This document shows positions 1 to 64,000 of a DNA stretch of 64,000 nucleotides, one piece after another. The stretch is taken from assembly GCA_013368375.1 (NCBI GenBank), contig JAACJP010000002.1:2170001-2234000 (forward strand), written 5' to 3'. Below the pieces are notes generated by a model. It was given only the letters and a program-made list of their open reading frames with translations, made no database searches and was not told where the DNA came from. Each line of letters begins with the position of its first letter. The stretch's first letter is position 1. This DNA is from Tricholomella constricta. Its lineage: Eukaryota > Basidiomycota > Agaricomycetes > Agaricales > Lyophyllaceae. Position numbers and translations under genes: made by a program.

Positions 1-1996
1 AGCAGGAAAGATGCAGAATATCGCGAAGTTCAAGAATGCCGTGGTGAGCGGCGTCGTCGCCTTCCAGTGTGCCCGCCATGGCTGTTACATGCCACAGGGA
101 ACGGTAGACCTTACTAAAGGCGAAGCGTAAGCTGCTCGTCTTTCACACTTGAACACTAACTGATTCTGCCTTGCAGGTTCGCGAACACCGACTATGCGTT
201 GGCCCACGCGATTGCCGAAGCCAGCCACCTGCGCTGGATCATGATCAGCTATGATATATGGTTCGTTTATCTTACTTAGGGAAGAATCACTCGAAACTCA
301 TTAGCTTTAGGTGTCAATATTGTATCAATCTCGAGAAACATTTTATGAAATGGTTTCCAGATGTCGTCCCTCTGCTCAAGAAGATTCGGGGTGCAATTCC
401 CAAGATGCACGTCGTGAACCATGTTCTAATTTGCATGCTTTTGTGGGCCTTTAACTACTTGAAGTATTCTGGCGAGACTTGGGGCGAGAACATCGAAGGT
501 GGATGGGCGGAACAAAATCAATCTGCGGGGAGCACCAAGGAGCAGAACGATGGTCATCGCCACGATAGCCTCGACGATTTCTTTGGATATTGGAACTGGA
601 CGAAAGTTCATCAGATCGGTCAGTATTTTATCCATCAGCAAAGAAGATATCTGATCTAGATCTACAGCCGCGACACTTTCTCGTATGTATACCGCGTGCG
701 TCAAGACCCTTCAAACGCGGGAGGACGATTTTGCTGCATTGACCAATATGCATGCGCCGGATCTAATCGCACGGTGGGTGACAATGGATACAAGGCCGAA
801 GATCATATCAAAAGGGGTTGTACAGAGCGTATATGAGGTACAGCTGGAAGGAGGTAAGTTGACACGGCCATTGACATCTTCAAGATCTTGACCAGTTCAA
901 AGGGCCGCCGTCATTGAACCGGGTGTATCAGGCTTTAGCGAGTGCAGAATTGACTGCCTCTAGTGGCGATGATAATCAAGCAGGCCTCACATCCTTTCTG
1001 AACACAGGGCTACAGCTTGAGGAGAAACAGTATGTACACTTATTCTACTCGCAACTGCACATCTAATACATACTTCGCAGGGCCCAGCTATCCTCCAAAT
1101 CCAAAACCGATGCTCAGACGTCGAGTCCACATGCCAGGCTTGCTCAAGAGCTTGCCGGTTGGCGTCAAGAACAACTGACGATCTTTCCTGCTCTGCTAAG
1201 CGACGTGACTTCGACAGAAGCTATCGCAACCGAGGATATCCCTCTCCTGCTCCCCTCCGACTTCACCGTCACTCGACGCAGCGCTCTAGGGCTCGAGTCC
1301 TTGGCCCGGGTCGAATACCAACTGCGCGAAGGTCAAGCACACGATGCCCTCGCAGAGGTTCGACTGGCTATCAAGACAGTCAACGCTAACCTCCAGTTCA
1401 AGCAAGTTAATGTCCACGGACAACGACCCAACACACGCGCGCAGCAATATCTCCGCACCCTCCAATTAGAAAAGACCTCAGCAATGGAGCGGTACCAACG
1501 CGTGTACAAAAAGCTCCTCGCGCTCGGCCTTGACCCGGATGACAAGGCACTGCAACCTCTGTTCAAAGAACAGCTGTGGCAGAAGAACGTGACTGAACGC
1601 CACAAGCTGGGTGATGCTAAGAAGCAGGACCCGTGGTTCTGGCACGTTGGACGACGTATTGGTATAACCCCTGAAGAGGAGTCGGAATGGAGTGTTGAAA
1701 GTAAGTGTCCTCAAATGGCTCACCTGGTTCAATGCTAATGGACGGCAGTGAATCGGGTCAAGTGGTTTCGCGATCGAGCAGCGCGTGACAGATCACGAGA
1801 GGAGAAGGAGATTTTGAAAGAGGAGTTTCGACGCAGCGTGGCGTCGTTTTCAAGGATGGCAGGAGTCTGGGGTGAGCTTGGGACAGCGAACAAAGGCGGG
1901 CGGGCGGCGTACTGCGACCGACAGGCGGCCATGTATAGACGACTGGCGACAGACTGTCAAGCCGTGTTCGAGAAAGCACTCAAGGTACGCTCGTAA
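1..1996 (+). CDS. KDZ-family DNA transposase, 5' end outside window
   Basis: Transposase of the Kyakuja-Dileera-Zisupton type, a cut-and-paste DNA transposon family common in mushrooms. Exons join in frame: an early exon with QCARHG, then ANTDYAL, then SYDIW|CQY across an intron at about 265-310, then GENIEGGWAEQNQ and RHDSLDDFFGYWNWTKV. The SYDIxCQ motif and the GExxE..WA..N / D.L.D.FG.WN..K block are family hallmarks. The C-terminal exons (1205-1738 and 1748-1996) are the charged helical tail usual for the family. I see no stop or frameshift inside the exons, so this copy may be intact, but its N-terminus lies before base 1. Terminal inverted repeats were not found; the right end is followed by short tandem repeats. 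Confidence 0.82.
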
Positions 1997-2073
1997 TATG
2001 ATGAAATTTTACTCTATTGACGTAGCCCGTATAGGCTGGGTAGACCTTTGATAGGCTGACACGACGGCTCGGG

Positions 2074-2126
2074 CACGGTAGACTCGCGAGCACGGTAGAC
2101 TCGCGAGCACTACGGTAGACTCGCTG
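2074..2126. repeat. 17-bp tandem repeat, about 3 copies
   Basis: The unit CACGGTAGACTCGCGAG occurs twice exactly (2074-2090 and 2091-2107) and a third time with changes (2108-2126). It lies just after the transposase stop codon. Confidence 0.85.
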
Positions 2127-2479
2127 TATCTTAGACTTCAGACTTAGGCTTATTTTTCTTAGAGTTCAGACTTAGGCTTTTTTGAAGTACGCTACGTGTT
2201 TGGCGTAGTAGACTTGTTAGGATTGAGGTACGCTGGAAAGAAACTGAACTTTTTCAAGCTGACTTAATCTTTTTGAAGTATGCGACACGGTTTGGTACAG
2301 TAAACTTGTTAGGATTGAAAAGAATACTTTCACTGAAGAGCGTCTCGAAACTCTACGAAAAGTAGGCTAGACTTCAGCCATACATTCTTACAAAATGAAG
2401 GTAGGCTGAAGTGTACGTGTGTATATATGCGGATTCACTGGTTGTTGTCGCAGCTCGGGTCGTGGCATGCAAAGGGAAT
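2127..2479. repeat. Non-coding, imperfect 50-100-bp repeats
   Basis: A TTTTTGAAGTA.GC motif leading to ACTTGTTAGGATTGA occurs twice (about 2171-2225 and 2269-2325), and CTTAGA.TTCAGACTTAGGC also occurs twice. No gene is recognised. It may be the sub-terminal part of the neighbouring DNA transposon. Confidence 0.5.
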
Positions 2480-3490
2480 GATGCATTGGATGAGCAGGAG
2501 CTTTGTTTGTATCTGGTTGAGCGGCGCGGAGCTGAGGAAGGAAGTTGACGCGATACTTGTTGGATCAGTCGTGGAGATTTCATTTCAGCAGAAAGACCTT
2601 GCAAGACGCTGCGCTCCGGGCTAGGGCTTGAAGAGGCATGGATTGCAAGGAGAATCTGAGTCTGAGTCAGGATTGAAACAGCGAATTCACCTTCAAAAGC
2701 ATGACTTTAGCATTCGGCATGCTGCGCGTCCACAATTGTTTGATAACGACTCTCAGAAAATATATAGGCTCATCTAATCATGGGAAAACTTACTTTTTTC
2801 GTGCTTTCTACGACACCGGGGAGATCCTGAACAACGATCTCGATGTTGAGGAATGCTCACACTCATGGAAGAGACGCGTCTCAACACCGCCGCCAACGTC
2901 GACGACCACTGATTTATCAAGAAGCTCCTTCCAGTCGTACGATATCACATAATCTCGGGAGCTCGGAAGTCGATTGTGTTGCGTGTGGCGCATAAACCTT
3001 CCAGTATGGCATCTGCGGGCTGTAGAGCCTGAATACGGTGTATTCGACATGACTTATAGGTCCCCAGAAAGACTTGTTTGTGTTGAGGCTGCCGCCTCGG
3101 GGTCGCCTGATTACGCAGTCAGTGGATCGATTAAAGTTTCCCATGCATAAGGGAAGGCCTTAGAGCCCTCGTCGAGGCTGGAGTTCAGATCGTTGTCTAG
3201 ACGGATGTGATATAGATAACTTATGAGCGAGGGAAACAATCGTCAACCAAGTTATGCACCTCTGGCCCCGCTTCACGCAGGATTTCCGTGACATTGGATT
3301 CAAGACACATACGAAGTCCAGCCAATTTTATAAGCTCGCGAGTAGTGGTTATAAGTGTCATCGAATGAGTGAAAAGTCAATGCACGTACGCCAGCGACTA
3401 CACGATACAACGTCACCTGTGGAGATGTCAAGATGGGGTCTAATAGTAGATGACGAGCGCTGGTGAAACACATACATTCGCGGAGCAAGA
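2480..3490 (-). pseudogene. Decayed O-methyltransferase copy
   Basis: Remnant of a SAM-dependent O-methyltransferase related to the better copy at 40,552-42,517. Recognisable pieces on the minus strand are a YRVVAG block (about 3410), an exon with LRMCLESNVTEILREAGP (3254-3327), the SAM-binding exon with SVVVDVGGGV (2812-2935), and a region matching the HDWSDEYC exon (about 2490-2580) in which the Trp codon reads TGA. Several frames are needed and parts are missing, so it cannot make an enzyme. It sits head-to-head with the DUF6533 gene at 3952, as another OMT remnant does with the DUF6533 pseudogene at 52,570. Confidence 0.75.
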
Positions 3491-3951
3491 TCCATATGGT
3501 CCTGCACCTTATAGGAGAGCTTTATGTAACAAGGTGGATCACTGTGGACACTGAAGAACGCGTTGTCCTACTCTAAGAATGAAGGAAAGGCTGATGATGT
3601 CAAGGAAAAAAAGGCATCATCCCACGGTCTCACTCCCATCATACCGCGCTCATGCACGCTCATGGACATGCCCGGGGGAATCACGAAGCAATCTGCTGGC
3701 CTAACGACTTCCCTCTATCATAACAAGACAGAACGACTCAACAGTGTTCTTCGGCTCTGCTCGGGTTGACGATAGCGCTCGATGGCACTCTAGTTTGTGA
3801 TGGATTACAATGCAGTTCTGATTGACATACTGATGGACCTTCGACAGGTCCCAGGATGCCAGCAAATCTATTTTAAGGCAATCTGATTGTTTCACGCCTT
3901 AAAGATTTCGTGGTTGTACTCAGCGTATCGGTTGCCCCACGCGATCGACAC
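3491..3951. other. Intergenic, no gene recognised
   Basis: Only short frames without family resemblance. It would hold the promoters of the OMT remnant (minus) and the DUF6533 gene (plus). Confidence 0.5.
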
Positions 3952-5688
3952 ATGCCAGCCAACTCTCTTCCCGAGCCGCTCGTTCGTTCCATAGTGTCCC
4001 TGGGCCATGACTTGTACGGTCTTTTCAGTCATTTGAAAGTCTCGCACTAGGCTCACCATTCCTTCAGATTCGCAATGAAGGTCCGATCAACTGAAATTAT
4101 CTCAAAACTTCGATAACTCATGATCTATCTGTTTAGCTTTACTGGGTAGCGGTTTCGGCGTTGTGGTTCTACGACTACTTCTTGACGTTGAATGACGAGG
4201 TGTGGGTTTCACTGACTCAACCATGGCGCAGTCAGCCTTAAGGAGATCCTCAGGTTCAATATGCATGGAAGGGACGGAAATCGTATGGTAAGATCATTCT
4301 TAGTTGTTTAAACGATACTAATGGTGTTTGAAAGTATTCTGGCTGTTCATATTGGTGGGTTTTTAACTGTCTCTGGATGCGACGTACCTATCACTCCGAC
4401 AGAATCGGTATCTTTGTCCCATCTTCATAATCATAACCCTATTTGGTGAGTAAGCCGTCCACTACCTACGAAGAGATCTCACCTTTATTATCAGCGTATT
4501 TTCTGGATTCATGGACGGTTGATGTAAGTAACACATCCTTAGTCTTCGTTATCAATTTCTAATTTCAAGGTACTTTTTAGGTGTGAGTCCTTTGGTCTTC
4601 GCCATCTGTTGTGATTCCTTTAATCAGTACGATAAGCTGTGCTCGCTACAAATTTATGAAAGGTATCGAATCGGCAATGTTGACGACTACCGCAGAGTTA
4701 TTCCTCACCTTACGGTTCGTTGAACCCATTGCCCAAATTCTTTCTTATAAGTCATGTCCCATTCAGAGTCTATGCAGTGCTTGAAAGACGCAAGTCAATC
4801 CTCTTCGTCGCTGGGGCCATTCTTCTGTCCCAATGGGGTATTGTGTTATATACAATCTCTCAAGCCTCAAAGGGGACAATGCAACTAGCTCTCCTGTTAT
4901 CTCGCAATTTCATACCGGATCTACCTCCTATTCCAGACACAGATCCATATCACGGTAAGGAAAGTGATTTCTCATTTCTCTTGTAACTAATGCTCAAAAA
5001 AATCTAGTCTGTATCCTTCTATCGACCCGAAACGAGTACGAGTTAGCGTCGTTATAGGTGTACAACACTCATGCCTTGCCAGTATTCCGTGGGGCGACGC
5101 ATACTTATGCCTTGGTCTTGCCTTTGATAGCCTAGCCTTTGTTGGAATCATCTATGGGATCACTTTGAGATTTCGAGCTAGAATTTCAAATGTGAGGTTC
5201 CCACTAATCAGGGTTATCCAACGTGATGGTATTATATACTTCTTGGTACTCTTCTCCTCAAACCTCGCATGGCTGATACTGTTACTCAACGCGCGGGTAC
5301 GTATTTTTTCGTCCTAACACCGTCAACAATTAATGTCGTCGAACCATATAGCCGGCATTAAGATTCATCCATAATCGGTGAGTTACGCTTGTCCAGCATC
5401 ACTACTCATTCTCATCGTCAGATCAGGCCGGCGATGGTGTACGTGATCCACCACTGTGCTCAACTTCTGGCTGAAGGACACTCCAGGATATCATCTATTA
5501 TGATAAACCGAATCACTCTGAACCTTAAACGTGCAAGCGAGAAAACAGTCGTGACATGGAGCATCGAAACCTTCGAGCACATCCATATAGACAACAATTC
5601 CGATGATTTGGAGGCAAGGAGAGATATTCCATTGCAGTCAATTGTTGGAACGCGCCGAGACCGCGTTTTCTGGCAGAGGAAGACCTAG
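3952..5688 (+). CDS. DUF6533-type multi-pass membrane protein
   Basis: A gene with many short introns, encoding a family of about seven predicted membrane helices that is greatly expanded in Agaricomycetes and has no proven function. The start ATG at 3952 gives an N-terminus ending GHDL. A 13-nt exon (ATTCGCAATGAAG, near 4068) leads into LYWVAVSALWFYDYFLTLNDE, the conserved DUF6533 opening (Y-D-x-x-L-T-x-x-x-E). Later exons give CARYKFMKGIESAMLTT, LRVYAVLERRKSILF, LGLAFDSLAFVGIIYGI and RDGIIYFLVLFSSNLAW, and end with the short basic tail RISSIMINRITLNLKR. All joins I checked keep frame, so the gene looks intact. A degraded paralogue lies at 52,570-53,743 in the same orientation. Confidence 0.75.
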
Positions 5689-6849
5689 CGGCCCACTACC
5701 CTCACGCTTCAGTCAGTCTAGGTACGTCTCACACCTTCGGGAATATCTGGATAAATAGTCGGCTTAACAGTACTATCATGCTCGTCTAGATGAACAAATT
5801 GCCACCGTCAAATGTACTTGAATATTTAATTCACAGGATGGCAGTTATTTTATCGCGATCAACTTACAACGTTCCCCTCGACTGTGGATTCTCAAACAAT
5901 AATAGTGAGGAGGAGTCCGATAGTGGTCATGTAGCTGTGGCGGAGCGGCGAACTTAGGGTACCACAACGTGATCGATAGGCGCAATGGCAGTTTGGCAGT
6001 TGTATTCAGCGAATAAGGTGGCATACAGACCTCCGCTAGAAAGCCAGGCAACGTATGTAACACCTAAGCGTCTGCTTTCGGTTCATTCTGCGTACCGACA
6101 TGCATGTGGGGTGGCCGAATTTCTTCTGGGTTCAGCCCTCCCCTTCCCTCTCCGTGCCGCCGTTCCTGCTTCGATTCCCCCCCGCGACGCCGTGTGCCAC
6201 GAGTCTTCTCACCTTGCGGTTCGTGTAGGAGTTTTTATCTTTATGTGCAGTAAGCGGTCGACGTCACCGATACCTTCCGCGTCAGAGCCCGCCGTTCTTT
6301 GTTGGCAGCAGGGAGCCGGAGGCATCGTGGTTAGCCTTTGTGACCTGCTGCTTGCTTAGCGTACAGTCGTTCACAGGAAGGGTATCGGGTCCGCAGAACA
6401 GTGCATCACTCGACGCCGGTTTATCCGGCTGCCACCGCTGAAGGATCTGTGGTTGTCCTACAAGAGCAGAGGGCGGATTCGGACGGCGGTGCTTCACCAT
6501 CGCCACCCACAAAGCTCACACTACTTTGCCCAGCAAGCGGAGCGTGAGATACAGTACGTCGGCTTTGCTCTGGTGTATATACTACACAGAGGATCGGCGT
6601 CTTTGGATGTAGCCTAGGAGGAAAACTTCAGATGTTGTACACGTACATAGCCGCATCTTTTTTTGTTTGTGTCTATAAATCCGCCCAGCAACCGCAACTC
6701 AAGCTAGAGCTAACCACAGATACCAAGTCTGAATCTCCCCACCCGTATCTGAAGCATGTAGGAGACGCACAACAGACACATAAAATCATGGACTTTTCAC
6801 GATAGAAGAATCCTATCGTACTCCCCCCCCATATACATATCCCTCACCA
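5689..6849. other. Intergenic, no gene recognised
   Basis: Several frames of 60-125 codons exist on both strands but none has membrane, domain or family character. They look like chance frames in G+C-rich DNA. Confidence 0.5.
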
Positions 6850-7860
6850 CCCGAGCCGAAGTACACCCCGAAAAGACGCACGCACCTCCTGGCGAGACAC
6901 ATCCCGCGATGATGCAGCCAGGGGTACGCGCAATAGCTGCTGTCCTATCGCAGCTGCCATTTCTGGCACAGGCTGCAGAAGACGCGGTTGGGCTCCACCG
7001 CCGCGATGAGGGTGTCGCCGCGCAGAGTCGCCGCGCGATGTTCTGCGTTGCGGCGGCGCGACTCTGCGCCGGGGTGAAAACGTTCAGAAGGGGAGGGGGG
7101 CAGGGGGGTGCAGCAGCGGCGGTGACGGCGGTGACAATGGGGGTGACGGAGGGGGTGACGGAGGGGGTGACGGATGGGGGGGAGCGAAAGAACGCACTGC
7201 ACGGGAAAGTCGATTGGATCAGGGAATGAGAGAAGAGAGAAGAGAGAAGAGATAACCACACATACCGGAGCGTTTAGCAGGCGGTGCGGTGCTGGAGCTA
7301 AGCTTGGACGGCTTGGAGGTGGTCCTCCGGGTTGAGGGAAATCCAGGCATCGCACATGTTGCAGAGGACGCGCTTGGCGCCGAACTTGCGCACGTCGGGG
7401 TTCTTGAAGAGGAGCGCGTTGCGCTCGTCGAGGGCGTATATGTTTTTGCCGTTTCTGTAAGGGGGAAAAGTCGGCACCATGTACGGAGAACGAGAGAGGC
7501 ACGGACATCTCCTTGGTGAGACAGCTCTTGCGGTGGACGTCCCAGGGGATGGAGCAATACGTCGAGTTGAGTCGTAGGCGGATCCATTTGTTGCAGGAGG
7601 CGCAAGGACGCGGTACGGTTGAAACTGGGAGACGTACGGGTCGCGCGGAGGTACTCGATACGCTCCTCCTCTGTGCGGTTAGCGCGCCTGCGCTTCGGGA
7701 GAGGGTGGGAGGGAGCAGGCGCAACGATAGAGGTGAAGTTGGCAGGACAAGGACAAGACCGGATTGACGGTGGCATCATCGAGGCGCCGATGTTGTGGGT
7801 CGTCGCGGAGCACATAGATAAGGTGCTGCTGCGCCTGGAGGATGTTGTGAAGCCTCTAAA
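6850..7860 (-). pseudogene. Cys-rich zinc-finger-like fungal protein, broken
   Basis: Minus-strand remnant of a basidiomycete protein with repeated CxxC...H..C units. The pieces are RANRTEEERIEYLRA, CASCNKWIRLRLNSTYC with a following H (about 7560-7630), an exon after an intron at about 7455-7500 with LCNMCDAWISLNPEDHLQA, and a last part with VFCSLCQKW. The frame is lost near 7650. Three stop codons lie where related proteins have sense codons: TAG at 7298-7300 (family Trp), TAA at 7274-7276 and TAG at 6945-6947 (family Gln). All three are explained by C-to-T change on one strand or the other. The family recognition is from memory of similar proteins; their function is unknown. Confidence 0.6.
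7141..7176. repeat. 12-bp tandem repeat, 3 copies
   Basis: GGGTGACGGAGG is repeated at 7141, 7153 and 7165 (the last has one change). It lies in the Ser/Thr/Pro-coding linker of the broken zinc-finger gene. Confidence 0.85.
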
Positions 7861-8457
7861 TGGATATGGGAGAAGAGAAGAGAAGGCAGAAAAAGGACAA
7901 TGACACCCTCATGGAATGTAATAGCAATAGCAAGGGGCGAAGATGATCATTTGGGCAAAGGCAAAGGCAACATGAATTCATATCAGGCTTTCCTTGTAAT
8001 CCACACCTTATAAGAGTCCTGGTATCCGGCGATATCGAACCTAAGTCCTGTGGATAACGTACATGTAGAAAAAGAAACTACGATTAGTAGATATGGCACA
8101 AAGCGCAGATCGGCTCACACCTGACGTTCATGGCCCATACCCTCTTAAGCTTGTCTCCTCATATATTACTCCGACAGCCCGTGTACGCGTACCACTCGTC
8201 TCTGAATAATGGCAAATCGCCTGAAAGACCCTGTGATGTTGCCCTGAAAGTATCTGCACAAAGTCAACAGCGAGAGATCTGCCACTGGTCAGAGGGAAAG
8301 AATGCGCAACATTCGACAGTGACGAACATCAAGAGAGAGAAATGTGCGACGTGGTTGATCGCTTGCGCGCTGTTGAAAACAGCGACAAACTTCTAAATCG
8401 CACCAACGTTGGGAACTCATCCTCATCTGAACCACTCTTTTTGGGTCCAAGTTGCGC
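7861..8457. other. Intergenic, no gene recognised
   Basis: No convincing coding sequence. It contains the 5' side of the zinc-finger pseudogene and the 3' side of tRNA-Arg. Confidence 0.5.
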
Positions 8458-8464
8458 AAAAAAA
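8458..8464 (-). terminator. Pol III terminator for tRNA-Arg
   Basis: Seven A on the plus strand give T7 on the minus strand, 24 nt after the 3' end of the tRNA. Confidence 0.7.
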
Positions 8465-8488
8465 TGCACCATTATCATGTACCCAGAA

Positions 8489-8568
8489 TGACCGAGACAG
8501 GGGTCGAACCTGCAATCTCCTGATAGAGCATGTCGTAGTCAGACGCGATGCCATTTCGCCACACGGCC
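8489..8568 (-). tRNA. tRNA-Arg(ACG) with a short intron
   Basis: It folds as a cloverleaf on the minus strand. The acceptor is GGCCGTG/CTCGGTC with one T-T mismatch and one G-T pair. The D-stem is GCG/CGC, the anticodon stem TCTGA/TCAGG, and the T-arm GCAGG-TTCGACC-CCTGT, which contains a good B box. The loop between the anticodon stems is 15 nt instead of 7, so an 8-nt intron follows the anticodon (ACG; complement at 8534-8536). Confidence 0.8.
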
Positions 8569-8934
8569 ATTACTTTTTTCCGGCAGACTGGCACCAAAGA
8601 ATTGATCCGCCGATTTTAGATCTCAGCGAAACTGCTCCCTCATCGCCTCCGCCATCATATCACTAATAAGTAACTTCTCACCTTTATAAAAGACTCCAGT
8701 TGCATATTCACGCCCGCCTACTGGCGTGGGATCTCGCTACAAATCCACTCTGCGACAACCACTTCCTCCATTCGGAGAGACATTGAGCATTTAGATCGCG
8801 TTGTCGAAGTGTCTGTCCTAAGGTGACCAGACACATCTAGCCTTACTGACAATGACGATGGATATGGGTGTAGCCGTGCCGCGCTCCTCAATGTCTTTCG
8901 ACATCATCGACACTCCCACAAACTAACACTCATG
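8569..8934. other. Intergenic upstream of unknown gene
   Basis: No feature recognised. It would hold upstream sequence of both tRNA-Arg and the exons that follow. Confidence 0.4.
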
Positions 8935-9640
8935 CTCAAGGCCCCCCTTCGGCGGGGGAAGGCACCTCTTCTTCAGGACCTTGGATTTCATGGCCACGCC
9001 CACGATCGTGATCGGCCACCTTTTCCCCCTGAACAAGCACAACTTCAGTGAAACCTCGGGGTGCCGTGAGCAACGTCATGTCTATGTCTCCTGCTCGTGG
9101 CGTCAGAGAAGGTTCTAGATTAGCTCGAGCAATATTCCGAAGACATCCATTGGCATGCCCGGAACGCAGGTGGTCAAGATACCTGAGTACGTGAATGGCT
9201 GGTCTTCGGCTGTTGGCCAGCTCTTCACGGGACAGTGCAAAACCGATCTGTTCGTGGACTGCGTTTTCGCTTTCACTGTAAGCTGTTCACTAATTTCAAT
9301 GCAAGAGGATCCTAGACCTCGTCGTTGTGGGCACTGATCCGTTCACCATTCTTTTTTTTTGGAAAAGCACTAATTTTATCATCAGATGTCTAAAGGGGAT
9401 GCTCACTATCTGCGCAAAGGTCCGGGACTTCCAGTCCCACATATCAAGTCTTTTCTGGTGACCCGAATGCCCTCCATCCCCAACCGGGTCCTGGGTAATC
9501 CACTGGAGACGGGGAATCAGGCACGGTTTGTATGTAAGAATTCTGGTGATTACTGCCTTGTCCTGTGGCTTGGCTGTCTACTGCGCACAGCTACCTGCGC
9601 TATCTAAGCTACTGTGTATGTAAGTCTATCATATCTATAT
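8935..9640 (+). CDS. Unidentified gene, conserved exons
   Basis: At least two open stretches read like real protein: LDFMATPTIVIGHLFPLNKH (about 8985-9045) and, after further exons, KTDLFVDCVFAFT joined across an intron (9279-9385) to MSKGDAHYLRKGPGLPVPH and SFLVTRMPSIPNRVLGNPLE. The same exons occur, diverged, on the minus strand at 63,712-64,000, so the block was duplicated with the neighbouring membrane protein gene. I do not recognise the family. The exon limits are rough, and the gene may be incomplete or decayed. Confidence 0.4.
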
Positions 9641-9739
9641 CTCTAATCTAATGTGTATCAGTGAATCTATCGTATTTGTACCTGTGCATGCTGCCTGGAT
9701 GATTGTGTCTGTCGCCCATCTGCACCAGATCTTCTGACA

Positions 9740-11153
9740 TTACATGTTCTGCGGAGCTGGTGCAGTACAGCAATGATCAATTGGCTCCAGAACCCTCGTT
9801 GCATCCTCGACACGTGCGTCTAGTATACTTTGGTCGATACTACACACGCCGAATGTCTCAACCATGGAACGATACTGATGTACAAGGACGACGACTAAGC
9901 ATGGGTACATTGCCTGAGAGGCTGTTTAAGGCCATTTTAAGCAGCAGCAGAATATCTCAGAGATGCGTACCGTGAAAACGACGTAAACAGTCAAAACTAC
10001 CGCCTCGATGGTACGGCTCGTGGAGTAGACCCCATGTCGGTCCAGGAAATTCATGAGCACGTTCACTAACTGAAGGGGAAGCTGGATCAGCGATGCACCT
10101 TGATTTTGAGACGGTTTATGAACCTGGAGCAAGGAGTAGATTAGCCCTGATTCAATCAGAACACTCAGGATCTTGTGCACTTGCGACACTTTTTGACGAC
10201 GACGTCGGATATGAGCCAATCTATTGAACACCCTGTGTCAGAGATAGGAGTCAGTACGCTACATCGAACATGACAAAGTATACCTTGACTTGCCAGAGCT
10301 TATACATGACCAGCAACGTTGTAACAGTATTGGCTGCGAAAGACAAAATCCAGCTCGCGGCCAGTAGTCGGATAGCAACAAACTCCAAATTGTTTGCATT
10401 AGTCATTAAAATAACCCATTGGTCATAACTGTGAGATGCGACCGCCACCAGTACAAAGTACGCCATGCTGGTCCCTGTGCAAAGGTGCTGAGAGTGAAGT
10501 CATTTTGCTGAGTATAGTACGCATTACCGATGGTTCCGAATAACAAAGCGAGTGGAATGAGCATCACCCATCGTTGCTCAGAAAAAAGCACCCAGGCCCT
10601 CCAGATAACCACAATGTCGCTGTTGAGAAACAATGTTGCATTGATGTCACATTGATCATGACGGTACATGGGAGAAGCTCACAAGAAACAGGGGGGTCAA
10701 AGATTGGATCGTCCCTGGAACTATCATTCTTTTGTTCAATGCTGCAAACTTTGCGCTATCCAGTACCGCCTCGGCGATAGTCCCCTTCATCTGAATAATA
10801 GGGATGAAGAGCAGGCTGCCCGAGTAGAGGCCAAGGAGGAGGAAGCTCGTGAGACTTGTGTACAATGTGACACGACTGGTGCAGCCTGTATGTCATGCCG
10901 CCTGCAAAAGCCAATCAGAAGAATGGTGAGAGACTACATAAGGCACTTACAGAATAGCCAACATAGACAATGCAAACAGCGCAAGGTATATTCCTGCAAT
11001 CAAACACAGCTCAATCGTTGTCATAGCGGAACATATGACAGGAAGACGTAGGCACTGCTGACCATAGAGTAAGATGTGTGTAGTGAGAGGAATGAGGTTG
11101 TACAAAAGGAGGCGCCCAAGGTTTTGAATGGCAAAACGTTCCTCGGGACTCAT
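9740..11153 (-). pseudogene. Fungal multi-pass membrane protein, frameshifted copy
   Basis: Minus-strand copy of the gene at 62,254-63,711. It encodes a membrane protein of about seven helices in the style of Agaricomycete hypothetical proteins. Exons include MSPEERFAIQNLGRLLLYNL, a helix-rich exon with TSLTSFLLLGLYSG, NSDIVVIWRAWVLF, FAANTVTTLLVMYKLWQVK and a last exon with PCLVVVLVHQYRSMVETFGV, ending at TAA 9740-9742. In the third exon (about 10,870-10,890) one G is missing relative to the intact copy (ACCAGT against ACCAGGT), which shifts the frame before the second helix. The rest of the exon structure is kept, so inactivation seems recent. No function is known. Confidence 0.65.
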
Positions 11154-13003
11154 GCTTGGGATGAGGGTACCATCCTAGCCACCTTCCGTTGTCTATAAAT
11201 CATGCACAAAAATAAAATGATACGAAGCGAGATTGTCGCGACGCAGCCCACCATATCTAATCATGATGTGATGGGGGCAAAAGAAAGCCCGACATTGATA
11301 TGGCTGTGATGAACAATGATGATGCTCACCTGAGGAAGCCGCGGACAAGGAATTAAGATGAGAGAATGATGCCGACATTCTGGCTCTTCGAAGATTATTA
11401 ACACCATGTAATGAGCGGCCCGGTGTCCTGACACACAAAGCCCACTTTCTGTTGGAGATTCAGAATTAAGGAAGACGTTGAACAGACAGAATACGGTTCT
11501 GAGGACGTGTTTCCGGCGTGATTTGAGGGCCCCGATTCTAAACATGTGGAAATGTAGAGAATTTCATCAACCAACACAGCAGCAGTTGGAGATCAAGCTT
11601 CCATCAGGAGAACCTCCACATTACAAAGGCAGTGGAACATGATATCGAGATGACAGTCTGATATCATCGTACCATGCCGAGAATTTATCACCCTTCCATC
11701 TAAACCCATCATTATGATTGGTGCCTTCAAGAGAGTGTCACGACGCGATGCTTCTCTCTCTGGATAATGAAGAGAGACAGTAGGGGATCAAAATGAGCAA
11801 AATGTGTGACACGCACTGCGTTTAAATTGAACGCGGAATTTTCAATGTTCCTGTCCGGCTGACACTCTAACAGCCTTCGAGCCTCGTTGCGTGCGGGAAC
11901 ACCAATGGTGTGTCGCGTGTCGCGAGTGAAAACCGCGATTTGATTTCCCCCAAGGATGCCTATCGTGTGCTTGCCCCCTGCACCCCACAAAACCTCCTAA
12001 ATCTGGTAATAGCCAGCGAGAGCTCATGGATCATGATTTCGATGGATCGGCGGACGTCCACTTGGATAGAATCAAAGAAAGAAACTGCCAGAAGCGCTAG
12101 AAATAGGACGAATTGCGTTTGTTGGAGGTCGTGGCTTTGGCGCGCCTGCTTCTATGAGACCGTGAACAAAAAAGGTCAGCGCTGCACTTGGGAGCACAGT
12201 TCCCACAAACTGCCTGTCAATGGGATCGCCGTTCATGACGGCCTTCGGGTTTCAGAAACACTTGTGCAAACTTACATTTTTGAAAATATCTCGGTATCTA
12301 AGGGATTTACAACAGCACGAAGTGATTAGCGCGCCGGCGCTACTATTTGATGAAATGCAAGGTAAAAGATAGGAATCGCTGGCCGCAAGCAATCTGGGTG
12401 AAAACAGTATTTACCATTTTAATGTCAAGGGAAAAAGCGCGACACCGTTGACTCTGGCTTGCTCGCTGGTGGAAATGACGACAAACCGATGGAACAACAC
12501 TGAACAACGACAAACTTAAAGCAAACCAGAGCGGACCAGACAGCGCGGCCCGGAAATGCCCCATTCATCATTGCTCGTCCTGCAGACTTCTTGGAGCCAT
12601 AGCTATCATTGCTTCCAACTGAACTTTTGCTCTCCATCTTCATATGCATAGACGGATTCCCATTGGAAGTTTTTCTGCAAGCATGAGAGCTGTCTCCGCC
12701 TTGCGCAGCCCTTTGGGGTATCATTCCACTGCACCTGTACGAGGGATGAATGTCCTATACTTCAGAATGGAAGAGCTATGAACACTACAGCCCCGCCTTG
12801 TTCCCTTACTACTGTGTGTCGGCAGTGGCGCGACATCAAGGAATATATTCCAGTCTTTTGTCTTTTGGACACGTATCGTCGCCCTCGTCGATGTGAGCCC
12901 TACCGACCCAAACGCACGAGACTCGAGATGGGCGCAATGCGTGTGATAGGTGTATGGTTGACCGCCACTTTTTAAGTAGAGCCACAAAGCACCGTCTCAC
13001 ACG
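11154..13003. other. Arm region with decayed gene remnants
   Basis: Most of this mirrors 60,490-62,250. Short blocks of protein-like sequence are kept in both arms on opposite strands (for example QIAVFTRDTRHTIGVPA at about 11,890-11,950, minus), suggesting an old gene that no longer has an open frame. About 400 bp (12,550-12,955) is absent from the other arm. It holds SLTTVCRQWRDI (plus, about 12,800), which resembles the start of a fungal F-box protein but is too short to call. Confidence 0.45.
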
Positions 13004-13103
13004 ACACTGATGGTGAAGTGGTTATCATGCTTGCCTTCCATTATCGTTGATTCCAGGAGTTGTAGTACAGCAAGCGGCAGGGGTTCGATTCCCCTTCAGT
13101 GTA
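13004..13103 (+). tRNA. tRNA-Gly(TCC) with 28-nt intron
   Basis: The acceptor is ACACTGA/TCAGTGT, the anticodon stem CTTGC/GCAAG, the loop CTTCCA..A (anticodon TCC) and the T-arm AGGGG-TTCGATT-CCCCT. The extra sequence between anticodon and stem is a 28-nt intron. The mature sequence is identical to the copies at 43,375 and 60,402; the introns differ. Confidence 0.88.
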
Positions 13104-14412
13104 AATGAGGACAGGGTGTACAATGAATGTTTTTCTTCGTGGCTTTCTCGTCCTTCACACCACTCCACGCGTTGCGCTCAGACATTACACAAAGCACCAC
13201 GCCTCGATCTAGTAACTTGAAGTAACAGCACTCGCTTCGTCTCTCATCACACACACAACCGTGACATACGCACAGAAGCAGTAGAGGAAAAAGAACAGAG
13301 AAAAATATTGGCATTGCATATGCATCGCACTGCGTCTAAAAAAACATACATACAGTAACAGTAACACACAGAAACTATCAGCCATCAGCTAAAGGGGGTG
13401 GGGGGAAGGACGGGGCGGGGCGGGGCGTACATGTACGTGCGAGAGGCGATGAGCGATGTTGTTGGGGGCGATGTACGATGTAAAATGGTACACCAAAATA
13501 CGGGGGAAAATTTGTATGCAATACAAATATGCTACGTCTGTGGGATCTGGGGATCTGAGGACTGAGCTTCGGTTCGTCTGTGGAAAGATTTGGTTTCAGT
13601 TTCAGATTCGGATTTATGGGAGTCGAGGTCGAGTCGTTGGTCTACTAGGGACTTGAGATTGGAGACTGGTTGGCGGAAGGAGAAAAATACGCGAGTGCGA
13701 GAAGGATTATGCAGGCGCGGGGGGATGGGGGCGAAGGGGGTGTGATCGTATGGCCGTGGGGTTGTATCTCATATTTCGTAAGATGCAGCGGTGGCAGGTA
13801 GCAAGGGGGCACGGGGCAGGGGCAGGGGGCACAGAAACACGGAGCAAAGAGCAAGAAGCAAGAAGCAATGAGCAATGAGCAAGAGGGGGTCAGCGAGACA
13901 CATTTATCTGGTTGACGGTTACTGTTAATTGTTTGGCAGTTCTGGAATCTGAAGTGAGGGACAGGCAGGTACGGGTATTGGGCGGGGAATGAGAGGAGAA
14001 TTCAGTACGACTGAGGCGCGTTACGGACGGACGGGGGCGGAAGGGAGAGTGCTGGTGGGAGCAGGGAAGGTGATACGATAAGGCGAGCTTTCGATTCATT
14101 CGTTTCTTTCTCTGATGATCGGATGGGAGTGGACTTGTATGCGGAAGGGCAGACGAAGCTGGAGTCGTGGCGCAGAGCCGGTTCGGAATCGGAATCAGAG
14201 TCGAGGCGACGTAGATGTATGCGGGAAGGAGGGACGGACGGACTTCTATGCAGAGGCGGGAGGGCTAAGAGCGCAGGCGAAATCGCAAGAAAAGAATGGA
14301 AAAAGAAAAAAAGAAACAGAACAGGGATAAAGATCCCAGACGAAACGAGGAAACAGAGAAGAAGCAAAAAGAATCAGAACAAAACGGAAAAAAAGCCCAA
14401 AGTACCCTTGAT
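13104..14412. repeat. SRPK downstream flank, arm copy A
   Basis: Matches 43,476-44,841 (same orientation) and 59,311-60,401 (inverted). It includes a short ACAGTA microsatellite (near 13,350), a G-rich run (13,394-13,427) with several G3+ tracts, and purine-rich sequence near 14,280-14,400. No gene is seen. Confidence 0.7.
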
Positions 14413-15185
14413 TCAGCTCCTCCTCACCGCGCCCGCATTGCACTTCTCCTTGCCCTTGCGCTTCTCCTTCTCCTTCCCGCTCGGCAGCACCGCCGCCGGC
14501 GCCGTCCCCAGTTTCAAAACCCCTTGGCCTTGGCCCTGCGTACATCTCTCCGGTAGCACCACGATCGGGTCTCTCAAAGCCGACGGCGTCCGCTCATCAT
14601 TGCCAGGCGGCGCCTCCACCGGCTTCATTGCGTCCTTCTCGCTCTGCGTCGGCGCCGGCGCCTGTGCCTCCGCTGTAACCGTTCTCGTCCGTTCCCTCTG
14701 CCTCTCTTTCTCCTTGTCCTTCCCACCATCTCTATCCCTATCCCTCTCCTTGCTCCTTCCTTGGCTCTCCGTGCGCACGACCTGCGACGGCCCTGTACTC
14801 ACAGTCGCATTCGCATTTGCACCCTCCGCCCTTCTGATCACATCGGTCTCGCCCTGGACGACGACCCCGTCCAGCCATCGATGATGGAGGAGTTCCGTGG
14901 TAAGTTGAGCCAGCGCTGTGCGTATGAGCACGACGACGGAGGAAGAGGAGGAAGGGGAAGAAGAGGAAGAAAAGGCACAGCAAGAGCAACGGCAAAACCA
15001 AAGCCTCGAAAAACCCCGACGCACCTTTAGAGGCTTTAAACCTGGAAATGTTATGCTCTGAGGAATCTCATCCATGAGTTCCATGATCTGCGCAATGTGA
15101 TCGTCGTCCCTGCTGTCCGCGGACCCGAAGCGTATTCGCTGTCCGTGATGGGCTCGAATATCTGTTTCGTGTTCACAGAGCCATG
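14413..15185 (-). pseudogene. SRPK kinase, 3' exons, arm copy A
   Basis: Matches the last two exons of the intact kinase at 44,842-47,819: an IMELMDEIP block, then HHRWLDGVVVQGETDVIRRA and the Arg/Glu/Lys-rich tail. The exon junction region is damaged and the sequence between these blocks is lost. The upstream exon lies beyond element 1 at about 35,500-35,720 and in the opposite orientation. It cannot make a kinase. Confidence 0.75.
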
Positions 15186-15249
15186 GTAGGAAAAGATTCG
15201 CTAGTCATTGCATGGGGAGGACGCGGGCGGGTGGAGATACGGACTCGGA

Positions 15250-15454
15250 TGTAGCGGTAGTGTGTGAAGTCACAGTAACGCTACACAGATAGGGGTTTAG
15301 TCTCACGAGTAGAACAGGTGTAAGTTCTAGTATTGGAAAACTGATTGACTGTAACGTAGTTCTACATATATATATGAGGGGGAATATAGGGGAGCTTAAG
15401 TAAGAATGATAGCGGGTAGTAGTTAACCGGGCCAAGTATGTCACGGTCGCTACA
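15250..15454 (-). repeat. Element 1 3' LTR
   Basis: 205 bp, starting TGTAGCG and ending TACA as written on the plus strand (TGTAGCGACC...CTACA on the minus strand). A purine-rich stretch adjoins it inside the element on the minus strand. Confidence 0.93.
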
Positions 15455-15538
15455 TACGCCCTCCAGGCATACTGAAAGAGATGCCTCCATGAAAATAGAA
15501 TAGTTGTATAAGAAGTGGGTATGCGTAGGGGGTCGGTT

Positions 15539-18500
15539 TTACTTCGCAACGGCGGCACCAGCCGCAGGGGCCTCTTGATCGCTGGTGTACTCCGTCAGCT
15601 CCATAGAGACACCAGCGGTAAGGTGTGTTTCGGGACGCGCTCCCGAAGAAGAGGGGTTGTTGGTTCCGAACCGCGGCTTCTTCGCGAGATGGGGAGTAGC
15701 GACGGTGGTAGAAGGAAGGGCCTCGGCGAGGCGAAGCTGTTGTTTCTTCTTCTGAGTCCTCTGCTCATCGCGGCGACGCTTGTTCTGCATAGCCTGAACA
15801 TGGGGGCGGAGGACTGCCTGGGTAAGAGACTTCCAAAGAGAAGTGTCGAGCTCGCCGTGTTCGTCGATTAGATCGAACTGGAACAGTGCTCCGTAACGAG
15901 GATCGTAGTAGGGTTGAGTGAAGACGCTGGGAAGTAAGGGAATGGAGGGGGTGTTTACGAAGTCCCATTGTTTTTTCTCGGCGTCCCAGCGGGAGAACTT
16001 GCATGGATTACGGGAGCGGTAGCCATTCCAAAGGGCCGCAACCTCGTCATATCCTGCAGGAGGCGTCCAGATCGGAGAGTCGGCGGGTACGTCGCGAAGG
16101 TTGTTGTTGAATTCGGTGATGGAGATGAGAGTCTCGAGGTGTACGGGAAGGGGTTTCCTCTGAGGAGTATCGAAGTAGTACCAGGGCGCGGTGTACGTAA
16201 CCTCCTTTGGGATTAAGTAGTGCTGCGCCAGGCGCTCCTGATGTCCGACCATCGTATGGGCGTGGGTGGGCGAAAGAGTGGACAACCGGGGGTGTGGCGC
16301 AGAGGGAAAAGGTCGAGGGTTGTAACGGGGGGAAGGAAGGCTAGAAGTGGGGAGATCCTGGCTATAAGTACTCGCAAATAGGTGTAGGGAGCCAAGAAAG
16401 ATCTGGGGGTCGTCTTCGGGCGGCTCACCAGTACCCGGTGGGATTTCCGCGATGGTGTCGACCCCTAACGCTTCTAGGTACGGCTTGACCAAGTTTAATT
16501 CTTCGACTTGGGGGTATGAGAGCCAAGAGCGATCACCGGCCTTCCAGAGAACCTCAAAAATCACATTGCTCGTCGTTCCAGAGTGCGTCAATATTTTGTC
16601 CGCGGCCCAAGTAGAGTCTTGCTCCCCGGCATCAAGAATAGGCTCGTATAGCCTCCCAGGAAACAGTCTGTCGTCGTTTGGTCGATGAATTCTCAAGAGG
16701 GAGGCATGGAATACATCGTGGGTGCCTCTCTGTAACATAGATGCTGGCAACTGTACTCGGAAGGAGTTGTTGCCAAAATCCTTGAGAAGTAAATAGGGGC
16801 CAACAAATTTCGGTATCAGCTTACGTGCCAGACCTTTTGGAAACGTCAAGTTCTTCGTTGACACGTAGGCCATGTCCCCTTCGGTAAAGGGCGCAAGCTG
16901 GCGCTTTCTGTTGGCTCCTCGAGTCTGCTTGACACGCGCAGCTAAGATGCTGTCATGAGCGCCCATAATCGCGGACTTCAAACGTTGAGCGAACACGCGA
17001 ACACCTGGGTATTCAGTGGTAGGGGCAGAGTCCCAGATAAGGGGATGGGGCAAACGACCTGAGTTCAGGAAGAAGGGTGCGTAACCCGTTGATTCTGACC
17101 GTGCCGAATTAATGGCAAACTCAATAGCAGGTAGTTTCGAGACCCAGTCTTTTTGCGTCGGCCCTACACACTGCCGGATCATTTGTATAATGGTCCGGTT
17201 CGCGCGCTCAGTCGATCCATCCGTTTCAGGGTGATAGGCGCTGGACATCCTTAGTTGGGTCCCCACCAAGGCATGCAGGTGAGTCCAGAAAATGCTGGTG
17301 AATAGGGAATCACGGTCGCTAACAATAGCCTTTGGGAGCCCGTGCAGCTTGTACACTTCAGCAAATATTAACTCCGCAACGTTGCGGGCAGTATAGTTAG
17401 TCCGGCTGGGCACCAAGTGCACCATGCCGGTTAAGAGGTCAATGACGACTGTGATTGCGTCGTACGTAGCGTCTCGGTCCTTCGATTCGGGCAAAGGCCC
17501 CACAAAATCGATCCCGATTGCGTCCCAGGGCTCGGAAGGAACAGGCAGAGGGTTTAGTAGCCCGTAGGGTTTGTGGTTGGTCGGCTTCGAGCGACTACAG
17601 GTGGTACAAGTCTCGCAGTACGCGTAGACATCTCGACTCAGATCCTTCCACCATACCTGATCTCGAAGGTATGTCAATGTTTTACGGGGCCCGAGGTGTG
17701 CCAACAGCAAATGAGCTTCAGATATGACCATCTCTCGTAGCGATCGACCGTGAACTTTCACCGCCGGCACACAGAGGGCCTTACTATCCTTGATCTTGAT
17801 GTAGATGAGGCCATCTGTTGTCACCTCAAAGTTCTTATATTCACGGGGCGCTTCTAGCACCTTAGCGAACACCGTGTCTTTGTGGTAGTTTCCCCGAACA
17901 CTAGTCAGCAGGTCAATAGGCTCTCGCCCTCCGCTCATCAGTTCGTCGAGCGTAACGGGGTTTATTTTTGTCACCAACTCATTGAGGATTTTAGATCGTT
18001 CGGAGATCTGTTCGTCGAGTGTTACTTCCGCATTTTTTACAGACTTCCGTCGTGCGGGTAGCCTGATAGTGAGCTTGGGTGGTGCTGGTTCACCACCCTC
18101 GCCCTCCTTTCGTTGCTGAGGTCCCCTTAGCACGAAACCACGGGACACGCGAGCGGCAAACTCCTGCGAAGTCTCTGGCCGCCCGCTCTCAGCAGCGGGG
18201 AGCCTTGAGGACCGCTTGCGCGCCCCTGTAGACACTACAGGGGCATCCGCTCCAGGGTCATCTGTGCTGGAGCCAGGTAGTTCTCCGCCAGCATCGGCCG
18301 GACCGGAGAACCCCGCACTCGCGCCCTCCAGGACAACGAGCACTGGCATAGACACAAGGTGCTGACTTAGAGCATCATTGTCCACCACATCGTGGTATGT
18401 ATACTCGCTACACGCCCTCACCGTTCCTGCCTCATCATTGGAGTACAGGCGGGACAGCGCATCAGAAAGAATGTTCTCCACACCAGGGACGTAGACCACC

Positions 18501-20269
18501 TCGAAATCAAATTCGGAGATCTTCTCCAGCCAGCGTGCTTGCCGCCCCGACAGGTTCTTCTGCTGCAATAGGTGAATAAGTCCCTTATGATCCGTATACC
18601 ACCGAAACTTGACTCCCTGCAGGATATCGCGGTGGCGCAGCATCGTTTCAACGCCCGCGAGCATTTCAATTTCGTGAACCGGGTAATTCTGCTGAGCAGA
18701 ATTCAACTTAGCAGAGTAAAACGCGGCGACATCCGCGGTGCGCCAGTCGGGGCCCTGGCTCACTACGCCGGCCACTCCCGTCACGCATCCATCGGTAACG
18801 ACATTTACAGGTGGCGCATCCGGTTCGTAACTCAATGCCTTACGATGGTGATCCCGGCATGTCACGGCGAGGCGTTTGATGTCCTCGAACGCTCGCTGAT
18901 GCGTGAAATTCCAGCGAAAGGGCACCGTGTCGCCAGTCAACCCGTGGAGGATGCCCATCGGCACCCGGACACGATCAATGTCATCTGCCAGGTACCCGGC
19001 AGCGCCAAGGAACCCACGGAGCAAGTCTCGATTAGTGGGTGTCTTCCACCGCGCCAATGCATCGACCTTATCGGGATCCATACGGATGCCATCATCGTCG
19101 ACCACCCGCCCTAGGACCTTCATCTCACGACAGAGGAACTGGAGCTTCGTCTTTCCAAGATAAAGCTGTTCGCGCTTCAAGATATCAATCACCAGCTCCA
19201 CATGTCGTACGTGGTCTGCCAGAGTTTCAGAATAGATGATGATGTCGTCCAGATAGACGTCCATGAAGCGACCAATATAGGGTGAGAACAAATGATTCAT
19301 TAAGGCCTGATAAGTAGCCGGAGCGTTGCGGTCTCCAATCTGGATAACATTACTGACCATATTACCGTCAGGTGTGGTCATCGTCGTGTGTTCGACATGC
19401 TCTGGTATCACTCGAATTTGCTCATACACGTCCTGCCCATCCAACAGGGAGCGATACCGACACCGAGACACCCGACGCAGAATGCCATCAATATCTGGCA
19501 GGGGCGACGAGCGTTTAATGGTGTTAGCGTTCCTTGGACGAGTGTCCGTTGCGGTACGCAGCTGGGGTGGTGCCCCAGCCTTCCCTGGCTTAGGTATCAA
19601 CAGCATAGGAATCGCGTTTCCATTGCTGGTGACTTTCCAACGACCGCTCTTGATATACGCGTCCCGCTTTTCAGCCCATTGAGGACGCATTGCCTCCGGG
19701 CACCGTGCAGGTCGCCATGGGTAAATCAGGTCAGGATTTATAAGAGGAATCTTGTGGTTGATGACGCGTAACGGTGGCAAAGGCGTCTCTTGCGCTGATT
19801 TGCATATTGGCAGGGCGTAGTCACGGAGCTCCTCCCGGACGCGTTCCAGGTCCTCCTGAAGCATCACCATCGCGCGAGAAGCCAATCGAGTTGTTCCCTC
19901 GCCGTGCATAGGTTGAGAAGTTTCGCTACCAACGACAACGCGTGCCGGGTTTATTCCAAAGGTCACCCGATGCTGGTACAACCATGGGGTGCCCAGGATC
20001 AAGTCGTACCCCGACAGATTAATTACATCAAAATACCGATCCTCTCGTATTTTCTGGTACTCGAAGGAAGCTGTCACGCCAAAGTTCACGCGGGAGCGTG
20101 ATCCCTGAACTGCTAGCTGCACAGGTATGGGTGAAGTTAGCTCCGTTTTTTTGAGACTGAGCTGTTGTACTAACGTGCTTGAAATAAAGTCACCCAGGGA
20201 CCCAGAGTCGACCAGCGCGCGAGCAGGCTCTCCGTTAATCTTCACAACAATGACCAGAGGCTTAGGCAC
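15539..20269 (-). CDS. pol: Element 1 pol polyprotein
   Basis: One open frame of about 1,576 codons. In order: an aspartic protease with LVDSGSLGDF and the flap-side LILGTPWL; reverse transcriptase with VYLDDIIIYS; RNase H with TDGCVTG, an E in HEIEML, YTDHKGL and SDALSRL; integrase with an HxxxxH..CETCTTC zinc site and a D,D-35-E core (IDFVGPLPES, VSDRDSLFTS, STERANRTI). A further stretch of about 380 residues after integrase ends in a basic, helical, Gln/Lys-rich tail of unknown role. The frame begins with GTG right after an in-frame TGA that ends the upstream frame, so no ATG start is evident and pol is probably made as a gag-pol fusion. Confidence 0.9.
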   Translation of the reverse strand: MPKPLVIVVKINGEPARALVDSGSLGDFISSTLVQQLSLKKTELTSPIPVQLAVQGSRSRVNFGVTASFEYQKIREDRYFDVINLSGYDLILGTPWLYQHRVTFGINPARVVVGSETSQPMHGEGTTRLASRAMVMLQEDLERVREELRDYALPICKSAQETPLPPLRVINHKIPLINPDLIYPWRPARCPEAMRPQWAEKRDAYIKSGRWKVTSNGNAIPMLLIPKPGKAGAPPQLRTATDTRPRNANTIKRSSPLPDIDGILRRVSRCRYRSLLDGQDVYEQIRVIPEHVEHTTMTTPDGNMVSNVIQIGDRNAPATYQALMNHLFSPYIGRFMDVYLDDIIIYSETLADHVRHVELVIDILKREQLYLGKTKLQFLCREMKVLGRVVDDDGIRMDPDKVDALARWKTPTNRDLLRGFLGAAGYLADDIDRVRVPMGILHGLTGDTVPFRWNFTHQRAFEDIKRLAVTCRDHHRKALSYEPDAPPVNVVTDGCVTGVAGVVSQGPDWRTADVAAFYSAKLNSAQQNYPVHEIEMLAGVETMLRHRDILQGVKFRWYTDHKGLIHLLQQKNLSGRQARWLEKISEFDFEVVYVPGVENILSDALSRLYSNDEAGTVRACSEYTYHDVVDNDALSQHLVSMPVLVVLEGASAGFSGPADAGGELPGSSTDDPGADAPVVSTGARKRSSRLPAAESGRPETSQEFAARVSRGFVLRGPQQRKEGEGGEPAPPKLTIRLPARRKSVKNAEVTLDEQISERSKILNELVTKINPVTLDELMSGGREPIDLLTSVRGNYHKDTVFAKVLEAPREYKNFEVTTDGLIYIKIKDSKALCVPAVKVHGRSLREMVISEAHLLLAHLGPRKTLTYLRDQVWWKDLSRDVYAYCETCTTCSRSKPTNHKPYGLLNPLPVPSEPWDAIGIDFVGPLPESKDRDATYDAITVVIDLLTGMVHLVPSRTNYTARNVAELIFAEVYKLHGLPKAIVSDRDSLFTSIFWTHLHALVGTQLRMSSAYHPETDGSTERANRTIIQMIRQCVGPTQKDWVSKLPAIEFAINSARSESTGYAPFFLNSGRLPHPLIWDSAPTTEYPGVRVFAQRLKSAIMGAHDSILAARVKQTRGANRKRQLAPFTEGDMAYVSTKNLTFPKGLARKLIPKFVGPYLLLKDFGNNSFRVQLPASMLQRGTHDVFHASLLRIHRPNDDRLFPGRLYEPILDAGEQDSTWAADKILTHSGTTSNVIFEVLWKAGDRSWLSYPQVEELNLVKPYLEALGVDTIAEIPPGTGEPPEDDPQIFLGSLHLFASTYSQDLPTSSLPSPRYNPRPFPSAPHPRLSTLSPTHAHTMVGHQERLAQHYLIPKEVTYTAPWYYFDTPQRKPLPVHLETLISITEFNNNLRDVPADSPIWTPPAGYDEVAALWNGYRSRNPCKFSRWDAEKKQWDFVNTPSIPLLPSVFTQPYYDPRYGALFQFDLIDEHGELDTSLWKSLTQAVLRPHVQAMQNKRRRDEQRTQKKKQQLRLAEALPSTTVATPHLAKKPRFGTNNPSSSGARPETHLTAGVSMELTEYTSDQEAPAAGAAVAK

Positions 20270-21684
20270 TCAGCGCGCTGGATCCCGAATCTGCGCTGTG
20301 TTGCGCTGGATAGCTGGGTAGGTCCCAGCTGGCACCTGAACCCCGTCCAATCGTACGACGTGGAGCAATTCCCCGTCTTCCCGAAATTCCAAGCCACCAA
20401 ACGCCGATGCCCAGGTTCGAGCCTGGTCTCGTTCGTACTCCTCCTGAGCCAGAGGCTCAGGTAGTGGTTCACCGTACAGGCACCCAGGATCGTAGGCTGG
20501 GTCATATGGCAGAGTAAATGCCTCTGATTCAAGCAAGCGGTACGTCTGTGCTAACTTCTTTGTGTACCAATTCACCAAATCAAATTTGCCGTTCATTAAG
20601 GATATTTCCCGGATGGGCGTAGCCCAATGCAGCGCCCGGTCCAGAATGAGCATTAAGTCTGAATCTTCATTGGCGCGCATAACTCGGAAACGAGCTAAGC
20701 GCAGTGCATCTCGGGGTGTGTCCCGTGGGTAGGGGATCCCTGACTCCAGGACCCGTTCTGCGTTCCACGCCCACACATTCCCAAAGGTGGTCACCCGATA
20801 CTGCGATGCACGGGTAAGTGGTACACCTGAACGCTCCGCGCACCGTATTGCATACCACGTCCCAATCTCAAAGTTAGGACGCATCACGGCGGCCACAGAT
20901 ATACTGTCGTAGCAGTCGCGTATCTGATCGTACACGATCATCTCATCGTCGCAGCGCATGGCTGCGAAACGCGCATGTCGGAATTGAAGAACATTGCACG
21001 GGTCACCTGGGTAAGGCTGCATGCGTTCCAGCATATGTATCAGCCTACGCGAGGGTGCGTAATCCAGCTGCCAACGTGGTCCTTCAGCTAATCCCAACAA
21101 GTGTAGTCGACTTTCCGTGTCTGATACTTCGAACGGAAACTCATCTAATTCGATGGACGGCGTGAGTATGACATCTTCAAATAACGGATCGGTCCCGTCG
21201 CCGTCATCCGAGATCTCCAACTCCGACAACGACTCGGCCACGGAGAAGTAATCAACAAAATCATCTCCTCTGCTGCCTTCCGAATCGGCTTCTGAGGCGG
21301 ACGCCGTAACCGACTGCAAAGACGGTGGTTCGGAGCCGGTGAAGGCTACTACACCCTCGGTCTCCGTTGAGCCTTCCGAGGAATCAGAGACGGTCCTCAG
21401 GCTGGGCATCGACCCCGCAGAACTCGACGAAGGCGAAGTAGTAAAGGTCTCCGAAGAGGCAGGGGCTTCCTCCGTCGCCGTTGTGCCTGCGGAGGAATCG
21501 GATACAGTCATCAAGCTGGGCGGAGACCCCCCAGAGCTCGATGAAGGTGGCGTAGGATCGTTTCCACTACTGCCGTTCCCACTGTGCATCGAATTCCATA
21601 GTTCCAAGGATGATATAGTCAGGGCAGTTGTGATCTCCCCAAGGCTGTCGACTTGAGACTGTTCGGTCTCTTCTACACTCAGGC
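20270..21684 (-). CDS. Element 1 gag 3' part, unfamiliar domain
   Basis: Continues in frame from the zinc knuckle on the far side of element 2: joining 32,691 to 21,679 after removing element 2 and one CAGGC keeps the frame. It starts with a Ser/Thr/acidic linker of about 150 residues, then about 280 residues of folded-looking sequence. This holds two similar units, one with FRHARFAAMRCDDEM...NFEIGTWY and one with LARFRVMRANEDSDLM...KFDLVNWY. It ends at TGA (20,270-20,272) and the same frame goes on as protease. Typical gypsy elements have little between zinc knuckle and protease. I do not know this domain. Confidence 0.7.
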
Positions 21685-21908
21685 TGTAAGGGCGCTTACC
21701 ATCTTATCTATTAATCTTATCTAATCGTATCTTATCGACACGATTATGTTATTGTTTGGCAACACCGTCTGGTGTTGCCTATTTAATAAACTATATTACA
21801 TAAGTATAGAGCAGACCTTGTACACCACCTACACGTAGCAAATAGACGACTAGTCAAGCTTACGTGCAGCGTGAACAGCAAGGTCGCCCAACTTGTAACT
21901 CCGTTACA
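21685..21908 (+). repeat. Element 2 5' LTR
   Basis: 224 bp, TGTAAGGG...CCGTTACA. It includes a 9-bp stem with a 4-nt loop (21,758-21,779). Confidence 0.95.
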
Positions 21909-22105
21909 TTTTTTTAAGCTACCTAGCTTCTTATTGCTGCGTACCCACGCAGCCACGTCAAAATCAAAACTCTATTATCAACATCAAAGAACCCACCAAT
22001 TTCCGAGACCCGATGACACCAAATTCCACACCCGGAAAAGACTGAATTCCGGACCACGAGGATGCACTCACAGCGCATCCTCCATCACAACGTCCACTGG
22101 ACCCA

Positions 22106-25087
22106 GTGGAAGTCGGACTGGTAGCTGGTGGCCAAAGCCCACCAGCTCAGAATCTCTTAGGACTAGAATCTGGAGAATTCCGGCCGAGCTCGCGCAGCAA
22201 TATGCCTGGGAACCTGGCCGACGAACTGGCCAGGTCACACCGACCTGGGGCGGCATCCGCGAGATGGCCAGGCAGCCGCCTATCAAGTCGATCGCGCGGG
22301 GTGATCACCCCGACCATCGTGAAGGTTGAATCGGACCAGGACGATTTATCTGACCCCGACGAGGTTGAAGAAGAAACTATCGACCACGTAGAGCTGGCCG
22401 TGCGTGTGACGCGATTCTGGAAGACCACCGATGTTCTAAGCGAACATCGGCGAAGGCGATTGGAGGAACGAGCAGATAGGATCGTTCTGCGATTAACCGG
22501 AGTAGACACGGTTAAGGAATTGGTCGCGCAAGCATATGCCGACCAATACATGGAGGCGTTGTCCGTAGTATTCACGGAATATAGAAGGAAGTACCCTAAG
22601 GGAACTTCAACCGGGGCAGGCAGTTCAATTGCCGGGACACCCAGAATTACGAGTGTCCCAATCGACAAAGGAAAAGGTCGAGTAATCGACCTATTCACGC
22701 CTCAAGCAATAGCCTCGGGATCAAATCAACCCCTGGATGAGGCGGCTATGGCAGTATCAGTGCTGCATCAAGCGCGGCAAACAGGAGAATCCGACGACGA
22801 TTATCGTCGTCGAGCGGCTGCCGCGAAACGCGAGAGAATGACCCTGGAAGGGCATTATGCGCAACCACAGGGTTCTAAAGGAGCTCCGACTAGTGAAGCT
22901 ACACTAGAACCACCAACTGTGCGCAATGAACCAAGCGCGCAGGCAGCTGGCAACGAAAGTGCGCCAGTTATTCAAGTCCCTAAAGACCCTAGGGATCGGA
23001 CTCCTTTGGCCAAGGAGTGGGACACGCGGGTCGTATATCAGCGATTGAGAAACGCTGATTTATCAAAGAGCAAATTCACGAAGTACGACGATCAGGGGGT
23101 CGTCTTTGAGGGGCATATGCCCGTCGACGAGATGGCGCGGCAATGGGCCTCGCAAACTCAGGGTTCAGAGATTGGAATGAGAATTGGGGCCGTCGGAGGA
23201 AATCCTACGACGGCGATGGCTAACGGCCGTCAAGATATGCGGGTTCGCATTAGCGAACCCTCGGCATCGGCACCGCTTCGAGCTCAGACTCGAGGCTACT
23301 CTATGCCTGCACCGATCCGGCGGAGTCAATCCATCGCGGACGGAATTCATGCTGCAGGAGAGCAGCATAAAACGAAGATGCACGAACGGCTGCATCAACT
23401 GATGCACGAGCGACTATCGGTACGACTATCGCTACCTGACGGGATGAAGTCCCGCCGTGCGGACGCAAAGTCCGTGGGCACGTATAGCGGAAGTGCGAAG
23501 TTCGGCGACTTGGAAGAATGGTTGTCGAGCCTTGTAGTTATGTTGGCTGTGAGCCAATTTGGAGGAGCAGAACGCGACCAAGAGCGCGTTCTGATAACAT
23601 CCGAGTTCCTCGACGGTGAAGCTCGGAAGTGGTACAATCGCCACGTTATTCACGTGAACCGCGATAAGCAGTACTGGACGTTTGAAGACGTCATACTAGG
23701 ATTATATGATCGATTCGTGTTACCGTCAACCATGCAGGACGCCCGTAACGACTTCAATGCCGTTACTTACTCGGCGAGCAAAGGCATACAAGGTTTGTAT
23801 GATGACCTTGTTGATCATGCCATGAACATGGCAGCAAGAACGGATGATTGGACGTTCTTGGAGAAATTCCTCAAGACACTTCCGCGTGAAATGAGGAAGG
23901 CGCTATTTGATGACGGGTTATCACCCGAAATCAACACAGCACAAGAGTTCCTAGCGGTGGGATTAGCACACCAAGCAACCCAGAAAACGGCTGATTACTT
24001 CGAGCGGAATATAACCGCTCAACGGGTTCAACCGAGCCAGCTGAGGAAACCAGACGGGGGGCGAGTGAACGTCCCACAAAACAACTTTATCAATTTTCGA
24101 CGTCCTGGCGCAGCTAACGCGAAGCCATATACCAAACCGACGTTTCAGGAACCACAAGGACGCGGAGAACAAAAGCCCCACGTCGAGAAACTAGCAGTAA
24201 AGACTGGAGATCGTCCGCTACACGATCATACGAAAAATCATGGCCACCACAATCACCCACCTGGCGAGGTGTGCTTTAATTGTGGAGGACTAGGGCATTT
24301 CGCAAAGGATTGCAAGAAGCCCAAGAAGCAACCCCGAGCATTCCTAAGGGCCGCTCATACAGCGGCAATTGACGCAGCGATCGAGGCGGACGACGAAGAT
24401 ACTTCGCCTGAGGAGCCGGATGGACGAGAAACTGGACGCCCCGATACAGAGGCGGACAAAGAAGAAGAGGACGATGAATTCGTAGACATGGATGTCTACG
24501 AGAATGAATATTATGCTCGGGACGATGAAACCGAGCGTATGTTTGCGATGACGGAAGTCATTGCGTCAGAAGAACGCAATGATAAGCCACCAATTCGCAA
24601 AGTGAAAGTGCGGACGGGCAGAGACAAGATCGCTCGTCCAGTAGTATTGATAAAGGACAAGGAGTGCCTTGTCACCTACATTAACGTAGGTGGCCATCAA
24701 GCCTGGACCTTATGGGACTCCGGAAGTACGACTACCGGACTTACACCGTCGTTCGCTCAAGTGGCCGACATTCGAGTGTTCCCACTGGAGGACCCATTAA
24801 TCCTACAGCTCGGAACGAAAGGAAGTCGAGCCACAGTAAACTTTGGCACGACAGTGGAAACCGCCCTTCCAGGGTTTAAAGGCAAGATTTACATGGACCT
24901 GGCTAACTTTGATCGATACGACGTGATCATAGGCACGCCGTTTATGCGCGCTAATAAAGTCGTGCTGGACTTCAACCGTGACGAAGTAATCGTCAACGGA
25001 GTCGCTACACCAGCGACGAGAGTCAAAGTGGAAGATACCGATGGCCGTATTAGGCGCCATCGCTCGTTGGAAAAACGAAAAGAATGA
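22106..25087 (+). CDS. gag: Element 2 gag-protease
   Basis: Frame of 993 codons. The N-terminal third is low-complexity and charged. The capsid-like region has LEEWLSSLVVMLAVSQF and a retrotransposon-gag pattern (EWYNRH-type: GEARKWYNRHV, then LYDRFV). The zinc knuckle CFNCGGLGHFAKDC is at about 24,270-24,315. An acidic stretch follows, then an aspartic protease domain with LWDSGSTTTGLT and DVIIGTPFM. The first ATG-type start is uncertain because the track frame opens upstream of clear homology. It ends at TGA 25,085-25,087 in a leaky-looking context (TGA CTC), and the same frame continues into RT. Confidence 0.88.
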   Translation: MEVGLVAGGQSPPAQNLLGLESGEFRPSSRSNMPGNLADELARSHRPGAASARWPGSRLSSRSRGVITPTIVKVESDQDDLSDPDEVEEETIDHVELAVRVTRFWKTTDVLSEHRRRRLEERADRIVLRLTGVDTVKELVAQAYADQYMEALSVVFTEYRRKYPKGTSTGAGSSIAGTPRITSVPIDKGKGRVIDLFTPQAIASGSNQPLDEAAMAVSVLHQARQTGESDDDYRRRAAAAKRERMTLEGHYAQPQGSKGAPTSEATLEPPTVRNEPSAQAAGNESAPVIQVPKDPRDRTPLAKEWDTRVVYQRLRNADLSKSKFTKYDDQGVVFEGHMPVDEMARQWASQTQGSEIGMRIGAVGGNPTTAMANGRQDMRVRISEPSASAPLRAQTRGYSMPAPIRRSQSIADGIHAAGEQHKTKMHERLHQLMHERLSVRLSLPDGMKSRRADAKSVGTYSGSAKFGDLEEWLSSLVVMLAVSQFGGAERDQERVLITSEFLDGEARKWYNRHVIHVNRDKQYWTFEDVILGLYDRFVLPSTMQDARNDFNAVTYSASKGIQGLYDDLVDHAMNMAARTDDWTFLEKFLKTLPREMRKALFDDGLSPEINTAQEFLAVGLAHQATQKTADYFERNITAQRVQPSQLRKPDGGRVNVPQNNFINFRRPGAANAKPYTKPTFQEPQGRGEQKPHVEKLAVKTGDRPLHDHTKNHGHHNHPPGEVCFNCGGLGHFAKDCKKPKKQPRAFLRAAHTAAIDAAIEADDEDTSPEEPDGRETGRPDTEADKEEEDDEFVDMDVYENEYYARDDETERMFAMTEVIASEERNDKPPIRKVKVRTGRDKIARPVVLIKDKECLVTYINVGGHQAWTLWDSGSTTTGLTPSFAQVADIRVFPLEDPLILQLGTKGSRATVNFGTTVETALPGFKGKIYMDLANFDRYDVIIGTPFMRANKVVLDFNRDEVIVNGVATPATRVKVEDTDGRIRRHRSLEKRKE

Positions 25088-28000
25088 CTCAAAGTAACAG
25101 TAGAGGATGACGACAATCCTGAGGATGAGGGTAGGCCGATAAATAGCCTACCAAAGGATCACCCAGCACTTCTACTATCCGATGAAGAGTTTCAAGAAAC
25201 TCTTAAGGAGGGGGATAAGCCACCTCCGAAGACGAAGAAAAATCAACGACGACAGCAGAAGGCACAAACGGAGCCTTCGAAGGAACAAGAACAGGCTAAC
25301 AAGCCATGCGAAGAACGTCAGTGCGACGATGAAGCGCTAAAGACGAACGAAGCCGACAAGGATACGGGATCAGAACCGTGTTCTAATACAAGTAATCGAT
25401 CATTTTGGGACCGACCCAACCCACACCCACAATATGAGTGGATGTTCGATCCGAGAATGCCACAAGAATGGAATGCAGTAATAGCGTCCATGCGGGCACA
25501 CGAAGGACGGAACGTAGGCACGCTAGGAAAAGCGTACCGAAATCCTCGGCCTGAGGAAGTGTCCGAGCCAACGGAAATGAACTTTCCGGTGAATACACAA
25601 CGGGCGAAACGGCCGTTATATCGGTTGCCAGTGAAGGACGAGAGTGAATTTGCTCTCGTAAAACTACGGGCTAGGTATGATGATAAACCTAGCAATAAAG
25701 ACACAGCGTATATCCGTGCTGTAAGAATTGTAGAAGGAAAGGATAAGGCACATAATGGAGGCCTTACCAGAGAAGATTATCCACGACTTCGTCAGCAATG
25801 GCATGACGAATTTGAAGATATGGTGGGTGGTACGAAACAACAGTTACCACCCTGGCGAGAAGTCAACCACGAGATAACCCTCGTCGACGACGAGAAACAA
25901 TACCAGTATCATGCACCGAGGTGTCCAATGTCCCTTCGCGAGGAATTCTACGCGAAGGTTAACCGGTATACGGACTCCAAGTGGTGGGAGCCGCGATCGG
26001 TGAAGCAAGCAGCGCCGCTGCTATGTATCCCGAAAAAGGACGGCTCCCTGAGAACACCTTTAGACGCACGGCAACGTAACGATAATACTATAAAGGACGT
26101 TACGCCCTTGCCGGACCAGGAAGTCATCCGTGAGGATGTTGCCCGGGGAAAGATACGGTCAAAGATCGATTTAACGGATGCGTATGAACAAGTACGCATC
26201 CTCGAGAAGGACGTACACAAGACCGCCTTTGCAACAATAGCGGGAACGTACGTTAGCAACATAATGCAAATCGGGGACTGTAATGCCCCCGCAACATTTC
26301 AACGGTTAATGACATCCGTTTTTCGGGACGTCATTGGGAAGTTTATGCATGTATACTTGGACGATATATTCATATTTTCAAATTCCATCGAAGAGCATGA
26401 AGATCATCTACGAGTAGTGTTCGAGCGATTACGCGAACAATCCCTATATTTGAAGTGGAAGAAATGCGAACTGTATTCGGATCGCGTCGACTGCCTTGGT
26501 CATATAATTGACGACCAAGGAATTCATCCCGACGCGGATAAATTGGCACGGATCCGTGAATGGAGAATACCTCGGAACTACAATGATATCCAACGATTTG
26601 TTGGACTGGTGAATTATCTGGGACAATTTCTCCCAGATATATCAGCGTACACTGGACCATTAATGGCGATGACCGAAAATGGGTCGCCATTCTACTGGAG
26701 GCCTATTCACCAACGATGCTTTGAGATGATCAAGCATATATGTTGCACGACACCAATAATTCGGCCTATACAACCGAAGACAGGCGAACCAATTTGGATC
26801 ATATGTGACGCCTCGAAGTCAGGCGTCGGTGCGATGTATGGGCAAGGACCTACATGGATCCAAGCTCAACCGGCGGGATTCATGTCGAGAAAATTTACTA
26901 ATGCGCAGCAAAATTATGCTGTGCACGAATTAGAAACGTTGGCGATTCTTGAGGCGCTATTAAAGTGGGAGGATAAACTTGTGGGATATAAAATCCACAT
27001 TATTACCGACCACAAAGCCCTCGAGTTCTTTAAGACCCAGGTGAACTTATCACCTAGGCAGCGTCGCTGGATGGAGTATATGTCGCGATTTAACTTCGAC
27101 ATCACGTATGTGAAAGGCGAACTGAATAAAGTCGCCGACTGCTTATCGCGATACTTTGAGAGCGATAATCCGCAAGATAGATACGATGTCCACGACTTCG
27201 TAGCCGCCGATGCAAGAATCGACCCCACTGGAGAAGATCTACCAGTTCCACGATACCATGAGATCGTGGAGAAAGTGGTCGAAATTCGAGCAATGAAGGA
27301 CGTAGAGATACGTCGCAGCAAGCGGCTTCAAGAACGCCAGGAGGACCGGGATATTGAAGCCCAAATTATGGAAGAGGCGGCACCAAGTGTTGCATCTCGA
27401 CCATCATCTCACCCTCAGGAGAGTATAAGTCCAACCGAGCGTGAACGCACTGTTGGAGATATTGTGTTAGGGAGGGATACAGTTGTCCCTCCTCCAGATA
27501 AGACGGATGCGAATATCCTCCGTGAAGTTATCCTCGGTTACCCAAAGGATAAACTATTTTCGGCTATTATCGAAACCCCCAAAGACTTTCGTAACTTTAC
27601 TACGAAAGACAAGCTGATATGGACCAAGAACACTGCCAATGACAGCGTTCTATGCATACCGCGAGAGCCGAAGCTCATCACACCAATCGTTGAGCAAGCC
27701 CATAAAACTATGGGCCACTTCGGTGCGGAACGAACAACGGAATATATCCGACGATGGTACTGGTGGCCCTCGTTAGCCACTACCGTGCGTATGTTTTGTA
27801 AAACGTGCGAATACTGCCAGCAGATCAAGACGTCCAACCAGAAGCCGTCAGGGAAATTACATTCTCTGCCCGTACCAACGAAGCCCTGGGACTCCATCGG
27901 AATGGACTTTATCGGTCCATTCCCAGAATCTAAGGGATTTAACTACCTTTGGGTAGTAATTTGTCGCATGACAAGTATGGTGCATCTGATACCTATACAT

Positions 28001-28987
28001 ACGACTATGACCGCAGCCCAATTATCTTGGGTATATCTACGGGAGATTGTTAGGCTACATGGCCTACCGAGTTCGATTGTAAGCGATCGAGACTCTAAGT
28101 TTACATCGCGCTGGTGGCGAGAACTACATAAATTATTAGGAGCTAAGCTCCTAATGTCGACTTCATTCCACCCTCAAACGGATGGACAGACGGAGCGGGC
28201 CAATCGTAGCATTGGACAAATATTCCGCGCCGTCGTGAGGCATGACCAGAAGGATTGGGTAGACCGTGCACCCATGGCCGAATTTGCGATAAACGCAAGT
28301 GTATCGGCCACTACCAAGTTCGCTCCATTCGAGCTCAATAGTGGCTATATGCCATCCATGTTGAAGGAGATACGCTCAGACAGCGTAATTCCAAAGGGAA
28401 TTCGGGAATATGCCGAGCGCGCATTGCAAAACATAGCGGAGGCGCATGACGCTATCATCGAGGCGCGCGTATTTCAAACGCGCGAGGCTAACAGGCGTCG
28501 CGCGGTCGGCCCTGATATAAATGGGGGTGACTTGGTGTATCTATCAACCAAGAATCTGAATCTCCCCAAGGGACGTGCCCGAAAACTGTGCCCGAAGTTT
28601 GTCGGGCCCTACAAAGTCTTGAAAGCCATGCCAGAAACCTCGAACTACACGTTGGAATTGCCGATGGCGCTTATGGAGCGCCGGATACATCCAGCGTTTC
28701 ACATTTCTCTGTTGCGTCCCTACTACGCAACGAATGATACAATGTTTCCAAATCGAACCCATCCGGAGCCCTATGATTTTGGGGCGCCGGATAATCATGA
28801 ATGGTTTGTGGAAGAGATCTTGGGCCATAGATGGACCCCAGATAACACTATCGAATACCAAGTTCGGTGGAGCCTAGGAGACACCACCTGGGAACCGCAC
28901 GCGAACTGCAACAAGCTAGCGGCACTCGACCACTATCTTGAATTGCAGGGAGTAAGGAGCGCGTCTAAGTTGCCGCGACGAGTCTAG
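25088..28987 (+). CDS. pol: Element 2 pol: RT, RNase H, integrase, chromodomain
   Basis: In the same frame as gag, directly after the TGA. The first ATG is 25,442, 119 codons in, and the stretch before it is acidic and free of stops. RT: KIDLTDAYEQVRI and VYLDDIFIFS. RNase H: ICDASKSGVG, HELETL, ITDHKAL, ADCLSRY. Integrase: HKTMGH with CKTCEYC, then GMDFIGPFPES, VSDRDSKFTS and QTERANRS. C-terminal chromodomain: WFVEEILGHRW...YQVRWSLGDTTWEPH, which in chromoviruses directs insertion to marked chromatin. All catalytic residues I looked for are present, so the enzyme part looks active. Confidence 0.93.
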   Translation, partial: LKVTVEDDDNPEDEGRPINSLPKDHPALLLSDEEFQETLKEGDKPPPKTKKNQRRQQKAQTEPSKEQEQANKPCEERQCDDEALKTNEADKDTGSEPCSNTSNRSFWDRPNPHPQYEWMFDPRMPQEWNAVIASMRAHEGRNVGTLGKAYRNPRPEEVSEPTEMNFPVNTQRAKRPLYRLPVKDESEFALVKLRARYDDKPSNKDTAYIRAVRIVEGKDKAHNGGLTREDYPRLRQQWHDEFEDMVGGTKQQLPPWREVNHEITLVDDEKQYQYHAPRCPMSLREEFYAKVNRYTDSKWWEPRSVKQAAPLLCIPKKDGSLRTPLDARQRNDNTIKDVTPLPDQEVIREDVARGKIRSKIDLTDAYEQVRILEKDVHKTAFATIAGTYVSNIMQIGDCNAPATFQRLMTSVFRDVIGKFMHVYLDDIFIFSNSIEEHEDHLRVVFERLREQSLYLKWKKCELYSDRVDCLGHIIDDQGIHPDADKLARIREWRIPRNYNDIQRFVGLVNYLGQFLPDISAYTGPLMAMTENGSPFYWRPIHQRCFEMIKHICCTTPIIRPIQPKTGEPIWIICDASKSGVGAMYGQGPTWIQAQPAGFMSRKFTNAQQNYAVHELETLAILEALLKWEDKLVGYKIHIITDHKALEFFKTQVNLSPRQRRWMEYMSRFNFDITYVKGELNKVADCLSRYFESDNPQDRYDVHDFVAADARIDPTGEDLPVPRYHEIVEKVVEIRAMKDVEIRRSKRLQERQEDRDIEAQIMEEAAPSVASRPSSHPQESISPTERERTVGDIVLGRDTVVPPPDKTDANILREVILGYPKDKLFSAIIETPKDFRNFTTKDKLIWTKNTANDSVLCIPREPKLITPIVEQAHKTMGHFGAERTTEYIRRWYWWPSLATTVRMFCKTCEYCQQIKTSNQKPSGKLHSLPVPTKPWDSIGMDFIGPFPESKGFNYLWVVICRMTSMVHLIPIHTTMTAAQLSWVYLREIVRLHGLPSSIVSDRDSKFTSRWWRELHKLLGAKLLMSTSFHPQTDGQTERANRSIGQIFRAVVRHDQKDWVDRAPMAEFAINASVSATTKFAPFELNSGYMPSMLKEIRSDSVIPKGIREYAERALQNIAEAHDAIIEARVFQTREANRRRAVGPDINGGDLVYLSTKNLNLPKGRARKLCPKFVGPYKVLKAMPETSNYTLELPMALMERRIHPAFHISLLRPYYATNDTMFPNRTHPEPYDFGAPDNHEWFVEEILGHRWTPDNTIEYQVRWSLGDTTWEPHANCNKLAALDHYLELQGVRSASKLPRRV

Positions 28988-29115
28988 ACTGTGGCGCGAT
29001 CATGTGACCACGGCGATCAAGACAATTACATAACCATCAAAAGGTATGACAGGAGGGTAAATATGTTTTTTCGCGCTAGTACGCGTAATCAACTTCAACC
29101 ACCACCACCAACACA

Positions 29116-30072
29116 ATGAACCCCAACCAAAGCTCAAGCAACGACGCGACTCGGGGCGGCGACAGCCGCACCGAATTTCAAAATTTGAACCCGGGAACGA
29201 GTTCAAGTGGGGGGGAACTGCAGGGGCGCGCGGAAAACGCGCCCCCGCATCCTACCTACATGGGGCCGCAGCCCCATATATACCAGTACCCGTCGGTTGG
29301 CCAGATGAGTCAACCGCCCCATCAGGGGCACCAACCATACTCGCCGGTTGGCCACATGAGCCAACAGATCCATCAAGGGCAACAACCACCTATGGGTGGT
29401 TATTATCAACCGTCGATGGCATTTCAACAGATGCCATCAATGTCGAGCCAGATGGGGTACCCGCAGTCGATGTGGTATCCCCAGATGTCCATGCCACCGG
29501 TACCGCAACAAACGCGGTACAATGAATCGGAGCAGATGGAGGTAGACGACCAGAGTCGTCTACGGGCACCGACTCCTCCGGCGCAGGCGCCACGTGGCGA
29601 ATCGTCGCGACGTCCCGTGGCGCAGAACGCAGTTGCATCGAGTTCGCGACGACCGACAGACGACCGAAGAGCGTCGTCTGCATCAAGTTCGCGGAGACCA
29701 TCCGAAAACGATGGTCTCCTCAACTCCATCTTGGACCGACTGGAAGACGCGGGTATTCACCGCGAATTCTGTGATTTCTTGGACGACGGAATGGCGCAGC
29801 TGGTCATTACCCAGCTGCTAGATGGATACGAGGGAGCCCGCGCGGAGCTGGCACGTGTAAAGGCGAGAGAGACGGCCATGGCTGAGCAACTCAGCCTGGC
29901 AAGAAAACGGCCGGCTGTAGCGTCGCCGGATCGAGGGGAGGGACCATCATCCCGACCCATGAAGAGACAGCAAAGGGGGTTGGTCGAGAAGAACGCACCT
30001 CGTACGAACCAACACGGCAGGCATGGAGTGAGCCCAGGCGCCGCCAGGGACGACACCCCGACCAGGAAGTGA
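29116..30072 (+). CDS. Element 2 extra ORF a: Gln/Pro/Met-rich protein
   Basis: 318 codons from ATG, 128 bp after pol. The N-terminal 150 residues are Gln/Pro/Met-rich and probably disordered, with repeats of the type PVGHMSQ.IHQGQQP. Then come Arg/Ser-rich stretches and a helical segment (about residues 195-260) with NSILDRLEDAGIHREFCDFL and ELARVKARETAMAEQL that could form a coiled coil. It ends at TGA 30,070-30,072, where the next frame overlaps. The overlapping frame is open well upstream of this stop, so ORFs a and b may be one protein split by a frameshift. No known family. Confidence 0.6.
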   Translation: MNPNQSSSNDATRGGDSRTEFQNLNPGTSSSGGELQGRAENAPPHPTYMGPQPHIYQYPSVGQMSQPPHQGHQPYSPVGHMSQQIHQGQQPPMGGYYQPSMAFQQMPSMSSQMGYPQSMWYPQMSMPPVPQQTRYNESEQMEVDDQSRLRAPTPPAQAPRGESSRRPVAQNAVASSSRRPTDDRRASSASSSRRPSENDGLLNSILDRLEDAGIHREFCDFLDDGMAQLVITQLLDGYEGARAELARVKARETAMAEQLSLARKRPAVASPDRGEGPSSRPMKRQQRGLVEKNAPRTNQHGRHGVSPGAARDDTPTRK

Positions 30073-31430
30073 GGCGTGATGAACGCCCACTTGATTATGG
30101 TGTCCAACGGGATGAGGACCGAGGGTCGCGCCAAGTGCGCCCCTTACCTGGCCGAGAACCCGAGGGGAGCGGGTCGACGTCAACGATGTCCGCGGTAGTA
30201 ACGCCGCAGGACTCCGCAGCGCGCCCCCTACCGCCCCCGGGAGACAGCCGGGTGCGGAATCCAGAACGAGGCTCCCAGAAAAAGGAGCCTATCGGCAAAT
30301 ATACGTTGCCGGCGCCATTCCCCGCACCACCTACTACGATGGTGCAACCCCCATCGCCGCCTCCTAGCAAAGGCAAGCAGAAAGCGTCCGACCCCTATGC
30401 CGAGGCTATGGCGGAGTCGGATTGGGGCGAGTCGTCAGACGACGACAAGCCCGTCAGCAAGAAAAAGGCTGCCGGGAAGAAGAAACAACGCGAGAATTTG
30501 GCTCGCAAGGCGGAGAAAGAAGCGACAGGGCGGATTCCCGACGAGCTCGGGGTGGTTTTTATAGACAACCGCCACGAGAGGGATAATCGCTTCTGGGACA
30601 TGGTATCGCGGACGATATATGTATCGTCCGCCCAGAACCGGGCTTTTGCACTGGCCCCAGCAGTTCGCATTTCAGAAAGCGAACTGGGGACGGGACAAAA
30701 CTCCCGTCCCCCAACTGGGCGGCTATACGCTGTCGTACCACGCGGGTTCCCAATGAACCCTCGTGAAGTAGACCAGCTCCATACGCTGGTAGTCACCCGG
30801 CCGCGTGGAGTGACGGACGAAGAGCTGGCTCAAGCCTTCCAGCTATTTAGGGAATTTCGGCGATTGTCCTTGATGGTAGCGCCCCATTTGCGCGACCGGG
30901 CTATGGCGCGTATCGCCATGGAGGAGTTCAAGGACGTCGCCCGACCGTTCGATAGACGGTCGCCCATCTGGCAGGCCGGCCCGATTAGGAGGCCTGGAAA
31001 GGCCTTCATTTACCGGCCTGATAAGCCAACGCGCGGTGCCGGACTGCTACAGCCAGGTCCTGGTCATGCATTTGATGTCGAGCATTGGTGTCGACACATG
31101 ATTCACCATGGGCGTATTGGTTCCAGAAACCAATACGGAGGTATTGTCATGGATTACCGGTTCCGCGTTCACCGTCGCGGAACTTGGGGATACGGCCAAT
31201 GCGCTTGCGCCAACACCGAACAGTTTGCGGGCATGGTTTATGCGCATATTCGCAACCATCACCGCCCGCCCATACCTTTATTCAGAGGCAGTGGCGGCTC
31301 ACAACGAGGCCAATCCGGATCGGCCCTTCACGCCGATCGTAGGGCCCGAGGTTATTATCCCTCGCATCCAAGTGAGCGCCCCAGAGGGACGGGTCACGCA
31401 AGAAGGTGTTATCCAACACCTTATCAATAG
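30069..31430 (+). CDS. Element 2 extra ORF b
   Basis: The frame is open from before 30,000 and there is no clear ATG at its beginning. The N-terminal part is low-complexity, with Pro- and Lys-rich blocks (SKGKQKASDPYAEAMAESDW; KKKAAGKKKQRENLARKAEK). A folded-looking region follows (about 30,540-31,100): FWDMVSRTIYVSSAQNRAFA, RLYAVVPRGFPMNPREVDQL and AFDVEHWCRHMIHHG. After about 31,110 the frame turns Arg/Gly/His-rich and unlike protein, while the +1-offset frame (ORF c) becomes protein-like, so the true reading probably switches there. Function unknown. Confidence 0.55.
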   Translation: MRRDERPLDYGVQRDEDRGSRQVRPLPGREPEGSGSTSTMSAVVTPQDSAARPLPPPGDSRVRNPERGSQKKEPIGKYTLPAPFPAPPTTMVQPPSPPPSKGKQKASDPYAEAMAESDWGESSDDDKPVSKKKAAGKKKQRENLARKAEKEATGRIPDELGVVFIDNRHERDNRFWDMVSRTIYVSSAQNRAFALAPAVRISESELGTGQNSRPPTGRLYAVVPRGFPMNPREVDQLHTLVVTRPRGVTDEELAQAFQLFREFRRLSLMVAPHLRDRAMARIAMEEFKDVARPFDRRSPIWQAGPIRRPGKAFIYRPDKPTRGAGLLQPGPGHAFDVEHWCRHMIHHGRIGSRNQYGGIVMDYRFRVHRRGTWGYGQCACANTEQFAGMVYAHIRNHHRPPIPLFRGSGGSQRGQSGSALHADRRARGYYPSHPSERPRGTGHARRCYPTPYQ

Positions 31431-32028
31431 CGGTATCCCAATTAGCTGGATACACCACAGCTACACCTATGGTCTACACTTTTTAGACCATAACTACATT
31501 AATTCAGGTCCTCTCAAGGAACTGTACCGCAGCGCCGACGACGATCGAGTACGTCGTCTCGACCAATTGGGCGTTCCCCCCGCCATTCCGGAGTGGGATG
31601 GGTGGTATCATCCTACCACCGACGACATCACGCGCATCCAAACGCTGATGCACGTGGAACTCCAGAACGAGTTGCTAGACTGTCTAGTAAGCTCGGAATG
31701 GATGCTTGTGGGCGAAGACCCACATTTCCGAGAACTCCGTGTTTGGACGGGGGAATTTCCCCCTCCGGACCTGCACACTCCCGCTTCATCGGGATCGACG
31801 TTTAATAACGTCGAAATGGCGGACCCGGCGGCAGCTAATCCTGCCCCCGCGACATTATCCACAGTCGCGGCAGCGTCAATTGACGCTGTCGAAACCCCAG
31901 TGGACCCCGTGTCGGACCTAACAGGTCCTCTATCACAGGCGGTGATTACCACCAGCCCGGGTCCGGTGGATCCCAACTCCACCGACTTTGATACCGTGAT
32001 GGAGCCAGTGGTCGGGGAGACAACTTAA
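31108..32028 (+). CDS. Element 2 extra ORF c
   Basis: 306 codons, in the same frame as ORF a and overlapping the tail of ORF b. It contains well-composed segments such as LRAWFMRIFATITARPYLYS, VIQHLINSGIPISWIHHSYT and VELQNELLDCLVSSEWMLV, then an Ala/Pro/Thr-rich tail. An in-frame TGA lies shortly before the first ATG. It is most simply read as the C-terminal part of one large protein made of a, b and c. I do not recognise it. Confidence 0.55.
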   Translation: MGVLVPETNTEVLSWITGSAFTVAELGDTANALAPTPNSLRAWFMRIFATITARPYLYSEAVAAHNEANPDRPFTPIVGPEVIIPRIQVSAPEGRVTQEGVIQHLINSGIPISWIHHSYTYGLHFLDHNYINSGPLKELYRSADDDRVRRLDQLGVPPAIPEWDGWYHPTTDDITRIQTLMHVELQNELLDCLVSSEWMLVGEDPHFRELRVWTGEFPPPDLHTPASSGSTFNNVEMADPAAANPAPATLSTVAAASIDAVETPVDPVSDLTGPLSQAVITTSPGPVDPNSTDFDTVMEPVVGETT

Positions 32029-32466
32029 TCCCCCCGTCAACGAACCGATCCGCGACACGTAGGGATCACCGTCGGGACGACCGCCATTGTCAGGGGCGAA
32101 CCCCCTGACTCTCGAGAAGCACCCCGCAGGTGGCGTATTCAACAAAAACGCAACACCGGTTGTTCTCCGTTCTGGGAATCGTCGCACGGCACAGTGAGGC
32201 CGGGCAGTGGAGCTATCGTATCCACTATGGTATAAGCCAGAAATACGTATCATCAATACGTATTCCTGCAAGTATATTACTGGGTAGAGGTCGCCGGGAC
32301 CTAGACCCTCGTCTTTTTTGGTTCTAACCGACACACGTAGCAATGCTACGCATATATGTATTTGATTAGTGGGTATAGGTCGCCGGGACCTATACCCTCA
32401 TTGTTCCCCTATATTCTTGCTTTACTCCTTGGTAAAGATCGCTATTAGCGATCTTAAAGGGGGGTA
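32029..32466 (+). other. Element 2 3' non-coding region with strong hairpins and PPT
   Basis: It contains an 11-bp stem with a 5-nt loop (32,371-32,397), a similar imperfect hairpin with the same loop sequence about 80 bp before it (near 32,285), and a 9-bp stem with a 3-nt loop (32,435-32,455) that ends exactly where the polypurine tract AAAGGGGGG (32,456-32,464) begins. Confidence 0.8.
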
Positions 32467-32690
32467 AGTAAGGGCGCTTACCATCTTATCTATTAATCTT
32501 ATCTAATCGTATCTTATCGACACGATTATGTTATTGTTTGGCAACACCGTCTGGTGTTGCCTATTTAATAAACTATATTACATAAGTATAGAGCAGACCT
32601 TGTACACCACCTACACGTAGCAAATAGACGACTAGTCAAGCTTACGTGCAGCGTGAACAGCAAGGTCGCCCAACTTGTAACTCCGTTACA
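32467..32690 (+). repeat. Element 2 3' LTR
   Basis: 224 bp, identical to the 5' LTR except for the first base (A instead of T). Confidence 0.95.
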
Positions 32691-32695
32691 CAGGC

Positions 32696-33010
32696 GCACT
32701 CCATGAACGGATAACCCGGGTGGTTTGCCCGTCGAGGACGACGCTTGGCGCCCCCGTGGGCAATTACGCGATAGATGTCCGAGCTCGCCACAGTTAAAGC
32801 ACTTGCCCGAAGCTCGATACTCTTCCTCCTGGCTGGGAGTAAGCCTCTGAACACGCGAAGCCCGACTGTCATGGTGAGCGGGGGCATTGTGCGTTGAGGC
32901 TCGACGGTTTGACTTCCAGGTTCCTGGCTTTGTCGGAGCCGGCACATAGGTCCGAGGATTGATTGCCTCGCACTGACGAGAACCCCGGGGTCGCGTTGGT
33001 TTTCTTAGAT
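32696..33010 (-). CDS. gag: Element 1 gag, zinc knuckle part
   Basis: Carries the nucleocapsid knuckle CFNCGELGHLSRNC (about 32,745-32,790, minus). The frame is the same as that of the first gag part and of the domain beyond element 2, but differs from the capsid part by one base; the switch is near 33,000. Element 2 inserted about 20 codons after the knuckle. Confidence 0.8.
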
Positions 33011-34070
33011 CCTGGGGACTCGGGACGCTCAAAGCGCCCATTTCCGCGGGTCCTCTGAGGACGATCGCTACGGCGCGTACGGTCTCTTTCGCGTCGAGTC
33101 TCGCTCCCAGGTTCGACCTCGCGGTTACGCCGGATATCAAGTGAGGCATCCATAACGATGTTCTCAGCCATCTCTTGATACTCAGCTTCGCGCACTAGTG
33201 TCTTCCAACTAGTGTGCTCAGGATTCATATGCTCTCGGTACAGCGCCCTTCGTAATTCGGGTCTGAAGCCGTTGAATAACTTAACTGCGCGATCGCGCCG
33301 GCTCTCAGTTCCAACAATAGTGAACAGCTCATCGAGTTCGGCAACGTACTCTCGTACTGGTTGGCGGCCTTGGGCGAAGCTATCCAGCCGAGCACGCTGC
33401 TTGTTACGATAGTCAATGGGGAAGCAGTAGTTAAAGAGCTCGGTAAAGAACTTCTTCAGCCTCCATTTTTCTGGGTTTGACGCCACATTCCTATTATAGA
33501 AATTGTACGCCTTGCCGGTAAGAAACTCGGAGAGCACCAGCACCTGACGCTCCTTCTCGACGTAGCCAAATTTCACGTAATTAGTTCCATGTGTCAAGAA
33601 CTTTTGGAATGTAGTCAGGTGAGCCTGGCCGCCGTACTTCTCGGGGGGTGTGGGCTTAATGATACTTTTAGGCCGGCTATGGCGCTTACGCCGGCTGCCC
33701 ACTCGTCGCTTGCCACGATGGCGCTCATTGCGTGAATCGTCTGATGATTCAGATTCAGAAGAGGGTGAACTTGAGGAATAACCTCCTTCGCTCGAACTCT
33801 CGGAAGAATCGGAGGGTTCATAATCAGAGTCCGAGCTCCTGGATTCCTCCGACGAGTTCCCTTGCGGGTGCTCATCGAGCCGTTTCAGGGCACGCCCCAA
33901 GGAACTCTTGGATGCGATCTGATTAACGGGCTCGTACTCGCGTCTCGTCGAGGATACCTTGGCAGTCTTCCTCGTCTTTTCCGCACGTTCGCTATCCTCT
34001 CGCCTAGCGTGGAAGTCAGTGACTCGTGTAATAAGAGCCTCTAGGTCTTCGGAAAGAGGGGTGGAACCCG
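33000..34070 (-). CDS. gag: Element 1 gag, capsid-like part
   Basis: The open frame starts upstream of the ATG at 33,900, with EDLEALITRVTDFHARRED. It has acidic Ser-rich stretches, then a retrotransposon-gag core: LTTFQKFLTHGTNYVKFGYV, FLTGKAYNFYNRNV and LFNYCFPIDYRNKQR. The frame is offset from both the preceding and following gag parts, so either two indels of opposite sign or programmed shifts join them. Confidence 0.8.
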
Positions 34071-35099
34071 CGCGCCCTTCCTGTTGGAGTGTTTCTTACT
34101 CTGCATTTTTCGCAGGCGGTCTAACTCACGACGTAGTCGAAGGGAGTCCCTCAAGTGCTTACGCAATTCAGCGCGCTCGCGCTGGGCCAATTCCTTGGGA
34201 CTTTCGCTGGACTCAGAAGTGTCCTGATCGGAATCACTCGCCTCTGTAGCCAAAGCCTCAGCGTGGCTTCGACTGGAAGCAATCTCGTCCAGCAAGGCCC
34301 TCTGTTCCTCGAGGTCAACATCAGCGAGTTGGTTTGAGAGTCCCAACTCGCGTCGATCGTTGAGCTCCTCAAGGATCTGCCGCTGAACTTCCGGGTTCAC
34401 CTCAGACTCGGATAGCTCAGCAGCTCCCCAGTTACGGGGGTCGATTCCCTTTCCTTTGTTGCGGGAAGGTTCACCGGGCTTCTCAGGCTCGGGATCAGGG
34501 AATCGGACTCGACGGATCTGTTCAGTCCGTCGGTCCACGCGCTCCCGTTGGTCCGGAGTCATGGCTTGGCGAGCCGTATCTACGGCTTGCTCTTGTTCCG
34601 GAGTCAACTTAGTAAGAGCGGTTTTTCCGGTAGCTTCATTGCCACTGTCCTTACTTCCGTCTCCGGTTCCGGTAGGATTCATAACCGAACTTTCATTTAC
34701 TGTATCACTTGGTACAGCCAAAGTCGTAAGGTTTTTACTAGCTCCAGAGTCCTCGTCAGGGCTCGAGCTCACAGGATCAGAGGGACCGAAGTCCATGACG
34801 TGTGCTTCGTTCGGTAGAGAACGGATTCCTTCCCCAGCTTGAAGCTCGGGGGCAACCACGCCATCAGACGTAGGCATCACGAGTGCATCCGCACTCGCGG
34901 CATAAGTGTGAACGACATCTTCATCCTCCGGGTCCGAAAGACCCGAGGAAACCGAGCGCTCTCGGTCGGACGAAATGTCATCAAACACCCGTGTCGGCCT
35001 TCCTCGCGTGCGCACAGCGGTAGGCCCAAGATATACGGGTCCGCGACCACGGCGGTCTCGGAGTCCGTATCTGATAGACATATTGGTTAAAACAGACAA
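34041..35099 (-). CDS. gag: Element 1 gag, N-terminal part
   Basis: 352 codons of charged, low-complexity sequence with a coiled-coil-like Glu/Arg/Leu-rich C-terminal third (QRERAELRKHLRDSLRLRRE). It ends at a stop at 34,041 just after the point where the capsid frame takes over. It is the first gag frame after the 5' LTR, 118 bp from it. Confidence 0.7.
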   Translation of the reverse strand: MSVLTNMSIRYGLRDRRGRGPVYLGPTAVRTRGRPTRVFDDISSDRERSVSSGLSDPEDEDVVHTYAASADALVMPTSDGVVAPELQAGEGIRSLPNEAHVMDFGPSDPVSSSPDEDSGASKNLTTLAVPSDTVNESSVMNPTGTGDGSKDSGNEATGKTALTKLTPEQEQAVDTARQAMTPDQRERVDRRTEQIRRVRFPDPEPEKPGEPSRNKGKGIDPRNWGAAELSESEVNPEVQRQILEELNDRRELGLSNQLADVDLEEQRALLDEIASSRSHAEALATEASDSDQDTSESSESPKELAQRERAELRKHLRDSLRLRRELDRLRKMQSKKHSNRKGARVPPLFPKT

Positions 35100-35217
35100 G
35101 TTAAAATGAGACTCACGTTTATTGGAAAGCCGGGTTGATCAGACCAGGTGGGCCCAAAATTGCAAGTCGGAGAAAGGTTTGTTAAGAGAAAAGCTAGAGC
35201 TGGTTCTGTTCAAAATA

Positions 35218-35422
35218 TGTAGCGGTAGTGTGTGAAGTCACAGTAACGCTACACGGATAGGGGTTTAGTCTCACGAGTAGAACAGGTGTAAGTTCTAGTA
35301 TTGGAAAACTGATCGACTGTAACGTAGTTCTACATATATATATGAGGGGGAATATAGGGGAGCTTAAGTAAGAGTGATAGCGGGTAGTAGTTAACCGGGC
35401 CAAGTATGTCACGGTCGCTACA
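35218..35422 (-). repeat. Element 1 5' LTR
   Basis: 205 bp, with three transitions relative to the left copy. The sequence next to it inside the element (minus strand) starts TATTTTGAACAG and is not a usual tRNA primer site. Confidence 0.93.
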
Positions 35423-35499
35423 TCGGACGAGGACGAGGACACAAACACGGTACGAGAGGAGGTATTATATATTAAGGAGGAGAAGGCAAGCGAGACCGT

Positions 35500-35720
35500 T
35501 AGCTTTCAGCATCTGTGCACCACGAGAGCGAACGCATTTGCGAATGTGGGAAACGGTGAGTCAGCGCTTTTCGCGCATATATCGAGCTCGTCCATCACAG
35601 CGACCTGGACGGAACATCACTTCACAAAGATATTCAGACGCGGCAGTACGCTACCCAGAGGTCATACTCGGCGTCATTTGGGGACCCTATTTGGAGTGTT
35701 GCGAGTGTAGTAAGTGTCGT
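35500..35720 (+). pseudogene. SRPK exon 3 fragment, inverted, arm copy A
   Basis: Encodes TATWTEHHF, TLPRGHT-type remnants and the splice junctions of exon 3 of the intact kinase (46,172-46,290), on the plus strand although exons 4-5 of this copy (14,413-15,185) are on the minus strand. The preceding exon end lacks the KIADLGN codons of the catalytic DLG motif. The mirror copy at 57,900-58,240 has the same arrangement. Confidence 0.75.
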
Positions 35721-36749
35721 CCTTCTTGTGCGCTTTTTCGTTTTGTTCTTGTTCGCTTTCGTCCGTCAATGTCGGTGAGGGGAGCTGCTGCACATTACTG
35801 CCTCACTAGCTGCCTCGCCGGAACTTTATACATCTGTTGCACCCTTTTTCTTAAATTGTTTCCCTCATCTAGGTATGTATTCACCGCCACGACGTCCAAG
35901 CTCATCCTTACTTTGTGCATGGATTCTCCCGGCCCTCATCTCTGGTATGGAATTCTAAGGCTATGTATCCACTGCGTCATCTTTAGTAGTCTCCTCCTGA
36001 GGCTGCAACTGGAGGGTTAAATCTCACTTCAGCTGGACGATTCGCTGCACAAATGACTGGGTCAGACTCAGACTCTACGGTTTGTCAGGAGGTTCCGAAG
36101 CCCTTACCCTATTTTTGTGAAGCTATGCCGCTCTCAGATTCATCCTAATGAGCGTTAATTGCTTTACTGAGGTCCTTCATTCGGTCATCCTAACATTGCA
36201 AACCTGGGTTTCCTCCCGAATATCAGAAGTTCGGGCTTTCGCCTCAGATCAACTCAAGTTCTATCTGGGCTCTAAATTTCTCGCTAACAGAAGCCTATAA
36301 TTGGTGACTGCAGCTGCATCGTGTGTATCAGGTCTTGGTAATGACGGAGATCAATCAGCATGATGAGCGGCAAATTAAAAAATCGTACTTCTTCTGAGGG
36401 TTTCTCACAATCACCTTCTCGTGCACATTCATGACTGGTGGTTTGACTTCTATGTCATCAATCCCATCCATTCGAAGACATCAGGCTGAGATGAAACGCC
36501 TCCTTCTACCGCGGAAGGCTGTGGTCCAGCATGTTGGTTTCCCTGATCTCGTCTGTATTTCAGTGCATGTCACCAACTTTTCGCTGATGCCGACAATGGT
36601 TATCACACAGAACGCGTCGCCTCCGATGTCCGATATTTCCCAAGGCTTGCATCCTGTTCCGGCAACTACGCACAACTGACACGACGTCTCGAGGCAGCTT
36701 AGACTATTTAATGAGCTAGGCTCAGAGTTATCGCGTCAGACCATCTGTC
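35721..36749. promoter_or_regulatory. SRPK intron remnant and laccase 1 upstream region
   Basis: The first part matches intron 3 of the kinase. From about 36,050 the sequence mirrors 56,860-57,780. A TATA-like TATTTAA lies at 36,705-36,711, 39 bp before the laccase ATG, and is conserved in front of laccase 2. The block at about 36,420-36,680 is present once here and twice upstream of laccase 2. Confidence 0.6.
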
Positions 36750-39009
36750 ATGCCCTCCTTCTGCATCCTCATTGGCCTCTATGTGCCGCTTGTGGCTGGC
36801 GCGACCTCTCTTGGTCTTGGTCTTGCTCATGCTCCCCATCCGAATGTATCCCCGATGCTTTTGAGAGTTGCCAATGGTGTCATTGCACCTGACGGGTTCA
36901 ATCGTTCGTAAGTTGATTTTTTCATTAACACGACTTCTTGATTAATACGATTGTCCAGGGCTGTTTTGGTGAACGGTCAACATCCCGGCCCTTTGATCAC
37001 GGGAAAGAAGGTGCGTAGCAAGCTAAATGGAATTGCCACTCATATTAATTTCTATGAAGGGATCGACTTTTCGTTTAAATGTCGAAAACGGATTGACAGA
37101 CCCCACGATGCAGAGGAGTACGAGTATCGTGAGTCTCGCGGGCCATCTTCGACAAGGCGCTTAGTCCATCATACACCTTTCAGCATTGGCACGGGTTCTT
37201 CCAGAAGGGTACCAACTATGCAGATGGACCTGTCGGTGTCAACCAATGCCCTATATCTCCTCAGAACTCGTTCTTGTATGAGTTCGAAGTCAAAGATCAG
37301 GCCGGGACCTTCTGGTATCACTCTCATTTTTGTATGTCGTCCTGGAAATGCCGTCTGTTTGTGCGCTCCTGACACAAATCTTAAAATCAGCGACGCAGTA
37401 CTGCGATGGCCTCAGAGGTCCTTTCGTTGTTTATGACGATCATGATCCGCATAGACATTTGTATGATGGTCAGCCACGACCTATGCCTTCCTTGCTGTCG
37501 TTGACATCTAAATTTGCCAGTCGACAATGAAAATACGATTATAACCCTCACAGAATGGTATGGGATCAGATGTTCCATATCAACATTCTTTCAACTCCTG
37601 CTAGGTGGCACACCCCTTCACCGTCTATCCTGGACATTCCTGTTGCCCACACGACCCTGATCAATGGTAAAGGTCGAGCGAACAATGGACCAGCTGTACC
37701 TCTTTCGGTGGTTAATGTGGAGAGGTTCAAACGCTATCGAATGCGACTTATCTCGATTGCATGCGAGGCGAACTTTATGTTCTCCATCGATAACCATCCG
37801 TTCCTCGTGATTGAAGCTGACAGTCAGAATATCAGACCCTACTATGCCGATAAGATCCAAATATTTGCTGGTGCGTCCCTTCTCCTGTAAGAGTTATGCG
37901 TAGCTCTCATTGCCACGGCGATAGGCCAGCGTTACTCTTTCGTCTTATTTGCCAATCAAAGAGTCGATAACTATCGGATCCGTGCGTTGCCTAACAAAGG
38001 AACGGGCGACCTTCCATTGAATTTTAACGGTGGCATCAACTCCGCCATTCTCCGATACAAAGGTGCGAAAGAGGTCGAGCCGAAGTCGTCAGAGAAGCAC
38101 CATGGCAAGCTCCTTGAGGAGTCCGAGCTCCGTCCTCTATTGATTGATGCACGCGCTCCCGGCGCTCCGTATCCTGGGGGTGCTGACGTGAACATCAATC
38201 TCGACATTTCAGTGGACTTTGTGGCGCTGCGGTTCCTGATCAACAATGTGTCGTACTTTTCTCCTGCAGTCCCTGTGCTGCTTCAGATCCTCTCGGGGGC
38301 CAAGACTGCACAGGAACTCATGCCGGCAGGCTCTGTATATACCTTGCCACGGAACAAGGTCATCGAGGTGACCATTCCAGGCGGCGCTCCCGAAGGACCG
38401 GTAAGCCTTCGTTCACAACGATATCCAATCATTTCTCACATTCAAGTCAGCACCCTTTCCACCTGCATGGAGTGAGTGTTACCTGTTAGAAACCCACAGT
38501 TACTGAATCACTCCTACTACAGCACTCTTTCTCCGTTGTCAAAAGTGCAGGCGCGAATGCCAGACCGAACTACATAAACCCTGTGAGGAGAGATGTCGTT
38601 AGCATCGGAGACCTAGGAAGTAACGTCACTATTCGATTTGTGACTGACAATCCCGGTCCTTGGCTTTTGCATTGGTCAGTACTTTCTGAACATACATTAT
38701 TCTGCTGCTCATGGGAATTTCGTCCTGCAGCCATATCGATTTTCATCTTGAATTGTGCATTATCATACCTTTCACGTTATCATGCAGTACGACTAATATT
38801 TTTCTATCAGTGGTCTAGCGGTTGTCTTTGCAGAGGACCCTGCGCACACGAATGCGACCGTCCAACCACCAGGTTAGCCTTCCTTGTCTTTTAGCTCGTT
38901 TTTGTGCTTGATGTGTATCAATGTAGATGATTGGAGAGCTCTCTGTCCTACTTACGACGCCCTGCCACCCTCCGCAACAAATGTCACTATCGTTCCTAAT
39001 GTCGACTAA
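36750..39009 (+). CDS. Laccase (multicopper oxidase) 1
   Basis: Secreted copper oxidase that oxidises phenols with reduction of O2 to water; in mushrooms it serves lignin or pigment chemistry. About thirteen short exons join in frame. The start [18 protein letters not shown] is a signal peptide. All four copper-binding segments are present: [24 protein letters not shown] (an exon of its own, about 38,449) and [10 protein letters not shown] split by an intron at about 38,675-38,731. The type 1 axial position is Leu. It ends TIVPNVD at TAA 39,007-39,009. I see no broken exon, so it is probably functional. Its inverted paralogue is at 54,571-56,816. Confidence 0.88.
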
Positions 39010-40551
39010 TAAGATGACGGGTCTTTACTCTTCATTGTATTCTTTTTAGACACTTATCTTGTGTTCGATATATATTTCATACATTCTTGACTATTAACAC
39101 TCCACAGCAGTTATATTCGCAGCCAAGCGAAACAAAAGACACTGAGGAATATCTCGACCATATCTCCCTACTTTCCTCGGATGTGCTACAACGCATTGCC
39201 GCACTCTGCAGGTATAAACTATAAACAGTGTGTCCCAATATACTTAGCTTATCCTCATACTATAGCTCTACGCCGCCGTACTAGTGAAGAATCTAAGGTT
39301 TCAATTCGACCGGTACTGGTGAGCCTTCCTAGTTTACTGTTAAAGCTCGTCAGTTCTTTCTGTACCAAGTCAATTTGCGGGCACCGCTTTCTGAGAACTA
39401 AACGGCCAGAGCTGAACGACATTATCAAGGACATATCTGTTGAACTCTCGACTCATCATCAGTTTTCTCCAAACTGCTACGATCGATCAGTCACTGCTTT
39501 ACATCTATTGTAGAGCTTCTTTCTTTGATGTCGCCTTGTTGCAAACTTGAAAGCTGCCTTCGTGAGTGTTTGAAGTGCCTCCTGACTTGACAGTTCTCGC
39601 CGATGGAAGCGTGCAGACAATTGTTTATTGTCATTATTGCCAGTATCATGTGCGTTCGATTCCTCCGGCATCATCGTATCTTTGTGAGTGTCCCGCGTCA
39701 ACAGAGCGTTGCGGAACGGATATTATTGTTATTAAGTGACCAGCGGCGCCAGTGATCGCACTTGATTTATAATTAGTTCTGAACCACGTGCCGCAATCTG
39801 TTGAACATTGACGTTCAACGTCCATTTTTGACATCTGAGATCTGCAGACTTTGGTGTTCGGGGGCAGTTCATACGAAACCTGTGACTTGTGGACCTAAGA
39901 ACTCTCATTAGCGTATCGGAGCGCAGCAGTCAATGGCTGTCAATGGGCCGAAAAGTTTCCCTCGGTTGGATTTTTCCCGTTGTTGCTGCTAACTGCGCTT
40001 CATCAGTTACTTCCTATACTATCAGTGTGGCCTTCCATGGGATCTGAATGTGAGTTCAGTTGAGTCAATTCCTCTGGAGATCTTCACAGCATCGCAAAGC
40101 AGTGCCTATTCAGCCTACGTTGTGGCACCGCCCCGCACTTCCACCAAGGAACGAGAGTAATCAATCTTTCGATAGATCTTTCTTCTTCACGATATAGTGC
40201 ACTTGTAATCATACGTGACACGATGGAACACGCTGGATGCCGAATGTTTTCCGAGGAGGTTGTGTTCGACAGATGTTTTGGAGTATGCTTTTTCTGACAA
40301 GTCTCATCATGGAGTTTCTCATTATCCTCCGATGTCTGTGCAGGTACTTCTTGATGCATCGGGCTTCCTCTGTCAGGAATTCGAGACTGTTTCGAAACCG
40401 TCCATCTGGGAATTGATTCTACTCTCATTGCAATGCTTGGTTGCTGGTGTGCAGCCTAAAGATCTGGGGGTATGTGAATCCTCCATCCCATCGCGAGACT
40501 TCATTCCCCAACTCCCCAAAGACACTTTTACTTTCACAATCATCACCAACC
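39010..40551. other. Intergenic, no gene recognised
   Basis: From about 39,780 on it mirrors 49,800-50,400 (upstream of the inverted OMT copy). The 110-codon frame at 39,181 has no family character. Confidence 0.5.
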
Positions 40552-42517
40552 ATGACTTCCTCCCCAATCCGCAACCTTCTAAACCTCCTCACAGACTCCG
40601 TCAACAAGCTCGAGACGGCTTGCAACGCTTCAGGATGTCTCATCCCTGATCTACATGCACCGTTCACGCCCGCCTCCGAGGCCTTTCGCGCCAACCCCAT
40701 CGCGGCCGAAGCTGCAAGCATCATATGCGCCGCCGCCCTGCAGATGGAGGCCATCCTGACGCCTCCGAACGTGTCGTTGTATCATGTCGTCGCTGGTGTA
40801 CGGTTCCATTTCACTCTTTTCCACCTGATTTTGAAGATGTCACTCATTTGGCTAATTGTTCAGCATTGGAAATCTGCAGCACTGCGTGTTTGCCTTGAGT
40901 CCAACGTCACTGAGATCCTACGCGAAGCAGGACCCGGGGTGGGTTCTTTTTTTCCACATGCTGCCTTTGAACCCTTGCTTAGGCCAGTATTATAGGGCCT
41001 CCACGTCAACGACATCGCTTGCAAGAATAAGCAGGATCCCCGCAAGCTAGGTAACTCAACCATGTGCTATGCGATGTATGATTTTTGGTTATTCATTCCT
41101 TCCCTTTGACTTCCAGGTCGCTTCATACGGTACCTCGCCACTCACCACATCTACCGCGAGGTCGAGCCCGACGTCTTTGCTAACACTCGAATCTCGAGCA
41201 TGATGGACACACTGAAACCTAGCAAAGAGATCATTGATCAGTGAGTACAGCGAGGCCCATCCATGCACCACCGGGTTCCTCAACTCTGGATAGCCCTGAA
41301 ACGAAGCATGAAAACACTCCTGGACTCGCTGCATTGGCTTCTCATCAGTGCGTTCTTTGATTGTATTGGATCAATGCATATTCTGACGCTGATTATGGTG
41401 TCAGCCTCGATGAAGCCTTCAAAGCCTCCGCTGTGGTCTGGGAAACACTGACAGACCCAGCGACGGCATTTTCAGGCGATCCAAAGGCGGCACCGGTCTC
41501 CAGGGCTTTCAATATTCAAGGTTCCTTTTGGGAACTTCTGGGCCGTGACAGACCCAGAGCTCGGCGCTTTAACATTGGAATGCAAGGTGTCCAGGCTTTG
41601 GAGCCTGTTGATGCGATTCTGGAAGGTGGGTGTATACTCTATATATATATATATATCGCGCGCAGTGATGTGGCACTATTTCTGACCGATCAATATTTGT
41701 GTCATAAATAGCGTATGACTGGAAAGAGCTTCCGGGTGGATCGGTGGTCGTCGATGTTGGCGGCGGCGTTGGTACAGCGTCTCTTGTATTGGCGCGAGAG
41801 TTTCCCGACCTGGAGATTGTTGTTCAAGACCTCCCCGGCGTCATAGAGGATGCGAAGAAGGTGAGTTGGACCAGGTCCAGATGACATCGAAACACTTTCT
41901 AAGGCCACTACCCAAACAGTTATGGGCGACCACCATGCCCAATCGTAAAGTCACGCTTGAAGGTGCGTTTCATCGTGGCATTTCATATGTGGATGTTTAT
42001 GTACGCCTTTCCCTCACCAGTCCAGGACTTTTTCAATCCGCAGCCGGCCAAGCGCGATGTATCCGTGTTTCTGCTCAAACAGGTTACCCATGACTGGTCC
42101 GACGAATACTGTGTCAAGTTCCTCACTCAGCTCCGTGCCGCCGCCCAACAGAACACAAAGCTCATTATCGTCGACAGCATCGTCCCCTTCGCCTGCCGTG
42201 ACCCAAGTGGGGATGACAACCGAGGTATCCCAGGCGCAGTCCCTCGTGAGGCCCCTGCACCATTGCTGGCGAATTACGGTGCCGTCAATGAGATGTCCTA
42301 CAACGCCGACATTGCCGTTCGTTTGTTGTTTTCTTGGCATTACACTTGAATTGATGAAAGGGACCGCGATGCTTAGATGTTCCTCTTCTTCAATTCGCAG
42401 GAGCGTAACATTCGCCACATCGACGAGCTCCTTCTCAAAGCTGGTTGGAGTCTTCGCATGGTCAGGCGTCAGAAGGGCGGCACGTACCTCCATTCCATCG
42501 AGGCGACGCCTATCTGA
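40552..42517 (+). CDS. SAM-dependent O-methyltransferase, best copy
   Basis: Resembles fungal COMT-like enzymes that methylate hydroxyl groups of phenolic or polyketide metabolites; the substrate is unknown. The N-terminal helical part (MTSSPIRNLLNLLTDSVNKL; LYHVVAG) is followed by CLESNVTEILREAGP, the SAM-binding exon SVVVDVGGGVGTASL...VVQDLPGV, the catalytic-His segment VTHDWSDEYCVKFLTQLR and the C-terminal QERNIRHIDELLLKAGW. The introns are short; one has a TA run (41,641-41,656). The stretch at 41,243-41,400 has unclear exon limits, and that is the main doubt about intactness. Three degraded relatives are at 2480, 42,850 and 48,268. Confidence 0.78.
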
Positions 42518-42849
42518 TTTTTTCGCGAGTGCGATATGACATTTCACATGCGGGTGGAGTCATATTTTAGACTTTCTAAAGTTTTCATCGTTGTACTGGA
42601 CCTTGCATTTTCGAATGTGATGCATTTGCTGAATTATTGTTATTGTTATTGACGTGGAGCGGTCAGCCTATAATTCAATGCTAGTCAGCGTTGAAATCTG
42701 ATGCATCGCAGGCTGACGCAGCCGTCTACGGGTAGTCACCGCGAGTCAGGTTCCACATACTTCATCCCCCTTCGTAGTTCCCCATTGGAGACGTGCTGCT
42801 TGACGCGTGCGGTGGTTCGCGCGGTAAGATGATGTATTATTCGTCTGCT
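42518..42849. other. Intergenic between OMT and OMT fragment
   Basis: No gene seen. Confidence 0.4.
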
Positions 42850-43190
42850 GGCTGCTTTTCCCTCACCAGTCCAGGCCTTTTTCAATTCGCAGCCGACCAA
42901 GCGCGGTGTATCCGTGTTTCTGCTCAAACAGGTTATCCATGACTGGTCAGACGAATACTGTGTCAAGTTCCTCACTCAACTCCGCGCCGCCGCCCAACCG
43001 AACACAAAGCTTATTATCTCGACAGCATCGTCCCCTTCGCCTGCCGCGACCCAAGTGGGGGCTAATAACCGAAGTATCCCAGGCGCAGTCCCTCGTGAGG
43101 CCCCCCGCACCACTGTTGCTGGCGAATTACGGTGCCGTCGATGAGATGGCATACAATGCTGACATTGCCGTTCATTAAATTGTTATTTCT
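42850..43190 (+). pseudogene. O-methyltransferase exon fragment
   Basis: A second copy of the HDWSDEYC exon, in tandem after the main gene (SVFLLKQVIHDWSDEYCVKF). One base is missing near 43,018 (ATTATCTCG for ATTATCGTCG), which shifts the frame. Only this exon is present. Confidence 0.8.
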
Positions 43191-43374
43191 ACACGTCATG
43201 AAAGGGACGCTTTTACACAGATGAATGTTCCTGTTCTTCATGTACGGAAGCCAGCTTAGAGATAAAAGTCCAGACAGCAGGCAACAGTCACTGGAGCGTG
43301 GGGATATGGAAGGACATCTGAGGACGGAGGAGAACGAAAAGAAGAGGCAGCGGGCCAGTTGACCACACCACACA

Positions 43375-43475
43375 ACACTGATGGTGAAGTGGTTATCATG
43401 CTTGCCTTCCATTTGATTCAAAGTGCCAAAGTGCAAATGCAGCAAGCGGCAGGGGTTCGATTCCCCTTCAGTGTA
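43375..43475 (+). tRNA. tRNA-Gly(TCC) with 29-nt intron
   Basis: The mature sequence is identical to that at 13,004. The intron is of similar length but different sequence. It is next to the intact SRPK gene, 3' side. Confidence 0.88.
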
Positions 43476-44841
43476 ATGTTTATTTTATTGGCAGCGAATT
43501 CTTTTTCGTGGCTTTCTCATCCTTCACACCAGAAGCAGAAGCATCAGCCCAAACCCAAGTATCCTGAAATTCAGCTCTTCAGCTCTTCAGATCTTCAGAT
43601 CCCAAACCCACGCCTCGATCCAGTAAGTACTGTAACCAGCACTCAACTCTGAATCCGTCTCTCATCATACACACACGACCGTGACACTGAAACCAGAATC
43701 GAAAAAGGAACAGAGAAGGATATTGTCATCGCATATGCATCGCACTGCGTTCTAAAAAACATACATACAGTAACAGTAACAGTAACAGTAACAGTAACAC
43801 ACAGAACACTATCAGCCATCAACTATCAGCCATCAGCCAAAGGGGGTGGAAGTGGGGGGGCGGGGGGGCGGGGGCGTACAAGTACGGGCAAGGATAAGCG
43901 ATGAGCGAAGTCGTTTGGAGGGCGATGTACGGATGTAACAATGTACACCAAAATACGGGGTAAAAAAGTATGCAATGCAAGTATGCTACGTCTGGGGGGA
44001 TCTGGGGGGGTCTGGGGATTGGGCTTCGTTGGTTCGTATGCGGAAAGATTCGGGTTCGGTTTCAGATTCGGATTCATGGGAGTCGAGGTCGAGTCGTTGG
44101 TCCACTAGGGACTGGGGACTGGGGACTGGGGACTGGGATGCTGATTCGCGGCAAGGAGAAAAGTATGGGAGTGCGAGAAGGATTATTATGCTGGCGCGAG
44201 ACGGGAGAAGGGGGGTATGATCGTATGGTCATGGGGTCGTATCTCGTATTTCGTAAGATGCAGCGGTGGCAGGTAGCAAGGGGGGGCACAGAGGCACGGG
44301 GCAGGGGACACGGAGCAAGGAGCAGGAAGCAATGAGCAATGAGCAATGAACAAGAGGGGGGGTCAGTGCGACGCGTTTATCTGGTTTGGTGATTACTGTT
44401 GATCGTTTGGCAGTTCTGGAATCTGAAATGAGGGGCAGGCAGGGACGGGTATGGGGGGGAGGGAAATTCAGTAGAGACTGGGACGCGTCATGCGGATGGA
44501 CAGGGGCGCGGACGGGGGGGGAGTATGATAAGGCGAACTTTCGATTCATTTCTTTGATGATCGAGTGAGAGTAGACTTGTATGGGGAAGGGGAGGCGAAG
44601 CTGGAGTCGTGGCGCAGGCTCGGAATCGGAATCGGAGTCGAGGCGATGTAGACGTATGCGGGAAGGAGGACTTCTATGCAGAGGCGGGAGGGCTAAGAGC
44701 GCGGGCGAAATCGCAAGAAAAGAAAGAAGAAAGGAAGAAAAACAGGACAGAGAGAAAAGGATCCCAAACGAAACGAGGAAACAAAGAAGAAGCGAAAAAG
44801 AATTAGAACAAAACGAAAAAAAAGCCCAAAGTACCCTTGAC
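43476..44841. repeat. SRPK downstream flank, core copy
   Basis: Homologous to 13,104-14,412 and 59,311-60,401. It has an ACAGTA microsatellite (about 43,768-43,798, longer than in the arms), a G-rich block (about 43,841-43,875) and a GGGGACT tandem repeat (about 44,107-44,138). No gene is seen. Confidence 0.7.
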
Positions 44842-48267
<3,426 letters not shown>

Positions 48268-49726
48268 TCAGACTGGCGTCGCCTCGATGGAATGGAGGTA
48301 GGAACCGCTCTTCTGACGCCTGACCATCACGCACTGAGAGGGATCTCATCAATATGACGAATATTACGCTTCTGCGAATTGAAAAAGAGGAACATCTGTG
48401 TAAAAACGTCCTTTCATCAGTCCGAAGTATGACGTGAAGAAATAACAATTTAACGAACGGCAATGTCAACATTGTATGCCATCTCATTGGCGGCACCGTA
48501 GTTCGCCAGCAATGGAGGAGGGACTGCGCCTGGGATCCCGCGGTCATCATCCCCACTTGGGTCACGGCAGGCGAAGGGAACGATGCTGGACGATGCTGTC
48601 GACGATAATAAGCTTTGTGTTCTGTTGGGCGGCGGCACGGAGCTGAGTGAGGAACTTGACACAATATTCGTCGGACCAGTCATGAGTAACCCGTTTGAGC
48701 AGAAACACGGATACACCGCGCTTGGCCGGCTGCGGATTGAAAAGTCCTGGACTGGTGAGGGAAAAGCATACCTAACTCGAGATACAATACATCCAAATCT
48801 GAAATGCAACGACGAAACGCACCTTCAAGCGTGACTTTACGATTGGGCATAGTGGTCGCCCATAACTGTTTGGGTAGTGACCTTAGAATTCATCGAGGCT
48901 GAATTAATCGTAGTCAGCGTCCGGAAATGTATTGTCCATTACAAGGAACGTACTGATGAGAAGCCAATGTAGCGAGTCCAGGAGTATTCTCATGCTTCGT
49001 TTCAGGGCTAATATACAGAGTTAAGGGACCCGGTGGTGCATGGATGGGCCTCGCTGTACTCACTGATCAATAATCTCTTTGCTATGTTTCAGTGTGCCCA
49101 TCATGCTCGAGATTCAAATGTTAGCAAAGACATCGGGTTCGACTTCGCGTAGATGTGGTGAGTGGCGAGGTACCGTATGAAGCGACCTGGAAGTCAAAGG
49201 GAAGAAATGAATAACAAAAAATCGTACATCGCATAGCACACGGCTGAATTACGTAGCTTGCGGGGATCCTGCTTATTCTTGCAAGCGATGTCGTTGACGT
49301 GGAGGCCCTACCATACCGGCGCGGCGTAAGCAAGAGGTCAAAGGCAGCATGTAGAGAAAAAAAGGACACACCCCTGGTCCTGCTTCGCGTACTAGGATCT
49401 CAGCGACATGATTACATAGACTCAAGGCAAACACGCAGTGCCGCCGATTTACAATGCTAAACAGTTAGCCAAATGACTCATGACATCAGGTAGACCAAAG
49501 TTAGATGGAACGGTAGACCAGCGACGACATGATATACAACGCCAGGGCGACGGCACATATGATGCTTGCAGCTTCGGCCGCGATGGGGTTGGCGCGAAAG
49601 GTCTCAGAGGCAGGCGTGAACGGTGCGCGTAGATCAGGGATGGGACATCCTGAAGCGTTGCAAGCCGTCTCGAGCTTGTTGACGGATGAGGAGGTTTAGA
49701 AGGTTGCGGATTGGGGAAGAGGTCAT
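48268..49726 (-). pseudogene. O-methyltransferase copy, internally deleted
   Basis: Mirror copy of the gene at 40,552. It starts at ATG 49,724-49,726 and ends at TGA 48,268-48,270. A 5-bp loss in the first exon (CTCATCCGTC for CTCACAGACTCCGTC) and a deletion of about 30 bp shortly after break the frame. The exon with the SAM-binding GGG motif is missing between about 48,900 and 48,950, while the catalytic HDWSDEYC-type exon remains (about 48,600-48,770). Confidence 0.82.
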
Positions 49727-50613
49727 AATTGGTGACAATTGTGAAGATGAAAAAGTAGTTTTGGGGAGCCGGGGAATGAAATCTCTCTCGATGGGATGAA
49801 GGGTTTATATACTTACCCGGATTTTTGGGCTGCACACCAAACCAATAAACAAGAATTGCGATGAGTATCGGAATCACTACTACATCGAACCCAGATGGAT
49901 GTTTTGGAAGATGTTCGAGTTTTTGACAGAGGAAACCTGATACATCATGAAGTACCTTTCACAGACATCGGACGATGTGAGAAACACGCTGATAAGACTT
50001 GTCAGAAAAGACATAAAGCGCGAGGCAGTGCCACCACATAGGCCGAACACGCACTGCTTCAAGTTCACGATACTGCTGTGAGGATGTCCAGAGGAATTGG
50101 CTCAACTGTACTCACCTTCAAATCCCATGGAAGGCCACAGTGATAGTATAGGAAGTAAGGAAGTAACTGATTTGGAAGCGTAGTAAGCAAATTTAAATGC
50201 AGAATCCAACCCACATAAATTTTGCAGCACACTGCCAACAGCTCTTGACTGCTGAACACTGCGCTCCCAATACGTCCTTGGGTTCAGGAGTCACAGATTT
50301 CGTATGAGCTGCTCGAATCTGCTCAAAAGTGGACGTTGATCATCAGCGTTGACATTTAGTAGATGGCGGCGCTTGAACTAAATTCGGCGCCGATCACTTT
50401 TTGTACCTACTAGGCCTGTTCCGCAATTTTGTACCTGTTCCGCAACGCTTATCATCAACCTGTCGGAGGCTGGCGATGGCTACACGCGTAAACGGGCTCC
50501 ATGTGTGTGCCCTCCACATAACAGCGACGCATGATGGGCAAGAGCATCAAGTGAAACCTGTATTGTCTTCTAAAAGAGCCTTGACCATCAGGGCATGCGG
50601 TTCTGCTTCATTG

Positions 50614-50644
50614 AAAAAACACTGCGAAGTTCCCAGTGTTTTTT
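50614..50644. repeat. 11-bp perfect inverted repeat
   Basis: AAAAAACACTG (50,614-50,624) and CAGTGTTTTTT (50,634-50,644), with a 9-nt loop. In RNA on the plus strand it would be a hairpin ending in U6. Confidence 0.8.
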
Positions 50645-50762
50645 GATCATCTTACAGGACACAAGGCGAAGGATCAATCCAGGGATTGTCCTCGCTTTGC
50701 ATTGTGAGCACAGGTATCCCTCCCTGCTTTAGAAATCCTGACAATCCTTCACATGGACAGAG

Positions 50763-50803
50763 TGGTTGGTGTTGGTTGGTGTTGGTTGGTGTTGGTTGGT
50801 GTT
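50763..50803. repeat. 10-bp G/T tandem repeat
   Basis: GTTGGTTGGT three times exactly (50,771-50,800) with partial units at both ends. The GG pairs are spaced so that a two-layer G-quadruplex could form. Confidence 0.9.
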
Positions 50804-52569
50804 CTTTGGTTTTGTTGCTCCTCAACTTCTCTAGATCTGAATATGCAGATATTCTGGCTGTGCGGATAGAACGACTAGATCATCTTCCTCGAGTATTGAA
50901 CACTCTCGACTGTTCGCGCTCCCGTCTGTTCTTGAAATTTCGCAACTGGGATAACATAGGTAAATTTGGGTGGGAGACCTGGAAGTATCTGTGGAGCGGG
51001 CGTGGACAATATTCCCTCTACTTTTTGCTGTTAACTCGGTCGGTCCTTTCTATACTATGTTGTGCTTCTTGGCTTAACCTGCGGATGCTACGCACCAAAA
51101 ACCCTAACGTATTTGCAGCAGGTGGTATCATTCAACAACGGTCAAAGGCGCCACCATTTTGATGACACTGCACTTGAAGATTGAGCGAACAGAAGCAGCA
51201 ATTGCGCATCAGTAAATTTGCACGATTGCGGTAATCAATAGTATATAGAATATCCGAGCTGAAATTTGATGTAAGAGGAATAATCTGCTATAATATTTCA
51301 CCAACTATTGTAAGTCCGGATATGGCCATAAAGGTCTACCTCTTTTTTCACAACTGGAGGCCGTTTCGGCATAATATTATATTGTATCGAGAATTTGTAA
51401 AATTATGGGTGCTAGTCCGATGCTTTGTCATTTCGAGAAACAGTACCAATCACATTATCCAGATACATAGGGGGGCAACCAAATTATATTGACAGAAAAT
51501 CTAGCTACGGTATTGATGGCGGGCAGTTGCACAGCTCAGGTCACGGGCACATCACACACGGAGCTTGTTGACCCATGCACAAGAGGCTGCCGTGTCGCGC
51601 GCGCGGGACAAACCTGTCTGTGGGGTGTGTCAGTATAGGTGCACATGTGGACAGGTGTTTGGCGACGTACTTGTCATCCAAGCAGAGAATGGGCAAACAG
51701 AAATACATCGAATTCTCGTTAACATTTGTGCTCAAAAAGGTCCTTTGTGCCAATAAACTTGGTGCCCACAACTGGGACAATCACGGTTACATATGTGATC
51801 ACAAAGAAGCCCAACTGCAACATTGAGCAGGAGCAGACGAGAGAGACATGGGTGGGTGGAGCAGGGAGATGCCAACAAAAAATGAAAGCGAGAAATTGCG
51901 GTTGTCAAGGCGGGATTTTCCGGAGCTGAGGTTCAAATGAGTTTTGCTCAACCTCGCCCACGCCCACCCGCGCTCAGTGAAATTTTGCAAAGGATGAGCT
52001 TCGAAAATGAAGGTCATGCAGGACCAAGGTATGCGGGCAACCACAGTAGGAAACTTTGCACAGAATATAATTATTGCCTGAAAGGCAAACCTGTTAGCAT
52101 TCTGATGAAACATTCCACCCAAGCATAATGTTCAATAAGAATTCCCATGTCTTTCAACTCCTTATGATCCTTTACAATTATTCTAACCTCACGATAATGC
52201 GTTCAAATTACTTAATAACATGACCAAACATGTACAATTGGATCAACGCTTTACCCAAACTTTCCAAATTTACTGATCAGTGAGACAGAAATTACTCCAC
52301 TTCATACGCATCTTGACAAAGGGCCCTCTGCTCATTTCGAACTATCATCAGGTCCCTGCTTGTTCATGAGTGTCGCACTGCGTAGAGCGAAACGTGTGCC
52401 ACTCGATGCAGGATCATCTGATGATCACTTTCGTGCATCGCACGACGGACATTCAGGGTGATCTAGGATCTCATGATGACCACGCGTAGAGAATAGAGAA
52501 CACACTAGAGGCCATAAAACAGACATCCTTGTCGAGCGCATCATCTTCAACCATTACATGCGATTGAAA

Positions 52570-53743
52570 ATGGTTGAGCATTCCGAACAGTTTACTCATT
52601 CCATCGTGTCCTTGATTCAAGACTTGTAATGTCTTTTTTTCGAGTCGACTGTTCCTTACAACTCACGCCTATTTTAGATTTGCGTTGAAGGTACGGCCCA
52701 GGCCCACTTGACTTCAGAGGTTCGACCAATTGTCTTTCAGCTTTACTGGGTAGCGGTGTCATCCTTGTGGCTCTACGACTATGCTTTGACTCTAGACGAC
52801 GAGGTACGTCACTGGCGCGAAGATAGGCTACTTTGAGTTGATGACATCTTTAGATTGAATATGCCTTGTCGCTGGAGTCATCGTCCTGTGGCAGTGGGCA
52901 CTTGTCCTGTATGTAATAGTTCAAACCTCGAAAGGGACCACCCACCTTGCTTTTCTCTTAGTCGCACCGGTTCTAGCAGCCCTTCCAACCACAGGTCCCT
53001 ACTATCACGGTAAGGACAGGAATTCTCAAACGATTGAAAATGTGCTGACTTTGGGTCACAAACAGTTTGTATTTTTATGGTACCTCCAGCATTGCATGGG
53101 TCTTTGAACTGCTCCACGCGTCAGTTGACATACTTAACTTCCTAAGGTTCCGGCCGAAGCGTTTCTATGTCTCTGTCTTGGTTTTGACTACCTTGCATTC
53201 GTCGGAATTATTTTTGGAATCGCGCTAAGAAGAACAGAAATGAACACCCAATGCCTGGCCCATGTGGCGACGATCATACGGCGTGATGGTGTCCTCTACT
53301 TCTTTGTTCTCTTCTCCTCAAAGCTTCTATTTCTTCTGATGCAACTTCATGCGCGGGTAAGAACTCCACGCTATGTTATTGTGTTCAATTTCTTCACACT
53401 TTTCAGCCCGGGTTGAAATTGATACACAATCAGTAAGTGGTTTATCATCCCGAGTGCCTTATCGATTCTCAACTCATTGATCAACCAGGCCGGCGATGGT
53501 GTACGCATTCCAATAGCCTGGCTTCAACTGCTGACTGACACACGCGATAGGATATCGGCCATCATGGTCAACCGAATCACATTAAACCTCAAACGAGAAA
53601 GTCACAAGCAGTTGGTTTTAACGCGGGGCACAAAAACATTCCTACCCGTCAGCGCTCTCCACAGCAAGGGCAAGTCGTTTCATGGCATCGAATTGGAAGC
53701 CGAGGACTTTTCGCGAAGCCGAAGGGACTCCTCAGAGTCATGA
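52570..53743 (+). pseudogene. DUF6533-type membrane protein, internally deleted copy
   Basis: Paralogue of the gene at 3952. The first exon (MVEHSEQFTHSIVSLIQDL), the 13-nt second exon (ATTTGCGTTGAAG) and LYWVAVSSLWLYDYALTLDDE are kept. About 500 bp is then missing: the fourth exon starts (IEYAL) and runs straight into a block matching GAILLSQWGIVLY of the other copy, so helices 2 and 3 are lost. Later exons remain (DYLAFVGIIFGIAL, RRDGVLYFFVLFSSK, RISAIMVNRITLNLKR). A stop appears in the sequence after PAMVYAF. Confidence 0.72.
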
Positions 53744-54570
53744 GTCAGTACATGTCATGGAGCTGCTCGTCAATCCTTCAACTGACTACTTTTCCCAGAC
53801 GAGACGAAGTCGGAATTATTGAAATACACTGAAGGCGCCTTGAGAATTCGCCGTGTTCCTGTTTGTGATACTTTTGGAAATCCACGATGACATGCAATAC
53901 ACGATCTGCTCATGAGTGATCAGTGCCATAGACGTCCGCTTCTCACGGAGCTACGGAACATGAGCGATCCGTGATGTTACCCATTTTAATACATGATCTT
54001 CTTTCTGACGCTGAAGATCGGAAGGACGGCTGGAAAGGAACCTGCGTGGGGAACGGGGATCCTCAGGTGCATACGCCAAGAATCAACCTATCAATGATAA
54101 AACACTGCGTAATTTATATCTGCAGAGTGCGGCAAGGATTTTTTCAGGGAGTTGATTTTGCGGCTTTTCAGGTCCGAACCGTTCCCCGTATCAGCTACTG
54201 ACATAACGAACTGACACAAGATAATACGTCGTAGATGTGGTGTATTTGTAGCTTAGGCCTTAGTACTTGACTCCTCGGACATTGTTGAGCCCAAAGCTGG
54301 CTCGGAAAATGTGACGTGACGACGAAAATAGAAGGAACAAATTCGAGCTCGATGCAGCACTCCCGAGATCTAGAGAAGTAGGGAGATATGATAGAGATAT
54401 TCTTAGTGCCTTCCGTTTCACAGATGAGCAAAAATAACTGGTGTGGAATGTGAATGGATTTATTGAGAATTTGCATCGAAAAACAATCATGGGTTTCAAG
54501 AAAGTATGAAATATACATCGAACAGAAGATATGTGTCTGAAAAGGAATAGAATAAAGACTGGTCATCTCA
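53744..54570. other. Intergenic, no gene recognised
   Basis: Between the DUF6533 pseudogene and the 3' end of laccase 2. Short frames only. Confidence 0.45.
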
Positions 54571-56816
54571 CTAGTCGGCATTAGGAACGATGGTGACACT
54601 TGTTGCGGAGGGTGGCAGGGCGTCAAAGGTTGGGCAGAGCTCTCTCCAATCAGCTACATTGATACACATCAAGCACAAAAATGAGCTTAAAGACGAGGAA
54701 GGCTAACCTGGCGGTTGGACGGCCGCAACCGTGTGCTCAAGATCCTCTGCAAAGACAATTGCTAGACCACTGATAGAAAGTATTAGTGGTACTGCATGAT
54801 AACGTGAAAGGTATGATAACGCACAGTTCACGATGAAGATCGATGTGACTGCAGGACGGAATCCCGATGAGCAGAATAATGTGTGTTTAGAAAGTACTGA
54901 CCAATGTAGAAGCCAAGGACCGGGATTGTCAGTCACAAATCGAATAGTGACGTTACTTCCTAGGTCTCCGGTGCTGACGACATCTCTCCTCACAGGGTTT
55001 TTGTAATTTGGTTTGGCATTTGCGCCTGCACTTTTGACAATGGAGAAAGCGTGCTGGAGTAGGAGTAATTCAGTAACCGTGGGTAGGGTATTGAACAGGT
55101 GACACTCACTCCATGCAGGTGGAAAGGGTGCTGACTCAATTGTGAGAAACCATTGGATATGGTTGTGAGCGAAGGCTTACCGGTGCTCCGGGAGCGCCCC
55201 CTGGAATGGTCACCTCGATGACCTTGTTCCGTGGCAAGGTATATATAGAGCCTGCCGGCATGAGCTCCTGTGCAGTCTTGGCCCCCGAGAGGATCTGAAG
55301 CAGCACAGGGACTGCAGGAGAAACGTACGACACATTGTTGATCAAGAACCGCACCGGCACAAAGGAAATGTCGAGATTGATGTTCACGTCAGCACCCCCA
55401 GGATACGGAGCGCCGGGAGCGCGTGCATCAATCAATAGAGGACGGAGCTCGGACTCCTCAAGAAGCTTGCCATAGTGCTTCTCTGACGAATTCGGCTCGA
55501 CCTCTTTCGCACCTTTGTACCGGAGAATGGCGGAGTTGATGCCACCATTGAAATTCAATGGAAGGTCGCCCGCTCCTGCGCTAGGCAACGCACGGATCCG
55601 ATAGTTATCGACTCTTTGGTTGGCAAATAAGACGAAAGAGTAACGTTGGCCTATCGCCGCGGCAATGAGAGCTACGCATGACTCTTACAGGAGAAGGGAC
55701 GCACCAGGAAATATTTGGATTTTGTCGGCATAGTAGGGTCTGATATTCTGACTGTCAACCTCAATCACGAGGAGCGAATGGTTATCGATGGAAAACATAA
55801 AGTTCGACTCGCATGCAATCGAGATAAGTCGCACTCGATAGCGTTTGAACCTCTTCACATTAACCACCGAAAGAGGTACAGCTGGTCCATCGTTCGCTCG
55901 ACCTTTGCCATTGATCAAGGTCGTGTGGGAAACAGGAACGCCCAGGATAGACGGTGAAGGGGTGTGCCACCTAGCAGGAGTTGAAAAAATGTTGATATGG
56001 AATATCTGATCACATACCATTCTGTGACGGTTATAATCGTATTTTCATCGTCGACTGGCATAATAAGATGTCAACGACAGCCATAAAGGCATAGGTTGGG
56101 GCTGACCATCATACAAATGTCTATGCGGATCATGATCGTCATAAACAACGAAAGGACCTCTGAGGCCATCGCAGTACTGCGTCGCTGATTTCAAGGTTTG
56201 TGTCAGGAGCGCACAAACAGACGGCATTTCCAGGACGACATACAAAAATGAGAGTGATACCAAAAGGTCCCGGCCTGATCTTTGACTTCGAACTCATACA
56301 AGAACGAGTTCTGAGGAGATATAGGGCACTGGTTGACACCGGCAGACCCATCTTCATAGTTGGTACCCTTCTGGAAAAACCCGTGCCAATGCTGAACGAT
56401 GTATGAATGACTAAGCGTCTTGTCAAAGGTGGCCCATCAGACTCACGATACTCGTACCCCTCTGCATCGTGGGGTCTGTCAATGCGTTTTCGACATTCAA
56501 GCGAAAAGTCGATCCCTTCAAAGAAATTTATATGAGTGGCAATTCCATTTAGCTTGTTACGCACCTTCTTTCCCGTGATCAAAGGGCCGGGGTGTTGACC
56601 GTTCACCAAAACAGCCCTGGACAATCGTATGAGTTAAGAAGTCGTGTCAATGAAAAAATTAACTTACGAACGATTGAAGCCGTCAGGTGCAATGATACCA
56701 TTGGCAACTCTCAGAAGCGTCGGGGATACATTCATATGGTGACCATGAGCAAGAGCAAGAGACGCGCCAGCCACAAGCGGCACATAGAGGCCAATGAGGA
56801 TGGAGAAGGAGGGCAT
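54571..56816 (-). CDS. Laccase (multicopper oxidase) 2
   Basis: Inverted paralogue of laccase 1, with the same intron positions. It starts at ATG 56,814-56,816 with a signal peptide ([12 protein letters not shown]) and ends ...IVPNAD at TAG 54,571-54,573. The copper segments are HWHGFFQKG, the HSH exon, HPFHLHG and an [14 protein letters not shown] last site. Compared with copy 1 the last site has Leu for Phe and Arg for Leu, and a loop changes from YADGPVG to YEDGSAG. No broken exon was noticed. The substitutions around the copper sites suggest that activity or substrate range could differ. Confidence 0.86.
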
Positions 56817-56854
56817 GACAGATGGTCTGACACGATAAGTCTGAGCCTAGCTCA

Positions 56855-56861
56855 TTAAATA
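56855..56861 (-). promoter_or_regulatory. TATA-like box of laccase 2
   Basis: TATTTAA on the minus strand, 38 bp before the ATG, at the same place as in front of laccase 1. Confidence 0.5.
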
Positions 56862-56951
56862 GTCCAAGCTGCCTCGAAACGTCGTGTCAGTTGTACGTAG
56901 TTGTCGGAACAGGCTGCAAGCCTTGTGAAATTCTGGACATCGGAGGCGACA

Positions 56952-57314
56952 CAGTCTGTGTGAAAATCATTGTCGGCGTGCACTGAAATACAGAAGAGAT
57001 CAGGGGAAATCAACTTGCTGGACCACAGCCTTCTGCGAGGATGTGTCTCACCTCAGCCTGATGTCTTCGGATGGATGGGATTGATAACATAGAATCCAAA
57101 CACTGGTCATGGATGTGCACGAGAAGGTGAATGTCAGTCTGTGTGAAAACCATTGTCGGCGTGCGCTGAAATACAGACGAGATCAGGGGAAATCAACTTG
57201 CTGGACCACAGCCTTCTGCGAGGTGTTTCACCTCAGCCTGATGTCTTCGGATGGATGGGATTGAATACATAGAATTCAAACACTGGTCATGGATGTGCAC
57301 GAGAAGGTGAATGT
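56952..57314. repeat. Tandem duplication (about 180 bp) in laccase 2 upstream region
   Basis: Unit 1 is 56,952-57,134 and unit 2 is 57,135 to about 57,314. Both begin CAGTCTGTGTGAAAA and end GCACGAGAAGGTGAATGT, with few differences. The laccase 1 upstream region has one unit. Confidence 0.88.
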
Positions 57315-57899
57315 GAGAGTAATCCCTTGTCGTACTTACTTATAATCGCTCTCATAAGAAGTACGGCAACTTATGTTTTTGCCGCTCATCATGCTGACTG
57401 ATGTCCGTTTTTACCAACTCCTGGTACACGCCCAGATGCAGCTGCAGTCATCGTTCATAGGCTTCTGTTAGTGAGAATTCTAGCACCGAGATAGAACCTG
57501 AGTGAGGCGAAAGCCCGAACTTCTGATACTCGGAAGCAAACCCAGGTGTGGACCTCCAATTTTAGGATGACCGTGAAGTCGTTAGAGCTCGTCAAGGCAA
57601 TTAGCGGTCATTAGGATGAATCCAGGAGCGGTATAGTTCTACGAAAGTAGGATAAGGACTTTCGGAGTCTCCTGACAAACCGTATCATCTGAGCCTGACC
57701 CAGTCATTTGTGCAGCGAGTTGTCCAGCTGATGTGAAATTTGACCCCCCAGTTGCAGCCTCAGGAGCAGGCTACTGAAGATGAGGCAGTGGATACATTGC
57801 CTTAGAATTCGAAACCACAGAGTGAGGGCCGCGAGAATCCATGCACAAGAATTTAAGAAAAAGAGTGCGACAGATGGACGAAATTCCGGCGAGTCAGGT
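57315..57899. other. Laccase 2 far-upstream region
   Basis: Mirrors about 35,880-36,400. No gene is seen. Confidence 0.5.
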
Positions 57900-58240
57900 A
57901 GTGGGGCAGTTTTGTGCAGCAGCTCCCCTCACCGACATTGACAGACGAAGGCGGACAGAGAGCAAAACGAGAAAGCGCACAAGCAGACACGAAAGAGACG
58001 ACGACACTCACCGCACACGCAACACTCCAAATATCCGCACTGGGTCCCCATTTGGCGCTGAGTATGACCTCGGGGAAGCGGTACTGCCGCGTCTGGATAT
58101 CGTCCGCGAAGTGGCGTTCTCGTCCAGGTCGCTGTGGTGGACATTGAGGTTAGCCCCGGAGCTCCCCCGCGCAAAGCGCTGACTCACCGTTTCCCGCGAT
58201 GCGTTTGGCAGCAGCGCTCTCCATCTCAACTCCATCTCCC
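57900..58240 (-). pseudogene. SRPK exon 3 fragment, inverted, arm copy C
   Basis: Exon 3 and the start of intron 3 of the kinase on the minus strand, opposite to its own exons 4-5 at 58,409. The end of exon 2 survives as ESAAAKRIAGN: relative to the intact gene the codons for TVKIADL are gone, so the DLG motif is lost. Confidence 0.75.
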
Positions 58241-58408
58241 CTTCCTCTCTGTGCTCTGCGGGACTTTGCTTGCCTCAACATATGTGGTGCACAGATGCTG
58301 AATGCCGACGGTCTCGCTTGCCGTCTCCTCCTTAATACCTCCTCCCCGTGCACTGGCTATGCATCCGCGCGAATCCTTTCCTAACATGGCTCTGCGAACA
58401 CGTAACAG

Positions 58409-59310
58409 ATATTCGAGCTCATCACGGGCGGCGATTACCTCTTCGACCCGGCGTCAGGCTCGCGCTACAGCAAGGACGACGAACACATCGCGCAGATCAT
58501 GGAGCTCATGGGTGAAATTTCGAAGAGCATCGCGATTTCGGGGAAGTACTCGAGCGATTTTTTAAATCAGAAAGGTACGTGCATTGTGCGGTTTTTGAGG
58601 CTTTGGGTTTCGGCGTTGGTTTTGCTGTACCTTCCCTTGCTGCCTCGCACTTCTCTCTCACCCAAAGTGCATACAAGACTGACCAAACGCGCCCCGAACG
58701 CGCCCTCTCCCCGTCCCCTCCAACAGGCGAGCTGCGGTACGTCAACAAACTGCGATACTGGCCGCTCTCCTCAGTGTTGCACGACAAGTACGTCTTCGCG
58801 GCCGCGGACGCAGAAGCGCTGTCCGCGTTCCTGTCGCCCATGCTCCGGCTGCACCCAAGGCCACGGACCTCATCCATCATTGATGGCTGGACGGGGTCGT
58901 CGTCTAGGGCGAGATCGATGTGATCAGAAGGGCGGAGTTGGAGGAGGTTGAGATCTGCGCTGCTGCCGCTGGGAATGCGAGTGCGAGTGCGAATGCGAAT
59001 GCCACTGTGAGTGCAGGCCCGCCGCAGGTCGTGCGCACGGAGAGCCAGGGTAGGAGCAAGGAGAGGGTTAGGGATAGAGATGGTGGGAGGGAGAAGGAGA
59101 AAGAGAGGGGAAACGGACGAGAATGGTTACAGCGGAGGCGCCGGCGCCACACAGAGAGAAGGACCCGATGAAGCCGGTTGATGCACCGCCTGGCGATGAT
59201 GAGCGGGCGCCGTCGGCTTTGGGACACCCGATCGTGGTGCCGCCGGAGAGAGGCACGCAGGGCCGAAACTGGGAACAGCGCCGGCGCCGGTGCCGCCGAG
59301 CGGGAAGAAG
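58409..59310 (+). pseudogene. SRPK kinase, 3' exons, arm copy C
   Basis: Exon 4 is open and well kept ([20 protein letters not shown] ... [14 protein letters not shown]). Exon 5 starts ELRYVNKLRYWPLSSVLHDK and is then damaged: codons around DKRAKATDL are shortened and the frame shifts near 58,860, so the HHRWLDG block is lost. Without exons 1-2 it cannot be a kinase. Confidence 0.8.
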
Positions 59311-60401
59311 GACTCCAGCTTCGCCTGCCCTTCCCCATACAGGTCCACTCCCACCCGACCATCAAAGAAAGAAAGAAATGGATCCAAAACTCGCCTTCTT
59401 GTACCACCTTCCCTGCTCCCACCAGCCAGCCCTCTCCCTCCCGTTCCCGCCCATCCGCATCGCATAACCCGTCGCAGTCGTACTGAAATTCCCTCTCTTC
59501 CTTTCCCCCCCATACCCGTCGCGTCCCTGCCTGCCCCTCATTCCAGATCCTAGAACTGCCAAACGATTAACAGTAACCATCAACCAGATAAACGCGTCGT
59601 GCTGACCCCTGTTCATTGCTCATTGCTTCTTGCTCCTTGCTCCGTGCCTCTGTGCCCCCTGCCCCCTTGCTACCTGCCACCATTACATCTAACGAAATAC
59701 GAGATACGAGATACGACCCCACGAACATACGATCATACCCCCTTCGCCCTCCACCCCCCCACGCCCGCATAATTCTTCTTGCACTCGCATACTTTTCTCC
59801 TTGCTACGAACCAGCTTCCCAGTCCCCAGTCCCCAGTCCCCAGTTCCTAGTGGACCAACGACTCGATCTCGACTCCCATAAATCCGAATCTGAAACCGTA
59901 ACCGAATCTTTCCGCAGACGAACCGAAGCCCAATCCCCAGATCCCCAGATCCCCCCAGATGTAGCATACTTGCATTGCATACTTTTTCCCCGTATTTTGG
60001 TGTACATTGTACATCGTACATCGCCCCCAACAACTTCGCTCATCCTAACCCGTACTTATACGCCCCGCCCCCCCTTCCCCCACCCCCTTTGGCTGATGGC
60101 TGATAGTTGATGGCTGATAGTGTTCTGTGTGTTACTGTTAGTGTTACTGTTACTGTATGTATGTTCTTTGGACGCAGTGTGATGCATATGCGATGCCAAT
60201 ATTTTCCTCTGTTCTTTTTTTCGTTTGTTTCTGTGCGTGTGTTGTGTGTGTGATGAGAGACGGATTCAGAGTGAGTACTGGTGCTTACTGGATCGAGGCG
60301 TGGTTGGGATCTGAAGAGCATAACTAGCTGAATCCATGTTTCTGGTGTGAAGAAGGACGAGAAAGCCACGAAAAAGAATATTCGATCTCTTGACATGACA
60401 T
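59311..60401. repeat. SRPK downstream flank, arm copy C (inverted)
   Basis: Inverted match to 13,104-14,412 and 43,476-44,841. It includes a C-rich block (about 60,061-60,090) and an AGTCCCC tandem repeat (about 59,820-59,845). No gene is seen. Confidence 0.7.
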
Positions 60402-60489
60402 TACACTGAAGGGGAATCGAACCCCTGCCGCTTGCTAAAGCGTCTCAATGGATGGAAGGCAAGCATGATAACCACTTCACCATCAGTGT
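60402..60489 (-). tRNA. tRNA-Gly(TCC) with 16-nt intron
   Basis: The mature sequence is identical to the other two tRNA-Gly copies. The intron is only 16 nt. Confidence 0.88.
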
Positions 60490-62253
60490 CGTGTGGGGTC
60501 AACCTTTGCGGCTCACCTTGAAGACTGGCGGTCAACCAACTGTTGGAAGCGTAGCTATGCCACGCTGTCTGGTCCGCTTAGTCGTTGTTCCAATTAACGA
60601 TGAAGCAAGTTTGTCATCGTTTCGACCAGCGAGCAAGCCAGAGTCAACGACGTGACCGTCGCGCTTTCTTCTCTTGAACTTTAAAATGGTAAGTACTAAG
60701 TTTTCACCCAGACTGCTTGCGGCCAGCGATTCCTATCTTTTATCTTGCATTTTATCAACTAGTAGCGCCGGCGCGTTGATTATGTCGTGCTGTTGTAAAT
60801 CCCTGACAGCTATAGCTTCAAATTTTCGTCAAATTTTCGTGCCAGATACCGAGATATTGTCGGAAAGGTAAATTTGAACACGTGGTTTCTGGAAACCTAA
60901 AAGGCCGTCCTAAGGACTTACATAGGGTTCAGCTCGCCGCTCCCTCTCCCTCTGACGCAGATCCAAGTGAACTTTCGATTTACGACATTATCATTATCTG
61001 ATAAACTTCTTAGGCCCGGGGACGGCTATATTGACAGGCAGTTTGTGGGAACTCTGTGCTCGCAAGCGCGGCGCTGATCAGATCTTCGTTCACGGTTCAC
61101 GGTCTCATAGAAGCAGGCGCGCTGAAGCCATGACCTTCATCACGACACAATTGCCCTTCTTATGTTCACAACAAACGCAGCCCGTCCTATTTCTAGCGCT
61201 TCTGGGTGTCGTCCTTTGGTTCTATCCCGTTGGACGTCCGATCCATCGAAATCATGATTCATGAGCTCTCGCTGGCTATCACCGGATTCAGGAGGTTTGC
61301 GGGGTGCAGGGCGCATGCGCCCGATAGGAAAACTCGCGAAACTCAAATCGCGGTTTTCACTCGGGACGTGCGATACACAATTGGTGTGCCCGCTCGGCAC
61401 AAATATTGCGAATGTAGACATTGCCGAGTCAAGGACGAATCGAGCGCACCTGTCGGCCTCTCTCTAGCCTGCGCTCTCTTTGGCTCGAAGTCCTAGCACG
61501 CAACGAGGCTCGACGGCTGTTGGAGTGTCAGCCGGGTGCGAAAGTTGAAAATTCCGTGTTCAGTTCCCGCGTCACGCATTCTGTTCACCTTGGTCCTGGA
61601 CTGCCCCCCTTGATTATCCGGAGAGAGAAGTGTTGCGTTGCGATGCTCTCTTGAAGGAAACAATCATTACGTTGGGGTTTAGATGGAACGGGCGACGAAT
61701 TCTCGGCTTGGTATGATGATATCAGACTGTCGTCTTGTTATCATGTTCCGCTGCCTTTGTAACTTGGAGGTTCTCCTGATGGCAGCTTGATCTCAACTAC
61801 AGTTGTAATGCTTGATGAATTCCCCTATGTTCCCATATATTCAGCCCGTCGAAATCGCTGATGTGATCGATTGCCGTCATCCAAGTCGACAAGACTGGCC
61901 CAACGTTCGATCGTAACGAAATTGGGGTCGTCGAAATCACACGCCGGAAAACGTACTCAGAACCTTGTTCTGTGTTATCCAGCGTCTTCCCTAATTCTGA
62001 ATCTTCAACAGAAAGGCGGGTTCATGTGCCAGGACCCTGGGCCATTCATTGCATGATGTTTATGATCCTTTCCTCAGGTGAACACCATCGTTGTTCATCA
62101 CAGCCATATTAATGTTGGAATCTATTTAGCCCTCATCGTATCATGATGAGATGTGATGGGTTGCATCCCGACAATCTCGCTTCGTATCATTCTATTTTTG
62201 TGCATGGTTTATAGACAACAGGAGGTGACTGGGATGGTGTGCCATCTACAAGC
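60490..62253. other. Arm region with decayed gene remnants, mirror of 11,154-13,003
   Basis: It holds the same protein-like blocks as the left arm on the opposite strand (MIHELSLAITGFRRF; QIAVFTRDVRYTIGVPA at about 61,345-61,395) but no continuous gene. The end serves as upstream region of the membrane protein gene. Confidence 0.45.
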
Positions 62254-63711
62254 ATGAGTCCCGAGGAACGTTCTGCCATTCAGTTTGTCGGGCGCGCCTT
62301 TTTGGATAACCTCATTTCTTTGACTACATACAATTTACTCTACGGTAAGCAGCGCTTGTCCTCTCCCCCCCCACACAGACAACAGCCGATTGTTTTTTTT
62401 TGCAGGAATATACCTTGCGCTGTTTGTTTTGTCTATGTCGGTGATTTTGTAAGTGCCTGATGCAGCCTCTCACCATTCTTCTGACTGGCGTTCGCAGGCG
62501 GCGTGGCGTACAGGGTGCACCAGGTCGTATCACGTTGTACACAACTCTCACGAGCTTCCTGCTCCTCAGCCTTGAAATGGGCTGCATGCTCTATGTCAAA
62601 ATTATTCAGGTGAAAGAAACTATCGCCGAGGCGGCTCTGGATAGCGCACAGTTTACGGCAGTGAACAAAAAATCGGTGAGTTCAGTTACGATCACGCAAT
62701 TGGTTCCCATATTCCTTGTGAGCTTCTCCCCTGTACTGTCATGATCTATGTGCCATCAACGCGATGCAGTCCATTAACAGTGACATTGTGGTCATCTGGA
62801 GGGCCTGGATGCTTTTTTGTGGGCAACGATGGATTATGCTCATTCCACTTGCTTTGTTACTCGGAACCATCGGTAATATGTATATCACACCAAAATGACT
62901 TCACTCTGACGCCAGCACCTGCACACAGGTACCAGCGTGGCGTTCTTCGTACTGATGATGGCCGCGTCTTTAAATTATGACCGATGGCTTATTGTGATGA
63001 TCGAAGCAAAAACTTTGCAATTCGTTGCTTCTCAATTACAGGCCGCGATCTGGGTTTTGTCTTTCGCAGCCAATACTGTTACTACACTGCTGGTCATGTA
63101 CAAGCTCTGGCAAGTCAAAGCATACTTGCTCATTTTCGATGTAGCATACTGACTCCCATTCTATCTTGAGCGCAGGGTGTTCAACAAATTGGCTCATATC
63201 CCGGGCCGTCGTAGAAAAGTGTCGCGTGTGCACAAGGTCCTGAGTGTCCTGATCGAATCAGGGCTAATCTACTCCCTGATCCAGGTTTGGGAAACCTCCT
63301 CGACATCATGGGCGCATCGCTGATCCCGCTTTCCCTTTAGATAGTGAATGTGGTCATGTATTTCGTGATCGCGTATGGATCCTCCTCCGCGGCCGGTGAT
63401 ATCGACAAGGGGGTCATTTCTGCTTTCGTCGTTGTCACGGTACGCATGTTTGAGATATTCTGCTGCTGCTTGAATGGCCTCACACTGCCTCTCAGGCAAT
63501 GCACCCATGCTTAGTCGTCGTCCTTGTGCACCAGGGTCGTTCCATCATAGAGACGTTCGGCGTGTGTAGTATCGACCAAAACACACCAGACGCACGTGTC
63601 GAGGATGCAGCGAAGGCTCTAGAGCCAGTTAATCATCGCTGTACTGCATCAGCTCCGCCGAACATGCAATGTCAGAAGATCGTGGATTACCCAAGACCCG
63701 GTTGGGGATAG
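62254..63711 (+). CDS. Fungal multi-pass membrane protein, apparently intact
   Basis: ATG 62,254 starts MSPEERSAIQFVGRAFLDNL. Exons join in frame through GIYLALFVLSMSVIL-RRGVQGAPGRITLYTTLTSF, ETIAEAALDSAQFTAVNK, SDIVVIWRAWMLFCGQRW, VAFFVLMMAASLNYDRWL, FAANTVTTLLVMYKLWQVK and VHKVLSVLIESGLIYSLIQ. The last exon starts AMHPCLVVVLVHQGRSIIET and ends at TAG 63,709-63,711. About seven hydrophobic helices fit a seven-helix membrane protein of unknown function, of a kind common as hypothetical proteins in Agaricomycetes. The frameshifted mirror copy is at 9740-11,153, and this copy is longer at the C-terminus (no stop after PNMQ). Confidence 0.72.
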
Positions 63712-64000
63712 AGGGGCGGTCGGGTCACCGGAGAAAACTTCATATGTGGGACTGGAAGTCCCGGACCTTCGCGCAGGTAGCGAGCATTCTCTTTAGACAT
63801 CTGATGATAAAAGCAGTGCTTTTCCGGAAAAACAAAAGATGCGCACGACGACAGGATTTGTTGCAATGAAATCGGTGAAGAAAGCTTACAATGGTAGCGA
63901 AAACGCAGACCACGAACAGATCGGTTTCGCTATGTCCTGTGAAGAGCTTACCAAAAGCCGTGACATTCGAACACCAGCTATTCACCTACTCGAGTATCCC
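63712..64000 (-). pseudogene. Mirror of the unidentified gene at 8935-9640, partial
   Basis: Contains FTGHSETDLFVVCVFAT (about 63,890-63,950), matching FTGQCKTDLFVDCVFAFT of the left copy, and the next exon with CAKVRDFQSH in a shifted frame. It is cut by the window edge, and its 3' part meets the end of the membrane protein gene. Confidence 0.45.

Follow-up and report, generated by a model that had tools for sequence, protein, structure and literature searches.

Some RNA viruses are known to fold along their whole genome; in the retrotransposon described here, the predicted folding of this type is unusually local. Among LTR retrotransposons, the yeast elements Ty3 and Ty1, as probed by SHAPE, possess local stable motifs in their genomic RNA, a likeness to the element considered here, and the Ty3 genomic RNA is presented, in the available part of the published account, as a mosaic structure with a well-folded core of about 20% (PMC11381356). 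The same part of that account, unlike what we predict for our element, makes no mention of a genome-wide string of hairpins (PMC11381356). The basidiomycete chromovirus-type Ty3/gypsy elements have in common with our element, element 2 (E2) of the mushroom-forming fungus Tricholomella constricta, the Gag CCHC, PR, RT, RNase H, IN and Tf2-type SH3, and relatives of the E2 pol occur in Phanerochaete, Trametes and Mycena records. E2 appears to differ from basidiomycete Ty3/gypsy, a distinction drawn within the loci of this genome, in a long extra ORF3 after pol, in a TGA CTN junction and in its hairpin load. In the literature searched, no report of genome-wide hairpin folding in a retrotransposon was found.

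The Element and Its Hairpins

The window, a stretch of 64,000 nucleotides in all, contains E2 (21,685-32,690, plus strand), which is a young Ty3/gypsy-type LTR retrotransposon, assigned to family A1 and inserted within element 1 (E1; 15,249-35,423, minus strand, with LTRs at 15,249-15,455 and 35,217-35,423). The LTRs of E2 match over 223 bp at 100% identity: the 5' LTR (21,685-21,908) starts with TG, the repeat beginning at 21,686, and the 3' LTR (32,467-32,690) ends with CA, the repeat beginning at 32,468, its first (inner) base being unlike the first base of the 5' LTR. CAGGC flanks the element on both sides (21,680-21,684 and 32,691-32,695), and TG...CA LTR ends and a 5-bp target duplication are thus present. 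Pfam matches give the domain order PR-RT-RNase H-integrase with a gag CCHC. The gag and protease open frame (22,046-25,084), with a CCHC knuckle and RVP_2 at its cut-off, ends at TGA, and gag and pol are joined by an in-frame TGA CTC (25,085-25,090) read from the sequence, the junction being TGA CTA or TGA CTC in all seven of the loci printed. The pol open frame (25,088-28,984) encodes RT, RNase H, integrase and a Tf2-type SH3, while a chromodomain (PF00385) at the integrase end stays below threshold (20.3 bits versus a cut-off of 25.1). The ORF3 region (29,089-32,028) consists of three overlapping open pieces with changing frame, unlike the single long open frame found in the related loci L010, L020 and L034.

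We counted 43 perfect independent stems of at least 8 bp in E2, with loops of 1-15 nt, versus a mean of 1.9 (maximum 4) in dinucleotide shuffles (n = 30), and 22 independent stems of at least 9 bp (21 with the LTR stem counted once), versus a mean of 0.43 (maximum 2) in such shuffles (n = 30). Gag-pol possesses 23 stems of at least 8 bp, versus a mean of 1.47 (maximum 5) in codon- and protein-preserving shuffles (n = 100). The excess over chance claimed in the initial annotation therefore persists under both types of shuffling, and its estimates of chance occurrence (0.6 stems of at least 9 bp and 2.5 of at least 8 bp) were good, while its figure of nine stems of at least 9 bp was an undercount. 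The rest of the window is at chance, with three stems of at least 8 bp in 1-15,248 (3.1 expected) and four in 35,424-64,000 (5.5 expected). E1, with six such stems versus 1.8 expected, is enriched about threefold, far below E2, in agreement with the earlier impression of a lower density.

All 16 of the stems to which coordinates had initially been given, in groups of 9 bp and 8 bp, are found in the sequence, including, in the 8-bp group, those at 23,241-23,260, 25,825-25,852, 25,933-25,958, 29,223-29,245 and 29,415-29,438. Several are longer than claimed: 22,123-22,147 (loop 7) and 22,428-22,450 (loop 5) are of 9 bp, and 24,480-24,501 (loop 2) and 32,435-32,455 (loop 1, immediately 5' of the 3' LTR) are of 10 bp. 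Further 10-bp stems, on the plus strand like all of those named here, are at 22,792-22,812 (loop 1), 28,135-28,155 (loop 1), 29,693-29,719 (loop 7), 30,608-30,631 (loop 4), 30,686-30,711 (loop 6) and 31,113-31,137 (loop 5), and the one 11-bp stem (32,371-32,397, loop 5) is located beyond the open frames, as is a 9-bp stem at 32,242-32,264 (loop 5). The same 9-bp hairpin is present in both LTRs (21,758-21,779 and 32,540-32,561), and other 9-bp stems are at 23,568-23,593 (loop 8), 24,558-24,582 (loop 7), 25,185-25,204 (loop 2), 26,615-26,639 (loop 7), 27,899-27,923 (loop 7), 29,542-29,563 (loop 4) and 31,468-31,492 (loop 7). The 9-bp stem at 26,176-26,201 (loop 8) does span the RT codons for DAYEQVRI (26,177-26,200), as proposed; at 26,817-26,837, where another had been placed in RNase H, no perfect hairpin was found.

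Overall, the E2 hairpins have stems of 6-11 bp and loops mostly of 4-10 nt, with one stem of at least 6 bp per approximately 80 nt, and the strand is predicted to form more than 100 small hairpins, end to end. Stems are in excess only where the loop is no longer than about 15 nt, and the structure excess is spread across the LTR, gag, pol, ORF3 and the rest of the element (2-kb counts and 200-nt fold z-scores). Spacing of the stems is near random (CV 0.92), with no regular spacing in E2. A bias in loop length modulo 3 (42, 27 and 16 in E2) was dropped, as L010 gave 35, 29 and 27.

Conservation of Stem Arms

The stems of E2 look to be held by selection, as fourfold divergence is lower in the arms and two-sided changes are rare in family A. 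Between the gag-pol of E2 and of L010, fourfold sites differ at 18 of 129 arm positions, 11 of 25 loop positions and 264 of 774 positions outside stems; for pol alone, the numbers are 7/69 in arms versus 149/429 outside (p = 2e-5), and between the pol of E2 and of L015 they are 4/68 versus 157/431 (p = 4e-8). Throughout family A, arms differ at fourfold sites about 2-6 fold less often than sequence outside stems. For families C and D, arms are lower in all five ordered pairs, with p < 0.05 in three, and in the L037-L036 pair loops (5/20) differ no more often than arms (22/73); between A and B the fourfold contrasts do not reach significance (p 0.29 and 0.14). Outside gag-pol, E2 and L010 differ at 28 of 384 arm columns, 37 of 148 loop columns and 534 of 2,434 columns outside stems, and when all sites are compared within families, arms are below both loops and outside sequence in 14 of 14 ordered comparisons.

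Predicted pairs are also shared in excess of a null of 20 codon permutations that hold the protein and the pairwise codon identity: 489 versus 321 (sd 32) for E2-L010, 542 versus 317 (sd 32) for E2-L015 and 395 versus 190 (sd 28) for L034-L037, with a weaker signal, 77 versus 41, for the far relatives E2 and L020. Compensated double changes can be recognized by eye between L010 and L015. Two-sided changes are commoner in C/D (up to 30 of 365 pairs), where in two of six ordered comparisons their rate of pairing does not exceed the background, taken from random places (a slid-pair control being unfit, with many slid pairs falling within conserved arms). Copy variants set against fixed differences point in the direction of selection, not significantly (p 0.18-0.55).

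Related Families and Folding Excess

The hairpin trait is common to related families of this genome, strong in A, C and D and weaker in B. In 10-kb loci, counted untrimmed (L018 comprises parts of two copies, and others may include foreign stretches), stems of at least 8 bp number 42-55 in all 11 A2 loci, 4-7 in all nine B loci and 22-28 in all five C/D loci, versus 0.4-2.9 in shuffles. Folding excess (MFED, 350 nt) is 22.2% in E2, 24.5% and 25.3% in A2a and A2b, 18.2% in B, 21.7% in C and 20.9% in D, versus about zero (-0.2 and -0.9%) in host sequence; five ssRNA phages (MS2, Qbeta, GA, SP, PP7) give 20-31%. In families A, C and D, 77-88% of the confident pairs bridge no more than 30 nt, and few are G-U. 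The copia families of this genome range from much folding excess to none; little structure is seen in three of the four copia loci and in most of E1, so structure is not required for retrotransposition as such. The host genome encodes Piwi, RdRP and paired RNase III domains. No relatives outside this genome were confirmed in the viral_contigs scans.

Proposed Function and Alternatives

Judging from sequence and predicted folding, it is likely that E2 and its relatives carry a genome-scale ordered structure, which would most likely reside in the sense (genomic/messenger) RNA and in E2 would be made mainly of small, local, near-perfect Watson-Crick hairpins, with shielding as the proposed role. 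Of the initial proposal of a selected genome-wide RNA structure, the selected structure is supported by arm conservation, by shared pairs and by the folding excess in four families, and the sense RNA is favored, not proven. We infer that the sense RNA is the molecule concerned and that selection acts on the folded state in its entirety, the latter because distant relatives retain the quantity of structure with few pairs in common. Hairpins that form again as soon as a ribosome or reverse transcriptase has passed may bar complementary small RNAs, Argonaute and RdRP from the RNA, while remaining shorter than the substrates that Dicer is known to cut. The proposed function is shielding from host RNAi, with compaction or Gag binding for packaging as the main alternative.

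Dispersed packaging signals have been proposed for several ssRNA viruses, and the hairpins could be Gag-binding signals of this kind along the genomic RNA rather than a shield, which we consider unlikely. Their presence throughout the element at near-random spacing, the CCHC knuckle of Gag and a folding excess like that of ssRNA phages would all fit such a role. However, no common loop motif is seen by eye among the listed E2 stems, loops diverge like the background, although contact with Gag should constrain their bases, and the little structured copia loci and E1 also argue against it.

A broader proposal, which we regard as rather improbable, is that in some fungal LTR retrotransposons nearly the whole genome has become a row of short hairpins with strict Watson-Crick pairing that act on both strands, in the transcript and in the single-stranded cDNA, serving as a general armor against complementary nucleic acid (RNAi guides, RdRP) rather than as individual signals; as families differ in hairpin extent, the load would then track an arms race with host RNAi. 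It is also improbable that the hairpins act in DNA or in both strands, with selection on the single-stranded minus-strand cDNA during reverse transcription or wherever pairing is needed in both strands, so that only Watson-Crick pairs count. Interrupted stems of A and E1 tend to carry A-C and not G-U on the sense strand, equivalent to G-T on the minus strand (GU 11 and AC 18 in E2, versus GU 32 and AC 20 in the five ssRNA phages), G-U makes up only 5.4% of the confident pairs of E2, and C and D have no sense advantage against dinucleotide shuffles, their antisense folding about equally well. In A, changed pairs amount to GU 117 and AC 139 as totals of six ordered, non-independent comparisons, and two other stem sets also lean to AC (GU 25 versus AC 37 and GU 36 versus AC 41), while arm bases changed between L010 and L015 in E2-defined stems, in favor of the main reading, are GU 22, AC 15, other 15 and still paired 5. 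However, shuffling E2 by itself yields slightly more A-C than G-U pairs in the sense orientation, and the excess of A-C may not be significant. In B, stems of at least 8 bp lean to G-U instead (GU 12, AC 4 in L020; GU 9, AC 2 in L026), with a clear sense advantage, and A too folds better in sense than in antisense against dinucleotide shuffles (+4.9, se 1.5; +2.3, se 1.4; +4.7, se 1.7; and +5.7, se 1.1 across A and B). Against codon shuffles, only B pol has a sense advantage beyond about 1.3 standard errors; elsewhere the advantage is small. The strand evidence is thus mixed and clear only in B, with sense RNA as the likeliest target.

As to a mutational origin, template switching and quasi-palindrome correction are processes known in principle, and in reverse transcription they could make and perfect stems without selection. 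The stems are indeed perfectly Watson-Crick, with the kind of mismatch immaterial, and a 9-bp, loop-1 stem of L010 presents a tight cluster of changes versus both relatives, accounting for at least one of 16 lineage-specific stems. This reading, also raised in the initial annotation, is nevertheless largely contradicted and very improbable: most of the 16 present scattered point changes, changed pairs in A from E2 to L010 are one-sided in 63 cases and two-sided in seven, while arm copying predicts that two-sided changes be common, arms diverge less, not more, and among nine near-identical copies variants are about as frequent in arms (8/1,452) as outside (44/7,900; loops 8/648). Chance in one copy, base or dinucleotide composition and codon use, for which the A-rich composition of E2 is the sole point, are rejected with near certainty, as dinucleotide and codon shuffles and the recurrence in four families rule out such a by-product.

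Implications

If the structure is selected along the genome, as we favor, then such selection would extend from RNA viruses to a retrotransposon, with similar or greater strength and a more local architecture. A single host presents Ty3/gypsy elements of strong (A, C and D) and weaker (B and E1) hairpin load, copia elements with much or no excess, and the RNAi machinery, and with such graded families the debated purpose of the structure (shielding, packaging or stability) could be tested in natural replicates, with no pathogen involved. In elements of this type, bias may enter synonymous rates and any dating that treats synonymous sites as free.

Comparison with Known Systems

SARS-CoV-2 has a folding excess of about 15%, with 23.4% as the highest figure in the same source; the 18-25% of families A-D, obtained with somewhat different windows and shuffling, is above the former and near the latter. 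The folding excess of the ssRNA phages is similar to that of A-D, but they possess only 21 perfect stems of at least 8 bp in 19.1 kb, versus 42 in 10.8 kb of E2, and they are richer in G-U and less local in their pairs than A, C and D, with 52-62% of confident pairs spanning 30 nt or less. RNA viruses with genome-scale ordered RNA structure (GORS), like E2, have a genome-long folding excess over shuffles with many consecutive stem-loops, and, again like E2, their paired sites are less variable and far relatives share few pairs. They differ in being positive-strand RNA virus genomes, with the structure tied to host persistence, while E2 is an LTR retrotransposon. In conclusion, E2 would work like GORS, without being a member of the viral GORS group.

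Element 2 and its relatives

Element 2 (E2; 21,685-32,690, plus strand, family A1) possesses LTRs that match perfectly along 223 bp, outer ends TG...CA and a CAGGC target duplication, and is housed by element 1 (E1) on the minus strand, whose own target duplication is TCGGA. The insertion point in this nested arrangement (15249-35423) lies between the gag frames and the pol frames of E1. The coding part of E2 begins with gag, which carries CCHC and protease; an in-frame TGA separates it from pol (RT, RNase H, integrase, and SH3), and ORF3 comes last. Named entries among the listed pol relatives include Phanerochaete, Trametes, and Mycena. At the gag/pol junction (25085-25090 in E2), a single frame is split by TGA, with CTA or CTC next, in each of the seven loci printed for families A-D (E2, L010, L015, L020, L034, L036, and L037). 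Because the TGA CTA context is well known for stop readthrough, translation of pol probably depends on ribosomes reading through the UGA. ORF3 follows pol (E2 29089-32028; L010:7386-9998; L034:7443-9761; L020:7427-9997), is 773 aa or longer and has no Pfam match above the cut-off; its L010 form has two relatives, both Lyophyllum records (61 and 42%), and its L034 form has one (29%). Together with the named pol relatives, these Lyophyllum matches point to a mushroom-forming basidiomycete host, perhaps one close to Lyophyllum. In E2 it consists of three overlapping open pieces, and it is likewise broken into frames in L026 and L036. Elsewhere in the window, a diverged duplication (13004-14820 and 43375-45261) has copies about 30 kb apart, each bearing near its start an extended tRNA match (100-101 bases; Rfam), and a tandem pair at 56952-57317 consists of units about 180 bp long that share 94-97% identity.

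A search of the 44.1-Mb assembly (118 contigs) with an RT piece gave at least 151 matches (150 of 771 candidates scored). The loci fetched include a single partial copy nearly identical to E2 (L002, 99.8% over 2,287 bases). A group whose RT protein is about 98% identical to that of E2 matches it in DNA at about 83% along most of the element, rising to 87.6% around RT. Identity is 90% between A2b (the L015 group) and A2a (the L010 group), about 65% for B (the L020 group), and about 55-56% in pol for C (L034) and D (L036, L037).

Excess of short stems

The high hairpin density of E2 is real. Independent perfect inverted repeats (stems) with loops of 1-15 nt number 135 at 6 bp or more, 85 at 7 or more, 43 at 8 or more, 22 at 9 or more, and 9 at 10 or more, versus means of 28.3, 7.8, 1.9, 0.43, and 0.1 in 30 dinucleotide shuffles, bearing out the initial annotation, in which short inverted repeats crowd E2 beyond chance. 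Nor are they reproduced when codons are shuffled synonymously: gag-pol holds 23 stems of at least 8 bp versus 1.47 (maximum 5 in 100 shuffles). The excess is limited to loops no longer than about 15 nt, with stems of at least 7 bp numbering 12 versus 0.3 shuffled for loops of 4, 26 versus 1.7 for loops of 7-8, and 16 versus 37 for loops of 31-200. To the left and right of the elements, counts are at shuffle values. E1, previously described as less dense, is indeed weakly structured overall by folding excess (the folding gain of native sequence over shuffled controls), with a higher value in its gag half (14.4%, 7 windows, versus 5.1%).

Stems of at least 8 bp per 10-kb locus number 42-55 in A2 (11 of 11 loci), 22-28 in C/D (5 of 5), and 4-7 in B (9 of 9), versus 0.4-2.9 in shuffled controls. 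Four copia loci were also fetched, with folding excess strong in one (L039), weak in two and absent in one. The excess of L039 is sense-biased (16.8% versus 9.0% antisense) and that of L042, another copia locus, is -3.1%, the two making an independent case for comparison.

Conservation of arms and pairs

Over all sites, the stem arms of E2 differ from L010 by 7.3% and the remainder by 17.8%, and in every one of the 14 ordered comparisons made inside A, C/D, and B, arms diverge less than both loops and sites outside stems. Within gag-pol, fourfold sites differ between E2 and L010 at 18/129 arm, 11/25 loop, and 264/774 outside sites, and beyond gag-pol at 28/384, 37/148, and 534/2,434 columns, respectively. 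For pol fourfold sites, arm versus outside differences are 7/69 versus 149/429 for E2-L010 (p = 2e-5), 4/68 versus 157/431 for E2-L015 (p = 4e-8), and 5/82 versus 69/436 for L010-L015 (p = 0.024). In C/D pol, arms are lower in five of five ordered pairs (p < 0.05 in three), with L037-L036 loops (5/20) not above arms (22/73). Across families, the fourfold contrast is significant for L034 versus E2 (13/27 versus 171/244, p = 0.029) and not for A versus B (p = 0.29 and 0.14).

Predicted base pairs in pol were compared with 20 permutations that left protein sequence and codon identity between the two loci unchanged. Close lineages share pairs far above this null: 489 versus 321 (sd 32) for E2-L010, 542 versus 317 (sd 32) for E2-L015, 395 versus 190 (sd 28) for L034-L037, and 339 versus 187 (sd 26) in another such comparison. 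Far families are slightly above it (E2-L020, 77 versus 41, sd 12; L010-L037, 41 versus 16, sd 9; L020-L037, 31 versus 14, sd 6), with E2-L034 inside its range (39 versus 20, sd 9). Thus, the amount of structure is maintained long-term, outlasting individual pairs, which are maintained over shorter times.

Sense RNA, cDNA, or both strands

Judged from sequence, action of the hairpins in the sense RNA is favored, given the larger sense excess in A and B (sense/antisense 22.2/17.3% in A1, 24.5/22.2% in A2a, 25.3/20.6% in A2b, and 18.2/12.5% in B) and the lean of most gene segments toward sense when codons are shuffled (11 of 12 judged on energy difference, 9 of 12 on percentage; clear only in B pol, -3.44, se 1.23). 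In 200-nt windows, sense is ahead in five of five retrotransposon loci and in pooled phages (MS2, Qbeta, GA, SP, and PP7), by more than 2 standard errors only in B and phages. Action in cDNA or on both strands would fit C and D, which have no sense lead (21.7/21.0 and 20.9/22.6%), and the lack of G-U preference in the interrupted stems of E2 (GU 11, AC 18, other 34; phages 32, 20, and 54) and in changed pairs of A (GU 117, AC 139). Changed pairs in C/D slightly prefer G-U (144 versus 118), and polarized L010/L015 changes give GU 22, AC 15 with stems defined in E2, and GU 25, AC 37 and GU 36, AC 41 with two other stem sets.

Selection or mutational process

The initial annotation had left open selected structure or a mutational process. 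Lower arm divergence supports selection; copying of one arm onto the other would make changed pairs mostly two-sided, and in A this part fails, with 63 one-sided versus 7 two-sided changes from E2 to L010. Six of these seven still pair (background 0.32), and from L010 to E2 (88 one-sided, 20 two-sided) 10 of 20 do (background 0.36). C/D has more two-sided changes (7-30 per comparison versus 43-102 one-sided), and these pair above background in four of six ordered comparisons, the two exceptions being L034 to L036 with 7/25 (background 0.45) and L034 to L037 with 11/30 (0.35). The 16 lineage-specific stems (3, 6, and 7) mostly look like scattered point changes, some compensated; in at least one, in L010, the changes are tightly grouped, and a templated event could account for them as well. 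Arms are not mutation-poor, as nine copies close to L010 vary at near-equal rates in arms (8/1,452) and other sites (44/7,900; loops 8/648); with three stem sets, variants versus fixed differences in a wider copy set gave no significant contrast (p 0.24, 0.18, and 0.55).

Proposed function and comparison with known systems

The evidence supports local pairing selected genome-wide. Such hairpins would keep the transcript inaccessible, and shielding from host RNAi is possible, as six-frame host matches include Piwi, RdRP, and, at two loci, RNase III domains in pairs. A packaging role is the alternative, and loops in A diverge like background, which argues against sequence-specific loop readers.

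Among the open-access papers listed in our searches, none dealt with genome-scale ordered structure in a retrotransposon; for Ty3, PMC11381356 reports from SHAPE that the well-folded core amounts to about 20%. Folding excess, in PMC7642675, with windows and shuffling somewhat unlike ours, is about 15% in SARS-CoV-2, 7.5-10.7% in HCV, and 23.4% in the highest vertebrate RNA virus. In 350-nt windows, A-D reach 18-25% and the five ssRNA phages 20-31%. The folding architecture of A, C, and D is unusual: 77-88% of their confident pairs span 30 nt or less, versus 52-62% in the phages (63% in B, 48% in the host), and G-U pairs make up 5-7% in A-D versus 8-11% in the phages.
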